A DNA stretch of 64,000 bases, taken from Bartonella tribocorum CIP 105476 (lineage in GTDB: Bacteria > Pseudomonadota > Alphaproteobacteria > Rhizobiales > Rhizobiaceae). This document shows, in pieces, positions 1 through 64,000 of the stretch. Under the pieces are notes generated by a model. It was not told where the DNA came from. It saw only the letters and a program-made list of their open reading frames with translations, and ran no database searches. The stretch's first letter is position 1. Each line of letters starts with the position of its first letter. Position numbers and translations under genes: made by a program. The DNA lies in the NCBI RefSeq assembly GCF_000196435.1, contig NC_010161.1:992001-1056000 (forward strand), given 5' to 3'.

Positions 1-108
1 AATATAAATTTTTCTTATGAAAATGCTAAATTTTCAACATTTTTTCTTGTTCAACAAGAAGTTAAAAGATATTTTGGGAAAAGGTTCAGTTTTAATTGAC
101 AGTAATAT

Positions 109-861
109 TTAATCGATATCGAATGTAAAATATTTTCTCATGATTTTATCATAGGTTCCATCAGCGCGTATCTCTTTTATTGCTTTATTGAAACTGTTTT
201 TAAGATCATGATTATTTTTACGGAGTGCAATTGCGACAGGAAATTTTGTTTCTTCTAAAGTTCCTAGAAGCTTACAACAATCTTTTCCTTCATTTTCAAG
301 CCAATTTAATGCCTTTAATTTATCAAAGATGATGATATCAAGCCGATGGCTTAAAAGATCACGATTCACTTCTATTGTTGTAGGATAAAGTTTGATATTC
401 ACACCTTCAGGGGCATAATGATCTTCTGCATATGCAGCTTGTGTTGTATTTGATTGTACGCCAAGGTTTTTACCTCTAAAGGCTTGTGGTGAGATTTCTC
501 TAATTTCCGAATTTTTGGTAACGATGACAGCCAGTGCTGTGTTGTAGTAAGGATCTGTAAAATCAATTTTTTGTAAGCGCTCTTTTGTAGGAGAAAGTGA
601 AGAAATAATAGCATCATATTTCTTAGCTAGAAGACCGGGAATCATTCCCTCGAAGTCTTGCGTAACAATGGTACATTCAACATTCATTTTTTTACAAAGT
701 GCATAAGATATATCAATATCAAACCCTTGAAGTTCGTTATTTGAGTCAATATAACTAAACGGAGGGTAAGAAGCATCACTCGCGATTTTCAACGTTTGAG
801 AATTGGCTGATAAGGTAAACAATGTTGCACTTATTATAAGAGCTCTTGCTAATAACTTCAT
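109..861 (-). CDS. Polar amino-acid ABC transporter substrate-binding protein
   Basis: A 250-aa periplasmic binding protein of the HisJ/ArgT/GlnH type (SBP_bac_3 fold), which would capture a polar or basic amino acid for an inner-membrane ABC permease. Residues 1-21 form a signal peptide (basic start, hydrophobic core, cleavage near Ala-Asn-Ser-Gln). The mature start LKIASDASYPPFSY is typical of the family, as are GFDIDISYALC and the later block around RLQKIDFTDPYY. Length is normal. The ATG at 861 follows an AGGAGAAC ribosome binding site. No permease or ATPase gene is adjacent here, so the transporter partners must lie outside the window or elsewhere. The substrate cannot be read from sequence; a lysine/arginine/ornithine type is the closest match by eye. 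Confidence 0.9.
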   Translation of the reverse strand: MKLLARALIISATLFTLSANSQTLKIASDASYPPFSYIDSNNELQGFDIDISYALCKKMNVECTIVTQDFEGMIPGLLAKKYDAIISSLSPTKERLQKIDFTDPYYNTALAVIVTKNSEIREISPQAFRGKNLGVQSNTTQAAYAEDHYAPEGVNIKLYPTTIEVNRDLLSHRLDIIIFDKLKALNWLENEGKDCCKLLGTLEETKFPVAIALRKNNHDLKNSFNKAIKEIRADGTYDKIMRKYFTFDID

Positions 862-1662
862 GATGTTCTCCTATTCAATAAGCTGGCAAATATGAAACCA
901 TGAGGCATTTTTATAATCCGTAAGTTCTTTTGGAGCAATGTAAAAATTTATTTGCCTCCATTTTGTTATCATTACGTTGGATATTACTGTCAAAAAAATT
1001 ATTTATTCGTATCAATATGGGGGAGAAATACAGGAAAGAAGGAAAGCTCTTGTTAATAAAGGGATGAGATTGAATATTTTTATTTAAAATCAATAAATTA
1101 TCTTTAAAAGAAAAACTATTCGTTTAAATGTAAAGAAAATTTCAGCTCTTAACAGGACAAAATGTACAATATTCTCATCTGTTGTGTGAAATGTCTTTGA
1201 TATTAAAAAATGTCAAAATGAATTTATTTTCTGGTATTTGGAAAAATTTTTCTTGTAAATAGAAGCGCAGCTTTAACAAATGATGTTAAGATGAGTACTT
1301 GCACAAGACATAGCCATTATAAAGTGATTTTTATAATCATTCCTATAGAAAAATATCATTTTAGGGAGAGAGTCTTAAGAGTGCATTTCATGTTTATTCT
1401 AATTTCTTCAAGAGAATAAAAAGTTTTTACATGGTAAAAAGTACTCAAGGTAAGCCCCTTTTATTGAAGGAAGATAAAGAGTCAAATATAAGGTTTTTAA
1501 AGATGAGTGAATGATGAAAGATACGCTTCATCAAAGATAATGAGAATTATAAGGAAAAACTTAGGTTTTTTCATAAACTTTTATGATGCTGTTATCTCTG
1601 TAGAAAGAGTTTTTAAATGAGGTTTTGTAAAAAATTTTAAAGGATACTTTTTAATCATTTAC
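862..1662. other. Gene-free stretch upstream of the binding-protein gene
   Basis: About 800 bp of very AT-rich DNA with no convincing reading frame or RNA gene. It should hold the promoter of the leftward binding-protein gene, but no promoter stands out by eye. Long gene-poor spacers are common in Bartonella. Confidence 0.5.
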
Positions 1663-1692
1663 AATAAAGCTTCAGTTGACTGAAGCTTTATT
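1663..1692 (-). terminator. Perfect 14-bp inverted repeat behind gltA
   Basis: Two 14-nt arms (1663-1676 and 1679-1692) with a 2-nt centre form a long perfect hairpin just past the gltA stop codon. A T-rich run lies on its right, which suits rightward transcription; on the gltA strand the following bases are only moderately U-rich. It probably ends gltA transcription. Confidence 0.7.
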
Positions 1693-1703
1693 GATTTTTT
1701 TCT

Positions 1704-2999
1704 TTAATTGGTCCGTTTGTCTATAGAAACATAGTCACGTATAGCATAACCTGTGTAGAGTTGTCGAGGACGCCCAATTTTTTGTGCAGGATCTTCAATC
1801 ATTTCTTTCCACTGTGCCACCCACCCGACACTGCGCGCTAATGCAAAAAGAACAGTAAACATTTCAGTTGGAAAGCCTAGAGCTTTTAACGTAATACCGG
1901 AATAGAAATCAACATTGGGATAAAGCTTTTTCTCAATAAAATATTCATCATTTAGCGCAATTTTTTCAAGTTCTATCGCAATATCAAGAAGTGGATCATC
2001 TTGAATGTTGAGCTCTTTTAAAACCTCATGACAGGTTTTTTGCAAGATTTTTGCACGTGGGTCATAATTTTTATAGACACGGTGACCAAAGCCCATAAGG
2101 CGGAAAGGATCATTTTTATCTTTTGCACGTGCAATAAATTCAGGAATTCTTTTAATAGAACCTATTTCTTGTAGCATTTTTAGACATGCTTCATTGGCAC
2201 CACCATGTGCGGGTCCCCAAAGGCATGCAACACCTGCTGCAATACAAGCAAACGGATTGGCACCCGATGATCCAGCAAGACGTACCGTAGATGTAGAAGC
2301 ATTTTGCTCATGATCAGCATGAAGGATAAAGATTTGATCCATTGCCCGAGAAAGCACAGGGTTTGTTTTATATTCTTCACAAGGAACAGCAAAGCACATA
2401 CGGAGGAAATTTGCAGCATAACTAAGATCATTGCGTGGATAAACAAATGGTTGTCCAATACTATATTTATAGGCCATAGCAGCAAGTGTTGGAACTTTTG
2501 AAATAAGACGAACAGAAGCAATCATTCTTTGGTGAGGATCTGTAATATCAATAGAGTCGTGATAGAAGGCAGACATAGCGCCAAGGCAGGAAACCATGAC
2601 AGCCATAGGATGAGAGTCACGGCGGAAACCGTGGAAGAAGCGTGCAAACTGTTCGTGGACCATGGTATGTTGCATAATACATCGATCAAAGTCGTTTTTT
2701 TCTTGCTGTGTTGGGAGTTCTCCATAAAGGAGAAGATAACAACTTTCGAGAAAGTCACCTTTTTCAGCTAATTGATCGATAGGATAACCACGATAAAGCA
2801 GTATGCCTTTATCGCCATCAATATAAGTAATTTTTGATTCACAAGAAGCTGTTGAAGTAAAACCAGGATCATAAGTAAAAATATCGGTTTTTTTGTAGAG
2901 AGAAGAAATTTCAATGACCTCAGGTCCACTGGTGCCTTTACGCAAGGGGAGCTCTACTTTTTTATCATTCACAATAATATGTGCGTTATTCTCAGACAT
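1704..2999 (-). CDS. gltA: Citrate synthase
   Basis: Type II (hexameric-type) citrate synthase, 431 aa, condensing oxaloacetate and acetyl-CoA at the entry of the TCA cycle. The catalytic triad is visible: His265 in GPAHGGAN, His306 in GFGHRVYK and Asp364 in NVDFYSG, matching the positions of the E. coli enzyme. The family block [14 protein letters not shown] precedes the first histidine. The ATG is preceded by AAGGAAT at a good distance. It lies downstream of gltX on the same strand with a 264-bp gap, an order seen in other alphaproteobacteria. This gene is the usual Bartonella typing marker, so a species call should come from it. Confidence 0.98.
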
Positions 3000-3263
3000 T
3001 CGGTATTCCTTTCAGATCCTTCTCTTCTAAAAATTAAGACTCTGCTGCATCAGAGTATGAGATATATAATAACTGAAGCTTTTTTTACTTATATTGAGGG
3101 TAATTTGCCTCTAAAAGTGAGGACATGCAATCTAAAAATATTCCCTTACTAATCATTATTACTCAATAAAAACTGTATTTCAATGATATAAGATAAAAAA
3201 CTCTTTTAGATTACGTTGAAATATCTACATAGATATCCATTGATGAGATATATTCAGTACACA

Positions 3264-4694
3264 TTATAAACCTACTGTTGTAATAAGTTGGTCATTGATG
3301 CGATAAAGAGATTCATCGCGTCCCAATAAAATAAGTACATCCAAGACACCTGGCGATGTTGTGCATCCTGTAAGAGCTGCACGAAGGGGTTGAGCGATAG
3401 ATCCAAATTTGAGATTCTGTGTTTGGATATAAGAGCGAAGCGTTTCATCAAGGGCTTTTGTATCCCAAGAAGGGCAAGCTTTCAGGGCAAGATAAAGATC
3501 GTTTAAAATAGTTCGTCCATTTTTATCTAAGAGCATTTGTGCTTTTTCATTAAGCTGTAATGGTCGTTGCGTAAAAATGAAGGAGGCATTGTCAATCAGT
3601 TCGCACAATGTTTTTGAACGTTCTTTCAAATGTGGAATTGCTTTTAAAAATTGAACACGGCGTTGTTCATCAAGTCTTTCAATGATTTCTGTTCCCCCAT
3701 CGGTTTCTGGTAGAATATCAAGAGCGGCATCAAAAAGTTCTTGATCATTGCTCATGCGCATATAGTGTCCGTTTATGGAATCGAGCTTTTTGAGATCAAA
3801 ACGAGCAGCACCTTTGTTAATATCTTCAATATCAAACCAAGAAATCATATCTTGAAGTGACATGAGTTCGTCATCACCATGGCTCCACCCTAAACGGACA
3901 AGATAATTGCGCAAAGCAGCAGGAAGGTATCCCATTGTTCGATAAGCATCAACACCGAGTGCACCATGCCGCTTTGATAATTTTGCACCGTTTTCCCCAT
4001 GGATAAGAGGAATGTGGGCCATAACAGGAATATCCCATCCCATCGCTTTAAAGATGATCGTTTGTCGGGCTGCATTGGTTAGATGATCATCACCCCGTAT
4101 GATATGTGTAACTCCCATATCATGATCATCAACGACAACAGCGTGCATATAGGTAGGCGAACCATCAGAACGCAAAATAATAAAGTCATCTAAATCTTTA
4201 TTAGGAAAACGAACATCACCTTGCACACGGTCGTGTACAATGGTTTCTCCATCTTCAGGAGCTTTTATACGAATAACAGGTTTGATACCTTGAGGAGCTT
4301 CAGAATGATCACGGTTACGCCAACGTCCATCATAACGTGGTGGACGTCCTTCTGCACGGGCTTTTTCACGCATTTCAGCTAACTCTTCAGGTGAGGCATA
4401 ACAATAATAAGCTTTGCCATTTTCAACCAACTGTTCGGCGATTTGACGGTGACGTTCTGCACGTTCGAATTGCGAAATAGGGGAACCATCATAACTAAGC
4501 CCCATCCAGTGCAAGCCATCTATAATGGCTCTTACCGCTGCTTCTGTTGAGCGTTCTCGATCTGTATCTTCAATACGTAGAAGCATTTTTCCACCGGTAT
4601 GTTTTGCATAAAGCCAATTAAAAAGGGCAGTACGAGCGCCACCAATATGAAGGAATCCTGTGGGGGAGGGGGCAAAACGAGTAATAACAGACAC
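3264..4694 (-). CDS. gltX: Glutamyl-tRNA synthetase (first copy)
   Basis: Class I aminoacyl-tRNA synthetase of 476 aa that charges tRNA-Glu with glutamate. The N-terminal [13 protein letters not shown] (HIGH motif at residues 16-19) and KLSKRHG (KMSKS motif, about 238-244) are intact, followed by the helical anticodon-binding half. It is divergent from comEC with a 114-bp gap holding both promoters. A second GluRS with a different KMSKS loop lies at 13622-14995; many alphaproteobacteria have two, one of which may charge tRNA-Gln for transamidation. This copy has the canonical bacterial loop. Confidence 0.97.
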
Positions 4695-4808
4695 GAATAT
4701 TTTCCTTTAAATTGAGATATTATTTATGGAAACTTATAGAAAGGTTATGTTAGCATAGGTAGCGGGGTGTGCAATAGCTGCATTGCAAGTTAAAGTGGGG
4801 ATTTGCGA

Positions 4809-7118
4809 ATGTTTAATCAAAGTAAAGTTAAAGAGGCTTTATCTGTAGGATCTGCTACAGAAAGAAAAAGCGCATGTCAAATAGGGCGGAGTATTTTTTT
4901 TAAGTGTGATGACGCAAAGAATGGCAATTATAACCAACAAAAACTTTTTTTATTAAGATTCTTAAAAGAAGCAATTATTTTTGTTAGAAAATGGTTGTCA
5001 GATTGTATCAATAAAGAAGTTTCTTTTGGTATTCTTTTTTCACTGATTTTAGTCTTTTTTTCCCTAGGAATCATTTTTTATTTTCATTTAGATCAGGAGC
5101 CAAGTTGGGAACAATTGGGGGCATTGGTTAGCATTTTTCTGGGAATATTCTCTATTGCACGTTTTTATCCAAAAATATGGATTCCTACAGGATTTTTGTT
5201 TTGTATCGTATTGGGGGCTTTGGCGGCAAAAATAGAAACGTGGCGTATTGCAACACCCATGTTAAGCAGTGATATTATCACTACATTGACAGGAAGAATT
5301 GTTTCTATTGAAGCAGTTACCAAGGGAGGATTTCGTTTAGTATTGGATGTTTTGAGTACAGAAAAACCCATATTACGCCATGGTCTTCATCGTGTTCGTT
5401 TATCGGCAAGATATTTGCCCTCTGGATTAGCAATTGGTGATGGCTTGTATGGAAAAGTTAAGCTTCGTGCTTTCTCTGGGTCTGTGCGTCCAGGAGGTTA
5501 CGATTTTAGTTTTCATAATTATTTTAAAGGGATTGGGGCTCAAGGCGTTTATCTAGGAAAACCAAAAAAAATATCCGTTTCGCAGCCTGATGGAATATTG
5601 GCTATCATTCTACAGAAAACTGAAAATTTACGCATGAAGATGACACAAAGAATCCGTTTCGCTCTTGAAGGGGAAAAGGGGAGTGTTGCGGCGGCTCTCA
5701 TAACAGGACAGCGTGCTGGGATTTCAAGTGAGACAAATGAAGCATTACGTAAAGCTGGATTAGCGCATATTTTGTCAATATCAGGTTTACATATGGCTCT
5801 GTTGAGCGGTCTCGTTCTTTTGAGCATCCGTAGCTTTTTAGCATTTTTTCCAATTTTTTCTTCCTATTATTCCAGTAAAAAATTGGCTGCTATTGTTGCA
5901 TTTATGATAACAGCTTTTTATTTGCTCTTGTCGGGCTTAGCAATATCAGCGCAAAGAAGTTTTGTGATGATTGCTGTTATGTTGGTTGCTATATTGTGTA
6001 ATCGCTCGGCTGTAACAATGCGTAATTTTTCTATTGCGGGGTTGATAACTCTAGCGATTAGACCTCATGAAATATTAGGCCCTAGCTTTCAAATGTCCTT
6101 TTCTGCGACAGCTGCTTTGATTGCTTTTTTTGATTGGTGGAGCGGAAGATCAATTTTTCGTAAAAGAAAAATAGTCTCCTCTTATGTAAGAGAAGGAGTG
6201 ATAAATTTTGCTTTTTTATCAATATTGTCAACATGTGCTTCTTCGTTTGTAGCAGGGAGTGCAAGTGGAATTTATGCTGCTTACCATTTTTCTAATACGG
6301 CATCTTTGAGCATTATCAGTAATGCCTTTGCTTTGCCGATCATTTCAATTTTGGTCATTCCTTTTGGCTTAATCGCAGTTCTTGCAATGTTAGGAGGTTT
6401 CGAATGGCTTCCCCTTCAAATTATGGGTTTTGGGGTTGATCTTGTGATAAAGATAGCACACGCTATCAAGGCTATTTCTCCTGATTTGAATCCTGGTTTT
6501 ATGCCGTTGTCTGCGTTGGTTTTATTGAGTATAGGCTTGGTTGGACTGACTTTTTGCAAAACACCCATCAGGCTTTTTTTTAGTCTTTTTATTTTGGCTG
6601 GTTTTTCTATTTGCATTATGCATTCACCTGTACAATTGATTATAGCAGATAATATGCGTCTGGTGGGCGTTATTCATGATAAAAAATTATATATTGATCG
6701 TTACCATCATTCTAAGTTTACGACATCCATATGGGAAAAGTCATTTCGTTTGAATGAAACGATTAAACCAACAAGGTATGGTCCTTCGTTTCATGGACAA
6801 TTTATTTGTGATCATGATGTATGTACATCCTTATTAGAGAATGGATTAAAAGTTATCGTTTTACGTGGAGAAGTAGATCACTGCATAGAGGCGGATATCC
6901 TTATTCAGACATTTTTAGTGCATAATCAAACATGTCATAAGAAGGCAAAAATAATATTTACTCCCCAGCAATTATTATCAAGAGGAAGCGTTATGATGAC
7001 TAAAAGTAGGGATATTACTTGGTCTTCGCTAGGGTTTCATAGACCATGGAATATGCACAGACAGCCTTCACAAAAAAAACATATAATTTATCGCATTTTT
7101 TCATATTTGGACAATTGA
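4809..7118 (+). CDS. comEC: ComEC/Rec2-family DNA-uptake channel protein
   Basis: A 769-aa multipass inner-membrane protein of the ComEC/Rec2 family, the channel that carries single-stranded DNA through the inner membrane during transformation. An N-terminal membrane pair (about residues 60-145) and a soluble OB-like stretch precede the competence domain, recognisable from GLAHILSISGLHMALLSG and later many hydrophobic helices. The C-terminal part is short, and I see no HxHxDH metallo-beta-lactamase motif, as is common in alphaproteobacterial members. ATG 4809 is preferred over an in-frame TTG at 4803. Whether this organism is transformable cannot be told from the gene. Confidence 0.9.
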   Translation: MFNQSKVKEALSVGSATERKSACQIGRSIFFKCDDAKNGNYNQQKLFLLRFLKEAIIFVRKWLSDCINKEVSFGILFSLILVFFSLGIIFYFHLDQEPSWEQLGALVSIFLGIFSIARFYPKIWIPTGFLFCIVLGALAAKIETWRIATPMLSSDIITTLTGRIVSIEAVTKGGFRLVLDVLSTEKPILRHGLHRVRLSARYLPSGLAIGDGLYGKVKLRAFSGSVRPGGYDFSFHNYFKGIGAQGVYLGKPKKISVSQPDGILAIILQKTENLRMKMTQRIRFALEGEKGSVAAALITGQRAGISSETNEALRKAGLAHILSISGLHMALLSGLVLLSIRSFLAFFPIFSSYYSSKKLAAIVAFMITAFYLLLSGLAISAQRSFVMIAVMLVAILCNRSAVTMRNFSIAGLITLAIRPHEILGPSFQMSFSATAALIAFFDWWSGRSIFRKRKIVSSYVREGVINFAFLSILSTCASSFVAGSASGIYAAYHFSNTASLSIISNAFALPIISILVIPFGLIAVLAMLGGFEWLPLQIMGFGVDLVIKIAHAIKAISPDLNPGFMPLSALVLLSIGLVGLTFCKTPIRLFFSLFILAGFSICIMHSPVQLIIADNMRLVGVIHDKKLYIDRYHHSKFTTSIWEKSFRLNETIKPTRYGPSFHGQFICDHDVCTSLLENGLKVIVLRGEVDHCIEADILIQTFLVHNQTCHKKAKIIFTPQQLLSRGSVMMTKSRDITWSSLGFHRPWNMHRQPSQKKHIIYRIFSYLDN

Positions 7119-7414
7119 TAAAACAAAAAATGATAGAAAATTTTTCTGATATATTTTGCGTTTTTTAATTGATAAGTTTATCAATTTCATTGTGAATGAG
7201 GAAAACGAATTTTCTCGAAGAAACAAAAAAGATAATTGTTGATTATTCTATTTTATCCTTATCATATATTTCTATAACGAGTAACATCTTTTCGAGAAAA
7301 AGATGACGGTTAGGTTTAGATAGATTCAAGTCAAGAGTCTGCCTTTTATTATCATTGTTATTGGTGGTAAGAGTGGTGATAAATGTTGTTTGCGGATAAA
7401 AGGTAAAGTCATTC

Positions 7415-8119
7415 ATGGATGTTCAGCAGTTAAAAAAAAGAGCCGCTGTTAAAGCACTTGAATTTATTGAAGATGATATGCTGCTTGGTATCGGATCTGG
7501 TTCAACTGTTAATGAATTTATTCGTCTTCTTGGTGAGCGTGTTGCGGATGGTCTGCGGGTGACTGGTGTTGCTACTTCGCGATATTCTGAACAACTTTGT
7601 CATAAATTTGGAGTGCCTGTTAGCACTTTAGAACAAATACCTGAACTGGATCTTGATATTGATGGAGCAGATGAAATTGGTCCTGAGATGATGCTCATTA
7701 AAGGGGGAGGGGGAGCTTTGTTATATGAAAAAATTGTCGCATCAGCATCTCGTGCAATGCTTATCATTGCTGATGAAACAAAGATGGTCAAAAAACTTGG
7801 TGCTTTTGCACTCCCGATTGAGGTGAATCCATTTGGTGTTCATACAACACGCAAAGCCATCGAAAAAGTTGCTGATGATTTAGGACTTTCTGGGGAAATT
7901 GTATTGCGAATGAATGGAAAAAATCCTTTTAAAACAGATGGGGGTCATTTTATTCTTGATGCGTTTTGGGGGTGCATCTTGCAGCCCAAATTATTATCGG
8001 ATGCACTTCTTGTCATTCCTGGCGTTGTTGAGCATGGCCTTTTTTTGGGGATGGCTTCACGTGCAATTGTTGCTATGGCGGATGGTCAAATAAAAGTTTT
8101 AGAACCGTTTGATTTTTAG
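7415..8119 (+). CDS. rpiA: Ribose-5-phosphate isomerase A
   Basis: Cytosolic enzyme of 234 aa that interconverts ribose 5-phosphate and ribulose 5-phosphate in the pentose phosphate pathway. Diagnostic motifs are all present: GIGSGST (25-31), DGADE (83-87, with the catalytic acid), KGGGG (96-100), EVNPFGV and the DGGHFILD loop. Length is as expected. The ATG follows AAAGGT. A spacer of about 300 bp separates it from comEC; the dyad AATTGATAA-GT-TTATCAATT at 7167-7186 lies there but has no clear role. Confidence 0.97.
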
Positions 8120-8216
8120 AAAAGACATTTACATGGTGATATGTTAGCACAATAAAAAAGATTTTAAGTAGAATAACGAATTTAAATTATAATTAGCGAT
8201 TGGGGTAATCATTAAA

Positions 8217-8774
8217 ATGAGAATAATATTTTCTTTTCAGCGTTTTTTCGTATGTTTTGGTGCAATTGCCATTTTTTGGGTGAATATTGGAATGGTTCAT
8301 GCACAAGGTGTGAGTGATCAACATTTAGATTCTGCCAGAAAGGCGATTAGGGCCATTCATGCAACGGATCAATTTGATAGTTTTTTACCAAATGCAGTTC
8401 AAGATTTTAAAAATGAACTGATCAGTGATGATCCGAATTTGGCCACAGCTATTTCTGATATCGTTGATAAGCAGGCGCTTGCTTTAATTAAAAGGCGCTC
8501 TGATCTAGAAAAAGAGATTGCTCATGTGTATGCAAAATATTTTACGCAAAAAGAGCTTGATGCAATCACAGCATTTTATAATTCTGATACCGGTAAAAAG
8601 TTTTTGACAGAAGTTCCCAATATTGCACGTGATTCCTATTCTGCATTTGATGTATGGCGTTCTACTCTTATGCAGGATCTTGTAGAAAATGTGAAAAAAG
8701 AAATGTCTGAAACACTTAATTTGAATAATTCTACGATTCCTACAAAATCAGAAGCTTCAGAAAATAAAAAATAA
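8217..8774 (+). CDS. Secreted DUF2059 protein
   Basis: A 185-aa exported protein. Residues 1-30 form a signal peptide ending VHAQ, followed by a helical region containing the DUF2059 signature (YAKYFTQKELDAITAFYNSDTG, about residues 103-125). Members are periplasmic or secreted proteins of unknown function in proteobacteria. It lies 97 bp after rpiA on the same strand and has a strong terminator behind it, so it may share the rpiA transcript. No catalytic residues are apparent. Confidence 0.85.
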   Translation: MRIIFSFQRFFVCFGAIAIFWVNIGMVHAQGVSDQHLDSARKAIRAIHATDQFDSFLPNAVQDFKNELISDDPNLATAISDIVDKQALALIKRRSDLEKEIAHVYAKYFTQKELDAITAFYNSDTGKKFLTEVPNIARDSYSAFDVWRSTLMQDLVENVKKEMSETLNLNNSTIPTKSEASENKK

Positions 8775-8823
8775 TTTGATTGATATCATGGCAGAGATCG
8801 GCAATTTCTGATTTTTTTAAGAG

Positions 8824-8846
8824 CGGCGGTTTTTCCGCCGTTTTTA
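8824..8846 (+). terminator. Rho-independent terminator
   Basis: CGGCGG (8824-8829), a TTTTT loop and CCGCCG (8835-8840) followed by a run of T. A textbook intrinsic terminator for rpiA/DUF2059 transcription. Confidence 0.9.
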
Positions 8847-8979
8847 GTATTTTAATTAAGATTCTGTCTTTTTAGACTATTGCTTTATAGAAAAATGCTT
8901 CTTTAAAAGAAAAAAAGACTTTCATTTGATAATAAATGATTTTAGCCTATCATAGCAAATATATGAGAAGGAATAGTTC

Positions 8980-10371
8980 GTGGGCTCTTTTGATTTTGAT
9001 TTATTTGTTATTGGAAGTGGTTCTGGTGGGGTGCGTGCAGCACGGCTTGCTGGAGGTCTTGGGAAGCGTGTTGCTATAGCAGAAGAATATCGTATAGGGG
9101 GAACCTGTGTTATTCGTGGTTGTGTTCCCAAAAAGCTTTATGTTTATGCTTCACAATATGCAAAAGAATTTAAGAAAAGCGTTGGTTTTGGGTGGAAATA
9201 TGCGGATCCAATTTTTAGCTGGGAAAAGTTGGTTGCGGCTAAAAATAAAGAAATATCAAGATTAGAAGGGCTGTATCGTCGGGGGTTAGAAAATAACAAT
9301 GTGCGTATTTATGAAAGTCGTGCTACTTTTATCGATGATCACACATTAAAGCTTTCTGCTACAGGTGAGCGGGTAACTGCGGAAAAAATTTTGATTGCAA
9401 CGGGGGCAAGAGTTGCACCAAATACGACTGTAGAAGGCGGTGATTTTTGTCTGACTTCTAATGAGATTTTTGATCTTGATAAACTCCCAAAATCAATAGT
9501 CATTGTTGGTGGAGGGTATATTGGTGTTGAATTTGCTAATATTTTTCATGGGCTCGGTGTAAAAACAACACTCCTTCATCGTGGTGATTTAATTCTCCGT
9601 GATTTTGATCATGATTTGCGGCGATTACTCAACGATGCAATGATTGAAAAAGGGATTTCTATTCTCTATGAGGTAACAGTTTCTCAAGTGCAGGCAGCAG
9701 AAAATTATTATAATGTTCTTTTATCAAATGGGCAAACGATCAGCACCGACCAAGTTATGTTAGCTACGGGGCGTATGCCCAATACAGTAGGGTTAGGACT
9801 TGAGAAGGCAGGTGTAGAAGTTAATGCGTTTGGGGCTGTTATTGTTGATGAGAAAATGACAACAAATATCCCTCATATTTGGGCTGTAGGGGATGTAACG
9901 GGGCATATTCAATTAACACCTGTTGCGATACACGATGCAATGTGTTTCGTTAAGACAGCTTTTGAGAATATTCCCACAAAACCTAATTATGATTTAATTA
10001 CAACAGCAGTTTTTTCACAGCCCGAGATTGGAACGGTAGGTCTTTCAGAAGAAGCGGCGATACAGCGTTATAAGAGTCTTGAAATTTATCGTACAGTTTT
10101 TCGTCCTATGCGTAATGTTCTTTCCGGTAGTTCAGAGAAAATGTTTATGAAGCTCATTGTTGATGGTGAAAGCCGCATCGTTGTAGGGGCTCATATTTTA
10201 GGAGAAAATGCTGGTGAAATGGCACAGCTTATTGGAATATCGCTCAAGGGGAAGCTGACGAAGGATATCTTTGATGAAACGATGGCGGTGCATCCAACGA
10301 TGGCAGAAGAATTGGTAACGATGTATAAACCAAGTTATATATATGAAAATGGGAAGAAAATAGAAAATTAA
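8980..10371 (+). CDS. gor: Glutathione-disulfide reductase
   Basis: FAD-dependent pyridine nucleotide-disulfide oxidoreductase of 463 aa that regenerates reduced glutathione using NADPH. The FAD-binding GSGSGG is at residues 12-17, the redox-active pair Cys43/Cys48 sits in GGTCVIRGCVPKK, the NADPH-binding GGGYIGVE block lies mid-protein, and the C-terminal HPTMAEE supplies the active-site His near 438. The start is GTG, with AGAAGGA upstream. It is followed at 71 bp by the DAHP synthase gene on the same strand. Confidence 0.95.
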   Translation: MGSFDFDLFVIGSGSGGVRAARLAGGLGKRVAIAEEYRIGGTCVIRGCVPKKLYVYASQYAKEFKKSVGFGWKYADPIFSWEKLVAAKNKEISRLEGLYRRGLENNNVRIYESRATFIDDHTLKLSATGERVTAEKILIATGARVAPNTTVEGGDFCLTSNEIFDLDKLPKSIVIVGGGYIGVEFANIFHGLGVKTTLLHRGDLILRDFDHDLRRLLNDAMIEKGISILYEVTVSQVQAAENYYNVLLSNGQTISTDQVMLATGRMPNTVGLGLEKAGVEVNAFGAVIVDEKMTTNIPHIWAVGDVTGHIQLTPVAIHDAMCFVKTAFENIPTKPNYDLITTAVFSQPEIGTVGLSEEAAIQRYKSLEIYRTVFRPMRNVLSGSSEKMFMKLIVDGESRIVVGAHILGENAGEMAQLIGISLKGKLTKDIFDETMAVHPTMAEELVTMYKPSYIYENGKKIEN

Positions 10372-10442
10372 ACAACATTCATAGTGTGGTAAAAAGTTTT
10401 TGATATGCTAAGCTTGGAAGCTTCATTTTTAGAGAGAGTATA

Positions 10443-11822
10443 ATGATAAAAGAATGGGCGCCTAACTCTTGGAGAGAAAGGCCAATTAAACAAGTTCCGA
10501 CTTATCCGGATAAGTCTATGTTAGAAGATGTAGAACGAAAGCTGAGAAGCTATCCTCCTTTGGTTTTTGCCGGTGAAGCACGTGATTTAAAAAATGAATT
10601 AGCAGCTGTTGCGAAAGGCAAGGCTTTTTTATTGCAAGGTGGTGATTGTGCTGAAAGCTTTGCAGAACATGAAGCTGATAATATCCGTGATTTTTTTCGT
10701 GTATTTTTGCAAATGGCGATTGTTTTAACCTTTGGTAGTTCTAAACCCGTTGTTAAAATTGGCCGTATTGCTGGTCAATTTGCAAAGCCCCGTTCTTCTG
10801 ATATCGAAAGAAAAGAAGGAATTGAATTTCCTGTTTATCGGGGAGATATTATTAATGGCATTGAATTTGGAGCCGATTCTCGTATTCCAGATCCGCAACG
10901 GATGTCTATGGCGTATCGCCAATCTGCGGCAACACTTAATTTATTGCGTGCGTTTTCACAAGGTGGCTATGCTAATTTAGAAAATGTTCACACATGGATG
11001 TTGAGTTTCGTTTCTAACAGTCCGCAGGGGGAACGTTATGAATTATTGGCAGAGCGTATTTCTGAAGCAATTGATTTTATGCGTTCCATAGGAATTACAT
11101 CCAAAACGCATTCTTCGTTGCGTGAAACATCTTTTTATACCAGTCATGAAGCGCTTTTGCTTGGTTATGAAGAGGCGTTGACGCGGATTGATTCAACTTC
11201 AGGAAATTGGTACGCAACATCTGGTCATATGTTATGGATTGGTGACCGTACACGTCAGATTGACCACGCTCACGTTGAATATTGTCGCGGCATTAAAAAT
11301 CCTATAGGATTAAAGTGTGGTCCTTCTATTGAGCCTGACGAGCTTTTAAAATTAATTGATATTTTAAATCCTGAAAACGAACCGGGGCGTCTTACTCTTA
11401 TTACGCGCTTTGGTTATGATAAGGTTGAAAGTTATCTGCCTAAACTTATCCGTGCCGTTGAACGCGAGAAGCGTGAGGTTATATGGTCATGCGATCCAAT
11501 GCATGGCAATACCATTACTGCTAATGGTTATAAGACGCGTCCCTTTGATTATGTTTTAAAAGAAGTAGAGAATTTTTTTGCAGTGCATCATGGAGAGGGA
11601 ACCTATCCAGGAGGCATTCATATTGAGATGACAGGTCGTGATGTCACTGAATGTACGGGAGGAGCGCATGCTATTTCTGTAGATGATTTATCTGATCGTT
11701 ATCATACGCAATGTGATCCACGATTAAATGCAGATCAAGCGTTAGAATTAGCTTTTCTTGTTGCTGAACTTCTTAAAAAAAAACGTGTGACTGATCCATT
11801 AGCGCTTGCTGTTGGTGGGTAG
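10443..11822 (+). CDS. Class II 3-deoxy-7-phosphoheptulonate (DAHP) synthase
   Basis: A 459-aa plant-type (class II) DAHP synthase, the first step of the shikimate pathway, joining phosphoenolpyruvate and erythrose 4-phosphate. Family blocks include [14 protein letters not shown] at the start, [11 protein letters not shown] with the metal/substrate-binding cysteine, [49 protein letters not shown] and [14 protein letters not shown]. Length is normal for class II. The ATG follows GAGAGAGTATA. Confidence 0.95.
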
Positions 11823-11949
11823 GCAAAAATTTGTCTGACATTTTTTATTTTAGATCATTATGGTAGAAGAGAACTTTTAAAAAAGTGATATTTTTGATGA
11901 TAAAAGATAAAGTTGTGGTTGCCAAACTGATGAAGTGATACAAAGGCTT

Positions 11950-13611
11950 ATGAAAAATAACTTTCGGGTCGCAGTTGCCCAATTAAATCCTATTGTCGGT
12001 GATATTGGGGGAAATTTTTCTCTAGCCGTTATGGCGCATCAAAAGGCTAAAGAAGAGGGGGCAGACCTTGTTTTATTCACAGAGCTTTTTATAAGCGCTT
12101 ATCCACCAGAAGACCTTGTTCTAAAACCTGCTTTTACAAAAGCATGTGAAGAGTCTGTTGAAAAATTAGCAAAAATAACCGTAGGCGGACCAGGAATTAT
12201 CATTGGTCTTCCATTAAGACGTAATGGCAATATTTACAACGGTCTCATGCTTCTTGATGAAGGGCGCGTCATTACCGAAAGCTTGAAGTTTGATTTACCT
12301 AATTATGCTGAGTTTGATGAAAAGCGTCTATTTTCTCCTGGACCACGTCCTGAGCCGATTGATTATCATGGAATAAAATTGGGAATAGTGATTTGTGAAG
12401 ATATTTGGAATGATTCCTCTTTGTGTGCAGAACTTTGCAATAAAGGGGCTGAGATGATTCTTGTTCTCAATGGATCTCCCTATTATCGTAATAAAACCTT
12501 AAAACGTATAGAAGTTGTTCGTGCGCATGCACTTCAATTTGGAGTGCCGATTATATATGCTAATCAAGTTGGTGGTCAGGATGAGCTGGTTTTTGATGGA
12601 GGCTCTTTTGCCTTGAATGGACAAGGCAAAATGGTATTTCAAATGAAACATTTTGAAAGTCATATTTCTGTAAGTCATTGGCAACGAAAAACGACAGGGT
12701 GGCACTATGTTTCAGGTCCTAATGAAAATCTCTTAACGGATTTAGCGGCCGATTATCAAGCTTGTGTTTTGGGCTTGAAAGATTACGTTAATAAAAACGG
12801 CTTTAAGGATGTTATTCTTGGTCTTTCCGGAGGAATTGATTCAGCACTTTGCGCGGCAATGGCGGTGGATGCTCTTGGTGCTGAGAGGGTCCGCACCATT
12901 ATGATGCCCTATCATTATACTTCACAAGAATCATTGAAAGATGCCAAAGAATGTGCCGATCTTTTGGGATGTCGCTATGAAATTATACCGATTGCACAAC
13001 CAGTTGAAGCATTCTTGAATACGATGGCACCTGTTTTTTTGGGGTTGTCTTCTGATGTGACAGAAGAAAATCTTCAAAGTCGTATACGTGGTACACTTTT
13101 AATGGCGCTTTCAAATAAATTCGGTTCAATGGTGGTAACGACAGGCAATAAATCAGAAATGGCTGTGGGATATGCAACACTGTATGGTGATATGAATGGT
13201 GGATTTAATCCTCTTAAAGATATTTATAAAATGCAGGTTTATGCCTTAGCTGACTGGCGCAATAAAAATTATTTGCACCATTTAAAGGGTCCAGAAGGAA
13301 TTGTTATTCCATCCAATATTATAAAAAAAGCGCCTTCTGCAGAGCTACGGGAAAATCAAAAAGATGAAGATTCTCTACCGCCTTATCCCATTTTAGATGA
13401 TATCTTACAATCTCTTGTGGAAAATGACATGAGTATTGGTGATATTGTTCAACGTGGGTATTTGCGGGAAACTGTTGAGAAAATTGAACATCTTCTTTAT
13501 GCAGCTGAATATAAAAGGCGCCAGTCTGCACCCGGTGTAAAAATCAGTTACAAGAATTTCGGACGCGATCGTCGTTATCCCATAGTCAATCATTTTCGTG
13601 ATAAAAGTTGA
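11950..13611 (+). CDS. nadE: Glutamine-dependent NAD(+) synthetase
   Basis: Two-domain enzyme of 553 aa that amidates nicotinic acid adenine dinucleotide with ammonia from glutamine. The N-terminal nitrilase-type glutaminase shows the triad Glu45 (FTELF), Lys113 (SLKFDLPNY) and Cys149 (ICEDIW). The C-terminal synthetase shows the ATP-binding loop SGGIDSAL near residue 295 and the [11 protein letters not shown] block. An in-frame GTG at 11935 would add five residues but has no ribosome binding site; ATG 11950 has AAAGG close upstream. Its end lies next to the following gltX. Confidence 0.95.
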
Positions 13612-13621
13612 GTATTATTTT

Positions 13622-14995
13622 ATGGTTAAAGTTCGTTTTGCTCCCTCTCCAACAGGTTATATTCATATTGGCAATATCCGTAGTGCGCTTTTCAATTGGC
13701 TTTATGCACAAGCGCATAAAGGAGAATTTATTTTGCGCTATGATGATACAGATGTTGAGCGTTCTAAACAGGAATATATCGATGCTATTGCTGTTGATCT
13801 TGAATGGCTTGGTATTCAACCAGATGCAATTTATTACCAATCGAAGCGATTTAATCGATATGATGAAGTGGCAGAAATTCTCAAACAACGTGGTCTGCTT
13901 TATCCCTGTTATGAGACAGCGGAAGAATTAGAGCGGCGTCGGAAAATCCAGCTTTCACGCAAACTACCTCCCATTTATGACCGTGCAGCATTGAAATTGA
14001 CAGCAGAAGAGAAAAAAAACTGTGAATCACAAGGTCGTAAACCCCATTGGCGTTTTCTTCTTCCTAATTTTGAAAATGATCCTTTGCAAACAAAGAGAAC
14101 AGAAGTTTGCTGGAATGATGCCGTAAAGGGAAAGCAGACAATTGATTTGGCTTCTCTTTCAGATCCTGTGCTTATTCGTGAAGATGAAACCTATCTTTAT
14201 ACATTACCATCTGTTGTGGATGATGTCGATATGGCCATTACACATATTATTCGTGGTGATGATCATATTACAAATACAGGTGTTCAGATTGCTCTTTTTA
14301 AAGCTCTTGATGCAGAATTACCTGTTTTTGGTCATACCAATTTATTGGCAACAGTTTTAGGAAAAGGATTTTCAAAACGTAATAATGATCTTTCTATTCG
14401 TTCTCTAAGGGAAGAGGGATTTGAATCGATCGCTGTTCAGTGTCTTGCTGTTTTGATTGGAACATCACAAAATGTACATCCCTATCCCCATCAAGCAGCG
14501 CTTTTAGAACATTTCAATTTACAAGATACATCCAAATCGGTTGCAAAATTTGATATTGCAGATCTTTGTACTTTGAATAGTCATCTTGTTCATGAACTAA
14601 ATTATGAGGACGTTAAAACACGTCTTAAAAATCTTTCTATTGAAGGAGAAAAAGCAGAGTATTTCTGGAATGCGATAAGAAGCAATATTGATAAAGTCAA
14701 TGAGGCTGTTTTGTGGTGGAAAATCATTCATGATGAACAGAATTTTGATGCAGTGGCACAAGAGGATCGCGCATTCGTGCAGCAGTCACTCAATTTCTTA
14801 CCTGAAGGTGTTTTGAAGGATGAAAGTTGGCAAGTTTGGACGACAGCATTAAAAGAAAAAACAGGTCGGAAAGGAAAGTCTTTATTTATGCCATTGCGTC
14901 AAGCACTTACGGGCATGGATCATGGACCTGAAATGGGAAAGCTTTTGCAGCTTTTAGGGCGCGAAAAGGTAATAGAAAGACTCTCTAGGAAATAA
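13622..14995 (+). CDS. gltX: Glutamyl-tRNA synthetase (second copy)
   Basis: A second GluRS of 457 aa. The HIGH motif appears as HIGN (residues 15-18) and the KMSKS loop as GFSKR (about 249-253), unlike KLSKR in the first copy. [11 protein letters not shown] and the C-terminal anticodon half are recognisable. I start at ATG 13622 because homology begins at [12 protein letters not shown]; a GTG at 13598 inside nadE would add eight residues with no family match. In alphaproteobacteria one GluRS may be relaxed and feed the amidotransferase route to Gln-tRNA(Gln). Which copy does that here is not visible. Confidence 0.93.
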
Positions 14996-15055
14996 GAGAA
15001 ACTTTTTAAAAGCATTTTTTATTTATTGTACGCTTACAGAGATTGAAACGCGGGT

Positions 15056-16459
15056 CTATCTACGTGTTTTTATGAGCATGAATGCAGGAATATCATCACC
15101 AAATCCAAGGGGCGCATAATTCCTATTTTTTCGAAGGCGCTGTTGCTCGGATGGTTTTTCTTTACCCTTCACGTTTTTGATATAATCTATTTTATTCTCT
15201 TTTACAGTTTTTTTAGGGTGAGCAATAGGCTCTTTGGGAGCCTTTTTCTTTGATGATTGTGAAGATTTCTTTTTTACAACACTATCTTCTGTTTGATCAT
15301 CGGTGCTTAAAGTCGAGAGATCCCCATTGAGCCATTCAATTTTTTCATGACTCATTTCCTCAATGGCATTGATATATTTTTGATCAGCTTTTGTGACGAT
15401 GGTAAAAGCTTTTCCAAGACGATTTGCACGCCCTGTACGACCAATTCGATGGATGTAGTCTTCAGCATGTGTAGGAACATCATAATTAAACACATGACTT
15501 ACCGCTGGGATATCGAGTCCACGGGCAGCAACATCAGAAGCAACTAGAAGTGTCAGTTTATTATTTTTAAAATCAGCTAGGGTATTCATGCGTGAATATT
15601 GATCCATATCTCCATGAAGTGCTCCTACATTAAAGTTATGTTTGATGAGCGATCTAAAAAGTTCAGAGATATCTCTCTTTCGATTACAGAAAATAATAGC
15701 ATTTTGAAGTTTAGAACCTTCATTTTGGATAAGCTCTCGTAAAACCGCTCTTTTATCCCATGATTTATTTCCAGATTTGACGAGCCGTTGTGTAACTGTG
15801 GTTGCTGTTGAGGATGCTTTTGTAACTTCAACAGATACAGGAGAATGTAAAAATTGTTTTGTTAGCTTTGTAATTTCTGGCGCCATTGTTGCAGAAAAGA
15901 ACAAAGTTTGACGTGTGAAAGGGGTTAGTTTACAGATCCGTTCAATATCAGGAATAAAGCCCATATCCAACATGCGATCAGCTTCATCAATAACAAGGAT
16001 TTCAACGCCCATCAGGAGTAATTTACCGCGCTCGAAATGATCGAGAAGACGCCCTGGTGTTGCTATAAGAACATCAGCGCCTCGTTCAAGTTTACGATCT
16101 TGATGTTCAAAAGAAACCCCACCAATTAAAAGAGCAACATTTAAACGATGATTTATTCCATATTTATCAAAATTTTCTTCAACTTGAGCTGCAATTTCTC
16201 GCGTTGGTTCTAAAATGAGCGTACGAGGCATTCGTGCTCTTGCGCGACCTTTTTCAAGGAGAGTGAGCATAGGCAATACGAAAGAGGCGGTCTTTCCCGT
16301 TCCTGTTTGAGCGATTCCTAGGACATCTTTTCTTTGAAGGACATGAGGAATTGTTTCACTTTGAATAGGTGTTGGAACTGTATATCCTGCTGACTTTACT
16401 GCATTAATAACCTTTTCGGAAAGACCTAAATCATCAAAACTATTCAAAGATGGTATCAT
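15056..16459 (-). CDS. DEAD-box ATP-dependent RNA helicase, RhlE-like
   Basis: A 467-aa superfamily 2 RNA helicase. The Q motif (PTPIQSE), Walker A AQTGTGKT (50-57), PTREIAAQ, DEAD with the following RMLD, SAT, and the C-terminal ARGLDIP and HRIGRTGR motifs are all intact. A lysine-rich tail of about 90 residues follows, as in RhlE-type proteins that act on ribosomal or messenger RNA. ATG 16459 is used; a TTG three codons upstream is less likely. It converges with gltX on the left. Confidence 0.93.
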   Translation of the reverse strand: MIPSLNSFDDLGLSEKVINAVKSAGYTVPTPIQSETIPHVLQRKDVLGIAQTGTGKTASFVLPMLTLLEKGRARARMPRTLILEPTREIAAQVEENFDKYGINHRLNVALLIGGVSFEHQDRKLERGADVLIATPGRLLDHFERGKLLLMGVEILVIDEADRMLDMGFIPDIERICKLTPFTRQTLFFSATMAPEITKLTKQFLHSPVSVEVTKASSTATTVTQRLVKSGNKSWDKRAVLRELIQNEGSKLQNAIIFCNRKRDISELFRSLIKHNFNVGALHGDMDQYSRMNTLADFKNNKLTLLVASDVAARGLDIPAVSHVFNYDVPTHAEDYIHRIGRTGRANRLGKAFTIVTKADQKYINAIEEMSHEKIEWLNGDLSTLSTDDQTEDSVVKKKSSQSSKKKAPKEPIAHPKKTVKENKIDYIKNVKGKEKPSEQQRLRKNRNYAPLGFGDDIPAFMLIKTRR

Positions 16460-16602
16460 TTTTATCAATTGCTCTGTGCTTTTAGCTTCGCTATCTCAAT
16501 GATAAGTACAACAATATTCTCCACTCTTAAAGAGTGTTAAGACGCTTTTTAAAAAAAGCCAACTATAACAATCATATACATATAAAGCGCATAATACAAT
16601 CA

Positions 16603-17376
16603 TTAATAGCGAAATTGTTCTGATAAAATGCGCTCATCCCATGAATGACTTGCGTCAAAAAGGATTGAAGCTGTTACTTCTGTTGCCATTGAAATAGTCA
16701 CTGAATGAACAGATTTAACTTCAACGTTATCAGCGGCAGCATTAACAGGGCGTTTGTCAGGTTCAAGCATATCAAAACGCACTGTTACTGTATTGGGAAG
16801 CAGTGCACCATGCCAACGTCTCGGGCGAAAAGGGCTAACGGGAGTGAGGGCCATAAGGGGGGCCATAAGGGGAAGAATAGGTCCTTGTGCTGATAAATTA
16901 TAGGCAGTTGATCCTGCTGGTGTCGCAACAAGGATACCATCACAACTTAATTGTTCCATGCGTACGTTATTATCAATGGTGATGCGAATTTTTGCTGCTT
17001 GATAAGATTGCCGAAAGAGGGATACTTCATTAATTGCAAGCGCCTCGATAGATTCTTGACATTCAGCTTTTGCAATCATGCGCAAGGGATGAATTTCTTT
17101 TTTATGGGCGACAGCAATACGATTGGGCAACTTTTTTTCATGAAATTCATTCATAAGAAATCCTACAGAACCTTGATTCATACCATAAATAGGCTTTCCA
17201 GTGTTCATAACGTCTCGTACGGTTTGTAACATTGTTCCATCACCACCGATTGCAACAACAATATCAGTTTCTTCCAGAGAAGAATGACCATAAACGGAAA
17301 TTAATTTATGAGTAGCTTTGATAGCTTCCTCAGTTTCTGCGGAGATAAAATGAAAGCGACTTGGTAATGTAGTCAT
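16603..17376 (-). CDS. nadK: NAD kinase
   Basis: ATP-dependent NAD kinase of 257 aa producing NADP. The GGDGT motif is at 44-48 (VAIGGDGTMLQ), followed by GMNQGSVGFLMNEF, the NEVSLFR block and the SCDGILVATPAGSTAYN substrate loop. Length matches short alphaproteobacterial members. An AGGAT ribosome binding site lies about 10 nt before the ATG. Confidence 0.95.
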   Translation of the reverse strand: MTTLPSRFHFISAETEEAIKATHKLISVYGHSSLEETDIVVAIGGDGTMLQTVRDVMNTGKPIYGMNQGSVGFLMNEFHEKKLPNRIAVAHKKEIHPLRMIAKAECQESIEALAINEVSLFRQSYQAAKIRITIDNNVRMEQLSCDGILVATPAGSTAYNLSAQGPILPLMAPLMALTPVSPFRPRRWHGALLPNTVTVRFDMLEPDKRPVNAAADNVEVKSVHSVTISMATEVTASILFDASHSWDERILSEQFRY

Positions 17377-17655
17377 TTAAGAATTATCCTGATACTTATA
17401 ACTTATCTTGTAATTTATTTTTTGAGAGTTTTGAAGTTGTAATAAAAACTCTTTTTACAATAAAAAGAGTGTTGAAGACAAAAAGAAAAGTCATTATCAA
17501 GATAAAGTAAAGTATCATTGTAGAAAAGAAAGAAGATTGCGCGTTGTTAGATAATTTACAAATAAGCAATTTTTTTACCAGAATGATAATTTAGCATTGA
17601 AGCTAAGAGTATGATTAGTTAAAAGACCACAACTGATTTTAATAATTAGTTTGAA
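17377..17655. other. Spacer between nadK and tRNA-Arg
   Basis: No gene seen. It contains a 9-bp hairpin at 17449-17471 (ACTCTTTTT / AAAAAGAGT) of unknown role, and should hold promoters for both flanking genes. Confidence 0.4.
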
Positions 17656-17732
<77 letters not shown>

Positions 17733-18155
17733 AACTTTTCAACTTAATATCACCCTAAATAATAATATCATCTAAAAAGAAAAAAATTCCTCTTTTATGA
17801 AAATAGCCGTTTGAATTGTTTATTAAGTTTTACAGCGAATGAGCAAACGATTTTAAGAGAGGTAAAATTTACGGTGGCATTTATAATTTGGGGGTTAGTT
17901 GTTTTGAATATCGAGATAAAAAAGCAAGATTATCTAGATATGTTTTCAACTTAACTATGAACACATATAACATAAAAATATATATTATTATATAACTAAT
18001 CCATTAATCAGTAATATTGACAATAATCACTCAATATGTTCCTCTACTTTCTTAAATAAATGGCTAGATTTTCTTTTATTCTCTGAGATTAGGTTACGAC
18101 TATGATGAGATAGCATGCAGATGGGAAAAAATGATCAGTTAAGGGAATAAGGGAA
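17733..18155. other. Gene-free stretch after tRNA-Arg
   Basis: About 420 bp of AT-rich sequence with no reading frame or hairpin I can support. Its right end must carry the promoter of the MFS gene. Confidence 0.4.
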
Positions 18156-19334
18156 ATGATGGAGAAAAATAATCATCAGGATTTACATTATTTTAAAATA
18201 GCTGTATTCGGTATGGTTATTATGATTTTGGGGATAGGGATTGGGCGATTTTTCTATACATCAATATTTCCAGTTATGTTGGGTGAAGGATTGTTTACCT
18301 TTAATCAACTCTCTTATATAGCGAGCGCTAATTATGGCGGTTATTTAGTTGGGAGTCTGTTTTTTTCATTTTGCAGAGTTGGGAATATATCCCGTGCTCC
18401 CTACGTATTATTTGGTGCAGCCATAGTAACGAGTATACTTATTTTTACAGTGACGTTAACAACAAACTTTTACTTGGTTGTCTTGATCCGCTTTGCTGCT
18501 GGTATTGCAAGTGCAGCAATGATGATTTTTGGTTCTATTACGGTTATGCAGCGTAGTCACAATCTGCGGGTTATTGCTTCGCTCTATGCAGGTGTAGGAG
18601 TTGGTATTCTATTAGGTAATGAGTATGTTATTATCGGTTTGAGTAGATCACTGAATGCGAAAAATATTTGGTTTGGAGCTGGTTTAATATCTATTATCTT
18701 GTTGTTATTATTGTTTATTTTATTCCCGCGTCGTGTTGATACGTCTCAATTTGCTATTAATGAGCCATTAGTACACGAAAATATTGTTTGGTGGGAACTC
18801 GTTCTGCTTTATGGACTCGCTGGATTTGGTTATATTATTGTTGCAACATATCTTCCTTTGATGGCGAAAACGTTTAATTTTCAACTGCTTGCTAGCCACT
18901 TATGGTCGTTTGTTGGAATAGCCATTGTTCCCAGTTGTTTTATTTGGTTATGGGGAGCAAATCGATGGGGAGTATTACGTTGTCTGATGCTCAATTTGCT
19001 TATTCAAGGGGGATGCGTATTACTGACATTATTTAGCCAGTCTCCTGTACTAATAGTTCTCAGTTGCATAGGGTTTGGATTTACCTTTATGGGGACGACT
19101 TCTTTAGTTATGCCGTTAGCTAAGCGTTTGCACACACCGTATGGCATAAATCTGCTGGGGTTAGCTATTTTAACTTATAGTATTGGTCAAATATTAGGAC
19201 CTCTGTTGACGAGTTTTCTACAGTTTGGTTCATACACCATTGCACTTTCCATTATTTGTGGTGCTGTAGCACTTTTTGTAGCTGCTGGAATCTGCCAATA
19301 TTGCCTTTGTAAAAAGACAGTTAGCGTTTCATAA
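18156..19334 (+). CDS. MFS transporter, YbfB/YjiJ type
   Basis: A 392-aa membrane protein with about 12 hydrophobic segments. The first helix carries the YbfB/YjiJ-like signature GIGIGRFFYTSIFPVML, and NYGGYLVGS follows in helix 2. Members are proton-driven major facilitator exporters or importers of unknown substrate. GGGAATAAGGGAA upstream of the ATG is a strong ribosome binding site; an ATG one codon later is equally possible. The gene is intact but next to decayed DNA. Confidence 0.88.
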   Translation: MMEKNNHQDLHYFKIAVFGMVIMILGIGIGRFFYTSIFPVMLGEGLFTFNQLSYIASANYGGYLVGSLFFSFCRVGNISRAPYVLFGAAIVTSILIFTVTLTTNFYLVVLIRFAAGIASAAMMIFGSITVMQRSHNLRVIASLYAGVGVGILLGNEYVIIGLSRSLNAKNIWFGAGLISIILLLLLFILFPRRVDTSQFAINEPLVHENIVWWELVLLYGLAGFGYIIVATYLPLMAKTFNFQLLASHLWSFVGIAIVPSCFIWLWGANRWGVLRCLMLNLLIQGGCVLLTLFSQSPVLIVLSCIGFGFTFMGTTSLVMPLAKRLHTPYGINLLGLAILTYSIGQILGPLLTSFLQFGSYTIALSIICGAVALFVAAGICQYCLCKKTVSVS

Positions 19335-19701
19335 ACACGCAATCTTCACTAAAAATTTTAGGAAATTTATTAAACTCTTTCTTAAGATATTTTATGAAAG
19401 TCGAATTATTCTAATGAGGGGTATTTACAGCGTTCTTCACTCTACCGTTGCTATTTTGAGTGTTGTTCCTCGTGTGATTAGTATTCTCGAAAGTTCAGGC
19501 TTTATTGGCATAATCTATTTTCTGATGACTCTATTCAACTTCTTTCTCATATATCAATAACGCTATTTTTCTGCTAGAAATTTGCATGCTCTCCGGTAGA
19601 TATTAGTTTTAAGATATGCATCTGTTATGTGTTAATGTTTAATCTTTTTGCATTCGTTTATTTGAGCTTTTTATTCAACACTTATAAATTATGGAGACGT
19701 T
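19335..19701. other. Spacer between the MFS gene and a dead tautomerase gene
   Basis: No coding frame is supported on either strand. The right end keeps a GGAG ribosome binding site (about 19693-19696) belonging to the tautomerase pseudogene that follows. Confidence 0.4.
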
Positions 19702-19911
19702 ATACTTTACGTAAATATTAAAATTATTAATGAAGATATTCCCCCTGAACAAAAGCGACAGCTGATTGCTGGAGTAACTCAATTATTGGTTGATGTTTTG
19801 AATACAAATCCGATAACGACTGTTGTAGTAATTAATGAAGTGGAGATGGATAATTAGAGCATTGGCGGTGTTCCAGTTACAAAATTAAGAAAAACTTTAA
19901 ATAGTGAATAA
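19702..19911 (+). pseudogene. 4-oxalocrotonate tautomerase-family pseudogene
   Basis: Conceptual translation gives a 70-residue tautomerase (YVNIKI...LIAGVTQLLVDVL...TTVVVINEVEMDN, then SIGG). Two lesions kill it: the start is ATA, six bases after a GGAG ribosome binding site, and codon 52 is TAG where the family has Trp (DNWGIGG). The residue after the lost start is Leu, so the catalytic Pro1 is also gone. Members act as keto-enol tautomerases. The rest of the frame is well preserved, so inactivation looks recent. Confidence 0.85.
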
Positions 19912-19947
19912 CTCTATTGTATTTTATGATAAATCTGATCAATTCTA

Positions 19948-20325
19948 GTGTATTGGCTATGTGATCAGCTTATTACTGTTTGGATTGTTGATGGTTTTAT
20001 GTCGTCCATCTCACAATTGATGGATTATTGTAAATCTTTACCTCACCGCATAAAGGGGTGGATTGGGTCGATTGATGTAAGAGAGTTTTTGCCAAGTTTT
20101 TTGAGGGGCAAAACGTCCATCCAACCCATAGTACAATTTGCGGGGGCTTCTCCTGTAAATTCATCTGCCAGAGAACCAAGAGACAAAGACCGTTCCCCCA
20201 TTACCCACAATCAAAATGTCACAGTGCATGTTAATGGGGCGCGTGACCCCATGGCCACTGGTCGTGCGGTTGCTCATGCTCTGCAACGGGCACGCACCAA
20301 TGCGCTGCATGGTGGCACAGAATGA
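19948..20325 (+). pseudogene. C-terminal fragment of a phage tail tape-measure protein
   Basis: A frame of about 125 codons with no clear start signal. The last 60 residues (NVTVHVNGARDPMATGRAVAHALQRAR) resemble the C-terminus of P2-like tape-measure proteins. The gene just downstream is gpU, which normally follows the tape measure. The large N-terminal part is absent, so this is a remnant left by deletion. An in-frame ATG at 19999 exists but nothing supports translation. Confidence 0.7.
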
Positions 20326-20352
20326 TAAGGACGACAGAATAAGGGACAAGAC

Positions 20353-20481
20353 AGCGTGCTGGAAAGAACACAATGAGGGGAGGGATGAAGTGCTAGGATG
20401 GCGCAATGGTAGGAGAGATGCAATGATACGTTTCGAAAGAAATGACGTGCTGGAAGGGATACAATCAATGGGAGGTCGTCT
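20353..20481 (+). repeat. Three imperfect copies of a ribosome-binding-site-like unit
   Basis: Units beginning GTGCTGGAAAGAACACAATG, GTGCTAGGATGGCGCAATG and GTGCTGGAAGGGATACAATC, each followed by a GGAG/GGAGG and ATG or ATC-rich stretch. The third leads into the gpU start codon. The unit looks like a triplicated translation start region left between the tape-measure remnant and gpU. Confidence 0.45.
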
Positions 20482-20967
20482 ATGAGAGATCCTTTGCTGA
20501 TGTTAGGTCCACATCTCTTTTATGTGGACTGGCTAAATTTCCAATCGTTTGAGGAAGAGTTTTCTGCCTCCTGGGTTTGCTTAGAGCGTTTTGGAGAGGC
20601 GCCCGGTTTGCAATTTACCGGTTATGGCAATGATCCCAAGACCATTCACGGGGTGTTGTTTCCAGAAGAGTTTGGGGACCGGGTAGCGATAGATGCTATC
20701 ACCAGAACCATTCGTGCAGCCAAGCCCGTTCAGATGATTCGTTGGATGAGTGACAACGGCTATAGTGCCATTCTCCATGGATCTGTAGTGATCACCAGTG
20801 TGACGAAAGACCATGATTACATCAGTCGCTCTGGTCAATCGGGGCGTATTCGCTATGCCATTAGCTTGTTACCGTTTTTCGATGGTGGAAAACCACAAGG
20901 TCAATATCAGGTGGGACAATATCAAGAGGGATATGATCAATATTCCCAAGGAGGAGAAACGCCATGA
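20482..20967 (+). CDS. Phage tail protein, P2 gpU family
   Basis: A 161-aa protein matching P2 gpU tail proteins (MLGPHLFYVDWLNFQSFEEEFSASW, then RFGEAPGLQFTGYG, and GRIRYAISLLPF at the end of the core). In phage P2, gpU is part of the tail tube terminator. The ATG follows GGAGGTCGTCT. It overlaps the next gene by four bases (ATGA). A short Gln/Tyr-rich tail follows the core. The gene is intact but its virion context is not. Confidence 0.85.
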   Translation: MRDPLLMLGPHLFYVDWLNFQSFEEEFSASWVCLERFGEAPGLQFTGYGNDPKTIHGVLFPEEFGDRVAIDAITRTIRAAKPVQMIRWMSDNGYSAILHGSVVITSVTKDHDYISRSGQSGRIRYAISLLPFFDGGKPQGQYQVGQYQEGYDQYSQGGETP

Positions 20968-21218
20968 AGATACCAGAAAAGCATCTCGTGGTAGAGCTAG
21001 AGGATATGAGTCTTGATCTAATCTGCTTTCAACATGCTATGGCTGTGTTAGGGGATCGTTTTCAAGTTGGAGCGATCAAAGGGTATTGTGAGGCTACTTT
21101 GCAAGCCAATCCAGGTATTGCAGGGTATGGTGCTCTGTTGCCGCGGGGCTTAAAGGTCATTCTGCCTGAATTTGTTAGCCAAGAAAAGAACAGCGTGGTG
21201 AGAAGGCTATGGGATTAA
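20964..21218 (+). CDS. Phage tail protein, P2 gpX family
   Basis: An 84-aa protein of the tail protein X (gpX) family, which in P2-like phages is a small LysM-like tail component. The family feature is a C-terminal IAGYGALLPRGLKVILPE block. Translation is coupled to gpU by ATGA, and its end overlaps the gpD start. Confidence 0.8.
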   Translation: MKIPEKHLVVELEDMSLDLICFQHAMAVLGDRFQVGAIKGYCEATLQANPGIAGYGALLPRGLKVILPEFVSQEKNSVVRRLWD

Positions 21219-22039
21219 TGCGCACACATCCCTTTATTGAGGTGAGGGTGGGAGAGAAACTTGTTCATGAGGTTTTTTACCAGCGTCTTTTAACGGCAAC
21301 CATTACGGACCATGCGGGCAATGAAGCCGATACATTTGAAGCGGAGTTTGATGATAGTGGCAATGATTTAGAGATTCCCTCCAGTAACAGCGCACTCCAT
21401 GTCACCTTTGGCTATCAAAACAGCATCCGAGCCTTTATGGGGCGTTTTGTTGTCGAATCAGTGGTAAGTTGTGGGAGCAGTGATGGAGAGATTTTGCGCC
21501 TTTGTGGCAAAAGTGCCTCGATGCGTAAAGAACTTAAAGAACAAGCGAGTGAACATTTTGACCACAAAACCATTGCTGAGATTGTTGAGGCCCTTGCCAA
21601 ACGCCATGGTTATCAAGCAAAGGTCAGTCCACAATTTACCAAACAAACCTTGCCTTATGTGGTGCGCACCGATCAATCGGCGGTTGACTTTTTAACCCGC
21701 CTTGCCGACCGCATGCGGGCACGTTTTTTAATCAAGGACAATAAGTTTTTATTTTTAAGCGGTGACAATTTACCAGCCCTCACCCTCCATAAGCATGACT
21801 GTTCCAGCTGGGAATTTACCCTAGAGCCGCGCACCCAATACGGCACCATTGAAACTTCTTATTTTGATCGCGCAAAAGGGCAACAATGCCAAGTCAAGCA
21901 TCAAACAGGGTTTAGCGGTCCCGTGCGTCGTTGTTATCACAAGGTTGAAAGAGCCGCGCGCTTTTTGTTTCTCCAACGTTGTGTCTTATATGGGAAAAAG
22001 ATTACGTCTCTTTTAGTTTTGGAAGGAAAAAGCCTATAG
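21209..22039 (+). pseudogene. P2 gpD-like tail protein truncated and fused to a DNA-methylase fragment
   Basis: The first 240 or so residues match the late control protein D family (tail hub/baseplate; AFMGRFVVESV, ADRMRARFLIKDNKFLFL). From about nucleotide 21932 the frame continues as YHKVERAARFLFLQRC, which is the conserved RAARFLYLQ block of D12-class adenine methylases, not gpD. The gpD C-terminal third is missing. A deletion between the two genes therefore made an in-frame chimera. The product is unlikely to work in a tail. Confidence 0.8.
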
Positions 22040-22418
22040 AGCATTTAACCCCGATAAGCTTTTAGCTAGGATGAGACGTGTTAGACAAAAATTGCTTGAT
22101 ACGGTTATCTTAAATTTATCATGGGAACGAGTTGTCGAGCTCTTTGATGCGCCCGACAGTTTATTTTATTTAGAGCCACTTTATCTTGTAAACAAGAAGT
22201 ATTTATAGTTCTGGGAATTTTGTTGAAGACGATTTTGTAAGTATGGCAAAAGTTCTCAAGGGCATTCAAGGGAAGTTTATTTTGAGTCTGAATGATTGTG
22301 ATACGGTTCGAGAGATCTTTAAGGATTTTGACTTTTTAGAAGTTGAGACGCTTTGGACATCCGGTATGGCAAAAAAACACCCCGGAAAGAAGTTCTGATT
22401 CGTAATTGCAATATATAG
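21932..22418 (+). pseudogene. D12-class DNA adenine methylase remnant
   Basis: Pieces in several frames make up the C-terminal half of a Dam-like N6-adenine methylase. VERAARFLFLQRC lies inside the gpD chimera. AFNPDKLLARMRRVRQKLLD through LFYLEPLYL is at 22041-22208, where the catalytic DPPY has become EPLY. KVLKGIQGKFILSLND through FKDFDFLEVETLW starts at 22228, with a last shift near 22390 restoring VLIRNCN. At least three frame or stop lesions make it dead. Phage Dam homologues often protect the phage genome from host restriction. Confidence 0.8.
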
Positions 22419-22734
22419 ATGCTGATGCTATTTGATAGCGTTACGGATTCTATCTATCAGGTGGTTCAAAAGGTTGTTTTGTTATTTAACGTTTTTATTA
22501 ACTTATTGAAAAATATTGTTAAGTTATCATTAAATTGTACCGACCATCTGCACCATTAACAATTAATTTCTCTGTAACGATAAGAGGTTGTATATAGAGA
22601 GGGAATCTGTGCAAATTATGGAAAAATCTTTCTTTATGTGTTATCTTCTGGTTTTTTCTTCATAACGTTTCATTTTTTTGCTTTAATCTGTGCATTTGAA
22701 AGGTTATATTTTTTATAGATGGGGCCGAGTTGCA
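22419..22734. other. Spacer before the hydrolase gene
   Basis: AT-rich, with no gene seen. It should hold the promoter of the hydrolase gene. Confidence 0.4.
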
Positions 22735-23922
22735 GTGAGAAGTATAGTTGTTATAAGGTATTTAACACTTTTTATTTGTATTTCTTTATTATCAGCGTGT
22801 AGCGATTCGCGTGCTGTTCTTTGGCATGGGGTGCATGCAACGCCTTCTATGACCGCAGTAGAAAGAGAAGTTGAAGGAAAACCGATTTCTCCAAAGGCCA
22901 TCGTTCCAGTGTATGTTGCAACAAGTCGTATGATGCAAAATAATTATGCTCAGCCTTATGGTTCAGAGCGATCAAATAAAGTACATTACAATCGCGTTGA
23001 CGTAGGAATTCCTCAGCAACATGTAAAGGGAGTTGTTGAAATAAATGCATATAAACCTACACATGATAAGTATTTTGCGGCAGTCTCATTGCGAAAATAC
23101 GATAACAAAGAACAGTTTAAACAGCAATTAAATGCTGCTTTAGCAAAAAAGCCAAAAGGAAAAAGAGAAATTTTCCTTTTTATCCATGGATATAATAATA
23201 ATTTTGCAGATGGTACATTTCGTACAGCGCAATTTACACACGATTATTCTTTAAATGTTGTCGCTGTGCATTATTCTTGGCCTTCTGCTGGATCAGTTCC
23301 TCTTTATATTTATGATCGTGATAGTGCTAATTTTGCCCGTGACGGATTAATAGAGCTCTTGACACTTATTAACGAAACCAATGCTGATCAAGTTTCAGTT
23401 ATTGCACATTCTATGGGCAATTTTGTTATAATGGAGGCATTTAGAACCTTAGCTCTACAGGGAAAATATAAGCCTATTCGTCGTATTACAAGTTTATTAA
23501 TGGCAGCACCAGACATTGATATTGATGTATTTGAACGCCAACTTAATGATATAAAGACACTTCCACAGCCAACAGCAATTTTAGTATCCAGAGCAGATAA
23601 AGCTCTCGCAGTTTCTGGGCGTCTTACGGGTGGACATCACCGCGTGGGTGATGGCTCAGATATTGAAATGTTGCGTAAAAATGGAATAACTGTTCTTGAC
23701 TTTTCTCATGTGGATGGGGGAGCACACAATGTTTTTGCGTCTTCTCCAACGTTAATGGCTCTTTCTCGAGAAGGCTCTTTGGCTTCAACAATTATGCAAG
23801 GTACAGAATTATCACCTAGTCAAGCTCTTCTTGCAGATAGTAGTAGTGTGTTGGAAAAAACAACACATCTTATCCTTTATACACCTTTACGTTTTCTCTC
23901 TCCACGGATTTTACGTCGATAG
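22735..23922 (+). CDS. Lipoprotein-like alpha/beta hydrolase (DUF900 family)
   Basis: A DUF900-type alpha/beta hydrolase of about 395 aa. With a GTG start at 22735 the N-terminus is a short basic segment, a hydrophobic run and a lipobox-like LLSAC, suggesting an exported lipoprotein; a GTG at 22690 would extend it by 15 residues. Family motifs are IFLFIHGYNNNFADG (oxyanion region) and VIAHSMGNF (nucleophile elbow with Ser), with VDGGAHNVF possibly supplying the His. The substrate is unknown. The gene is intact and not phage-like, and is flanked by phage remnants on both sides. Confidence 0.85.
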   Translation: MRSIVVIRYLTLFICISLLSACSDSRAVLWHGVHATPSMTAVEREVEGKPISPKAIVPVYVATSRMMQNNYAQPYGSERSNKVHYNRVDVGIPQQHVKGVVEINAYKPTHDKYFAAVSLRKYDNKEQFKQQLNAALAKKPKGKREIFLFIHGYNNNFADGTFRTAQFTHDYSLNVVAVHYSWPSAGSVPLYIYDRDSANFARDGLIELLTLINETNADQVSVIAHSMGNFVIMEAFRTLALQGKYKPIRRITSLLMAAPDIDIDVFERQLNDIKTLPQPTAILVSRADKALAVSGRLTGGHHRVGDGSDIEMLRKNGITVLDFSHVDGGAHNVFASSPTLMALSREGSLASTIMQGTELSPSQALLADSSSVLEKTTHLILYTPLRFLSPRILRR

Positions 23923-24047
23923 CAAAAAAAGAGACCGTCTAATAATGCATTGGAAGGGTATTTTTTAGCACTTTCTTTAGAATGACTTTGTAAAATAAAA
24001 AAGAAATAGCGGACTGAGTGTAAAAACAGTTATTAGGTGAGTTTGTA

Positions 24048-24542
24048 ATGATTGCACAGAAAAGCTATCTCAATGCACCTACAGTTGTTGATTATTTATC
24101 TCATTCCGCAATTAAGTTGTTAGAAATTCATGCTATGCTTGTGAAGGTGAGAAAAGGTGATATGGGGGAAAAACCAAATTTATTGCGTCAAATTGATTCT
24201 ACAAAAAAACAATTAGATGAGATAAGCCATGCTCTTATTTTAGAATATCGTAAACGCCAAGAAAATGAGCGCTTTTTAAAACAAATTTTGCTCTCCATTT
24301 CCGATCAACTTTTTTCACTTAACAATGGTTTTAAAGAAACTGGACGTCTTTTTTTTCAAGAAGTTAGAATACTTCAGTCTCAGATGCAATGTTTATATGA
24401 GGGAAAAGAGAGGCTGCATTTGTTGAATAGCGAAGAAGCTCTTTGTTCTCCATCAAAAATTGATGAAGTCATTAAACAGTTACAAAAAGCGCGAGAAAAG
24501 CTTATCGTTGAAAGTCCACACCTTTTTGAAAAAGAATGTTAA
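24048..24542 (+). CDS. Hypothetical helical protein
   Basis: A 164-aa protein I do not recognise. It is almost entirely helical by composition, with heptad-like stretches around residues 45-75 and 105-150, and no signal peptide or membrane segment. AGGTGAG lies before the ATG, so expression is likely. It sits alone between the hydrolase gene and toxin-antitoxin remnants. Confidence 0.6.
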   Translation: MIAQKSYLNAPTVVDYLSHSAIKLLEIHAMLVKVRKGDMGEKPNLLRQIDSTKKQLDEISHALILEYRKRQENERFLKQILLSISDQLFSLNNGFKETGRLFFQEVRILQSQMQCLYEGKERLHLLNSEEALCSPSKIDEVIKQLQKAREKLIVESPHLFEKEC

Positions 24543-24656
24543 AATCAAAAAAAGATTTTTTAAAACAAGCACATTGATAAAAATATTTCCTCTTTACGAG
24601 CAAACAGTGCATTTAGATTGCAGTTATTTTTCTCTTTCTTTCGCCTTTTTATAATA

Positions 24657-24824
24657 TCAGTTAATAGAGCACTCCAAGTGCGATTGCAAAGGGAGAAAAG
24701 ATGCTGGTATTGCTTCAATAAATAAATTGAAGTCACGCATATTGAAAACATTGTCACCTGCCGCTGTTTTTGCTGCTTTGATTAACGCAACAAATGTTTT
24801 TCTTATCGTTTCTCGGGGATGCAT
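24657..24824 (-). pseudogene. Fragment of a lambda gpU-like minor tail protein
   Basis: A 55-codon frame (start MHPRETIRKTFVALIKAAKT, then AAGDNVFNMRDFNLFIEAIP) resembles the N-terminal third of small phage tail-completion proteins of the gpU type. GGGAGCTCC precedes the ATG. The rest of the gene is missing. A minor tail gpZ-like gene, the usual neighbour, survives 3 kb away at 28083. Confidence 0.5.
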
Positions 24825-24899
24825 GGGAGCTCCTTTTAGACAAATTTGTTTTTAGTCATTTTTATTGCATTTGTGGATACATTTTGATATACATGCGTT

Positions 24900-25198
24900 A
24901 TGGTAACAAATATCCAAGTTCATGGCATAAATTGGGATGACGGGAACTGGCCTAAATGTGCCAAACATGGAGTTTGTAAAAAAGAGATAGAATATTTATT
25001 CACCAATCCGGGAAATCTCGTCATAAAGCACGACCCAAATGTTAAAGAAGAGCGTTTCAGAGCTATTGGAAGAAGCTATAATAAAAGATATTTTTTTTAG
25101 TTTTTACTTTGAGAACAATAGAGAGCGAACTGTTTGTGCGTCCTATTAGCGCCCGTTATATGCACCAGAAGGAGATCGATTTTTATGAACACCTCTAA
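24900..25198 (+). pseudogene. brnT: Broken BrnT toxin gene
   Basis: The first 65 codons match BrnT (NWPKCAKHGVCKKEIEYLF, then EERFRAIGRS). At the T-rich tract near 25090 the frame stops, where family members continue FVVFTLR. After at least two shifts a second frame restores VRPISARYMHQKEIDFYEH, ending at 25198 and overlapping brnA by 14 nt as in intact loci. BrnT is an RNase toxin of the RelE fold; this copy should be inactive. Confidence 0.85.
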
Positions 25199-25457
25199 AT
25201 TAAAACAAATACCTGTTTTCAAAACGGATGAAGAAGCAGAAAACTTTGTCGATACTGCTGATCTTACGGATTACGATTTAACGGGTTTTAAACCTGTTCA
25301 TTTTGAATTCTTACCTAAAGAAGCTTCTATGAATATTCGCTTGCCTCAAGCTCTTATGAAGGCTTTAAAGGAAAAAGCTAAAAATCAAGCTATCCCTTAC
25401 ACACGTTATGTTAGGCATCTGATTGAACAAGATTTACGAAAAAGCCATCGTAATTAG
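25185..25457 (+). CDS. brnA: BrnA-type antitoxin
   Basis: A 90-aa antitoxin whose C-terminal ribbon-helix-helix (MNIRLPQALMKALKEKAKNQAIPYTRYVRHLIEQ) binds DNA, while the acidic N-terminal half would wrap the toxin. ATG 25185 has AGAAGGAGATCG upstream, itself part of the dead brnT reading frame. It is now an antitoxin without a local active toxin, and may survive as a regulator or as protection against a related toxin. Confidence 0.85.
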   Translation: MNTSKLKQIPVFKTDEEAENFVDTADLTDYDLTGFKPVHFEFLPKEASMNIRLPQALMKALKEKAKNQAIPYTRYVRHLIEQDLRKSHRN

Positions 25458-25498
25458 TTTTCCTTTATGAAGGATATAAGAAAGTATTGAGTTAAAGC

Positions 25499-25797
25499 AT
25501 GAACAATAATCATTATACATATCGTGTTTTGTTGTTACAAGAAGATGAGGAATATGTCGGATTATGTGCAGAATTCCCATCTCTTTCATGGTTAGACGCT
25601 CAAGCAGAATGGATCTCGTTTCAGAGGTTGTTGAGGATATGCAACACAACGGAGAAGAGGTTCCTGTGCCTTTGTCACATGGTAAATATAGTGGTAAGTT
25701 TCAATTAAGAATTCCACCAGAACTTCATAGAAAACTTGCAATTCAAGCCGCCGAAAATGGTGTAAGTTTAAACAGATACATTTCTTCTAAACTGTAA
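25499..25797 (+). pseudogene. Broken HicB-like antitoxin gene
   Basis: The frame starting MNNNHYTYRVLLLQEDEEYVGLCAEFPSLSWLD has the HicB-type partial RNase-H fold. A shift and a small internal deletion near 25600 move the sequence to another frame, VSEVVEDMQHNGEEVPVPL then GKFQLRIPPELHRKLAIQAAENGVSLNRYI, the ribbon-helix-helix tail. No hicA lies beside it. Confidence 0.8.
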
Positions 25798-25803
25798 TTT
25801 TCC

Positions 25804-25860
25804 TTTTGATAAAACACTTGATTGACACAAGTGCATGGTGTATAGTATCAAGTATCAAAA
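25804..25860 (+). promoter_or_regulatory. higBA promoter with nested inverted repeats
   Basis: TTGATT (25818-25823), a 17-bp spacer and TATAGT (25841-25846) make a good sigma-70 promoter. Around it are three dyads: TTTTGATA/TATCAAAA (25804-25811 and 25853-25860), ACTTGAT/ATCAAGT (25816-25822 and 25847-25853), and CACTTG/CAAGTG (25815-25820 and 25828-25833). These are probable HigA operators giving autorepression. Confidence 0.65.
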
Positions 25861-25869
25861 GGTAAGTGT

Positions 25870-26151
25870 ATGGCAATCGTTAGTTTTAAGCATAAAGGAT
25901 TAAAGTTGTTTTTTGAAACAGGATCACATAAGGGTATACAGTCCGCACATGCTAAAAAATTAGCAAATATTTTGGTGATTTTAGATACAATATCCTCGCC
26001 GGAACAAGTAACAATTAAATCATATCGTTTACATGCACTTACTGGCGATTTAAAAGGCTATTGGTCGATGCGTGTAAGTGCCAATTGGCGCGTTACCTTT
26101 CGTTTTATTGGAACAGATATTGAACTTGTTGATTATCAAGATTATCATTAA
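25870..26151 (+). CDS. higB: HigB toxin (RelE-like)
   Basis: A 93-aa toxin of the HigB/RelE fold, a ribosome-dependent mRNA endonuclease. The family blocks RLHALTGDLKGYWSMRVSANWRVTFRFI and the terminal VDYQDYH are intact. It lies 15 bp upstream of higA, the toxin-first order typical of higBA. Confidence 0.92.
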   Translation: MAIVSFKHKGLKLFFETGSHKGIQSAHAKKLANILVILDTISSPEQVTIKSYRLHALTGDLKGYWSMRVSANWRVTFRFIGTDIELVDYQDYH

Positions 26152-26166
26152 TTTTAAGGTATTATT

Positions 26167-26454
26167 ATGATGTACAATCCTCCACACCCCGGTGGCATTT
26201 TAAGAGAAGAGTTATTGGATACGCTAGGATTAACGGTAACAGAAGCAGCTAATCGTCTTGGTGTTGCACGTTTAACTTTATCACGTGTTTTAAACTGTAA
26301 TGCAGCAATTAGCATTAACCTAGCCTTACGTTTGGAGATGGCTGGTTTAAATGATGCAGAATTTTGGCTTAAATTGCAACAGAAGCATGATCTTTGGCAA
26401 GCACGGCATAATAATCCGATTTCGTATATCGCACCTTTAGAAGCAGCCTCTTAG
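26167..26454 (+). CDS. higA: HigA antitoxin
   Basis: A 95-aa XRE-type helix-turn-helix antitoxin. HPGGILREELLD marks the HigA family, followed by the helix-turn-helix TVTEAANRLGVARLTLSRVLN (about 25-45). It neutralises HigB and should repress the promoter upstream through the dyads there. Both genes appear intact. Confidence 0.92.
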   Translation: MMYNPPHPGGILREELLDTLGLTVTEAANRLGVARLTLSRVLNCNAAISINLALRLEMAGLNDAEFWLKLQQKHDLWQARHNNPISYIAPLEAAS

Positions 26455-26460
26455 CCACCT

Positions 26461-26478
26461 CCCCACCTTCGAAGTGGG
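26461..26478. terminator. Hairpin between convergent genes
   Basis: CCCAC (26462-26466) and GTGGG (26474-26478) close a loop containing TTCGAA. It sits between the ends of higA and the leftward gene, but has no clear T tract. Confidence 0.45.
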
Positions 26479-26498
26479 AAAGGGGCATGCTTTTGAAT

Positions 26499-26777
26499 TT
26501 AAGCAACTTTTCTAATGGGGCTCTCGAAATTTGGTTCATAAGTGCGCAACAAAGAATCCATGCTATGCGGTAACTCTGAAGATCCAAAATTTGTAATCAT
26601 TGCTAAAATCTTTGTAATATTGGGTAGTTCATTTTGAAGTTTTAAAACTAAAACTTTTTCTATCAATTCCATAACTTCAACTATGGCATTACAATTTTTA
26701 TCTCCAATGCCTCGATGATTGGAAAATTTAAACAGTGCCATCCATAAATCACATAAGAAGTTGGTATCTATCTTCAT
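26499..26777 (-). CDS. Hypothetical protein coupled to an antirepressor gene
   Basis: A 92-aa helical protein I do not recognise. I start at ATG 26777, which has GGAGGTG upstream and overlaps the stop of the preceding antirepressor gene by ATGA, so translation is coupled. No motif is visible. Position suggests a phage-regulatory accessory protein. Confidence 0.65.
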   Translation of the reverse strand: MKIDTNFLCDLWMALFKFSNHRGIGDKNCNAIVEVMELIEKVLVLKLQNELPNITKILAMITNFGSSELPHSMDSLLRTYEPNFESPIRKVA

Positions 26778-27487
26778 AGCACACCTCCATGGATTTGTTC
26801 TCTCAAACATGCCAATCTTCTGGATGTGATTTTTGTCGAAGGGAGTACCTTTTCTGTACCATCTGGTCTTTGAATGGTGATAGCAGGGCAATTCATGAAG
26901 CCTTTCTTGATTTTATCCTGATAAGGTAACAGAGGCGCCCCTGGAGCACGTCGATAAACCCAGTCATGTTTACGCAAGTAATCGATTAAACCAAACAGCC
27001 TATCAGAACGTTTTAAACCTTCCAAAGCTTCTGCTTTTGGCGTGAGTGTACTCACCTCATTTCTTAAGTCTTCTAATTGATTGATACTCTCTAAAAGAAG
27101 CTGTTTAATCGTAAGAGGATTTTCCAAAGCATTGGCAAGATCTACTTGTGGTGTTGCTACTTGTTTTAACCGTCTTTCACATTCGATAAAGTATAAACGA
27201 GCTTCTCTACCTTTCTTATTGTTCTCCACCATAGAAAGTTCTTTGGCTACACTTAAAGTGAGGTGATAGTCTTTACGATTGTGACCACCTCTTCCTTTGC
27301 TCCCCAAAATCGGGGAGCAAACAAAATCTTGATTTTCTACTAAATTATATTTGTTGATACGGTCAGTAATCCAAGTAGAGAAATCTTTTCCTATTTCCAA
27401 AAACGCATGTAGATCACGTGCATCTACTGTCTGAACAGTATCGCCATCAATACTGGTTTGATGTATGTCGATTAAATATTGTGCCAT
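26774..27487 (-). CDS. AntA/AntB-KilAC phage antirepressor
   Basis: A 237-aa antirepressor. The AntA/AntB domain spans about residues 15-95 (VQTVDARDLHAFLEIGKDFSTWI to AKELSMVENNKKGREARLYFIECE). A KilAC-like DNA-binding C-terminus follows ([35 protein letters not shown]). Such proteins titrate or block phage repressors to allow lytic growth. Its start is preceded by a long structured leader. Related genes lie at 32088, 46833 and, broken, at 38908. Confidence 0.88.
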   Translation of the reverse strand: MAQYLIDIHQTSIDGDTVQTVDARDLHAFLEIGKDFSTWITDRINKYNLVENQDFVCSPILGSKGRGGHNRKDYHLTLSVAKELSMVENNKKGREARLYFIECERRLKQVATPQVDLANALENPLTIKQLLLESINQLEDLRNEVSTLTPKAEALEGLKRSDRLFGLIDYLRKHDWVYRRAPGAPLLPYQDKIKKGFMNCPAITIQRPDGTEKVLPSTKITSRRLACLREQIHGGVL

Positions 27488-27730
27488 GATTGGGTTCCTA
27501 TGTGCTTAAAGGTTTCTTAGTAGACACCCTAACAGGTGCCGGGTGCTAAGAAACACGGCACATAGCCCGTCGTTATACCTTTCCCAAAAGGGTATTGTAT
27601 AGCATAACCACACCCGACAAGGTCATTATATGTGCGTAGCATATAATGAGTCAAAGCTTTTAATTGGCGGTGAAAAGATTGTTTCGGCAATCTATCCGCT
27701 ATGTGTTTAAGGTGTTTCTTAGGCACCTGA
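27488..27730 (-). promoter_or_regulatory. Structured switch leader, copy 1
   Basis: On the minus strand the word CACATAG occurs at 27699-27705 and again at 27498-27504, next to the AGGAA ribosome binding site of the antirepressor. Its exact complement CTATGTG lies between, at 27559-27565. Inside are GTTTCTTAG/CTAAGAAAC (plus-strand 27546-27554 and 27512-27520), a GGCACC/GGGTGTC hairpin, and a core running from GTCGGGTGT to CGACGG with GTTAT/ATAAC and CCC/GGG pairs. Two other leaders (53175 and 60336) keep the same pairings with different bases. It is probably a translational switch. Confidence 0.8.
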
Positions 27731-28082
27731 TTCGACAATATGCATAACGTCACTGCCTTGTCAAGTGATAAAAACTTTTTTCTAAAAATAATACGCTATT
27801 GTACAGTGTGTATATGAATACACATTAAATTCGTTATTTTTCAATATATTATGTGTACAATGTACAGTCATTTTGAAAATTCTGTCGCTAGCGATAGTTC
27901 GCGCTCGTCCGCCCCGCAACGAAGCCAACCCGCTGGGAAGTACCTTTTGAATTGATTTTATTGACTTTTTTATGGAAAAAACAAAGCATAAATGATGGTC
28001 TTTTTTTTAAATTGCAATAAGAATAGGGAATGCTTAAACTCATAAAGATATGGAATATAGAGATAAAGCTTGAGAACATGAT
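27731..28082. other. Spacer upstream of the copy-1 leader
   Basis: No gene seen. It contains GTGTATATGAATACAC and GTGTACAATGTACAG dyads near 27808-27870, likely promoter or operator elements for the leftward leader, and a short GC-rich patch near 27885-27940. Confidence 0.4.
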
Positions 28083-28661
28083 CTAGCCTTTTTTATTAGC
28101 AGCGTATTCTTGACGTTTAAGTTGTCTCTGTATATTTTTGGTTAATCTTTCATTGGCATATTGTGCAATAGCGCTTGCAATCTCTGGCTTGGACATCACT
28201 TTAGCAATTGATGGTCCTTCTTGTTTTGCAATGGGGAATTGGTCTCCATCATCTCTTTGAAACACATTCCCTCCCATTTTTAACTCAACACGTTTTGGAA
28301 AACTGCCTCCCATGATAAAACCATGGGGCAAGATTTCTTTCTTTTTAAACAGTGTGTAAGTTACGCCGCGTTTTGTTTCTCTTGCTTTAAAAAATTTAAG
28401 AGGTATCGGTGTTCCAGAACCAATGATATCTGTCTCGAGAAACTGTGCGGTAGCCTTGTCTTTAATATAAACACCTCTTCTTATACGCTTTATTTGGGCT
28501 GATGAGATGTCGGTAACTTGCTTTTCAGTAAAGCGTTCAACTTGTTTTGCTGCAGTGTTTAGAGCATTACGCAGAGCCCAATTAAGGCGAGGGGCTTGAA
28601 GGCTTGTGAAGGTATCTTTTACCTGTTGAAGATACCATTTTTGGTGGATAATTAATTTCAA
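28083..28661 (-). CDS. Phage minor tail protein Z-like
   Basis: A 192-aa protein of the prophage minor tail protein Z family. The N-terminal half (LNWALRNALNTAAKQVERFTEKQ) and the block PLKFFKARETKRGVTYTLF match. The start appears to be TTG, four bases after the preceding stop. In lambda-like phages this protein helps complete tail assembly. No other tail gene is intact beside it, so it is a relic even if the frame is open. Confidence 0.75.
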   Translation of the reverse strand: MKLIIHQKWYLQQVKDTFTSLQAPRLNWALRNALNTAAKQVERFTEKQVTDISSAQIKRIRRGVYIKDKATAQFLETDIIGSGTPIPLKFFKARETKRGVTYTLFKKKEILPHGFIMGGSFPKRVELKMGGNVFQRDDGDQFPIAKQEGPSIAKVMSKPEIASAIAQYANERLTKNIQRQLKRQEYAANKKG

Positions 28662-28664
28662 CTT

Positions 28665-28985
28665 TTAAGCCTTTTGGGGGGTAGATATTGATGGCTTGGA
28701 AGCTGTAGGTGCTTTTGGTTTTTCGAATGAGGGTTCCTCTGTTACTGTTTCAGATGATGTTTGGTTGGGTTCTTTTTTTACCTGCTTAATCTGTTCAATT
28801 GTCTTGTCGGGTTTTATTTTTGTTTTGACATCAACAAAGGGTTTAGCAGCATTTGCACGCTTGAGACGTGCGTAGACTTGATTAGAAATCTCAACAAATG
28901 GATTATTGGGAGTTGAAGTTTCAAAACGAACAGTGCTTTTATTATCGCCAACAACACACATTGGCTTGGTGATGATTACTTTCAT
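28665..28985 (-). CDS. Hypothetical phage protein upstream of the tail gene
   Basis: A 106-aa protein: about 50 ordered residues (ending near FVEISNQVYARLKRANAAKPF) followed by a low-complexity Lys/Pro/Thr/Ser tail. I do not recognise the family. GGAG precedes the ATG, and it is transcribed with the gpZ-like gene, so a head-tail connector role is possible but unproven. Confidence 0.55.
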   Translation of the reverse strand: MKVIITKPMCVVGDNKSTVRFETSTPNNPFVEISNQVYARLKRANAAKPFVDVKTKIKPDKTIEQIKQVKKEPNQTSSETVTEEPSFEKPKAPTASKPSISTPQKA

Positions 28986-29277
28986 CTTCGCTCCTTTTGA
29001 GGCAATGAATTAATGACATCATTGGTCACTTAATGGCATTTGATCTTTGCAAAATAGATTAGTCTGTTTTATCAATAAAAACAGTACTTCAAGCCCTCTT
29101 GAAAGCTTAAGATTTTATCAAATTTTAGGGGATATTTTTGAATTTTAGACACAATACAACTAGGGACAGCATGATCATTAAATAAAATTTTTTACACATT
29201 GTCAAGGGGAAAAATCTATATTTTGTATTTTTTATCTAAATATTTATAAATATTGAGCAGTATAGGAGAGAAAGGAA
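28986..29277. other. Spacer between tail relic and small membrane ORF
   Basis: AT-rich and non-coding as far as can be seen. Confidence 0.4.
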
Positions 29278-29373
29278 ATGACAGGTCCAGAAATATTAGA
29301 TGCCGTGTTAGTGATATCAATGATAGTTATATCACTATTGACTATAGCGTTTTGTTTGCCTGCCACCTTTTGA
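29278..29373 (+). CDS. 31-aa single-span membrane peptide
   Basis: ATG at 29278 has AGGAGAGAAAGGAA upstream, a strong ribosome binding site. The product has a short polar start (MTGPEILD) and a hydrophobic run of about 20 residues ending in CLPATF. This is the shape of phage lysis peptides, type I toxins or small membrane regulators. There is no family match by eye and it could be a remnant of a larger gene. Confidence 0.45.
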   Translation: MTGPEILDAVLVISMIVISLLTIAFCLPATF

Positions 29374-29458
29374 TTTTCATTAATATTTTGTATATCATAT
29401 GTAATTATACGCTTTTGCAAAAAAAATCTAGAGTGAGAAATTTCTCCATATTGATGGG

Positions 29459-29854
29459 CTAAATATTAAGCTCGTGACGGGCTGCTGTTGCCAAAAAAGC
29501 AGATCTTGTTAAGCCTCTCTCTTGTGCACAATTATCAATTGCACGCAAAAGCCCTCGTTCAATTGATATATTTGTACGTACGACTTCTGAATCATTTTCA
29601 ATAAAAGGAACTTGTATTAAAAAAGCTCCTTCTGACAAGGCTTTTTTGACAGCTTTCTGTTGTATCACTTCTTCAAATTTTAAAGGAACAGGCACTGTAT
29701 CCATATCTTCACAGTAAAGTTGTAAAGCTTCGGTTGCATTTATGATAAGATTTTCTTCTTCATCAGAAGCAGAGAATAGACCTTCAAAATCAGGAAATTG
29801 AACACCAAAAGCAGAATCCTCATCTTTATGAACAAGAGCAAAAAATCTTTTCAT
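29459..29854 (-). CDS. hicB: HicB antitoxin
   Basis: A 131-aa antitoxin: a partial RNase-H fold (MKRFFALVHKDEDSAFGVQFPDFEG) followed by a C-terminal ribbon-helix-helix (VRTNISIERGLLRAIDNCAQERGLTRSAFLATAA). It overlaps hicA by ATGA. It binds HicA and should repress the operon through the dyad at 30067-30084. Confidence 0.92.
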   Translation of the reverse strand: MKRFFALVHKDEDSAFGVQFPDFEGLFSASDEEENLIINATEALQLYCEDMDTVPVPLKFEEVIQQKAVKKALSEGAFLIQVPFIENDSEVVRTNISIERGLLRAIDNCAQERGLTRSAFLATAARHELNI

Positions 29855-30051
29855 TCTTCTTCTCCTTTTTTAAACCAGCCTGCTTGTTGTGCAATAGAAC
29901 GCGCTGTACCAATTGGAAGATTTTTTTTAGGATGTGGAACAATAACAACCTTACCGTCTTTTTCAAATTTATGGTGCGAACCTTTTACTTTTACAAGTTC
30001 AAAGCCATCGCGTTTTAATTTTGCAATTATCTTTCGGCTGTTTTGTTCCAT
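29851..30051 (-). CDS. hicA: HicA toxin
   Basis: A 66-aa mRNA interferase with the double-stranded RNA-binding-like fold. The catalytic His lies in KGSHHKFEKDGK, followed by VVIVPHPKK and GTARSIAQQAGW, all typical. It is first in the operon. Confidence 0.93.
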   Translation of the reverse strand: MEQNSRKIIAKLKRDGFELVKVKGSHHKFEKDGKVVIVPHPKKNLPIGTARSIAQQAGWFKKGEEE

Positions 30052-30066
30052 TCCCTAATCTCATAA

Positions 30067-30084
30067 TGTGTATATATTTACACA
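30067..30084 (-). promoter_or_regulatory. Probable HicB operator
   Basis: A perfect 6-bp dyad TGTGTA/TACACA with a 6-bp centre, 15 bp upstream of hicA, in the promoter region. Confidence 0.5.
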
Positions 30085-30115
30085 CTATACTTTTTCTTAT
30101 TTTAAGTCAAGGTTT

Positions 30116-30652
30116 TTAATAACCACAATGTTTCTGGAGAGCGTTAAGGACTATCCGCAATGAAGGTACAAGGTACGGTAATTCTTGATCTTCACTAACA
30201 AGATACTGTAGCGCAGCATAAAAATTATGCTGTTTATATAGGTTTTGTGTTTCTTTTATTACCTCTTGCATATTCAAAAATTGTTTTGTTGCAAATTCAA
30301 TCCATTTTTTTCTAGCTGCTTCATCAGAAGATGAGGGCATTTTATCATAAATTGCACTAGGCAATGTTTTTGCACATAGATAATCATTTCTGACTTCAAT
30401 ATATTTTTGTGCAACATCGTATTGATCTTGATTAATCACACCTTTCAGATAAAGCCGTCCGATATAGGTACCGGAAAGCGGATTTTTTGCTTCTTCTATG
30501 GTCAAGCCAAAGCGTTTGGCACGCATTTCTATTGCTAATTTCTCAATGGGGTCATGAGGCATTTTTGTCCGTGAGATACGACCGTTGGGTTCTCTGATAC
30601 ATCCCTTAATCCGTGGACGCCCACGTTTTGCATGTTTTTTTCTTTTAGCCAT
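30116..30652 (-). CDS. Hypothetical phage protein with AT-hook-like start
   Basis: A 178-aa protein starting MAKRKKHAKRGRPRIKG, where RGRP resembles an AT-hook, followed by a helical region. I do not recognise a family. It is the last gene of the outward operon of early region A, directly after ssb, so a DNA-linked function is plausible. No homologue follows the truncated ssb of region B. Confidence 0.6.
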   Translation of the reverse strand: MAKRKKHAKRGRPRIKGCIREPNGRISRTKMPHDPIEKLAIEMRAKRFGLTIEEAKNPLSGTYIGRLYLKGVINQDQYDVAQKYIEVRNDYLCAKTLPSAIYDKMPSSSDEAARKKWIEFATKQFLNMQEVIKETQNLYKQHNFYAALQYLVSEDQELPYLVPSLRIVLNALQKHCGY

Positions 30653-30662
30653 ATTTTTTCAA

Positions 30663-31109
30663 TCAGAATGGGACGCTATCATTAAGAGATGCGCTATAAT
30701 CTTGAGTACCTGAGGCAATAGCATAACTTTGAGAAGTAATGGGTGAGGGGTGTGCAGATTGCTCTTTCTTTGCATCAAGCAAATGCAGTTCACCTTTATA
30801 TTGTGACAAGACAATCTCTGTTGTGTAACGGTCATGACCATTTTTATCTTGCCATTTACGGGTTTGTAATTTGCCTTCTATGTAAACCTTTGAACCTTTG
30901 TGTAGATATTGAAGTGCTATTTTTGCCAAATGCGGATTAAAAACCACTACGGAGTGCCATTCGGTTTTATCTACTTTTTGATGCGTGTTTTTATCCGTAT
31001 AGCTTTCAGAAGTAGCCATACGAAAATTGACTATTTCGGCACCAGAATTCATTGTTTTGCTTTCGGGATCTGCCCCTAAATAGCCAATTAAGATCACTTT
31101 ATTCAACAT
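30663..31109 (-). CDS. ssb: Phage single-stranded DNA-binding protein
   Basis: An OB-fold SSB of 148 aa (153 if the ATG at 31124 is used). [60 protein letters not shown] are standard. The C-terminus ends DSVPF, a weak form of the usual acidic DDDIPF partner-binding tip. It is the partner of the truncated copy at 55448. It coats single strands during phage replication and recombination. Confidence 0.93.
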
Positions 31110-31281
31110 GTTTGTAAGTTCCATTTGATTTGCATTTTATACACATAAAACCTTAGCATAATTTGTTTATTTTTTTCAATTATTTCAGTTAATTAATCAC
31201 AGTTTTTTAAAGTATTGCATTATAATTTTATTTGATAAACTCACTAAATAGCTGTGTTATAAAAAGGCAAGGCTTTTTTTG

Positions 31282-31322
31282 TTCGATTTATTATTGACAA
31301 TCGAACCTTTTTGTGCGATATT
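31282..31322 (+). promoter_or_regulatory. hicAB promoter with operator dyad
   Basis: TTGACA (31294-31299), a 17-bp spacer and GATATT (31317-31322). The dyad TTCGATT/AATCGAA (31282-31288 and 31299-31305) overlaps the -35 box, a likely HicB autorepression site. Confidence 0.6.
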
Positions 31323-31349
31323 GGTTTTATGAAATTAAGGGGAGGCTAA

Positions 31350-31541
31350 ATGAAACGAGAAGCGCTGCTTAGAGAGTTACGCAAAGAAGCCAGAAAAAGA
31401 GGTCTTCATTACAGTGAAGCTCCAGATGCAGGCAAAGGGTCACATTATTTGGTAACTTTTGGAGACAAGACAACTGTTATAAAATCGGGTGAATTAACGC
31501 CACTTTATGTGAAGATAATAAAAAAACAATTGGGAATATGA
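31350..31541 (+). CDS. hicA: HicA-like toxin (second locus)
   Basis: A 63-aa toxin. The catalytic His sits in KGSHYLVTFGDKTTVI, a variant of the usual GSHHKF. GELTPLYVKIIKKQLGI ends the fold. GGGGAGG upstream of the ATG is a strong ribosome binding site. It pairs with the HicB-like gene 69 bp downstream. Confidence 0.85.
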   Translation: MKREALLRELRKEARKRGLHYSEAPDAGKGSHYLVTFGDKTTVIKSGELTPLYVKIIKKQLGI

Positions 31542-31610
31542 AATTTATAATTCAAATGTTTTTAAATTTTCGTTTCAAAAGCATTTTGATCATAGTGAGG
31601 AGACCTAAAC

Positions 31611-32039
31611 ATGGAATATACGTATCAAGCAAAATTTGAAACTGATCCGGATGGTGGTTTTGTTGTGACTTTTCCGGATGTACCTGAAGCAATAACAGCT
31701 GGAGAAAATAGAGTAGAGGCATTAGAGAATGCTGTTGAAGCTTTAGGGTTGGCATTACGGAGCTATTCTATGCGTGGTCTACCTTTACCTGTACCACAGC
31801 AATATAAAGGTCTTGTAGAGATTACGGTAGATGCGTGGAATGCTCTTAAGCTTGCAGTGGTAGAAGCCTTTAATGAAGCGAATATTACAAAAACAGAATT
31901 GGCACATCGTTTGGGTAAAAAAGAAACAGAAGCAAGACGCATTCTTGACCCCAATTATCCAACGAAGCTTCAAACTTTAGAGCAAGCACTGAGTGTTCTT
32001 GGCAAGCAAGTCGTTATTACAATCAAAAACGCGGCTTAA
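31611..32039 (+). CDS. hicB: HicB-like antitoxin (second locus)
   Basis: A 142-aa antitoxin with the HicB fold at the start (FETDPDGGFVVTFPDVPEAITAG) and a helix-turn-helix C-terminus (ANITKTELAHRLGKKETEARRIL), a different DNA-binding end from the ribbon-helix-helix of the 29459 copy. GAGGAG lies before the ATG. Confidence 0.88.
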   Translation: MEYTYQAKFETDPDGGFVVTFPDVPEAITAGENRVEALENAVEALGLALRSYSMRGLPLPVPQQYKGLVEITVDAWNALKLAVVEAFNEANITKTELAHRLGKKETEARRILDPNYPTKLQTLEQALSVLGKQVVITIKNAA

Positions 32040-32046
32040 CTATCTC

Positions 32047-32064
32047 CTCGTCTTTGAAGACGAG
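32047..32064. terminator. Hairpin between convergent hicB and antirepressor genes
   Basis: CTCGTC (32047-32052) and GACGAG (32059-32064) with a 6-nt loop TTTGAA. It is placed as a bidirectional terminator, but the T run is weak. Confidence 0.5.
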
Positions 32065-32087
32065 AAGATAAAATCATGTTTTTAAAT

Positions 32088-32636
32088 CTAAGCAGCTCTT
32101 ACGACAGATTTTTCTAAAACCTGTTTTGCTTCTTCAATGAGTGTTTTATACTGTTTGCTTTCTTCTACCAATGTAAAGGCTTTAACAAGATGCATGTGGA
32201 GAGGTCCATAAATGTAAACAGCTTTTTTAGTTGGAGACATTTTATCCCAATCTTTTGGAAAATCAAAGCGTGTATCACGGTCATAATCAACAGATTGGCT
32301 TTTTAACTTTTTCTCACACTCAATAAAGTAACGACGAGCTTGTCTGCCTTTCTCATTGCGTTCAACCATGGAAAGTTCTTTTGCCATGTCTAGAGTAAGA
32401 TGATATTCTATGACTGTAACAGCTCTAGATTTTGCGCTTCCCAATTTTGGGAACCGCAAATCTTGTGTTTTTATAAAGTCTTTACCTTCTTCAAATGTAT
32501 ATTGATTAATACGATCTGTAATCCAAGTAGCGAAACGTTTTCCTATTTCCATGAATGCATGTAATTCACGCGCATTGACCGTTTGCACAATTTCTTGTTC
32601 AATAATTTTTTCTGATATTTTAATGAGTGTGTTCAT
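32088..32636 (-). CDS. AntA/AntB phage antirepressor
   Basis: A 182-aa protein with the AntA/AntB domain at residues 17-105 (VQTVNARELHAFMEIGKRFATWI to ERNEKGRQARRYFIECEKK). The C-terminus is a short helical segment, not KilAC, ending VVRAA. It resembles in its tail the Rha-type protein at 53411 (KRVLTNAVAKAA), which occupies the same position in early region B. Its start lies under a structured leader. Confidence 0.87.
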   Translation of the reverse strand: MNTLIKISEKIIEQEIVQTVNARELHAFMEIGKRFATWITDRINQYTFEEGKDFIKTQDLRFPKLGSAKSRAVTVIEYHLTLDMAKELSMVERNEKGRQARRYFIECEKKLKSQSVDYDRDTRFDFPKDWDKMSPTKKAVYIYGPLHMHLVKAFTLVEESKQYKTLIEEAKQVLEKSVVRAA

Positions 32637-32830
32637 AATATTGGTTCCTTTGTTTTAAAAGTTTAAGTATCCAGGGCTAAAACAACCGAACCAATTCAGT
32701 CCTTCACATCTTTAGGTTACCCTTGGACATACACGTGAAGACCCTGGAATAATAAAATGAAGGGCAACAGATCTTTCGGGATACTGTTGAACCGATTGGT
32801 TACAGGTGTTTTAAGCCTGCCTCGTAACCT
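32637..32830 (-). promoter_or_regulatory. Structured switch leader, divergent copy
   Basis: On the minus strand, the segment at plus-strand 32794-32813 (TAAAACA, ACCAAT) and the one at 32639-32658 (TAAAACAA, GAACCAAT, containing the AAAGGAA ribosome binding site) resemble each other. Both can pair with the segment at 32677-32696 (ATTGGTTC, TTGTTTTA). CCAGGG/CCCTGG and CTTCAC/GTGAAG pairs lie between. It has the same logic as the leaders at 27488, 53175 and 60336, but the core sequence differs. Confidence 0.65.
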
Positions 32831-32849
32831 AATGGCTTTTAAAAATTTG

Positions 32850-33227
32850 TCAAGTTGTTTCTGATATGAGTTGGTATCTAATCATTGTTTTTTCAGAAGC
32901 TTCCGATAACTTTTTAATCTCTTTATTGATCTCATCTATAAGAGGTTCGTAATTGAGAACGCTTTTCGGAATAGCACCACCGTAAACCCATGCTTTCACT
33001 TGCGCTTTGGTGCTAAAATCTGCCTTTTCTGGTATGGTGTAATACTGACCGCCGTCAAACTTTTCACACTCTCTTGTGCCGTCTTCATATTCGTAGAGAT
33101 TATAAAAATACTCTGCCGCCCCATCTCCCCAAGGAACATACCCAACAGCCGTTGCAATAAATTTTTTGTGCATTTTTTGTATTGGCTGTTTACGTTTTTT
33201 AAAGAATCGTCGTTTTAATATTTCCAT
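32850..33227 (-). CDS. Hypothetical phage protein (paralogue of 52698)
   Basis: About 125 aa from ATG 33227; a TTG at 33266 would add 13 residues. It starts with a basic segment (RRFFKKRKQPIQKMHKKF) and then has FIATAVGYVPWGDGAAEYFYNLYEYEDG and FSTKAQVKAWVYGGAIPKSVL. The same blocks occur in the 139-aa protein at 52698. The family is unknown to me. Both copies lie behind a conserved hairpin leader. Confidence 0.7.
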   Translation of the reverse strand: MEILKRRFFKKRKQPIQKMHKKFIATAVGYVPWGDGAAEYFYNLYEYEDGTRECEKFDGGQYYTIPEKADFSTKAQVKAWVYGGAIPKSVLNYEPLIDEINKEIKKLSEASEKTMIRYQLISETT

Positions 33228-33375
33228 TTTAATTTCTATTTTTACCAATAGGTTAATTTGCCTCAAATTTGACCGTACAGAGCGTTTTGCATTACATATG
33301 TGTTTTCATCATAAAATCTTTAAATCGCTTTGTACGGCGCTTTTTATCGATTTAAACGCATATCTAATTACAAAA
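33228..33375 (-). promoter_or_regulatory. Conserved hairpin leader before the 33227 gene
   Basis: Arms CCGTACAGAGCG (33273-33284) and CGCTTTGTACGG (33326-33337) form a long-range stem. The equivalent leader at 52565 keeps the pairing with different bases (CTGTACAGAGCG and CGCTTCTGTACAG). The flanking ATATGCGTTTAAATCGATAA is shared by both. Confidence 0.55.
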
Positions 33376-33388
33376 CCATCAGCTCTTT

Positions 33389-33997
33389 TCACTGAAAAGG
33401 ATTTAAACCAATCTCCGTTTTTTCAAGCATTTGCATCAGTTTATCCCATTTTTCAGCAGAAACAGGTTCTCCTTTCGGCTTAATCTCTGGTCTATCGAGT
33501 GAGGTAAATATCCCTTTAACAGTAGTTCGAATATCGTCTTCAAGCTTTTCACAGTAAAGCAGAAGATCAGCAGAAGCGGGCATGAATGTTGTCGACAAGC
33601 CTTCTGCTTTACCCTTCATCACATCCCTTGTTGCGGTTTTGATTGCCCAACGGCTTAAACCATCGAGAGAAAAAAGATAAGCAACAGCTGTGGCTTTTTC
33701 ATCTTCTCCAGGTTGGCTTTTAAGTCCACCAGAAAGCATGAGAAACATAGCTTTTATTTCTTCCTCAGAAGCTTTTTCATCAAGCATTTGCAAAGCTTCA
33801 TTACCCAACGAGATAATTCTCTCCGCTTCTGCAGGTGATGGCTTTTTGCCCGCTAACCAATGGAATGGAGGGTTTTGCATCATCCTCGAACAAAAATTTG
33901 TACGGACTGTCTGCATTTTTGAAATCGGACATGTGTTGTGTAATTCTATAGGCACGACCGCGCTGTTGTCCTGTTTGGGAATTGGTTTGTGTTCCAT
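33389..33997 (-). CDS. Hypothetical phage protein overlapping a DUF1376 gene
   Basis: A 202-aa soluble helical protein I do not recognise. ATG 33997 has AAGGAG seven bases upstream, and the first 197 nt lie inside the DUF1376 gene in another frame. The paralogue at 51923 has the same overlap. Shared blocks are TCPI/KMQT, PPFHW, AEAERI, DEKATA, KGKAEGL and TFMPASAD. It lies downstream of two DUF1376 proteins, so a replication role is possible. Confidence 0.75.
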   Translation of the reverse strand: MEHKPIPKQDNSAVVPIELHNTCPISKMQTVRTNFCSRMMQNPPFHWLAGKKPSPAEAERIISLGNEALQMLDEKASEEEIKAMFLMLSGGLKSQPGEDEKATAVAYLFSLDGLSRWAIKTATRDVMKGKAEGLSTTFMPASADLLLYCEKLEDDIRTTVKGIFTSLDRPEIKPKGEPVSAEKWDKLMQMLEKTEIGLNPFQ

Positions 33998-34904
33998 AAT
34001 TTTCTCCTTGTTTGTAATCCTTTGCATTTCTTACCCAGTTACGCCACGTTGCTTGCCAATCGGTTTTGGTTGCATTTGCTCCAGCTTTTGAACGCCAGTA
34101 ATCTCGAAACTTTGCGATTTCGACTTTGATACGCTCTGGAGGCAAGCCCTCTGCAATGGCAAAATCGTAATCGGGTTCGAAATCATCCGGTAATCGACAG
34201 CCTCGATTAGCTTTAACCCGCTTGGCTTTTTCCGGAATGCTTTCTTGCTCGTGAAGGGGTGGGTGGTTGGTCTCTACCGTTTCGATTTGCTCTGCATGGC
34301 TCTCGAGATCATGAACCTCGATTGGCTTGTGAACCAAATCGGTTGTTTGTAAATTTTCAGAACCAATTTCTTTTTTTGCTAAAACGATAGTTTTAGTTTT
34401 TTTATTATATATGTTATTGTTATTGTTAATGGCATCATTAAGCATTGCTTGTGCATTGCTAAAATCCCCACAAGCATCATGCTTAGCATCCTTAAGCATA
34501 CCGTTAGCATCATGCTTAGCATTTTTAGCATCACTCATTGTTTTTGCTTTATGATGTTTTTCCCATTTTGCCTGTGCTGCTTTCTTTGCTCTCTCTGAAA
34601 ACTTATTTAAATTTTCGTTTGAGTTATTGAGTTCTTCTTCAACATCTGAACTCCACAAACGTCCATCTTCTAAACAAATGATGTGTCCGGATCTAAATAA
34701 ATAATTTAACGCCTTTTCAAATCTTTTTACTGAACAACAAGTAAAATGAGATAATATTCCTGCATCATTCAAAAGAGGCTCACGCGTGTGTAACATTCTT
34801 ATCCGCAACTTCACATAAACATTGACTTCCATAGGTGGTAAATCAGAGAGTTTAAATAGCCACTGGTCTGTATTAAGTCTCGTCCAAGCCAATTTAGTTG
34901 ACAT
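33801..34904 (-). CDS. DUF1376-like phage replication protein, long form
   Basis: A 367-aa protein. Residues 1-110 are a winged-helix-like DUF1376-type domain (WTRLNTDQWLFKLSDLPPMEVNVYVKLRIRML, ALNYLFRSGHIICLEDGRLW). A disordered Asn/Lys-rich linker follows, then a helical block around residues 235-300 (LPDDFEPDYDFAIAEGL, DWQATWRNWVRNA). Such proteins often sit where phages encode replication initiators. Its start overlaps the short DUF1376 gene by 11 nt, and its end is read in a second frame by the next gene. Confidence 0.8.
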   Translation of the reverse strand: MSTKLAWTRLNTDQWLFKLSDLPPMEVNVYVKLRIRMLHTREPLLNDAGILSHFTCCSVKRFEKALNYLFRSGHIICLEDGRLWSSDVEEELNNSNENLNKFSERAKKAAQAKWEKHHKAKTMSDAKNAKHDANGMLKDAKHDACGDFSNAQAMLNDAINNNNNIYNKKTKTIVLAKKEIGSENLQTTDLVHKPIEVHDLESHAEQIETVETNHPPLHEQESIPEKAKRVKANRGCRLPDDFEPDYDFAIAEGLPPERIKVEIAKFRDYWRSKAGANATKTDWQATWRNWVRNAKDYKQGENYGTQTNSQTGQQRGRAYRITQHMSDFKNADSPYKFLFEDDAKPSIPLVSGQKAITCRSGENYLVG

Positions 34905-35241
34905 ATTTTACCTCCTTTTCTTCATTATTATTAGAGGTAAAATTATCTAGCTCTTCACTGAAGTTATTAAGCTCTTCTTCAACGCGCGTATTCCACAACC
35001 CGCCATCTATCTCAATAAGTTTATCATTTCTCATGAGATATTCGACAATCGTTGCAAATTTTTTCTGCGAACAATTGCAAGCACGTGCAAGCGTTTGAAA
35101 GTCTGTTTTAATTGGTGCTTTTTTATCATACATGCGAACGAGAAGCGTCATATAAGCCCCCCTTTGCTCCAATGTCATTCCATCTGTACCACTTATCCAG
35201 TCATACAAATGGAATCTTATCCATGGCATACCATTAGACAT
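34894..35241 (-). CDS. DUF1376 protein, short form
   Basis: A 115-aa protein consisting of a DUF1376 domain only (WIRFHLYDWISGTDGMTLEQRGAYMTLLVRMYDKKAPI, then IVEYLMRNDKLIEIDGGLW). It is adjacent to a longer protein with the same N-terminal fold, so the pair arose by tandem duplication. It overlaps both neighbours by about 10 nt, indicating coupled translation. Confidence 0.8.
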   Translation of the reverse strand: MSNGMPWIRFHLYDWISGTDGMTLEQRGAYMTLLVRMYDKKAPIKTDFQTLARACNCSQKKFATIVEYLMRNDKLIEIDGGLWNTRVEEELNNFSEELDNFTSNNNEEKEVKYVN

Positions 35242-35710
35242 GTGTGCCCCCTTCTTTCTTTAAATATAAAATTGCTAAAGCATCTGCTTCATTATCATCT
35301 TCAGGCGCGTGCCCTTTTGCACGCATTACCTTAATCATTTCTTCTTTTGAGGCGTTTCCTTTTCCTGTCGTCGCTTTTTTTATCGTACAAACTGGAATGC
35401 CTTCATACGGTATCTGATGATGTTCACACCAAGCTGTTAATGTTGCTAGAAAGCCCCCATAAACATGAGAAGCGTCTGTACCCACATGCCGGCGTACTTC
35501 TTCAAAATACACCGCATCAATGCTGCCTACTGCCTGCTTTATTTCTGATAGACATCTCTTAAAGCGTAAGTAACGCATACCACCGCCTTCAAAACGGCGT
35601 GGCTGGAAATTCATGACACCACTGACGATGTGACCATCAGCACCACAAATAGCCCAGCCAGTCTTGCTACCTAGATCAAGACAGAGAATGGTTCGCGTGT
35701 TATTGATCAT
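35234..35710 (-). CDS. Phage RuvC-like Holliday junction nuclease
   Basis: A 158-aa RNase-H-fold nuclease. The first acidic residue is in CLDLGSKTGWA (Asp12), the second in VYFEEVRRHVG and the last pair in DDNEADALAIL, giving a DED/D site. KKATTGKGNASKEEM is the usual lysine-rich loop. It should resolve branched DNA during phage replication. GGGGGG precedes the ATG. The near-identical paralogue is at 50204. Confidence 0.88.
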   Translation of the reverse strand: MINNTRTILCLDLGSKTGWAICGADGHIVSGVMNFQPRRFEGGGMRYLRFKRCLSEIKQAVGSIDAVYFEEVRRHVGTDASHVYGGFLATLTAWCEHHQIPYEGIPVCTIKKATTGKGNASKEEMIKVMRAKGHAPEDDNEADALAILYLKKEGGTHV

Positions 35711-35837
35711 AATCCCCCCCTTAAGGCTGTTGTGTATTTATGCGTGCGTTATGACAGAGCGCGTTGCGATTGCCTGTCTTGCAAAAATGTTTTTGAAAAA
35801 GTAACCTCCCAACGATTCTAAAAAATTGGGGGGAGTT

Positions 35838-36626
35838 ATGATGCAAGAATTGATAAAGATATTTCTTACAGGTTTACTGTCATTTATAGGATCACTTTCA
35901 GTAGCGCTTATTTTAAGAAATAAAGACCGTAAAGAAGCAGCCAAAATCCGCAAAGATGATTTAGAAAAAGCTGCAAAAAAACGAGAAGAAGATAGAGAAT
36001 GGATAAGCAAGCAATTTGCAGAAAGCCAAGAACAGACGACAGCCCTTAAAGAGCAAGCGCAATCGATAAAAGATCTTGCCAAATGGTCAGAAGAACATAT
36101 TAGAATTTTGTTACGCCCTTCAAGGAGATACCTAGAGTGGGAAGCGTGCACCGATATAATAGACCGAAAAAGTGGTCTCTTATATGGTGAGCTCACATTG
36201 AAGGTTAGAAATCTAACAAAAAAAGATATTTTAATAAAAAACATACAAATAACGGAACACTGCTCCTTTGAATTTCTTGAAAATGCTTGTCGATTTGATG
36301 AGGGGAGGTCTGATAAGTGGCGGTCTGATCTATCAAAAGAAAAAGATCCTGTCGTCATTAAGAGAACAACACCCAAACGCATTTCTTTAGATCCCAAAGA
36401 GGTCAAATCGAATGCTACATTATCGTTTACTTTAGATTTATTTCGTATAACTGATAGTGAGTGCATTGTTCTTTACTTCCTATTAAGCATAAGCGAATCT
36501 GAATACAATGCTCACAACATTGTAAATTGTACTCTTGAATATACTTCACCCAAAAATCCAGATGAATTAATCACTGATTATTTCTGGGCGTTAGAAACAC
36601 CTTACAAACACCTTTATTGCGATTAA
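35838..36626 (+). CDS. Membrane-anchored coiled-coil protein, opposite to the operon
   Basis: A 262-aa protein I do not recognise. One N-terminal membrane span (about residues 4-27) is followed by a highly charged coiled coil (about 28-100), then a beta-rich soluble domain to the end. ATG 35838 follows GGGGGGAG. It is the only rightward gene in this leftward operon and has no counterpart in early region B, so it looks like a separately acquired cargo gene. Superinfection exclusion or another anti-phage role is a guess from location and shape only. Confidence 0.65.
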   Translation: MMQELIKIFLTGLLSFIGSLSVALILRNKDRKEAAKIRKDDLEKAAKKREEDREWISKQFAESQEQTTALKEQAQSIKDLAKWSEEHIRILLRPSRRYLEWEACTDIIDRKSGLLYGELTLKVRNLTKKDILIKNIQITEHCSFEFLENACRFDEGRSDKWRSDLSKEKDPVVIKRTTPKRISLDPKEVKSNATLSFTLDLFRITDSECIVLYFLLSISESEYNAHNIVNCTLEYTSPKNPDELITDYFWALETPYKHLYCD

Positions 36627-36704
36627 ACAGACCTATTATGAAGTTAATCCCAAAGATCCGCTTTTAATTAACGACCCTCATTTTTGGTTCAGATGACGCA
36701 AGAA

Positions 36705-37157
36705 TTAAAAAACTTCTCCTGCGAAAAGAAAATCTCTCAATCTCAGTTCTTCTTTTTTGTTGATTAACTCAATGAGTTTATTATTTAATTCATCAATTAG
36801 CTCCATTTGTGAAGCCAACTTTAATCTTTGTTCATACAGTGTCTTATTTTTTTGCTTAATTAAAGTGGATAGGTTTTCAAGTACTACTCGCTGTTGTTCA
36901 ATTGACTTATCTCGCTCTGCAAGAGTGGCTTCATGCCATCTCATCCAACTATCAAATTTTGACTTATGCCATTCTTCTCGTTTTTTAAGAATTGTTGTGT
37001 GAGTTTCGTGTCGTTTCACAAGATCTTCTATGCTACAATCACGATCCGCTATCCGTGCAAATTCTTTCACAAATTTATCTCCATTCTTCATTTTCGTATT
37101 ACAACCTATTAATCTACAAAGCTGCGTATAGAGTTTCTTCAATATCCCGTTTTTCAT
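36705..37157 (-). CDS. Hypothetical coiled-coil protein
   Basis: A 150-aa protein with a basic start and a long heptad region (about residues 50-140). No recognised family. AAGAAGAAAG precedes the ATG. It lies directly after the Cro-like gene, in the first position of the outward operon of region A. Confidence 0.6.
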   Translation of the reverse strand: MKNGILKKLYTQLCRLIGCNTKMKNGDKFVKEFARIADRDCSIEDLVKRHETHTTILKKREEWHKSKFDSWMRWHEATLAERDKSIEQQRVVLENLSTLIKQKNKTLYEQRLKLASQMELIDELNNKLIELINKKEELRLRDFLFAGEVF

Positions 37158-37169
37158 GATCTTTCTTCT

Positions 37170-37529
37170 TTAAGCCTGTGAATTATGCTGTGGGTGTTTG
37201 TTGTTGTCTGTAGAATTATTCATACAAATTGCCCCATTCGATGTTGTAAATTTCTCCGTTAAAGAAATCGTACTTTTTCTTTTTTCTGTTATTAGAAGAG
37301 AAACACCATGAGATTTATTCTCATACATATGAAGAAACCAATCTAGTGTAACCCAAGGTGGACCTTTGGATTCAGACAATTGGATAATTATGTTCCAATA
37401 TTTTGGAGAAATACTATTGCGATCGCGCATTTTACGTGCAGCTTCATAGCTACAACCGATTTCCTTCGCAAATTGACCTATAGATCCCCAAGACTCAATC
37501 AAATTTTTGACATAAAAATTATTAACCAT
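37170..37529 (-). CDS. Cro-like regulator of early region A
   Basis: About 119 aa. Residues 10-50 form a helix-turn-helix (SIGQFAKEIGCSYEAARKMRDRNSISPKYW), followed by a low-complexity tail. ATG 37529 is chosen over a TTG two codons before. It is divergent from the CI-like repressor with three operator-like sites between them, the classical Cro position. Confidence 0.75.
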   Translation of the reverse strand: MVNNFYVKNLIESWGSIGQFAKEIGCSYEAARKMRDRNSISPKYWNIIIQLSESKGPPWVTLDWFLHMYENKSHGVSLLITEKRKSTISLTEKFTTSNGAICMNNSTDNNKHPQHNSQA

Positions 37530-37539
37530 GATCAAAATA

Positions 37540-37610
37540 GTACATTACGTACAATTTTAAATCAAGATAAAATAGTACACAATGAATGAAAAAAATAGTA
37601 GATAATGTAC
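37540..37610. promoter_or_regulatory. Three operators between Cro-like and CI-like genes (region A)
   Basis: 13-mers GTACATTACGTAC (37540-37552), GTACACAATGAAT (37575-37587) and GTAGATAATGTAC (37598-37610). The first is nearly palindromic and the others are degenerate copies. Two more copies lie at 38374 and 38400. The arrangement matches a lambda-type right operator. Confidence 0.75.
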
Positions 37611-37612
37611 GA

Positions 37613-38230
37613 ATGAGTTATTTGCCAAAAGATAGACTTAAAATAGCGCGTAAAAATGCTGGGTATGCAACACCGAGCGAGGCTGCACGCGCTATATCAG
37701 CTCTTAATCAAAATACTCTAATTAGTCATGAAAATGGAAATCGTCCTGTTTCTCGACAAAAAGCCGAACTCTATGGACAAGTATTTAACGTCGATCCGGG
37801 ATGGATTTTATATGGTGAATCTCCTCAAGAAAATCCTAGTCTTAATATAAGTATTCCTCTTATTTCATGGATTAGTGCTGGAGAGTTAAGCGAGCAAGAT
37901 GGGATAATGGATTTTTCAGATTATCCTATGACAGAAGCTGTTAATCTTCCGGCCGGTGAATGGATTGCGTTGCGTGTAGATGGTGCATCCATGAATAAAA
38001 TTAGTCCTCCAGATTCCATAATACTTGTAAATATGCGAGATAAAAAGCTTGTACCTAATGCTTGCTATGTAATTGCAGATGAAACTGGGCAAGCTACATA
38101 TAAGCGATATAGACCAAATGATAATCCTCCTTTTCAACCTGCTTCGTACGATAAAACAATAAAAGCTCCAAAACTTGAAGGTGCCATTTCTATAATAGGT
38201 CGTGTACGACGCACTATTCTTGATATGTAA
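37613..38230 (+). CDS. CI-like repressor with LexA/S24 autocleavage domain
   Basis: A 205-aa phage repressor. The N-terminal helix-turn-helix covers about residues 6-55 (RLKIARKNAGYATPSEAARAI...LISHENGNRPVSRQKAELYG). The S24 peptidase domain has the Ala89-Gly90 cleavage site, Ser126 in DGASMNK and Lys164 in ATYKRY, so RecA-stimulated self-cleavage and SOS induction are expected. I start at ATG 37613, after the third operator; an ATG at 37586 would place an operator inside the gene. Confidence 0.88.
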   Translation: MSYLPKDRLKIARKNAGYATPSEAARAISALNQNTLISHENGNRPVSRQKAELYGQVFNVDPGWILYGESPQENPSLNISIPLISWISAGELSEQDGIMDFSDYPMTEAVNLPAGEWIALRVDGASMNKISPPDSIILVNMRDKKLVPNACYVIADETGQATYKRYRPNDNPPFQPASYDKTIKAPKLEGAISIIGRVRRTILDM

Positions 38231-38373
38231 GTACAATTAAGATTCTCTATTTAAATTATCAATTAGATGCCATCAGCAAGTCATAGCAGATTATTAATTC
38301 TACAATAAACTGCATACTTATTGATTCTTAAATTAGTCGATGATTCGTCATTTTTTAATTTTTTTGAAAAATA

Positions 38374-38412
38374 GTACATTTTGTACCCGACTGTATTTCA
38401 TTCATATTGTAC
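38374..38412 (+). promoter_or_regulatory. Two operators before the inward operon (region A)
   Basis: GTACATTTTGTAC (38374-38386) and, reversed, GTACAATATGAAT (38400-38412), the same families as the sites at 37540-37610. They lie upstream of the 38470 gene, like a lambda left operator. Confidence 0.75.
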
Positions 38413-38469
38413 TAATATATCCATAAATTAACACAAACTATTGCCAAGGGGCGTTAGGGAGGGGAAATT

Positions 38470-38844
38470 ATGGAAAAGCCAATACTTATTCATTCCAATG
38501 AAATCTTATTAGTTGCCTACGATAAAGAGCAATACATTGCAGAGTCTGGACCACTTGATGCAAGCCAAGTTCTAAGCATTGTTGATGAGGTAGATGATGC
38601 AATCCAAATCTTTCGCATCAATCCTTCTGAGAAGAGTTGTGAAGATATCTCTGAAGATATTGCAGAAGCATATGTAGAAGCAAATATTGAAGATCTCTAT
38701 GAGGATAGTGAGGTTCATTACTTTATACGCGAAAGTGATGTTTACAATAGACTTTTAGACGAGATTGCAGACGAAAAATATAATGATGAGTTTTACGGTA
38801 CTTACGAACAACAACACCGTTTGCGTCCTTGTGATGTACTTTAA
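38470..38844 (+). CDS. Acidic early protein (paralogue of 47628)
   Basis: A 124-aa, strongly acidic protein with no recognised family. It shares PILIHSNEILLVAYDKEQ-like and GTYEQQHRL blocks with the protein at 47628, the first gene of the same operon in early region B. AGGGAGGGGAAATT precedes the ATG. Position directly behind the operators resembles lambda N; acidic composition also fits a DNA-mimic or inhibitor. Both are inference. Confidence 0.7.
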   Translation: MEKPILIHSNEILLVAYDKEQYIAESGPLDASQVLSIVDEVDDAIQIFRINPSEKSCEDISEDIAEAYVEANIEDLYEDSEVHYFIRESDVYNRLLDEIADEKYNDEFYGTYEQQHRLRPCDVL

Positions 38845-38853
38845 AATTCTTAA

Positions 38854-38879
38854 GGGCGTTTGAAAAAGCGCCCCTTTTT
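38854..38879 (+). terminator. Terminator after the acidic early gene
   Basis: GGGCG (38854-38858) and CGCCC (38869-38873) followed by CTTTTT. The paralogue at 47628 has a matching hairpin. It lies between the first gene and the rest of the operon, a possible antitermination checkpoint. Confidence 0.7.
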
Positions 38880-38907
38880 CCCATCAATAATTGATTAGAG
38901 TAAACTT

Positions 38908-39264
38908 ATGAACACACATGATAATGATAGTGAAGGATATCTCATACCTGAAAACGAGGCAGACAATAGTATTGGTTATGTCCAAATGGTCAATGCCCAT
39001 GTCATGCATAGGTACTTAAATTTAAAACAAGATTTTAATACTTGATTTAATGATTGTGTTGAAAAGCTTGATCTAAAAGAAGGTGTGGATTTTGTTTTTA
39101 CAAAACAAGAATGGAACAAAAAAAAGATTTGTCCAAAATCTGAAATAGAAACAGATAAAACCGATAATCATCACTTCAAAATTCACGCAGCAAAGAAAAT
39201 CGCTCAAACAGAACGCCATAGAAACTATGGCAGAATATTATACCAAGACTTGTGTTTTCATTAA
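38908..39264 (+). pseudogene. AntA/AntB antirepressor pseudogene
   Basis: The frame gives MVNAHVMHRYLNLKQDFN, then TGA at 39043-39045 where the family has Trp, then FNDCVEKLDLKEGVDFVFTKQEW and an AntA/AntB-like end. A single TGG to TGA change accounts for the stop. Downstream the protein ends early at 39264. No restart site is obvious. Confidence 0.7.
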
Positions 39265-39275
39265 TTTAGGAAGTG

Positions 39276-40007
39276 ATGATGCGAAACTTTATTACAACAT
39301 CTGAAAACAATTTTCAAAACACAACAGTTCAAACAATGTCTAGTCGTGAAATTGCAGAGTTATGCGGTAAGCAACATGCGCATATTATGCGTGATATTCG
39401 GCAAATGTTAGGAGAATTATATCCTGAAGGGGGGTAATCCAAATTTGGATCCACCTATTTAGATAAACAGAGTAAGCTCCAAAACTGCTACAACCTCCCT
39501 AAACGTGAATGCCTCATTTTAGTTTCGGGTTACAGCATGACATTACGTGCTAGGATTATAGATCGTTGGCAAGAATTGGAAAAGCAAGCAGTAACACCAC
39601 AAATCGACTATTCAAGTCCAAAGGCTATGATTGGCTTTTTGAATTACCTACAAGGTCAAATAGATCAAAAAGACACCAACATTGAAGATTTAACACCAAA
39701 AGCCATGGCTCTTGAAAGCTTACAGCGCCATGATGGGCTCTTTGGTCTTACAGAAGCTGCTAAAATACTCGAGATGCAACCAAAACAATTCATTCAATTC
39801 TTACAGCAAAAAGGGTGGATTTACAGACGCGCAGCGGGTGGAAATTTGCTACCGTATCAAGACAAAATCCAAAAGCAACTAATGGATTGTCCAACCATCA
39901 CGTTTCAAACCGCCAGTGGAATAGAAAAAGTCATTCCTTGCGCAAAAATCACAGCAAAAGGCATTGGTGTGTTGTCTCAAGAACTTAAACGACAAAGCAT
40001 ACATTAA
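39276..40007 (+). pseudogene. Rha/KilAC antirepressor pseudogene with one stop codon
   Basis: One continuous frame: a Rha-like DNA-binding start (TMSSREIAELCGKQHAHIMRDIRQML), an in-frame TAA at 39435-39437 after a run of six G, then [29 protein letters not shown] and a full KilAC domain ([23 protein letters not shown] to [13 protein letters not shown]). The C-terminal half is nearly identical to the antirepressor at 46833. ATG 39537 could restart the second half, but without a ribosome binding site. Confidence 0.8.
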
Positions 40008-40019
40008 GAGGAGGCTATC

Positions 40020-40337
40020 ATGATAAAAAAGAAATATAAACTCACTGATGAAACAATCCAAATTGATGGAATAACGCTTTATCGCATACGCGCCTTAAAA
40101 GATTTTGATGATGTCAAAGAAGGCGACCTTGGTGGCTTTGTCGAGAGTGAATGGAATCTTAGCCATGATGATAATTGCTGGGTTGGAGGCAATGCTTGTA
40201 TTTATCAAAATGCATATATCTCTGAAAATGCCAAGGTTTATGATGATGCCGAAGTTTATAATAACGCAAAAGTTCGTGGTAATGCCATAGTAGCCGGCGA
40301 TACAGCATTTTATGGAAGTGACGCTATTTTAAGGTAG
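40020..40337 (+). CDS. Short hexapeptide-repeat protein (YdcK-like)
   Basis: A 105-aa member of the local hexapeptide family. The N-terminal 55 residues (KYKLTDETIQIDGITLYRIRALKDF, GDLGGFVESEWNLSHDDNCWV) are common to all members. Only about eight hexads of a left-handed beta helix follow (AKVYDDAEVYNNAKVRGNA). It is the shortest copy and may be truncated. GAGGAG precedes the ATG. It lies 12 bp after the Rha/KilAC pseudogene. Confidence 0.75.
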   Translation: MIKKKYKLTDETIQIDGITLYRIRALKDFDDVKEGDLGGFVESEWNLSHDDNCWVGGNACIYQNAYISENAKVYDDAEVYNNAKVRGNAIVAGDTAFYGSDAILR

Positions 40338-40348
40338 GGGGATAAATC

Positions 40349-40918
40349 ATGGAAAAGAAATACGAACTTACTGATGAAATAAAAGAATTTTATGATGCAA
40401 AAACCGATAAAAGTAAAAAACTTTATCGCATACGTGCATTAAGAGATTTTAGAAATATTAAAAAAGGTTACTTAGGCGGCTATATACAAAAAGAAGACAA
40501 CCTATCGCATGAAGGCGATTGTTGGGTTTGGCATAAAGCTATGGTTTATGGTGACGCTAAAATTTTCGGCAATGCACAAGTATTTGAACGCGCAAAAATT
40601 ACAGGCAGGGCGCGTGTTTATGAAAATGCAAAAGTTTGCGGTGAAGCATATGTTGAATATGATGCGCAAATTTACGGCAATGCACAAATTTATGGTGAGG
40701 CTCGAGTTTTGGGCCATGTTTATGGCAATGCCCGTGTCTATGGAGATGCTTATATAAGTGATAAAGCACACATTTCCGGAAATATGAAAATTCTAGATGG
40801 AGTATATATTTTCGATAATGTAAATATTTTTGGTAATCTTGAAATTCGTGGACGCAATTCAATCATCTGCGAAAGTGACTATTCAGCAAGCGATATAAGC
40901 TACATAAGCCGTTTCTAG
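40349..40918 (+). CDS. Hexapeptide-repeat protein (YdcK-like)
   Basis: A 189-aa member: common N-terminal domain (residues 1-60), then about 18 hexads with the pattern YGNAxV (AKIFGNAQVFERAKITGRARVYENA). There is no catalytic His of hexapeptide acyltransferases in a conserved place. E. coli YdcK is the only relative I know by name, and its function is unknown. Confidence 0.8.
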   Translation: MEKKYELTDEIKEFYDAKTDKSKKLYRIRALRDFRNIKKGYLGGYIQKEDNLSHEGDCWVWHKAMVYGDAKIFGNAQVFERAKITGRARVYENAKVCGEAYVEYDAQIYGNAQIYGEARVLGHVYGNARVYGDAYISDKAHISGNMKILDGVYIFDNVNIFGNLEIRGRNSIICESDYSASDISYISRF

Positions 40919-40929
40919 CAACACAAACC

Positions 40930-40991
40930 AACTTTTAACACATGCGTGATTCACGCCACGGGTGAATTGCGCTCCAATGGAGGAAAGCAAA
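40930..40991 (+). promoter_or_regulatory. Conserved leader of the recombination genes, copy 1
   Basis: TTTTAACACATGCGTGATTC, then ACGCCACGGGTGAATTGCGC ahead of a GGAGG ribosome binding site. TTCAC/GTGAA can pair around GCCACGG. Closely similar leaders precede recT (45741) and the 44178 gene, so the element goes with the recombination module rather than with one protein. Confidence 0.6.
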
Positions 40992-41813
40992 ATGAATGAA
41001 CAAAACACGAACTTAACAGAAGTAAACAAAACAAACGATTATGAAATCAAACCTACAGCTATGGAACTTATTTTAGAAAGAGCTTTAGAAAATGATGTTA
41101 ATCTGGATCGTCTCAAGAGCCTTCTCGAATTACGAGAAAAGGAGATAGAACGACAAGAGCGCAAGAACTTTGTTCGTGATCTTTCTACTATGCAAATGGA
41201 ATATCAAAAAATACATAAAAATGCTACAAACACCCATACAAATAGCCAATATGCTACGCTTGATAAATATCTTGATGCCATAAAGGATAGTCTTTCAAAA
41301 TATCGCTTTTCCTTGTTTTCTCGTATCAAAGAGCAGAATTCAAATGCCATAACTGTAGAAATGACTTTAAAGCATATATCAGGCAATGAAATATCAACAC
41401 AAGGAACATTTCCTTTTGACACTACAGGGAGTAAAAACAACGTACAAGCAGTTGGTTCTACAATCACGTACGCACGTAGATATCTCTTAGGTATGCTTCT
41501 TAATATTGTGAGTGAAGATGATGATACAGATGGAAATCCCCCTATCAAAAAGGCATTTCCGCAGCAAATCAATGAAATCAGAAGACTCATAGTGCAAACC
41601 CAATCAGAAGAAGCAAAGGTACTTGATTATGTGAAAGTCGAAAATCTTGCCGATATGTCTGAGGGACAAGCCCAAATCGTTTTGCATCTTTTGAAAGATA
41701 AACAAAACAAGCAAAAGGCTCCAAAAGAACAATCTCTTCCACAACAAAAGAAGATAGACGCACCTATACAAGATATTGAATATGCACCAACACAACAACA
41801 AACGGCGGTGTGA
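40992..41813 (+). CDS. erf: ERF-family single-strand annealing protein
   Basis: A 273-aa protein. The ERF core lies at about residues 65-180 (MQMEYQKIHKNATNTHTNSQYATLDKYLDAI to VQAVGSTITYARRYLLGMLLNI). The C-terminal tail (VENLADMSEGQAQIVLHLLKDK and DAPIQDIEYAPTQQQTAV) is almost the same as in the unrelated RecT protein at 44925. It anneals complementary strands behind the exonuclease encoded next. ATG 40992 follows GGAGGAAAGC. Confidence 0.9.
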   Translation: MNEQNTNLTEVNKTNDYEIKPTAMELILERALENDVNLDRLKSLLELREKEIERQERKNFVRDLSTMQMEYQKIHKNATNTHTNSQYATLDKYLDAIKDSLSKYRFSLFSRIKEQNSNAITVEMTLKHISGNEISTQGTFPFDTTGSKNNVQAVGSTITYARRYLLGMLLNIVSEDDDTDGNPPIKKAFPQQINEIRRLIVQTQSEEAKVLDYVKVENLADMSEGQAQIVLHLLKDKQNKQKAPKEQSLPQQKKIDAPIQDIEYAPTQQQTAV

Positions 41814-41814
41814 A

Positions 41815-42438
41815 ATGAAACAAAGAACAGAAGAATGGTTTCAAGCCCGTCTAGGCAAAGTCACCGCATCAAACGTTTATAATGTACTCAGTAAAACAGC
41901 GAGGGGAACCCCTACAAGCAAATATGAGAACTATAAAATCCAACTTATGACAGAGCGATTAGCAGAGAAAGTAAACCAGTTTTATACGACACCTGCTATG
42001 CAATGGGGCATTGAACATGAAGAAGATGCCTTGAGAGAATATGAATTCATTTATGACACGATTGTCACAAGATGCGGATTTATCGAACATCCCACAATCA
42101 AAATGGCTGGTGCAAGCCCTGATGGTTTTATTGGCGATGACGGTTTAGTTGAAGTCAAATGCCCGCAAAAAAATACTCACCTGCGCTTTTTTATAGATGA
42201 CAATATAAAGCCCGAATATAGTGCGCAAATGCAGTTCCAAATGGCTTGCACTGGACGAAAATGGTGTGATTTCATTAGCTATAATCCGCATTTTGTAGGC
42301 AAATCACTTCACTTGCGCATGAAAATCAAACGCATCCACCGTGATGAAGAACAAATTGAACAGATTAATCAAGCGATTGAAGTCTTTTTAGAGGAAATAG
42401 AGCAAGAGATGGAAAAGATCTCGACAAAAGCTGCATGA
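41815..42438 (+). CDS. YqaJ-type exonuclease (region A)
   Basis: A 207-aa nuclease of the lambda exonuclease/YqaJ family. Motifs: RTEEWFQARLGKVTASN, MQWGIEHEEDALREYE, GASPDGFIGDDGLVEVKCPQ (Asp, Glu and Lys of the PD-(D/E)xK site) and YSAQMQFQMACTGRKWCDFISY. I start at ATG 41815, one base after the erf stop. It makes 3' overhangs for the annealing protein. The near-identical copy is at 44300. Confidence 0.92.
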   Translation: MKQRTEEWFQARLGKVTASNVYNVLSKTARGTPTSKYENYKIQLMTERLAEKVNQFYTTPAMQWGIEHEEDALREYEFIYDTIVTRCGFIEHPTIKMAGASPDGFIGDDGLVEVKCPQKNTHLRFFIDDNIKPEYSAQMQFQMACTGRKWCDFISYNPHFVGKSLHLRMKIKRIHRDEEQIEQINQAIEVFLEEIEQEMEKISTKAA

Positions 42439-42444
42439 AGTTAT

Positions 42445-42472
42445 GGGGGTGCTCTCTCCTCCCAGCACCCCC
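42445..42472 (+). terminator. Strong hairpin after the exonuclease gene
   Basis: GGGGGTGC (42445-42452) and GCACCCCC (42465-42472). The mirrored copy lies at 44256-44293 after the other exonuclease gene. Confidence 0.7.
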
Positions 42473-42516
42473 ACCCATTTAAGTAATAAGTAATATAAAA
42501 ATAGAAAGATAATGAG

Positions 42517-42720
42517 ATGATATTTGATGATGGCGATAGATATGTAACAACCCGTGAATGTGCACAGCTTTTTAGTGTATCAACCACAACGATTCGCAAT
42601 TGGGTGCTTCAAGGGGAGTTTCCGCAACCCTATAAGCTAGGAAGAGCCGTAAGATGGAGAAAAAAGGAGATCTTAGCCTTTACTCCAAAGAAAAATAGGG
42701 AACAAACAACAACAAATTAA
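42517..42720 (+). CDS. Excisionase-like helix-turn-helix protein
   Basis: A 67-aa MerR/AlpA-type DNA-binding protein (YVTTRECAQLFSVSTTTIRNWVLQGEFPQPYKLGRAVRWRKKEIL). Such proteins act as excisionases or activate them. It is the last gene of early region A, where the integrase would be expected next, but no integrase on this strand follows. Confidence 0.8.
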   Translation: MIFDDGDRYVTTRECAQLFSVSTTTIRNWVLQGEFPQPYKLGRAVRWRKKEILAFTPKKNREQTTTN

Positions 42721-42807
42721 GTAAAATTGTATAAACTACAAGAGGTGGTCTGAAAATTACTGTTTAAAGGAAAAATATATGTATTTTAATAACTTAAATA
42801 AAAAAAA

Positions 42808-42823
42808 TGGTGCCCCCAGAGAG
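42808..42823. other. Possible attachment-site core
   Basis: TGGTGCCCCCAGAGAG reads on the other strand like the 3' end of a tRNA with CCA. It lies in the non-coding gap between the excisionase-like gene and the integrase, where an att site is expected. No second copy is visible in the window, so this is only a candidate. Confidence 0.25.
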
Positions 42824-42913
42824 CGAAAAGAAAGCAAATAAAATCAAAAAATTATGTTGAATGTAAGGGAATACCCGAGTCTTGATTCTATTACGTTTTT
42901 TTGTCTCTACTCC

Positions 42914-43951
42914 CTAACTTTTTTGGAGCTTTTTTATAGCTTCAAGAGCTAGTCTTTTACGATCTGCGCTCTTTGTATAAAGAGATGCCATTTGATCTTC
43001 TGTCCAGCCAAAAATTGCTTTGAGTTGTGAAACTGTTGCTCCAGAATTTGCTGCGCGTGTAGCTGCTAATTTTCTCAATCCATGGGCTGATTTTTTAATT
43101 CCAGCCGCATTACAAGCGTCTCTAAATGCATTACCAAAGCTTTCTTTGATAAATTTTTGATTAGTTTTACTACAGATAAATGTTTCATTTCCAATAGGAC
43201 CAATTTTAAGAGTCTCTGCTAATTCTGGTAAAATAGGCAGAAAAACATCTGTTTGATATTTGCTTTTCTCTGTCTTGAGGTGAATGATATTATCTTTGAC
43301 GTTTTTCCAACCAATACGAACCGCATCACCACGGCGCAAACCCGTGTAAAGAAGAACATCAATCCAAACCCGTTCATGGGTACCATGTGACCAGCGTTGG
43401 TAATATTTCTCAACATCATCTTCTGTCCAAACAGCAAATCCGTCTTTATTGTTAAGAGCTGGTCTTTTTACTCCTACTGTTGGATTACTTTCCAAAAGAC
43501 CTTGGTCAATCGCCCAATTAAAAAGTCCATTAAGTGCTTTCAGAAAGTTTCTAGCCATTGCCGGTGTTTCTTTACGGCGTTCAACACCGGCTACGATATG
43601 TTTTTTTTCAATTGCTTGGTATGGGATATTTCCTATGCTATCGCATACCTTCATAAGAATGAGTTCTTTTTGTCTTTTCGTAGCTTTAGCAAGGCAATAC
43701 CAATCAGAGCTATTAAAATATTGTTTAAGCAGCCATGCAAATGACCCTTCAATCAGTTTTCCGGTTTTAGGTTTTGGAGGGATTATGCCTTGTAATTCGG
43801 CAAGTGCGCTTTTGTAGTTGTCAACAAACTCTTGCGTTCCATAGGTTCCGCGTATTCGAATACGTTTTCCATGACCAATACGTACATACCATATGATTTT
43901 GTTATGGCGTGTGACTTCTTTTAGAAGATAGGGGGGGCGTGGTTTAGGCAT
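42914..43951 (-). CDS. int: Phage tyrosine integrase
   Basis: A 345-aa tyrosine recombinase. Catalytic residues, numbered from ATG 43951, are Arg206 in YTGLRRGD, His290 and Arg293 in HGLRK, Trp316 in FGWTEDQM and Tyr325 in SLYTKSADR. The N-terminal arm-binding part and core-binding domain are present. It integrates and, with excisionase, excises the element. It is read with early region B. Confidence 0.93.
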   Translation of the reverse strand: MPKPRPPYLLKEVTRHNKIIWYVRIGHGKRIRIRGTYGTQEFVDNYKSALAELQGIIPPKPKTGKLIEGSFAWLLKQYFNSSDWYCLAKATKRQKELILMKVCDSIGNIPYQAIEKKHIVAGVERRKETPAMARNFLKALNGLFNWAIDQGLLESNPTVGVKRPALNNKDGFAVWTEDDVEKYYQRWSHGTHERVWIDVLLYTGLRRGDAVRIGWKNVKDNIIHLKTEKSKYQTDVFLPILPELAETLKIGPIGNETFICSKTNQKFIKESFGNAFRDACNAAGIKKSAHGLRKLAATRAANSGATVSQLKAIFGWTEDQMASLYTKSADRKRLALEAIKKLQKS

Positions 43952-43959
43952 GATCAATT

Positions 43960-44178
43960 TTACATCTTAGAGAGTGCGATTTCGTAATATTCATTCTTTG
44001 ACAAATCTAAAAGTGTGTCTGGATGGCTAACGGAATTTGGTATTGGAATATCTGCTTTCAGATAGATAAGCAGTTCACCGGTAGGTTTGATTTCTATGAG
44101 TTCGCAGCCTTGCTTTTTTGCTTCTCTTAAAGCTCGTGCAATGTCTGCTTGCGTTATGATAGCTTTACGAGGCGCCAT
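43960..44178 (-). CDS. Small protein upstream of the integrase
   Basis: A 72-aa basic-to-mixed protein (MAPRKAIITQADIARALREAKKQGCELIEIKPTGELLI). Short genes with an IARALREAKKAG-like helix next to integrases are widespread in Rhizobiales elements; the function is unknown and an excision accessory role is only suggested. ATG 44178 has AAGGAGAAGAG upstream; an earlier ATG at 44226 lacks one. Confidence 0.7.
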   Translation of the reverse strand: MAPRKAIITQADIARALREAKKQGCELIEIKPTGELLIYLKADIPIPNSVSHPDTLLDLSKNEYYEIALSKM

Positions 44179-44250
44179 ATCTCTTCTCCTTACATTGAGA
44201 CGCAATTCACTCGTGTGGTGAGTCACGAATTGATTAAAAATTGTTAGGAA
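44179..44250 (-). promoter_or_regulatory. Conserved leader of the recombination genes, copy 3
   Basis: On the minus strand, TTTTTAATCAATTCGTGACT and then CACGAGTGAATTGCGTC lead into AAGGAGAAGAG. It is a diverged version of the leaders at 40930 and 45741; ACTC/GAGT can pair. Confidence 0.5.
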
Positions 44251-44255
44251 AGGGT

Positions 44256-44293
44256 GGGGGTGCTAGGAGGCGTTGGTGAGGATAAGCACCCCC
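44256..44293 (-). terminator. Hairpin after the exonuclease gene (region B)
   Basis: GGGGGTGCT (44256-44264) and AGCACCCCC (44285-44293), directly behind the exonuclease stop. Counterpart of the hairpin at 42445. Confidence 0.65.
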
Positions 44294-44299
44294 ATAGTT

Positions 44300-44923
44300 T
44301 CAAGCGGCTTTTATTGAGATTCTTTGTATCTCTTGTTCTATTTCTGCTAAAAAGGCTTCGACGGCTTGATTAATCTGTTCAATTTGTTTGTCATCACGGT
44401 AGATGCGTTTGATTTTCATACGCAAGTGAGATGAATCCCCCGCAAAACGCGGGTCATAACTGATAAAATCACACCATTTTCGCTCTGTACAAGCCATTTG
44501 GAATTGCATTTGCGCATGATATTCTGGTTTAATTTCATCATCTATACAAAAGCGTAAATGGTTGATTGATTGTGGACATTTGATTTCGATTAAACCGTTT
44601 TCACCAATAAGCCCATCAGGGCTAGCCCCCGCCATTTTGATTGTGGGGTGTTGGATAAAACCACATTGAGTGATTTCTGTATCATAAATGAATGCATATT
44701 CTTTTAGAGCATCTTCTTCATGTTCAATGCCCCATTGCATAGCCGGCGTTGGATAAGATTGGCTTATTTCACCCGTTAAACGCTCTGTCATAAGTTTGAT
44801 TTTGTAATCTTCATATTTGCTTGTAGGAGTTCCCTTTGCTGTTTTACTAATGACGTTATAAACGTTTGAAGCGGTGACTTTACCTAACCGTGCTTGAAAC
44901 CATTGTGCTGTTCTTTGTTCCAT
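44300..44923 (-). CDS. YqaJ-type exonuclease (region B)
   Basis: A 207-aa paralogue of the 41815 protein with the same active-site blocks (RTAQWFQARLGKVTASN, MQWGIEHEEDAL, GASPDGLIGENGLIEIKCPQ, YHAQMQFQMACTERKWCDFISY). ATG 44923 lies one base after the recT stop. Most differences from the region A copy are conservative, so both look functional. Confidence 0.92.
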   Translation of the reverse strand: MEQRTAQWFQARLGKVTASNVYNVISKTAKGTPTSKYEDYKIKLMTERLTGEISQSYPTPAMQWGIEHEEDALKEYAFIYDTEITQCGFIQHPTIKMAGASPDGLIGENGLIEIKCPQSINHLRFCIDDEIKPEYHAQMQFQMACTERKWCDFISYDPRFAGDSSHLRMKIKRIYRDDKQIEQINQAVEAFLAEIEQEIQRISIKAA

Positions 44924-44924
44924 C

Positions 44925-45740
44925 TCACACCGCCGTTTGTTGTTGAGTTGGTGCATATTCGATATCTTGGATATGAATATATTCGGCATCTTGTATAGGC
45001 GCGTCTATTTGCTCTTGTTGCGGGTGAGATTGTAGAGCTCTTTCTCTTTGAATGTTTTTCCTTTTTTCCAAAAGCGCCAAAACCTCTTGTGCTTTTTCAC
45101 AAGACAGATCTGTTAAGTTTTCTACATTTGCGTAAGAAAGAAGATTATTTTCGTTCGTTCCAGTCTCTTTAATTAACTCTTTGATTTGTTCAAGCATGTC
45201 ATAAGAAATGAGTTGTACTGGTGTGGTATTATTAATACGAGCCGCTTCATCTTCTTCATAAATACCGGAAAAACCGAAAGCATAGCGTGCACATTGTATA
45301 GTTGCTTTATGACGTAACATGCGTGCTGGATATTTTCCCCATAGGTCACTGTTTTCTTTTTTACATTCCGATAAATATTCAGTGACCTCGATAGGATCTT
45401 TAATGCCTTTGAGACGAATAGCGCATTTGATAGCAATCAACTTACCGTCTTTATCGAGTTGATCTTGAAAAGTCATGCCATCGAATTGAGAATTAGATTT
45501 GATGATTTTAATCCACCCATCAATAGAGACAACAGGGATAATACCGCCGCCTTTTTTAGGGAATGCATAGATTTCTTTTGTTAATGGGTTTAATCCATAA
45601 GTATTGGCAACAGAGATAAAAGCAGCGAATTCTTCATCAGAGAAGTTATGATTGATACATGTTTTGATAATTGTTTTACGAAATTCATCATGAGAAAACC
45701 CATATTTTTTTGCCATAGTGGCTAATTGTGCATTTGTCAT
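44925..45740 (-). CDS. recT: RecT/Bet-type single-strand annealing protein
   Basis: A 271-aa protein. The Bet core covers about residues 15-185 (EFAAFISVANTYGLNPLTKEIYAFPKKGGGIIPVVSIDGWIKII, ARMLRHKATIQCARYAFGFSGIYEEDEA). The last 80 residues (YANVENLTDLSCEKAQEVLALLEKRK to IEYAPTQQQTAV) match the tail of the ERF protein of region A, although the cores are unrelated. It anneals strands for the exonuclease next to it. Confidence 0.92.
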   Translation of the reverse strand: MTNAQLATMAKKYGFSHDEFRKTIIKTCINHNFSDEEFAAFISVANTYGLNPLTKEIYAFPKKGGGIIPVVSIDGWIKIIKSNSQFDGMTFQDQLDKDGKLIAIKCAIRLKGIKDPIEVTEYLSECKKENSDLWGKYPARMLRHKATIQCARYAFGFSGIYEEDEAARINNTTPVQLISYDMLEQIKELIKETGTNENNLLSYANVENLTDLSCEKAQEVLALLEKRKNIQRERALQSHPQQEQIDAPIQDAEYIHIQDIEYAPTQQQTAV

Positions 45741-45810
45741 TATTGTTTCCTTGATTTGCGCGCAATTCCCCCGTGGCGTGAATCACGCTTGTGTTAAAAG
45801 TTGTTTGGTT
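45741..45810 (-). promoter_or_regulatory. Conserved leader of the recombination genes, copy 2
   Basis: On the minus strand: AACTTTTAACACAAGCGTGA, then TTCACGCCACGGGGGAATTG, ahead of CAAGGAAACAATA and the recT ATG. Almost identical to the leader of erf at 40930 although the genes behind differ. Confidence 0.6.
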
Positions 45811-45816
45811 TGGTTG

Positions 45817-46347
45817 TTAGAAAGGATTGTAATCCTCTGTTGAAGGTTTGCGGTTATCGCCAATCATGGCTAGTCCAGAAAGTTCAAAGTCTCCATAAAC
45901 ATTTACATAACCACAGACCAATACCTTGTCGTAAATTTTTGTATTTCCGTAGATAGATGCACCGCAGCAAGCTTTTGCATTTCCATAAATCTGCGCATTT
46001 TCATAAATCACTGTACCGGAAACACATGCGTTGTCGTAGATACGTGCATTATCGGAAACTTTAGCACCATTGGTAACCTGCGCATTACCAAAAACCTTGG
46101 CATTTTTACTAACTTGCGAGGCAACATCAACTATCGCATTATCACAAACTACAGCATCATCATAAACAGCGGACAAACCACGAACCCAACAATTTCCATT
46201 ATGCGAGAGGTTTCTTTCGTGCTCTACAAAACCACCTAAATCACCAGCCTTTACATCTCCAAAATCTCTCAATGCACGAATGCGATAAGTTAACTTATTT
46301 CCGTATATCCAAGTTGTCTCATCAGTAAGTTCGTATTTTTTTTCCAT
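45817..46347 (-). CDS. Hexapeptide-repeat protein (YdcK-like)
   Basis: A 176-aa member: common N-terminal domain with an IYGNKLTYRIRALRDFGDV variant, then about 17 hexads (AKVFGNAQVTNGAKVSDNARIYDNA). It is the second of two tandem copies, three bases after the upstream gene. It corresponds in place to the 40349 gene of region A. Confidence 0.8.
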   Translation of the reverse strand: MEKKYELTDETTWIYGNKLTYRIRALRDFGDVKAGDLGGFVEHERNLSHNGNCWVRGLSAVYDDAVVCDNAIVDVASQVSKNAKVFGNAQVTNGAKVSDNARIYDNACVSGTVIYENAQIYGNAKACCGASIYGNTKIYDKVLVCGYVNVYGDFELSGLAMIGDNRKPSTEDYNPF

Positions 46348-46350
46348 GGT

Positions 46351-46818
46351 TTATTGCTTCTCACGATCTAAGATCACGGTGGATCCACTAATTTTACAAT
46401 CTCCAGCAATGTCTACACGACAGCGAATATATGCTTGATTATAAATTTTAGCATTTCCGTAAACGTGTACACTCCCCCCTATAACAGAATTTTCATAAAT
46501 CCGTGCATAGCCATAAATTTTGGCATTATCTCTAACAGAAGAACCACCAACTTCGGCATAATCGGAAACTTGTGCATTTTCAGAAACGAGTGCATTCCCA
46601 TAAATCCGCGCATCACCATAAACTTTGGCATTATCATAAACTTGTGCATTGCCAAAAATCCAACAGTCTCCCTTATGGCTTAAGTTGCTCTCTTTTTGTA
46701 TAAAACCACCAAGGTCACCTTTTTTGACATATCCAAAATCTTTTAATGCACGTATGCGGTGTAGAGTATGTCTATTAACTTCGATTGTCTCATCAGTCAG
46801 TTCGTACTTCTTTTCCAT
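46351..46818 (-). CDS. Hexapeptide-repeat protein (YdcK-like)
   Basis: A 155-aa member with the common N-terminal domain (KYELTDETIEVNRHTLHRIRALKDFGYVKKGDLGGFI) and about 14 hexads (AKVYGDARIYGNALVSENAQVSDYA). It lies 14 bp after the antirepressor gene. Confidence 0.8.
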   Translation of the reverse strand: MEKKYELTDETIEVNRHTLHRIRALKDFGYVKKGDLGGFIQKESNLSHKGDCWIFGNAQVYDNAKVYGDARIYGNALVSENAQVSDYAEVGGSSVRDNAKIYGYARIYENSVIGGSVHVYGNAKIYNQAYIRCRVDIAGDCKISGSTVILDREKQ

Positions 46819-46832
46819 GGTTTATTTCCTTA

Positions 46833-47579
46833 TTAATGCATGTTTTGTCGTTTCATTTCTTGAGACAGTACCCCCATGCCTTTTGTGGTAATTTTAGCAG
46901 CTGGTACGACTTTTTCTGTTCCTTCTGTTGTTTGAATGGTGTGTGTAGGACAATCCATAAGACCTTTTTGGATTTTATCTTGATAAGGCAACAAAGGAGC
47001 CCCGAAAGTGCGTCGATACACCCATCCTTTTTTCTGTAGGAACTGAATGAACTGTTTTGGTTGCATTTCGAGAATTTTAGCCGCTTCAGTAAGACCGAAG
47101 AGCCCATCAGAGCGTTGCAAGCTTTCCAAAGCCATTGCTTTTGGTTTTAAATATTCAATGATAGTATCTTGTTGATCTATTTGTCCTTGTAGGTAATTCA
47201 AAAAGCCCATCATAGCTTTTGGACTTGAATAGTCGATTTGTTGTGGTATTGCTGCCTGCTTTGCACGTCGCTCGCATTCGATAAAGTATAAACGAGCTTG
47301 TTTTCCTTTTTCATTACGCTCTACCATGGAAAGTTCTTTTGCCATGTCTAATGTGAGAGCATAATCTTTAGAGGGACGACCACCTTGGAGGTTTTTCCCC
47401 AAATTGGGAAAAACTATATAATCTCTGTTTTCGACAAAATCATATTTGTTAATGCGTTCCATAATCCAGTCTGCAAACTTTTTACCTACTTCTAAAAAGG
47501 CATGCAATTCACGTGCGTTGACTGTTTGAACGCTTTCTTCGTTAATGGTGTTATTTGTAATAGCAATAGGATTATCCAT
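46833..47579 (-). CDS. AntA/AntB-KilAC phage antirepressor (region B)
   Basis: A 248-aa antirepressor: AntA/AntB at about residues 15-110 (VQTVNARELHAFLEVGKKFADWI, ERNEKGKQARLYFIECERR) and KilAC at about 150-245 ([49 protein letters not shown]). The KilAC half is nearly identical to the pseudogene at 39276, whose N-terminal half is Rha instead. This locus has no long switch leader. Confidence 0.88.
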   Translation of the reverse strand: MDNPIAITNNTINEESVQTVNARELHAFLEVGKKFADWIMERINKYDFVENRDYIVFPNLGKNLQGGRPSKDYALTLDMAKELSMVERNEKGKQARLYFIECERRAKQAAIPQQIDYSSPKAMMGFLNYLQGQIDQQDTIIEYLKPKAMALESLQRSDGLFGLTEAAKILEMQPKQFIQFLQKKGWVYRRTFGAPLLPYQDKIQKGLMDCPTHTIQTTEGTEKVVPAAKITTKGMGVLSQEMKRQNMH

Positions 47580-47617
47580 AAGTTTACTCCATCCGATAAT
47601 TGAATAAGAGGAAAGAG

Positions 47618-47641
47618 GAGGGCGCTGTTAAAAACGCCCTC
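47618..47641 (-). terminator. Hairpin at the end of the acidic early gene (region B)
   Basis: GAGGGCG (47618-47624) and CGCCCTC (47635-47641). It overlaps the stop codon and matches the hairpin at 38854. Confidence 0.55.
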
Positions 47642-48047
47642 TGTAGTGTGTATAGTATGGGTAGTTTGGAATGACATCCGAAAGAGTTAGACGGTGCTGC
47701 TGTTCATAAGTACCGTAAGTTTCATCTTCATATCGCTGCTGTTCGATTTCTTCTAAAAAAAAATCGTATGCGGAGCTGTGTAGAACAAAGTCGTGAGGTA
47801 TATTTCCATTGAAGCACTGTTCTTCACGTTCTTTAAGATAGCATTCGGCAAGATCTTCAGAAATATCTTCACAACGATTAGTTGTTGGTTCCACACGGAA
47901 GATTTGAACAGCATTATCGGCTTGGTCGATAAATTTGATCATATCACTTTCTTCTAAGAAAGGACCCGATTTAGCGAGATTTTGTTCTTCATTTTCGCAG
48001 ATGACTAAGAGAATTTCATCAGAATTTATAAACACTGGTTTTTTCAC
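47628..48047 (-). CDS. Acidic early protein (paralogue of 38470)
   Basis: A 139-aa acidic protein with PVFINSDEILLVICENEEQ, CEDISEDLAECY and GTYEQQHRL blocks shared with the 38470 protein. The GTG at 48047 is chosen because GGAGG lies five bases upstream and this matches the start of the paralogue; ATGs at 48059 and 48104 are less likely. It is first in the operon under the left operators of region B. Confidence 0.7.
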   Translation of the reverse strand: MKKPVFINSDEILLVICENEEQNLAKSGPFLEESDMIKFIDQADNAVQIFRVEPTTNRCEDISEDLAECYLKEREEQCFNGNIPHDFVLHSSAYDFFLEEIEQQRYEDETYGTYEQQHRLTLSDVIPNYPYYTHYRGRF

Positions 48048-48109
48048 AAATGCCTCCATACAGCCTATTGGCAATGGTTGTTTTTTACGATATGGAGTGA
48101 ACATATTTT

Positions 48110-48149
48110 CGTTTTACGGTAATGTCAATATCAAAAATACCGTATTACG
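48110..48149 (-). promoter_or_regulatory. Two operators before the inward operon (region B)
   Basis: CGTTTTACG (48110-48118) and CGTATTACG (48141-48149), 31 bp apart centre to centre. The same palindrome recurs at 48649 and 48677. Confidence 0.72.
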
Positions 48150-48211
48150 AAAATTATTTTATGAATATTTATCTAAATTAGTGTATTTTTTTATAGATAT
48201 TTGGAGATTTT

Positions 48212-48412
48212 ATGAAAGGTTATAAGATTGCAAAAAGAAAATTTTCACAATTATCAAATGAAGAAAAAATAGCAACTATCGCTTTTTTGATTCGATTAAA
48301 GTATGAAGAAACGCTAAAGTTGCCCTCCGTTCTTCTTCATTACAAGACGAATATAGATCATAAAAATCTTGATCTATTTTGCTTAAAGCAGGATACGGAG
48401 GATACTCCTTAA
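48212..48412 (+). CDS. Possible small protein antisense to the region B repressor
   Basis: A 66-aa frame with GGAGATTTT before the ATG. Residues 13-33 (SQLSNEEKIATIAFLIRLK) resemble the C-terminus of the repressor encoded on the opposite strand (NEEERRATLAFLHTLIESK). It may be a relic of another repressor allele joined here by recombination, or a real short gene. Overlap with the repressor end lowers confidence. Confidence 0.3.
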   Translation: MKGYKIAKRKFSQLSNEEKIATIAFLIRLKYEETLKLPSVLLHYKTNIDHKNLDLFCLKQDTEDTP

Positions 48413-48608
48413 AGAAACTGTGTAGATTCACTAGCTCTTCTGCGGTGATATCACGGTAGGCTTTAGAGTCAGAGTCATCAATCGATAATAAGCGCGTAAT
48501 AGATGATGGACTCAATCCTAAATGTTGCCCTAAAGCCTTACGGCTTCCATGCCCCATTTCATTTAATTTTTCATTAATCCACACTTTTATTAGCTTTTGA
48601 AAATCCAT
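48276..48608 (-). CDS. Phage repressor without cleavage domain (region B)
   Basis: A 110-aa helix-turn-helix protein (GSRKALGQHLGLSPSSITRLLSID, about residues 21-44). It lacks any S24 peptidase domain, so prophage B cannot be induced by LexA-like self-cleavage and may depend on the antirepressors. Divergent from a Cro-like gene with two palindromic operators between. Confidence 0.75.
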   Translation of the reverse strand: MDFQKLIKVWINEKLNEMGHGSRKALGQHLGLSPSSITRLLSIDDSDSKAYRDITAEELVNLHSFFKEYPPYPALSKIDQDFYDLYSSCNEEERRATLAFLHTLIESKKR

Positions 48609-48648
48609 TTTATTTTTCTCTATTAAAATTATTAAATAATCAATGTTG

Positions 48649-48685
48649 CGTATTACGAAAATTTTGTTTATATTTGCGTAATACG
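48649..48685. promoter_or_regulatory. Two operators between repressor and Cro-like genes (region B)
   Basis: CGTATTACG (48649-48657) and CGTAATACG (48677-48685), both perfect 9-bp palindromes 28 bp apart. Together with the pair at 48110 they form a left and right operator system distinct from that of region A. Confidence 0.78.
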
Positions 48686-48714
48686 TAAATATATGACAGA
48701 AAATTTTGGATTAC

Positions 48715-49032
48715 ATGATTACTCCAGCAGTTATGATTATAAAGTATTTAGGCGGTGCAAAGCGTGTGTCGTTGATTTCTCAATGCCATGTGTCTGCTGT
48801 TTATAAATGGACTTATCCTTTTGAAAAGCGAGAGGGTAAAGGCGGCATTATCCCAGCTAAATACCAAATTGTACTTTTAAATTATGCGCGTGAACATGGG
48901 ATAGATTTGCGTCCCGAAGATTTTTTTTATCCCGAGCGCTTGCAGTCATTAATGCAAGAGCAACGCCCCCCATTGTCGAAAATTTGCAAGAGCTGCGGTG
49001 TTGATCCCACCGGCGAGACTTTGCAGCATTAA
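48715..49032 (+). CDS. Cro-like regulator of early region B
   Basis: A 105-aa protein with a YdaS/Cro-like helix-turn-helix (IIKYLGGAKRVSLISQCHVSAVYKW) and the AKYQIVLLNYAREHGIDLRPEDF block. Start ATG 48715; a TTG at 48706 adds three residues. It is the first gene of the outward operon and overlaps nothing; the hexapeptide fusion gene follows at 8 bp. Confidence 0.75.
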   Translation: MITPAVMIIKYLGGAKRVSLISQCHVSAVYKWTYPFEKREGKGGIIPAKYQIVLLNYAREHGIDLRPEDFFYPERLQSLMQEQRPPLSKICKSCGVDPTGETLQH

Positions 49033-49039
49033 GGAGCTT

Positions 49040-49930
49040 ATGATGGCTGTTAAAAAGAAATATGAACTAACAGATGAAACAATTGAAGTTAATGGACGTA
49101 CTTTACACCGTATCCGCGCCTTAAGAGACTTTGGTGATGTAAAAGAAGGTGACCTTGGTGGTTTTATTGAAAAGGAAGGCAATCTATCCCATGATGGTAA
49201 TTGCTGGGTTGATGGAGATGCCAAGGTTTTTGATGATGCTTGTATTTTTGGCAATGCCCATGTTAATGGTTTTTCTCATGTTTTTGACAAAGCGCGTGTT
49301 TATGGCAATGCCCATGTTCTTTTAGCAGCTGCGATTTATGGCAATGCCAAGGTTTATGGTAATGCTATGGTTTTTAGCAATGCCTATGTTTATGGTGATG
49401 CACGTGTTTACGATAATGCTCAAGTTTTCGCTCATACCCATGTTTATGGCAATTCCCATGTTTGTGGTTTTGCCAAGGTTTGTGGTTTTGCCAAGGTGTT
49501 TGGTCATGCCGAGGTTTCTGGTAATGCCAAAATTTATGGAAATGCAAAAGTTTGTGGTAATGAAGATTTTCGCGATAACGACGAAGTTTACATGCGTAAA
49601 CACGTTTCACAGAGCACAAATGAAGCGCATAAGAATGATGACGGCAAGGCGCGTTTAGAGCTTGTACCGCCGTTGGCACTGCTTGAAATCGGTAAAGTAT
49701 TAGATTTTGGAGCCAATAAATACGGCGCAAACAATTGGCGTCATGGCATGGATTGGAGCCGTTTTCACGGTGCAGCTTTGCGTCATTTATTAGCATGGTT
49801 TGGTGGAGAAAGTAAGGATGCTGAGAGTGATTTATCACACTTGGCACATGCGGTTTGTTGCCTTCTTTTCTTAATGGAATGCGAAGCAAAACAGATTGGT
49901 CGTGATGACCGGTTTAAAGAAGAAAAGTAA
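49040..49930 (+). CDS. Hexapeptide-repeat protein fused to a dATP/dGTP diphosphohydrolase-type domain
   Basis: A 296-aa protein. Residues 1-60 are the common domain of the hexapeptide family, and about 60-190 are hexads (YGNAHVLLAAAIYGNAKVYGNA). The last 95 or so residues form a different fold (KARLELVPPLALLEIGKVLDFGANKYGANNWRHGMDW, AALRHLLAWFGGE, LSHLAHAVCCLLFLMECE), which matches the phage dATP/dGTP diphosphohydrolase N-terminal domain (formerly DUF5664), with the metal-binding His/Glu/Asp residues kept. AAGGAGCTT precedes the ATG. It may lower or modify the nucleotide pool. Confidence 0.82.
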   Translation: MMAVKKKYELTDETIEVNGRTLHRIRALRDFGDVKEGDLGGFIEKEGNLSHDGNCWVDGDAKVFDDACIFGNAHVNGFSHVFDKARVYGNAHVLLAAAIYGNAKVYGNAMVFSNAYVYGDARVYDNAQVFAHTHVYGNSHVCGFAKVCGFAKVFGHAEVSGNAKIYGNAKVCGNEDFRDNDEVYMRKHVSQSTNEAHKNDDGKARLELVPPLALLEIGKVLDFGANKYGANNWRHGMDWSRFHGAALRHLLAWFGGESKDAESDLSHLAHAVCCLLFLMECEAKQIGRDDRFKEEK

Positions 49931-49944
49931 GTGAGGAGAGAGAG

Positions 49945-50160
49945 ATGGGCTTAATTGCGCTTATTATATCTTGTATTGCTAATTGGTGTTCATTTTATGC
50001 GGTTTATCGCGCTTTTAAAGCCACAAAAAGGCTTAGACAAGAGATAGATGAACAAGATGAAATAATAAAAGAGCAAGAAAATCTCATTAAAAAATTATCT
50101 CGTTCTAACGTTTCTTATTGTGTGAATTGCAGTAAAATTATGTGCAAAGAAGCCGTTTAA
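49945..50160 (+). CDS. Small membrane protein with coiled coil and cysteines
   Basis: A 71-aa protein: one membrane span (about 3-22), a charged coiled coil (about 28-52) and a C-terminal CVNCSKIMC cysteine cluster that could bind metal. No family recognised. GGAGAGAGAG precedes the ATG. Confidence 0.6.
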   Translation: MGLIALIISCIANWCSFYAVYRAFKATKRLRQEIDEQDEIIKEQENLIKKLSRSNVSYCVNCSKIMCKEAV

Positions 50161-50203
50161 AGCACCATTCTAAGAAAAAACAATCATTAAATACAGGTTT
50201 TAG

Positions 50204-50680
50204 ATGATTAACACGCTTCTTTGTTTTGATCTAGGCACGAAGACGGGGTGGGCGATACGTGGAGGGGACGATAGTATCATAAGTGGTACGATGAGTTTCC
50301 AACCCCGTCGTTTTGAAGGCGGCGGAATGCGTTATTTACGCTTTAAGCAATGGCTTACAGAAATAAAGCATACAGCCGGTGGCATTGACGCGGTGTATTT
50401 TGAAGAGGTGAGGCGTCATGTTGGAACTGATGCAGCGCATGTTTACGGTGGTTTGTTAGCAACATTAACGGCGTGGTGTGAACATCATCAGATACCGTAT
50501 GAGGGGATACCAGTTAGCACGATTAAGAAAGCGACGACGGGTAAGGGGAATGCGTCGAAAGAAGAGATGATAGAGGCAATGTGTATTAAAGGACACAAGC
50601 CATGTGATGATAATGAAGCAGATGCTTTAGCGATTTTACATTTAGTTAAAGAGAGGGAGATCTCAAATGATGTCCAGTAA
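50204..50680 (+). CDS. Phage RuvC-like Holliday junction nuclease (region B)
   Basis: A 158-aa paralogue of the 35234 protein with the same acidic sites (CFDLGTKTGWA, VYFEEVRRHVG, DDNEADALAIL) and the KKATTGKGNASKEEM loop. Overlaps the next gene by 14 nt. Most of the protein is identical between the copies. Confidence 0.88.
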   Translation: MINTLLCFDLGTKTGWAIRGGDDSIISGTMSFQPRRFEGGGMRYLRFKQWLTEIKHTAGGIDAVYFEEVRRHVGTDAAHVYGGLLATLTAWCEHHQIPYEGIPVSTIKKATTGKGNASKEEMIEAMCIKGHKPCDDNEADALAILHLVKEREISNDVQ

Positions 50681-51044
50681 TAGTAATAAAGTGTCGTTTG
50701 TAAAATTTAGTACAGATCATTTTTTAAAGGATCTTATGGGCTTAAAAGCGACCGAGAAGGCTGTTTATACAACACTTGTGTTGCTAATGAATGATAGGAA
50801 AGCGCCTCTTGTAAATAATGCGTCTTATTTATCGAGTTGGTGTGGGTGTTCAATAAGAACGTTTCAAAAGACATTAGAGACTTTAATAAGCACGGATCAT
50901 ATCACGCGTTTAGAGAATGGTCGCTTATGGCATAAGTCACTAGCCTTTGATTTTGAGACAATAGATAAAGCTTCAAAAAACGCTTCGAAAGCAGCTTTAG
51001 CAAGGTGGAGTAAGAAAAGAGAGGAGGCAATACATGTCAACTAA
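50667..51044 (+). CDS. DUF1376-like protein, short form (region B)
   Basis: A 125-aa winged-helix-like protein (FVKFSTDHFLKDLMGLKATEKAVYTTLVLLMNDRKAPL, LETLISTDHITRLENGRLW). It has the same place as the 34894 gene of region A but is only distantly similar, unlike its conserved neighbours. Overlaps both neighbours by 11-14 nt. Confidence 0.75.
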   Translation: MMSSNSNKVSFVKFSTDHFLKDLMGLKATEKAVYTTLVLLMNDRKAPLVNNASYLSSWCGCSIRTFQKTLETLISTDHITRLENGRLWHKSLAFDFETIDKASKNASKAALARWSKKREEAIHVN

Positions 51045-52122
51045 GTTGCCATGGACGAGGCTTTTTGCAGACAAGTGGCTACTTGATCTTGCACATTTGC
51101 CTTCTTTTGAAGGTTTTATCTATGTGAAGTTGCGATTTCAGATGCTTCGCACTGGTGAACCGCTTACGAATAATTTTCGAGTGTTATCTTTATTGGCTGG
51201 GTGTTCAATTAAAAGATTTCAGAAAGCATTAGATCTTTTATTGGAAACTGGACATATCATTTGTTTAGAAGATGGTCGCTTATGGAATCCAGATGTTGAA
51301 TTAGAATTAAATGATAGCAAAGAAAAATCAGAAGCGGCATCAAAAGCAGCTCATTCTAGATGGCATAAAACAAAAGGTAAAAATGACAATAATCATGTAA
51401 ATGAAACCGCCTATGCGGATTGTATGCAGACCGCATGCGTTTCGCAATGCGACCGCAATGCCATTAACAATAACATTAACATATATAATAAAAAAAATAA
51501 AACTATCGTTTTATCAAAAAAAGAAACTGAATTTGAAGATTTAGAAACAACCGATTTGGTTTACGAACCAATCGAGTGTGATGATGTTGATAGCCAATCA
51601 GAGCTAATCGAAACGATAGAAACAAACCAACCACCCATTCACGAGCAAGAAAGCGTTCCTAAGAAAGCAAAACGAGCGAAAGCTAATCGAGAGTGTCGAT
51701 TGCCTGCTGATTTCGAACCTAATTTGCAATACGCAATCGATCAAGGGTTAACGCATGAGGAAGCGTTATTAGAGTTCGAAAGATTTAAACTTCATTGGCA
51801 AGATAATCCAAATCGAAATGCTAAAAAAAGTGATTGGCAAAAGGCTTGGTACAAGTGGATTACACATCCAGAATATGGACTTTTAGCCAAGAAAAAGGAA
51901 AAGTTAGAAAGGGAAAAACAATATGCAAAACAACGCATTGAAAAAACAGAACAGCAGCGTGGATGGAGTTATCGCGTTGCACAGCACATGTCCAATATTA
52001 AAAATTCAGACAGTGTGTACAAATTTTTATTCGAGGATGATAACCGAACCACCATTCCATTGGAAAACGGGGCAAAAGCCACTGATTGCAGAAGCGGAGA
52101 GGGTTACTTCACTAGTCCATGA
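51034..52122 (+). CDS. DUF1376-like replication protein, long form (region B)
   Basis: A 362-aa paralogue of the 33801 protein: N-terminal winged-helix domain (WTRLFADKWLLDLAHLPSFEGFIYVKLRFQML), Asn/Lys-rich linker, helical block with LPADFEPNLQYAIDQGL and WQKAWYKWI, and a conserved end (HMSNIKNSDSVYKFLFEDD). Its last 200 nt are also read by the next gene in another frame. Confidence 0.8.
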   Translation: MSTKLPWTRLFADKWLLDLAHLPSFEGFIYVKLRFQMLRTGEPLTNNFRVLSLLAGCSIKRFQKALDLLLETGHIICLEDGRLWNPDVELELNDSKEKSEAASKAAHSRWHKTKGKNDNNHVNETAYADCMQTACVSQCDRNAINNNINIYNKKNKTIVLSKKETEFEDLETTDLVYEPIECDDVDSQSELIETIETNQPPIHEQESVPKKAKRAKANRECRLPADFEPNLQYAIDQGLTHEEALLEFERFKLHWQDNPNRNAKKSDWQKAWYKWITHPEYGLLAKKKEKLEREKQYAKQRIEKTEQQRGWSYRVAQHMSNIKNSDSVYKFLFEDDNRTTIPLENGAKATDCRSGEGYFTSP

Positions 52123-52534
52123 TGCGTTGCAAAAGCTTGAGAAAAAAGCAACCGAAGAAGAAATTCAAACAACGTATCTTGTCCTTTCAAACGGACTTAA
52201 GAGCCCCATGGGATCAGATGAGAAAGCGACAGCACTTGCGTATCTCTACACTCTTGAAGGCATAAGCAGCTGGGTATTGCAAGCAGCAACCAAGAACGCT
52301 TTGAAAGGCAAAGCAGAGGGTTTAAACGCAACCTTTATGCCATCAACAGCAGATTTTTATCGCTATTGTGAAAAACTTGAAAGCGATATTCGCTACCAAG
52401 CCAATCGCATTCTTAAGAGCCTTGAAAAGCCAGAGATAAATGCAACGGATCAAAAGCCACCGGTATCATCAGAGCGCATTGAAAAGCTTCAAAGAGAGCT
52501 TGAAGAGGTTTTAAAAGGAATTGAAGATGAATAG
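51923..52534 (+). CDS. Overlapping out-of-frame phage protein (region B)
   Basis: A 203-aa paralogue of the 33389 protein. ATG 51923 has AAAGGG nine bases upstream and lies inside the long DUF1376 gene. Conserved blocks across the overlap (TCPILKIQTVCTNFYSRM, PPFHW) and beyond it (AEAERV, DEKATALAYLYTLEGISSW, GKAEGLNATFMPSTAD). Function unknown. Confidence 0.77.
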   Translation: MQNNALKKQNSSVDGVIALHSTCPILKIQTVCTNFYSRMITEPPFHWKTGQKPLIAEAERVTSLVHDALQKLEKKATEEEIQTTYLVLSNGLKSPMGSDEKATALAYLYTLEGISSWVLQAATKNALKGKAEGLNATFMPSTADFYRYCEKLESDIRYQANRILKSLEKPEINATDQKPPVSSERIEKLQRELEEVLKGIEDE

Positions 52535-52564
52535 CAAAATAGTGAAGTTTGGTATTCATATTGG

Positions 52565-52697
52565 ATTAGATATGCGTTTAAATCGATAAAAAGGTACTGT
52601 ACAGAGCGATTTTAAGATTTTATGATAGAAACCACATTGAAATTAAAAACGCTTCTGTACAGCCCATTTCGAGGTAAATAAACCCATTGGTAAAGTT
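52565..52697 (+). promoter_or_regulatory. Conserved hairpin leader before the 52698 gene
   Basis: Arms CTGTACAGAGCG (52597-52608) and CGCTTCTGTACAG (52650-52662) with the shared ATATGCGTTTAAATCGATAA box upstream and GAGGTAAAT ribosome binding site downstream. Compensatory changes relative to the leader at 33228 support the stem. Confidence 0.6.
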
Positions 52698-53117
52698 ATG
52701 GATTTAAGCAAGGGGATATTAAACCAAATGTTTTTAAAAAAACGTAAACAGCCTATTCAAAAGAAATTTGTTGCAACGGCGGTGGGGCATGCACCATGGG
52801 GATTAGGGGTGGCAGAGTATTTTTACAACCTTTATGAATACGAAGATGGTATGAGAGAATACGAGGAATTCGATGGTGGGCAGTATCAAGAGATGCCTAA
52901 CAAAGTTGATTACAGTACCAAAGCGCAAGTGAAAGCATGGATATACGGAGGTGATTTACCAAAAAGCGTTTTGAGTTGTGAGGCATTGATAGATGAGGTG
53001 AATGCGAAAATTAAAAAACGTACAGTGAAATCAGTGAGAACTTATGATGATATAGACAGTGAACTAGAAAAAGCACTTGGCATTCAATTAGGTATTTATC
53101 AAAATGAAAAAAAGTGA
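52698..53117 (+). CDS. Hypothetical phage protein (paralogue of 32850)
   Basis: A 139-aa protein with a basic start (KKRKQPIQKKF), FVATAVGHAPWGLGVAEYFYNLYEYEDG and YSTKAQVKAWIYGGDLPKSVL. No recognised family. Paralogous to the 32850 gene and in the same order in its operon, directly before a switch leader and an antirepressor. Confidence 0.7.
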   Translation: MDLSKGILNQMFLKKRKQPIQKKFVATAVGHAPWGLGVAEYFYNLYEYEDGMREYEEFDGGQYQEMPNKVDYSTKAQVKAWIYGGDLPKSVLSCEALIDEVNAKIKKRTVKSVRTYDDIDSELEKALGIQLGIYQNEKK

Positions 53118-53174
53118 AAAAAATAAAAAATACGTATTGACTTTAAAGAAAAGGTCGTTTATTAAGGTCGGCAA

Positions 53175-53410
53175 GTGCTGAAAACACTTAACGTTAAGCG
53201 GTTAAACCACGTAAGGTTTCTCCCATTTCTTAAAATACTGGCTTTCTTTTATGCTATCATTGGCATATAACGATTATGTCGGGTGTAGTCGCACCATACA
53301 ATACTCTTTATGAGAAAAGTGTGACGACGGACTTAACGCCGTGTTTTCAACGCCCGGCGCCCTTATAGGGTGTCAATTGAAAACTTCATTACGTTAAGAA
53401 AGAATTTCAA
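53175..53410 (+). promoter_or_regulatory. Structured switch leader, copy 2
   Basis: The word CGTTAAG occurs at 53192-53198 and at 53392-53398, beside the AAGAAAG ribosome binding site; its complement CTTAACG lies at 53332-53338. GTTTTCAA/TTGAAAAC (53343-53350 and 53377-53384) flank a GGCGCCC-TTATA-GGGTGTC hairpin. The core from GTCGGGTGT (53278) to CGACGG has GTCGCAC/GTGTGAC and CTC/GAG pairs. An upstream ATGCTATCATTGGCAT hairpin is shared with the 60336 copy. The leader controls the Rha-type gene. Confidence 0.85.
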
Positions 53411-53926
53411 ATGAACAATTTAGTAACAATCAATAATGGTATTGCTGTCACAACTTCTTTTAAAATTGCTGAGGGAGTGGGTAATACGCATAAAACAGTT
53501 ATACAGTTGGTTCGTAAAAATATTAAAGATTTTGAAGAATTTGGAAGGGTCGCATTTGAAATGCTACCCTTTAAAACGAAGGGTGGAAAACAAAAAAGAG
53601 AAGTTGCTATTCTTAATGAATCGCAAGCAACTTTACTTATGACATATATGCGCAATAATGACACGGTGCGTGCATTTAAAAAGGCGCTTGTCAAAGCTTT
53701 CTATGAATTAAAAAGCCAATCAACAGCTCGTGATTTATTTTCTACGGAGCATGATTTGTTTTCTTATGAAAGTTTAAAGGCTCCTGAGGGAATTGGTAAA
53801 GTTTTGGGAATGATTGCAGCGCGTTTATCGTATGTAAATGATTTACAAAAAGAGCTTGATCATTACAAATTGGTTACAACAGAAGCCAAGCGTGTTTTAA
53901 CAAACGCTGTTGCAAAAGCAGCATAA
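53411..53926 (+). CDS. Rha-family phage antirepressor
   Basis: A 171-aa protein with a Rha domain (residues 1-100: SFKIAEGVGNTHKTVIQLVRKNIKDFEEFG, ILNESQATLLMTYMRNNDTVRAFKKALVKAFYEL). The C-terminal helical part (LGMIAARLSYVNDLQKELDHYK, KRVLTNAVAKAA) resembles the end of the AntA/AntB protein at 32088. Rha proteins interfere with phage growth or repressor function. It starts 12 nt after the switch word of the leader. Confidence 0.85.
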   Translation: MNNLVTINNGIAVTTSFKIAEGVGNTHKTVIQLVRKNIKDFEEFGRVAFEMLPFKTKGGKQKREVAILNESQATLLMTYMRNNDTVRAFKKALVKAFYELKSQSTARDLFSTEHDLFSYESLKAPEGIGKVLGMIAARLSYVNDLQKELDHYKLVTTEAKRVLTNAVAKAA

Positions 53927-54006
53927 AAAAACAGCGGCGGTGCGGGGGCGCCTTCTTTAAACCTCTTATTAAAAATTTATTCAAATGTTAGATTAGGGAG
54001 CTACCT

Positions 54007-54666
54007 ATGACCACTAAAAATGTATCCAAAAAATATGAACTCACAGATGAAAGCATAAAAGGCAATGATAAAGAACTTAAAAGGACTATAACGCTTTATC
54101 GCATACGTGCTTTAAGAGATTTTGCTGATGTCAAGGCTGGGGATCTCGGGGGCTTTATCGAAAAGGAAAAAAACTTAAGTCATGATGGCAATTGCTGGGT
54201 CTATGATGATGCCATGGTCGCTACAGATTCTGTAGTTTCTGACAATGCGCAAGTGCGCAATAATGCACGTGTTTTCAGAAGTGCAAAAGTATCTGATAAT
54301 GCTGTTATTCTGGATAATGCATTGGTTTTTCATAATGCTAGGGTTTTTGAAAATGCAAAAATTTGTGATAACGCCATGGTCAATGGCACTGTTAGTGGCA
54401 ATGCTGTTGTTTGTAATAATGCAAAGCTCTTTTTTATCGCTTTTGTTTCTGATAATGCACAAATTTATGATGATGCTTGTGTGAATGGTGAGGTTTTTGG
54501 CAATGCACGTATTTATGGCAATGCAACGGTTTATAGAAAGCCTCGTACTGATGGGTGGGTTGATCATACATATGTAAACATTTATGGCAATGCCGTTATT
54601 AATGGCAATCAAAAAATTTGTGATGATACTGATGGTAGTGAACAAATTTTAGATAAAACAGCATAA
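54007..54666 (+). CDS. Hexapeptide-repeat protein (YdcK-like)
   Basis: A 219-aa member: common N-terminal domain with an inserted charged stretch (GNDKELKRTI), then about 20 hexads (AQVRNNARVFRSAKVSDNAVILDNA). The GC-rich spacer after the Rha gene and the TTAGGGAGCTACCT ribosome-binding region match those in the 57-60 kb cluster. Confidence 0.82.
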   Translation: MTTKNVSKKYELTDESIKGNDKELKRTITLYRIRALRDFADVKAGDLGGFIEKEKNLSHDGNCWVYDDAMVATDSVVSDNAQVRNNARVFRSAKVSDNAVILDNALVFHNARVFENAKICDNAMVNGTVSGNAVVCNNAKLFFIAFVSDNAQIYDDACVNGEVFGNARIYGNATVYRKPRTDGWVDHTYVNIYGNAVINGNQKICDDTDGSEQILDKTA

Positions 54667-55447
54667 ATAACGGGGCGGGGGGCTTCTTTATAGCAAAAAA
54701 GAAAGCCGTGTCCTTTAAAGACGCGGCTTTTGTTTTCACAGGAAATATATACATCACACTAAATACATATTACACAAAACGTGTAAAAACACAAGCCTTA
54801 ATATATAAAAACCGTATCAAAATGAATTGATACGGCTTTTATTTTCAAAACATCTCATTAGTAAGGAATTTGCTATAAACAAACTAACTAATAAATCACA
54901 TATTTTGTGTATAAACGCAAGTTTATTTTTTCTCAATTTGCATCTTAAAATAGATCATGTTACCATTCATTTGCAACGTTATTATAACGTTGCATGTTAA
55001 CCGTTCCTTAGGTTAAAAAACTTTTTAAGAATCGCTACAAAACAAAGCCGTGTCAATTAATTTGACGCGGTTTTTTTGTGTCTTAACGCTTGTAATTTTC
55101 CACATAATATACTACATATTGTATGACCTGAGAAATTGAAAAGTCGTGAAAGCCTTGTTATGTGTTTACGTAACGGGGCTTTCTTTTATGCTGGGGTTTG
55201 GTTTTCTTTATTCCATTTAAATGCATTAAAGCCGTGCCAATTTCTTGACACGGCTTCTGTTTTACAATGCATGAATGTTGTTTTGTTATTCGAAAGTATA
55301 CGAACATTCCTTTTATTACACAAAACGTATCAAAATGCAATATCAAAACAGCTTTTAAAACTTAATCTTTTATGTGAAAATATCTTTTTTATCAATTGAA
55401 AACATTGTAAAAACACATAAAGTATGTTATGATCTTTATATCATTTA
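54667..55447. repeat. Gene-free stretch with repeated AAAGCCG-type hairpins
   Basis: Five hairpins with related stems: 54702-54730 (AAAGCCGTGTC/GACGCGGCTTT), 54812-54835 (CCGTATCAA/TTGATACGG), 55048-55070 (CCGTGTCAA/TTGACGCGG, then seven T), 55148-55183 (GAAAGCC...GGCTTTC) and 55229-55256 (AAGCCGTG/CACGGCTT). A sixth lies at 57108-57145. A different 9-bp dyad GCAACGTTA/TAACGTTGC is at 54974-54994. Several resemble intrinsic terminators, so an array of small RNAs or stacked terminators is possible. No protein gene seen. Confidence 0.6.
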
Positions 55448-55729
55448 ATGGAACTTACAAATATGCTTAATAAAGTGATTTTAATTGGTCATTTAGGTGC
55501 AAATCCAGAAAGCAAAACAATGTCATCTGGCGCCGAGGTGGTCAATTTTCGTATAGCAACATCCGAAAGCTATACAGATAAGGCTACCAATAAGAAAATA
55601 GACAAAACAGAATGGCATTCCATTGTGGTGTTTAATCCACATCTTGCAAAAATAGCGCTTCAATATCTCAATAAAGGCAGATTCGATATAATATCAAAAA
55701 ATACAATGAAGTCAATAGCTTGTTTGTAA
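55448..55729 (+). pseudogene. ssb: Truncated single-stranded DNA-binding protein
   Basis: The first 77 residues match the 30663 SSB closely ([43 protein letters not shown]). At that point the sequence leaves the family (RFDIISKNTMKSIACL, stop). The second half of the OB fold and the C-terminal tip are missing. It marks the broken outer edge of early region B. Confidence 0.85.
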
Positions 55730-57107
55730 TTATTTTATATGAATCCACTTAAGAATCCATCTTTTTATGCATGATTCATTTGACTATTTTTTATATAAGA
55801 TTGCCATGTATGAATAGATCATAAAAAGCAAATCATGATGCAAATATTATAACGCATATAAACGTTCAAATGAAATGAAAAGCAGTTATCACTCATAACA
55901 GTTTATAAATCTTATGATACGTTTTTATCACAGCACAAATCACATTGTTTAAAATTTAGTCGTTTAGAATTGTCGATAACACACGTTTAAAGATTATATC
56001 TTATTTTAAAGATTGGATTGTTAATCACATAAAAGAGTAAATTAACGTTCGCCAAAATTGGCGAGCGCAAAATAGAGAGTTGTTATAACAGCATCGTCAT
56101 AACACCGAACATTTTAAAGATTGCATAATTGCATAAAGGATTTAAAGACACGATTGATTTTATAACCACGGTATTTTTTTACCGGGGTAGAAATAAAGGT
56201 AATGAAAATCACAATGTTATATCTTATGAAATGAAAAGCCTTTTAATGAATATAGTGCATAGCTAGTTTTGAAGAACGGAACTGTTCGCTTCCATAAAAA
56301 AATGGAGGCGCATAATGCCATAGAAGTAGAATACTATATACCTTAGACATGGTATAAAAAACGTTTTAAAAGTTATCGTTTTAAAATATGAAACCAAATG
56401 AGATCTCCTCAAATTTGAGGGCATCTATTTTAGACAAAGATAAGCAAGTAAAATTCAAAACCGTTGTAACATCATAAGGCACAGGATTTACTTAATTTTG
56501 CTAGCCAAATAGAGCGATTAATTTGCAAAGAAGCTTTGTTTAAAATACGCTTATTATGAAAGCCTTTCTAAATGAATGTTTAAACGTTTGAAACGGATGT
56601 TTATAATAATTTTTAAAACCTTCCATTTGATAAAAGCGGTTGTTTATTTATCTTATGAGAGCTTGTTTTAAAAACCAGCGTTTGCAAATGTAAAAAGAAC
56701 GTTTTTATAAGACATTCATTTAAGATGCATTTTCTTTTGATTGAATTGATAAAGCTACCAAACGTTTTGATTTGTTTGATAGGTTTTGATTTTAGATAAT
56801 GTGTTATTTGAATTCACTCAGCTCGATTTTGAGCTTAGTATATTGAAACGTTTTAAAAGAAGCATTGTGATCATGGGCTTTGTTTTAAATGACCACCTCA
56901 CAAAGGAGGGTGTTATGATTGATACGTTTGAGATTAACAAAAAGCGTTTATAGGCTCTCTCATTCAAAAGAGTGATTAAAGATCATACGCATTATTTACA
57001 TTCCTTTTGATAAGTTTTCATATCTCAATAGAGCGCTTGTAATATAATACGTTTTGTATATATGAATTCATTACTCCATTTGGAATGATTCATAAGGGTA
57101 GACATTT
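55730..57107. other. Long gene-free stretch beyond the ssb breakpoint
   Basis: About 1.4 kb of AT-rich DNA without a supportable gene. It has several short dyads: GTTCGCCAA/TTGGCGAGC (56046-56067), CTTCCAT/ATGGAGG near 56290, CCTCAAATTTGAGG near 56408, and AGCTC/GAGCT near 56820. A 12-codon frame with a strong ribosome binding site lies at 56915. The stretch looks like decayed phage sequence. Confidence 0.5.
56915..56953 (+). other. 12-codon reading frame with a strong ribosome binding site
   Basis: AAAGGAGGGTGTT precedes ATG; the product is MIDTFEINKKRL, then TAG. It looks like the start of a phage gene cut by a stop codon, or a leader peptide. Nothing downstream supports either. Confidence 0.3.
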
Positions 57108-57145
57108 GAAAGCCGCGTCATATCATTTGGCACGGCTTTCTTTTT
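57108..57145. terminator. AAAGCCG-type hairpin before the hexapeptide cluster end
   Basis: GAAAGCCG (57108-57115) and CGGCTTTC (57133-57140) followed by TTTTTG on the plus strand. The sixth copy of the hairpin type found at 54702-55256. Confidence 0.55.
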
Positions 57146-57203
57146 GAATTCTCTCTTTTATGATGGGTTTATAGCCATAAAGAAGGCACCCCCATGCCTA
57201 TTT

Positions 57204-57983
57204 TTATTCTGTTTTATCAATAATCTTAACGACATTATCGCTTTGATAAACCTCACAATTTTTGGGAACTAACTTTGCTTTGCTTTTTGTATTGATTGTT
57301 GCATTGCCATAAGCACGCCCCCAGATCGTTGCACAATGTAAGATTTTTGCATTGCCATAGACAGAGCCATAAACCTCACAAGAGCCCCCCACGCGCGCAT
57401 TGCCATAGACCTTGCCATAAATCTTTGCACGACCATTAATCACAGCATAATTATAAATTTTCGCATGGCTATAAATACAAGCAGAGCCACAAACCCTAGC
57501 ATGACCATAGACGCGGGCATAACTAAAAACCGTAGCATCATAAGAAACATGGGCATGGTCATAAATATGAGCATCAGCAAGAACGCGGGCAGCACCACTC
57601 ACATGAGCATTGCCATAAACATTGCCATACACATGAGCACTCCCATAAACACAAGCCTGATCATAAATCTTTGCATATTGAGAGATAAAAGCCTTGCTAT
57701 AGACCTCGGCATTGCCATAAACTAGACCACAGACTTGCGAATAATGCCGTATTTTTGCATCATCATAAACACGGGCATGACCATAGATACAAGCATCATC
57801 ATAGACCCAGCAGTTACCATCATGGGATAGGTTAACTTCCTTTTCGATAAAACCACCTAAAGCACCCGCTTTTATATCATCAAAATCTCTTAAAGCCCGA
57901 ATGCGATAAAGGCTTGTAATATTTCGCGTAAGAGCATGTTTGATTTTTTTGATTTCGCTGGTTAATTCGTATTTTTTGCACAT
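57204..57983 (-). CDS. Hexapeptide-repeat protein, longest helix (YdcK-like)
   Basis: A 259-aa member: common N-terminal domain, then about 27 hexads (AKIYDQACVYGSAHVYGNVYGNAHVSGAARV), the longest run in the window. The repeat DNA is built of 18-bp units such as CATAAACATTGCCATA-like steps, which favour slippage and recombination. Last of four tandem genes sharing the leader at 60336. GAGGGTA precedes the ATG. Confidence 0.85.
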   Translation of the reverse strand: MCKKYELTSEIKKIKHALTRNITSLYRIRALRDFDDIKAGALGGFIEKEVNLSHDGNCWVYDDACIYGHARVYDDAKIRHYSQVCGLVYGNAEVYSKAFISQYAKIYDQACVYGSAHVYGNVYGNAHVSGAARVLADAHIYDHAHVSYDATVFSYARVYGHARVCGSACIYSHAKIYNYAVINGRAKIYGKVYGNARVGGSCEVYGSVYGNAKILHCATIWGRAYGNATINTKSKAKLVPKNCEVYQSDNVVKIIDKTE

Positions 57984-58088
57984 AGGAGTACCCTCACAAT
58001 CTAATGTGATAAACGTTTTCTAAAATTTGAAATGGAAAATTGGATTGGAAAGCAGGCGCCCCCACAACGCCCGCCGCTGCTTTATTGA

Positions 58089-58667
58089 TTAAACCCAGAC
58101 AATTTCTAACTCGCCATAAGGAGAGAGACGTTCAGTATAGGTTTTTATTTTAGTAGAGCCGCCGACATTTTCACGAATAACAGCAATGCCATGGATATGA
58201 GCATTTTCATAAATATGCACGTCATTTGCTATACGCGCGTTTTCATAAACCCTAGCATTGTCATAAATATAGGCATTATCATAGATAATAGCCTTGCCAT
58301 ACACATGAGCATTGCCATAAACACGGGAATTATCAGAAACAACAGCATTGCCATAAACATGCGCATTATCATAAATATAGCCAGCAGCGATAGCATTATC
58401 ATAAACGCGGGCATGACCATAGATATGACCACAAGCGACAGCCTTGCCAAAAACCCTTGCGTTTTCATAAACGTGACCATTTTTAAACACAAGAGCATCA
58501 TCATAAACCCAGCAATTGCCATCATGAGAGAGGTTATCTTCCTTTTCGATAAAGCCCCCCAAGGCACCAGCTTTAACATAAGAAAAGTCTTTTAATGCTT
58601 GGATACGATAAAGGGTATGATTACCAAATACACGCGTTTCATTTGTGAGTGCAAACTTTTTTTGCAT
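58089..58667 (-). CDS. Hexapeptide-repeat protein (YdcK-like)
   Basis: A 192-aa member: common domain (NETRVFGNHTLYRIQALKDFSYV) and about 19 hexads (YGNAVVSDNSRVYGNAHVYGKA). AAGGAA precedes the ATG. Third gene of the cluster. It ends with a short non-repeat tail (ERLSPYGELEIVWV). Confidence 0.85.
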   Translation of the reverse strand: MQKKFALTNETRVFGNHTLYRIQALKDFSYVKAGALGGFIEKEDNLSHDGNCWVYDDALVFKNGHVYENARVFGKAVACGHIYGHARVYDNAIAAGYIYDNAHVYGNAVVSDNSRVYGNAHVYGKAIIYDNAYIYDNARVYENARIANDVHIYENAHIHGIAVIRENVGGSTKIKTYTERLSPYGELEIVWV

Positions 58668-58748
58668 AACACTATTCCTTTATAAAGAAGATTAAATTTT
58701 AAAATGAAATGTTTAAAGAGGGGCGCCCCCGCCGCGCCCGCACGTTAT

Positions 58749-59522
58749 TTACGCAGCGTCTTTTCTAGACTGATTATCATCACAAATATCATTCGTAATT
58801 TTTTCACGGCTATTAACCACGGCATTACCATAGATTTGTACATCATGATCAATATTGGATTTACCATAGACCTTTGCATTTTCATAAATTCTTGCAAAGG
58901 ACCCCACCCGAGCCGAGCCAGAAACCTTTGCATCATCAAAAATACTTGCAAAACTCTTAATCCAAGCATTACAAAAGACATGGGCATTGCCATAAATACA
59001 CGCCCCCCCATAAATGCGTGATTTACCATAAACATGGGAATTCCCATAAACAAAGCCACTCACATGAGCATTTTCATATACACGGGCATTATCATAAATA
59101 TGTGCACTAGGAGAAACATTAGCATTATCACAAACCATGGCATTGCCATAAACTAGACCACAGATCCTAGCATTGTTACTAATTTTTGCATTGTCATAAA
59201 TGCTAGCATCATGACCGAATACCCATGCCTTATCACAAACCACAGCATTCCCATAAACTTTAGCTTCCCTAGCAATAATGGCATCATGATGTATTTTTGC
59301 ATTTTCAGAAACGACGGCATTGCAAAAAACGGTAGCATTATCGTAAACCCAGCAATTCCCATCATGAGAGAGATTGCTTTCATTTTCAATAAAACCACCT
59401 AATGCCCCCGCCTTAACATCATCAAAATCTCTTAAAGCACGAATGCGGTGTACAGTAATCCCTTCAAAAGTATGATTTTCATTAGTCAATTCATATTTTT
59501 TAGATACAGTTATAGTGGACAT
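58749..59522 (-). CDS. Hexapeptide-repeat protein (YdcK-like)
   Basis: A 257-aa member: common domain, about 27 hexads with slight irregularities (AKIHHDAIIAREAKVYGNAVVCDKA), and a hydrophilic end. TTAGGGAG lies before the ATG. The GC-rich spacer with GGGCGCGGCGGGGGCGCCC that precedes it is repeated after neighbouring members. Confidence 0.85.
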   Translation of the reverse strand: MSTITVSKKYELTNENHTFEGITVHRIRALRDFDDVKAGALGGFIENESNLSHDGNCWVYDNATVFCNAVVSENAKIHHDAIIAREAKVYGNAVVCDKAWVFGHDASIYDNAKISNNARICGLVYGNAMVCDNANVSPSAHIYDNARVYENAHVSGFVYGNSHVYGKSRIYGGACIYGNAHVFCNAWIKSFASIFDDAKVSGSARVGSFARIYENAKVYGKSNIDHDVQIYGNAVVNSREKITNDICDDNQSRKDAA

Positions 59523-59603
59523 AGGTAACTCCCTAAGTTTATATTTGATAAATTTTAGAATGAGTTGTTTAAAAGGGGCGCCCCCGCCGCGCCCGCGCGT
59601 TAT

Positions 59604-60335
59604 TTACGCAGCATCATTTTCATATTCGCTATCATCGTCATAATACCATTCACAATCAGCATAATACTCATGACGGTAATAATCATCTTCACTTCCAAAT
59701 TCTGGATATGCCTCATCCCAAATATGATCATCAGCAGTTAAAGAGGCAGCGCTATGAACATAAGAATCGCCAGAGATAAGAGCCCCACAAACCACAGCAT
59801 CATCAAAAACACGCGAGCCATCACAAATATGAGCAGCGCCGCTTATTTTAGCATTGCCCCCGACATGAGCATCATCACAAATAACGGCATCATCACAAAT
59901 ATGAGCATGATTAGTGACGCGGGCGTTATCATAAATTTTAGCATTACCTTCAATTACAACGGCATTGCTAACATGAGCATTGCCATAAAGCTTTGCATTG
60001 TCCTTTAATAACATGCCTTCAAAAATAGCATTACCATAAATTCTTGCATTACCACAAACATCAACAAAAAAGCTTTTTACTTTAGCATTGCCTGAAACCC
60101 TTGCATTTTGAAAGACGCGCGCTTTGTCATACACCCAGCAATTGCCTTTGTGAGATAAGTTACTTTCGTTTTCAATATACCCCCCAAGATCGCCCGCTTT
60201 GACATCACCAAAATCTCTTAAAGCACGTATACGGTATAATATGAGACCAGTCACAAAATCCATTTCGCCAGTAAACTCATATTTTTTAGATGTTTTTTTC
60301 TTATTAACGGGGGTAATTTTTGATATATTTTTCAT
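59604..60335 (-). CDS. Hexapeptide-repeat protein with acidic aromatic tail
   Basis: A 243-aa member and first gene of the four-gene cluster. After the common domain and about 20 hexads (AKIYDNARVTNHAHICDDAVICDDA) it has a tail of about 40 residues very rich in Asp, Glu and Tyr (EDDYYRHEYYADCEWYYDDD). The tail is unique in the window and suggests binding to a basic partner or a DNA-mimic surface. Its start lies directly behind a switch leader. Confidence 0.85.
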   Translation of the reverse strand: MKNISKITPVNKKKTSKKYEFTGEMDFVTGLILYRIRALRDFGDVKAGDLGGYIENESNLSHKGNCWVYDKARVFQNARVSGNAKVKSFFVDVCGNARIYGNAIFEGMLLKDNAKLYGNAHVSNAVVIEGNAKIYDNARVTNHAHICDDAVICDDAHVGGNAKISGAAHICDGSRVFDDAVVCGALISGDSYVHSAASLTADDHIWDEAYPEFGSEDDYYRHEYYADCEWYYDDDSEYENDAA

Positions 60336-60580
60336 AATTAAAGCCTTGATGTTAATATTGTTTTGAAATTGACACCCTATAAGGGTGTCGGGCGTTCAAA
60401 ACACGGCATCAAGTCCGTCGTTACACTTTTCTCATAAAGAGTATTGTATGGTGTAACCACACCCGACATAATCGTTATATGCTAATGTTAGCATAAAAGA
60501 AAGCCAGTATTTTAAGAAATGGGAAAGGTTGTTTCGTAACCTACCCGCTTGATGTTTAAGTGTTTTGATCACTTGATTAT
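60336..60580 (-). promoter_or_regulatory. Structured switch leader, copy 3
   Basis: On the minus strand the word CATCAAG occurs at plus-strand 60548-60554 and 60345-60351 (next to the AAGG ribosome binding site), with its complement CTTGATG at 60407-60413. GTTTTGAA/TTCAAAAC (60395-60402 and 60360-60367) flank a perfect GACACCC-TTATA-GGGTGTC hairpin. The core has GTTACAC/GTGTAAC and CTC/GAG pairs. It is highly similar to copy 2 but controls a hexapeptide gene instead of an antirepressor. Confidence 0.85.
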
Positions 60581-61949
60581 TTATATAACAAAATACGTAT
60601 TTATTGTCAAATAATATTCTATCTTTTTTGATATTTTTTTGTATTTTTTTAGATACGTTGTGTATTGATAATATCTTATGCTTCTGAATTGCTTCTTTTA
60701 TATTTATGTGCTTTTAAAGCTATATTATGGGCTTTCTGAAATGATTGAGTTATGTTTTGAATCTATACATTTATAATATTTAGAAACGCTCTTATAATGC
60801 GTATTTTTATCTTTATAACCTATCAATTTTTTCACTAAATGAATTTTAATTTTTTTGTGAATTTCTTTTATAACGCATTTGCAACTTAACAGCTTTTTAT
60901 AGGGACCGTCTTTATAATCAATGATTTCATTTGCATTATGATTGTAAAACCTTCTTTATAACTGTTATCTGTTTTATAGCCATCGCATCATTTTTCATTT
61001 TCATAAGAGAAACAATAAATAGGATAATTGCGATTTATAGACTGTTATGAAAATATCTAAAGAGAGATTGATAATTATAGAGATTAGAAAAATCCCTTTT
61101 AATAGGCTTTTGTCAGTTGTGTCAGTTTTGTCAGTTCTTTTTAGACCCTCTATTATTTTTTTAAATGAGAAAAATTAAAAACATTATATATCAATATGTT
61201 AATATCTTTAAAACATAACTCATATCAAGAGTACAATCTTTAAAGATAACCCATGATGTGAATTGATTAAAACCTGTCAGTTATGTGTCAGTAAATTGAA
61301 CCGACAAATTAGATTATTTTAGTAAGTCATTAAAACGTGTCTTATGAAAAGTGTATGACCTTTTAAAACCTTTCAAAAGATAGCTTGTAACTCATAAGAG
61401 ATGCTATCAAGATCATTAGGTTATGAGTTTTGACGGGGTTTTGAGTTTTGAGGGTTGCTGCTATTATGTAAAAAAACGATAAAAATAAAAACATTATATT
61501 TCAATGGATTAATATTTTATAGACCTTAAAAAAACAACTCATATTGATAATACAACCTCTAAATTCAACCAATAATATACGTTTTGAGGGGGTTTTGACG
61601 GTTTTTACACCTTCAAAACCTATAAGTAATATAAGAAAATGAATATACATAACTCTCTTTAAACAAAGCTTTTGAAAACAATAAAGCACTCATTTTAGAT
61701 TACGGTATAATCTCTTAAAGGCAATGTAAAAAAATCTAATTTTATTTAAGATGGGGTTTCTTAAAAGTCTTAAAGCAATCCAAAGTAGAGTATCTAAAAG
61801 TGCAAATGATTTCTTTTTAGAATAACGCATATAAACACTCCTTTTAAAGATTAGATGTAAGCAATTTATAAAGGGGGTATAGATTATGGTTATAAGCTCT
61901 ATACCCCTTATGCGTTTATCATACCCATTATGTGAGCATGCTTTATAAG
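60581..61949. other. Gene-free spacer with a diverged direct repeat
   Basis: About 1.37 kb with no supportable gene. Two related blocks of about 90 bp (near 61165-61255 and 61475-61570) share AAAAACATTATAT, TTAATAT and ACAACTCATAT-like steps. Each lies near a GTCAGTT or GGGTTTTGA-rich stretch. The left end should hold the promoter of the leader at 60336. Confidence 0.45.
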
Positions 61950-64000
61950 TTATTCAGTTTCTCTTAATACCAAATTTGGTAAGTTTTTTACGATTTTCAT
62001 TGTTTCTAAACTTACGGTAATAACCTTTTGAAATAACTCTAGAGGGTAGGCAGGGTTGCCAACGGTTTCAACAGCATAGCGATTGGCATCATTAACAATA
62101 CCACTCTTTTTATCAGTCTTTACACATTGACGTCCCATAACCCATTCAAGAGCGGGTTTACCATTGACGATATACTTATAAGCTTCAAGAGGGATATCTG
62201 TTATTGTGATATTGCTATTATAAATAACAGTGGTTTTATCTTTCTCTTTACCTGCTTTTGCGAATTTCATTTCAGTTACATAATAGAATTTTTCGGGATT
62301 AGAGATCTCTGTTTGTTTTGGATTGCCCTTTTTAAAGGTCACTGGATAAGGCTCTACATCTTCATAATTCACGTGCAGATGACCCAATTTACGCCCTGCT
62401 GTTACAAATTTCCAAAAATCATCAGCATTCTTTACACAAGGGATACGAGGTAATTCTTTAGAGAGGTTATCAGCATAACGAGAGCGATAATCTTTTGAAT
62501 GAAGTAAACCGTAAACATAATAGAATAGATCATCTTTAGTGATAGTCTCATTAGGATAAGCGGCTTTAAAATGTGCTAATCCTTCATCAGTAATGGCATC
62601 ACGCTTCTGTAAACCAGCTGTTGTGTTTGCTTCTGTAAATAAATGGGATTGGTTTTCACTTTTACTTTTTGAAACCGAAGTGTCTTCGTAAATATAACGT
62701 GGAAAACATTGACCACTCTCTATTGTAGTAAGATTAGGTATACTTTTAGCCATCAAAACAGAAAAACCACTTCTTGCGCCTATACCTGTAACTTGTATTA
62801 CCTTATTTTCGACTACTTGCCCCATCGGAAATATACGCGGCATTTGGTAAGTTCTTTCATTAAAAATACGATTGTAATAGAGCCATTGCTTTGTAAAGGG
62901 ACGATAAAGACTTTGAACTGAACAATTACTTTCAAATTCGGAAACTTTTCCTCTTACAAACTCTTCTTTTAGACTACTACTCCAACTGATTTTTTTAGCA
63001 TCAACGTTAACAAAATTGTCTACAGCATTTTTACGTATCCTGCTATCAACATGCCCATAAGCATTATTAAAACGTTCTACTTCACTATTATAGAAAGCAA
63101 TCGTATTAGTCATATTTTTTGCTAAAACTTTACGGCTTGAATTGTACGCCCAAGCATCACGATTGGTTGAAACTCCAAGAGAAAAATTTTCAAAAAGTTT
63201 TTTACCATGACCTTTTTTAACACCTAGAGCTAAGAACGCTTTGAAATTTTCATCACGTTGATGAATCCAATCACCATGTTCATCCGGCGTAATTGTTTGC
63301 CATTTTTGTTTACGCGTAATGCCATCAATACTACCAAAGAACTTGATTATCTTAAGTTTTTTTGTAGTAGAAAGATTATCTCCAATGTCATGATAGTAAA
63401 TTTTACAATCTCCAGAAACACTAGGATTTTTGATAAATAGTGTCACAGCAATACCGGTCATACTTCCATTGCAAAAAATATTTTCTCCTTCTTGAGCAGT
63501 TCCATTGCTTAACATATTTTTACGTATATCCCCTCGTAAATTAAGCACATAAATACTTGTAAATTCTTTGGCTAAAGATTTTCGTAAGCCAGCCATTGTC
63601 GACTTTTCTATATAACCAGAGCCAGAAACAAAGCCGATTACCCCAGCATTCTCAATACGGTCGCTTGCCCAGCGTATAGCACGAATATAACTGTCATATA
63701 ACTTTTGCGTACTAGTTGCTCTAGATTGAGCGGCGTAAGTTTCACCGATACGTTTATTTAATATGGGATAGGGAGTATTCTTTGCATTATCATTTTCATT
63801 TTTTTGTCCTACGGAATAAGGGGGGTTACCAAAGATAACTTTAATATTTAGATTTTTCTGAAGTTCCAAATATTCACTGTTTTCTTTAAACAATTCCTGT
63901 AGCAGATTTTTCTCTTCAAGCATCCGAAATGTATCAGTCAAACCAATATGCTTGAAAGGGATATACTCACCTTTCATAAGACTATGATAAGTCGATTCAA
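61950..64000 (-). CDS. Type ISP-like helicase/methyltransferase, C-terminal part
   Basis: At least 683 codons, open through the right window edge, so the N-terminus is outside. The N6-adenine methyltransferase motif IV appears as VIFGNPPYS about 55 residues from the visible start. GVIGFVSGSGYIEKSTMAGLRK follows, then a long target-recognition-like region (FVYG-like YYVYGLLHSKDYR, LPRIPCVKN) as in DEAD/DEAH helicase-methylase fusions of the type ISP restriction family. No frameshift is seen. It could be an active restriction-modification or phage-defence enzyme. Confidence 0.82.
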   Translation of the reverse strand, partial: ESTYHSLMKGEYIPFKHIGLTDTFRMLEEKNLLQELFKENSEYLELQKNLNIKVIFGNPPYSVGQKNENDNAKNTPYPILNKRIGETYAAQSRATSTQKLYDSYIRAIRWASDRIENAGVIGFVSGSGYIEKSTMAGLRKSLAKEFTSIYVLNLRGDIRKNMLSNGTAQEGENIFCNGSMTGIAVTLFIKNPSVSGDCKIYYHDIGDNLSTTKKLKIIKFFGSIDGITRKQKWQTITPDEHGDWIHQRDENFKAFLALGVKKGHGKKLFENFSLGVSTNRDAWAYNSSRKVLAKNMTNTIAFYNSEVERFNNAYGHVDSRIRKNAVDNFVNVDAKKISWSSSLKEEFVRGKVSEFESNCSVQSLYRPFTKQWLYYNRIFNERTYQMPRIFPMGQVVENKVIQVTGIGARSGFSVLMAKSIPNLTTIESGQCFPRYIYEDTSVSKSKSENQSHLFTEANTTAGLQKRDAITDEGLAHFKAAYPNETITKDDLFYYVYGLLHSKDYRSRYADNLSKELPRIPCVKNADDFWKFVTAGRKLGHLHVNYEDVEPYPVTFKKGNPKQTEISNPEKFYYVTEMKFAKAGKEKDKTTVIYNSNITITDIPLEAYKYIVNGKPALEWVMGRQCVKTDKKSGIVNDANRYAVETVGNPAYPLELFQKVITVSLETMKIVKNLPNLVLRETE

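Follow-up and report, generated by a model that had tools for sequence, protein, structure and literature searches.

The window considered here is a stretch of 64,000 nucleotides from the genome of Bartonella tribocorum CIP 105476 (contig NC_010161.1, positions 992,001 to 1,056,000). Three leaders are found in it, preceding genes that start with ATG at positions 53411, 60335, and 27487 (leaders 1, 2, and 3, respectively). Each has the same organization. In order, there is a promoter-like site, two short words that we call a1 and b1, a structured core, second copies of the words (a2 and b2), and the ATG. The complements of both words, named a' and b', are within the core. The coordinates of these features are listed in Table 1. 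Note that the order of elements, and the position of b2 at the ribosome binding site (RBS), are read directly from the DNA.

The original prediction was that a word is present twice in each leader, with its complement in between. This is the case for all three leaders, and the last copy of the word overlaps the Shine-Dalgarno sequence in each. A pair of sequences listed in the same prediction as a covarying helix (GTTTTCAA and TTGAAAAC) proved to be the second word pair, likewise with an upstream and a downstream copy. Two further proposed helices, GTCGCAC/GTGTGAC and CTC/GAG, correspond to the P2 stem of the core and do covary. The count of four leaders was too high; the covariance model built here identifies only three cores in the window (E up to 10). 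One hairpin, between the core and target of leader 1, was considered as an intrinsic terminator and dropped, having no U tract. Leader 3 has a promoter-like pair immediately ahead of its core; leaders 1 and 2 have none at that place. Separately, the window contains long inverted duplications (30895-35710 with 50217-55677, and 39587-42453 with 44285-47253). The arms are 231-689 nt in length and 71-84% complementary, which suggests several prophage blocks that are related and lie in opposite orientations.

Table 1. Positions of leader elements and target genes in the window.
Leader	Feature	Position	Strand	Details
1	Predicted promoter, upstream of first words	53137..53165	+	TTGACT-17-TATTAA
1	a1 word	53179..53185	+	TGAAAAC
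1	b1 word	53192..53198	+	CGTTAAG; first word of the original prediction
1	Antisense core (putative)	53278..53358	+	Predicted three-way junction P1/P2/P3; RF02221-like, 45.5 bits; covariation
1	b' antisense word	53332..53338	+	CTTAACG; middle word of the original prediction; P3 loop; complements b1 and b2
1	a' antisense word	53343..53349	+	GTTTTCA; strand joining P3 to P1; complements a1 and a2
1	Hairpin between core and target	53356..53374	+	GGGTGTC hairpin of the original prediction; foot overlaps P1 stem by 3 nt
1	a2 word	53378..53384	+	TGAAAAC
1	b2 word at RBS	53392..53398	+	CGTTAAG
1	Target gene, phage regulatory protein Rha family, 171 aa	53411..53926	+	PF09669, 6.4e-18
2	Predicted promoter, upstream of first words	60582..60610	-	
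2	a1 word	60562..60568	-	
2	b1 word	60548..60554	-	CATCAAG
2	Antisense core (putative)	60387..60467	-	b' 60407-60413, a' 60396-60402; RF02221, 50.9 bits
2	a2 word	60360..60366	-	
2	b2 word at RBS	60345..60351	-	CATCAAG
2	Target gene, YdcK-type beta-solenoid protein, 243 aa	59604..60335	-	PF18836, 2.1e-12
3	Predicted promoter, upstream of first words	27735..27764	-	
3	a1 word	27714..27721	-	TAAGAAAC
3	b1 word	27699..27705	-	CACATAG
3	Second predicted promoter, directly before core	27625..27654	-	TTGACT-18-TATAAT
3	Antisense core (putative)	27538..27618	-	b' 27559-27565, a' 27547-27554; RF02221, 47.1 bits
3	a2 word	27512..27519	-	TAAGAAAC
3	b2 word at RBS	27498..27504	-	CACATAG
3	Target gene, AntA/AntB antirepressor with KilAC domain, 237 aa	26774..27487	-	PF08346, 7.1e-25; PF03374, 1.6e-9

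For the core of leader 1, the predicted fold is a three-way junction (fold z of -2.87) that places b' in a hairpin loop and a' in a junction strand. We took one leader per combination of loop and a' (90, from 140 with an ATG) and built a model, R1, from 50 of the 90. In the covariation analysis of 50 sequences, 99.5% of helix cells are paired and 8 of the 23 core pairs have double changes. None of 500 shuffles scored as high, although the measure is inflated by related sequences, as the tool itself warns. The core resembles Rfam family RF02221, also known as sRNA-Xcc1. In particular, it has the three-way junction with a AUACAAUAC...GRGRAA internal loop in P2. Matches to the three window cores have E values from 7.9e-5 to 4.1e-6, with scores below the gathering threshold of 53 bits. 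Two other cores of the B. tribocorum genome pass the threshold (55.2 and 53.9 bits). Genome-wide, our own model identifies 24 cores (E up to 1), one of them on a 23-kb contig, and RF02221 also lists 24 (E up to 10). The 23-kb contig includes a 1-kb piece that is 100% identical to a B. tribocorum plasmid.

Matches to RF02221 extend well beyond this species. At least 50 of 71 Bartonella genomes have one (at least 38 over gathering), as do at least 55 of 398 sampled Pseudomonadota genomes, B. tribocorum included (at least 40 over gathering). These counts are lower bounds, because filters were strict and the number of candidates scored per genome was capped; with the same filters, and at most 52 candidates scored per genome, 21 of the 71 Bartonella genomes had no match at E up to 0.001. 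Since the core is close to RF02221, and RF02221 is spread across the phylum, the core is not restricted to Bartonella. The original suggestion of a genus-specific family is not supported. In extracts of PMC2996969, RACE mapping in Xanthomonas campestris identified the core as a discrete RNA of 88 nt, and clusters of RF02221 copies are tabulated for Xylella in the available part of PMC12189769.

We next consider how widely the words are matched. We parsed 143 distinct Bartonella-type leaders from 109 loci. Note that "Bartonella-type" is assigned by sequence pattern, and some of the loci are from viral contigs of unknown host. The set of core patterns retained 186 of 254 distinct matches, with an exact closing stem of at least 6, and some chance matches remain; counts from these collection-wide scans are minimum values rather than frequencies. 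A complement of b' is present downstream in 128 of the 143 leaders, compared to a mean of 6.5 when loops and strands were redealt among leaders, and upstream in 127 (shuffled mean 7.6). The maximum for b, in 1000 shuffles, was 16 in each direction. Hence, the words covary in further homologues, as originally proposed. For a', complements are found downstream in 124 leaders (30.9 by shuffling) and upstream in 126 (24.8 by shuffling), and 104 of the 143 leaders have all four matches. Using a single leader for each distinct b word, matches occur in 37 of 39 cases downstream and in 33 of 39 upstream; shuffling gives about 1. The RBS-side b word is absent from 15 of the 143 leaders, and the upstream b word from 16.

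The variable bases of the leaders are the words themselves. Among Bartonella-type leaders there are 39 b words, 10 a words (including length variants), and 88 two-part combinations. Because a has only 10 variants, some of which differ in length, evidence for the a word is weaker than that for the b word. The earlier statement that all seven bases of the b word may change was too broad. Five of the seven positions vary across the 39 distinct words, the first being only C or T, and positions 6 and 7 are always AG; the three words on which the statement was based differ at just four positions. The placement of the words is also regular. Of 103 leaders with all four matches, 92 have b2 ending 8-10 nt before the ATG, and 97 have CGG after b1. 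In 71 of 103 leaders, the end of a promoter-like pair is some 135 nt ahead of ATACAATA, all within one 5-nt bin, and a further such pair is directly before the core in 74 of 103 leaders and in one of the three window leaders. For 72 leaders, selected for perfect words, we also ranked predicted duplexes; the leader's own target was first of 72 in 69 cases.

In some leaders (L009, L016, L045, L113, L159, L180, L197, and L233) the upstream words belong to another address than the core and target. These natural mosaics look, from their sequences, as if recombined within the non-coding part. Alternatively, the words might be DNA-level repeats that serve recombination or inversion, with no pairing of RNA. 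The words do form inverted and direct repeats in DNA, and the mosaics suggest that recombination occurs, but stems P1, P2, and P3 covary as RNA and b2 keeps its distance to the ATG, as described above. Furthermore, 7-8 nt is short for a recombination site. We find this explanation scarcely credible.

The genes behind the leaders are of a limited number of types. For Bartonella, 97 of 98 target proteins were used for alignment. Among these 97, AntA is found in 53, KilAC in 34, Rha in 19, and the YdcK solenoid in 20, with overlap between families. The 20 YdcK solenoid targets are not antirepressors according to Pfam. Outside Bartonella, 96 next genes include 13 with Bro-N, 10 with KilA-N, 9 with P22_AR_N, 5 with Rha, 2 with AntA, and 1 with SymE; an antirepressor-type family of Pfam is matched by at most 39 of the 96. 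Of single anti-repressor PHROGs, the commonest is matched by 72 of the 97 Bartonella targets and by 28 of the 96 others. Genes for YdcK-type beta-solenoid proteins, with an 18-nt repeat period, are numerous in the window (57204-60335, 46400-46760, 49050-49580, and 54040-54520). One of them, with its ATG at 60335, is behind a leader.

The same rule is apparent outside Bartonella. The test set comprised 97 distinct units, of 111 matches, with a reading frame behind, and includes some chance pattern matches. At a score of at least 7, complementarity of the P3 loop (b') to the RBS stretch of the gene that follows is present in 57 of the 97 units, compared to 1.0% when partners are swapped, and complementarity to an upstream site in 63 (4.5% swapped). 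For a', complements are in the region between core and start in 30 units (6.1% swapped) and upstream in 43 (12.1% swapped). An earlier, laxer test gave 65 of 97, compared to 11% swapped. The joint duplex energy separates own from swapped partners modestly, with 21 of 97 below the 5th percentile. Individual phages provide examples. In Aaphi23, the order is q, leader, ant, and the leader scores 86.1 bits with RF02221. Our script lists b' as CTGTTTG, with CAAACAG at -220 and -17, and a' as TTTCGA, with TCGAAA at -231 and -27. Escherichia phage Rac-SA53 has a match of 78.1 bits directly before a gene annotated ant, and Acinetobacter phage 4316 has one of 79.7 bits directly before a KilA-N gene. 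The script found no core in the latter two phages, its pattern being too strict; the word pairs were read by eye and, for phage 4316, b2 extends over 6 bases only.

These data bear on the published role of sRNA-Xcc1. In extracts of PMC12444791 and PMC12189769 it is described as trans-acting and controlled by HrpG/HrpX, which would fit a general regulator of chromosomal or virulence genes, beside which the neighbouring gene is incidental. That the loop complements the next RBS so often, in units outside Bartonella and in Bartonella-type leaders alike, argues against this, as does the match of most Bartonella neighbour genes to one anti-repressor PHROG. We consider such a role very unlikely to explain the leaders. 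By covariance model, the core of the window leaders resembles that of sRNA-Xcc1, with scores under the threshold. However, sRNA-Xcc1 was published as a free, virulence-linked sRNA, whereas the window leaders appear, from word complementarity, to be antisense to the neighbouring gene. We did not find an antisense relation of sRNA-Xcc1 to its neighbour in the extracts of the literature examined. Similarly, no paper joining sRNA-Xcc1 with an antirepressor was among the matches listed, in partial texts, for spellings without a hyphen. One vesicle paper has sRNA-Xcc1 and prophage together, with one mention of each, and the link may already exist in further literature.

A known system of comparable layout is the C4 RNA of phages P1 and P7 (RF01695; a1b1 site RF03163). 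The annotation of the P1 record has the order promoters, a1, b1, C4 RNA, a2, b2, icd, ant1. Hence, C4 and the leaders share the order a1-b1-RNA-a2-b2-first gene, the gene being that of an antirepressor operon for C4. P1 C4 folds as a three-way junction. By complementarity to the annotated a2 and b2, its P3 loop contains b', and the strand between P3 and P1 contains a'. Three stems, a b' loop facing the RBS, and an a' facing the sequence just upstream are likewise predicted for the window leaders. As in C4, there is an a1-b1 copy upstream of the RNA in most leaders (b in 127 and a in 126 of 143). The target of C4 is an antirepressor and, in the window, the targets are one AntA-KilAC, one Rha, and one YdcK protein. 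C4 is released from its leader by RNase P and acts in trans. There are also differences. RF02221-type cores have a conserved ATACAATAC/GGGGAA internal loop in P2, and P1 C4 has no such loop. Unlike C4, many Bartonella leaders have a promoter-like site between b1 and the core. The C4 model RF01695 has no match in the window between 53000 and 53600 (E up to 10), and the RF02221 model has none in the c4 region of P1. Since neither model matches the other system, we do not file the leaders as C4, although they would work like C4. The likeness is therefore one of layout and fold, with no claim of common descent.

According to the available part of PMC5320573, b' of C4 covers the RBS and a' provides specificity. 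Because the window cores are arranged alike, we consider it likely that each leader controls a phage antirepressor-type gene by means of a C4-type antisense RNA. Most likely, each is able to silence its own gene and spare genes with another address. The best reading of the window leaders is a C4-type variant that has so far been filed as a free sRNA. Briefly, the core would fold alone, or be released from the leader, and then pair through b' and a' with a2-b2, so blocking translation in cis or in trans. The upstream a1-b1 would compete for the same antisense words. In a transcript that carries a1-b1, pairing of these with b'-a' would leave the RBS open (ON); in a transcript that starts at the core, or with free core RNA, the RBS would be closed (OFF). 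The b and a words together would thus be an address, deciding which gene an RNA can silence. We infer that such pairing, release with action in trans, and switching off by a1-b1 take place in the cell.

The original prediction included two exclusive folds, one hiding the start. As predicted pairings, both are apparent. When the transcript includes the upstream word, folding predictions for the 72 leaders with perfect words have b' paired with b1 in 66 cases (P>0.5) and the RBS word mostly unpaired in 58. Conversely, in transcripts that start at the core, b' is predicted to pair with the RBS word in 42 of 72 leaders, and the RBS word is open in 15. Considering every leader whose RBS word is matched, the mean predicted pairing between b' and the RBS in the long form is 0.42 for 11 natural leaders with a mismatched b1, compared to 0.07 for 117 with a matched b1. 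This support is partial, because 5 of the 11 show almost no RBS pairing. The two-transcript part of the proposal is drawn from consensus matches, since a terminator seldom follows b1 in Bartonella, where there is instead a promoter-like pair before the core. A terminator-like site between b1 and the core is found in 4 of 72 Bartonella leaders, and a terminator at this place was accordingly dropped for the window. Outside Bartonella, such a site occurs in 70 of 95 units; two control stretches gave 15 and 8 of 95, and mononucleotide shuffles gave 19.1.

Such folds need not involve a free RNA. In a purely cis-acting switch (a riboswitch, thermometer, or attenuator) the middle word would flip upon a signal, and any free antisense RNA would be irrelevant. 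The long and the short transcript are indeed predicted to fold differently, as this requires, and the upstream word is kept in most Bartonella-type leaders. However, the core is a self-contained three-way junction, conserved across the phylum, and has been mapped as a discrete RNA in Xanthomonas (PMC2996969, in part). Furthermore, some cores have no gene behind them, only the apparent promoter of the next leader. A purely cis-acting switch is hence not the likeliest reading, and we regard it as unlikely.

Other known systems are comparable in part. At the IsrK-AnrP locus of Gifsy-1, extracts of PMC4825925 describe a short upstream RNA, separated by a terminator from a read-through mRNA, with two alternative folds and control of antirepressor translation. 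A difference is that, in the same extracts, activation at IsrK-AnrP (RF01394) is reported to occur through a 45-codon upstream reading frame. Among the systems that we met, IsrK-AnrP is the nearest experimental precedent for the opening of an antirepressor message by an upstream RNA. Outside Bartonella, the terminator-like site after a1-b1 could, by the same analogy with IsrK, generate a short decoy RNA or an attenuator. The Rfam isrK model has a weak match to the a1b1 region of P1 (L324:3231-3312; 35.1 bits, gathering 50), a hint that isrK may be the same type of element as the a1b1 regions of C4 systems. The immunity RNA CI of satellite phage P4 is a leader RNA that pairs with target copies before and after itself, and acts through premature termination of transcription. 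The likeness to the leaders is only an analogy, in the target copy on either side of the RNA; the premature termination is a point of difference.

Some units have no matching target beside them. In B. tribocorum, the core loops of L010 and L024 do not match the RBS of the next gene, and exact patterns identified no matching target for either address in the genome. In other Bartonella genomes, the L010 address is present in complete gene-coupled units of two (G005 and G027) and the L024 address in those of three (G023, G025, and G067). Three more pattern matches for these addresses (L349, L355, and L356) were discarded, since the parsing script does not classify them as leaders. Overall, of 15 units without a b2 of their own, 9 have the address of some gene-coupled unit found elsewhere in the set. 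With no chance expectation for this number, it is only suggestive of action in trans, and we set orphans aside as proof. For orphans of two genomes, G016 and G065, nothing was returned by the pattern search beyond the a1-b1 of the orphan itself and a match within its core. In Xanthomonas, three units (L118, L131, and L155), of which two are nearly identical, have kept a1-b1-CGG and a terminator-like hairpin. There is no a2-b2 before their next gene, save for a 7-mer inside a reading frame. They cannot serve as proof of a downstream target and are, from their sequences, apparently orphan antisense units. The cores that are followed by no gene, and then by the apparent promoter of the next leader (L139, L249, L046, L034, and L292), form tandem units.

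Units without a matching target might be immunity RNAs against incoming elements; this is the weakest step of our proposal. More speculatively, and with a probability well short of even, RF02221 RNAs could be a second widespread class of antirepressor antisense RNAs, with a two-part address code that diversifies fast, allowing many elements to occupy one genome with no cross-silencing, and in which target-less units persist as RNA immunity against phages with that address. Many genomes carry an annotated sRNA-Xcc1, and a role for it in virulence or vesicles is discussed in extracts of sources that include PMC12444791 and PMC12189769. If it is mainly the antisense switch of a neighbouring antirepressor-type gene, those readings would need revision, and a regulator, together with the site on which it acts, would be predicted for many prophage genes. 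With so many natural addresses, simple reporters would allow direct tests of antisense specificity, of prophage cross-talk within a cell, and of superinfection immunity based on RNA.

A possible relation to Brt was raised in the original prediction. In extracts of PMC5387305, nine Brt RNAs of Bartonella henselae, 194-203 nt long, precede genes for XRE-HTH proteins of 108-152 aa, and 33-34 copies are counted in B. tribocorum. Like the window leaders, Brt RNAs are multicopy elements of Bartonella found before a gene for a DNA-binding protein. They are unlike them in length and in the type of gene. The window targets are Rha, YdcK solenoid, and AntA proteins. XRE-HTH genes are elsewhere in B. tribocorum, many in tandem (contig C2, 2.14-2.16 and 2.335-2.343 Mb), behind conserved, GC-rich leaders of about 194-203 nt with a sequence unlike that of the window leaders. 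Hence, we rejected the window leaders as Brt. The core covariance model has no match at the Brt-like leader sites of B. tribocorum. Note that the contig C2 leaders are called Brt-like from gene and length only. The Brt-like leaders are at 2140915-2156030 and 2335210-2343008 of contig C2 (L363, L365, L366, L368-L374, L377, L379-L381, and L384). By eye, GATTCAAAAAC and GTTTTTGA, and also AATCCGAG and CTCGGATT, look complementary in L366, with other letters in L371. From their sequences, the Brt-like leaders look like a second candidate for covariation.
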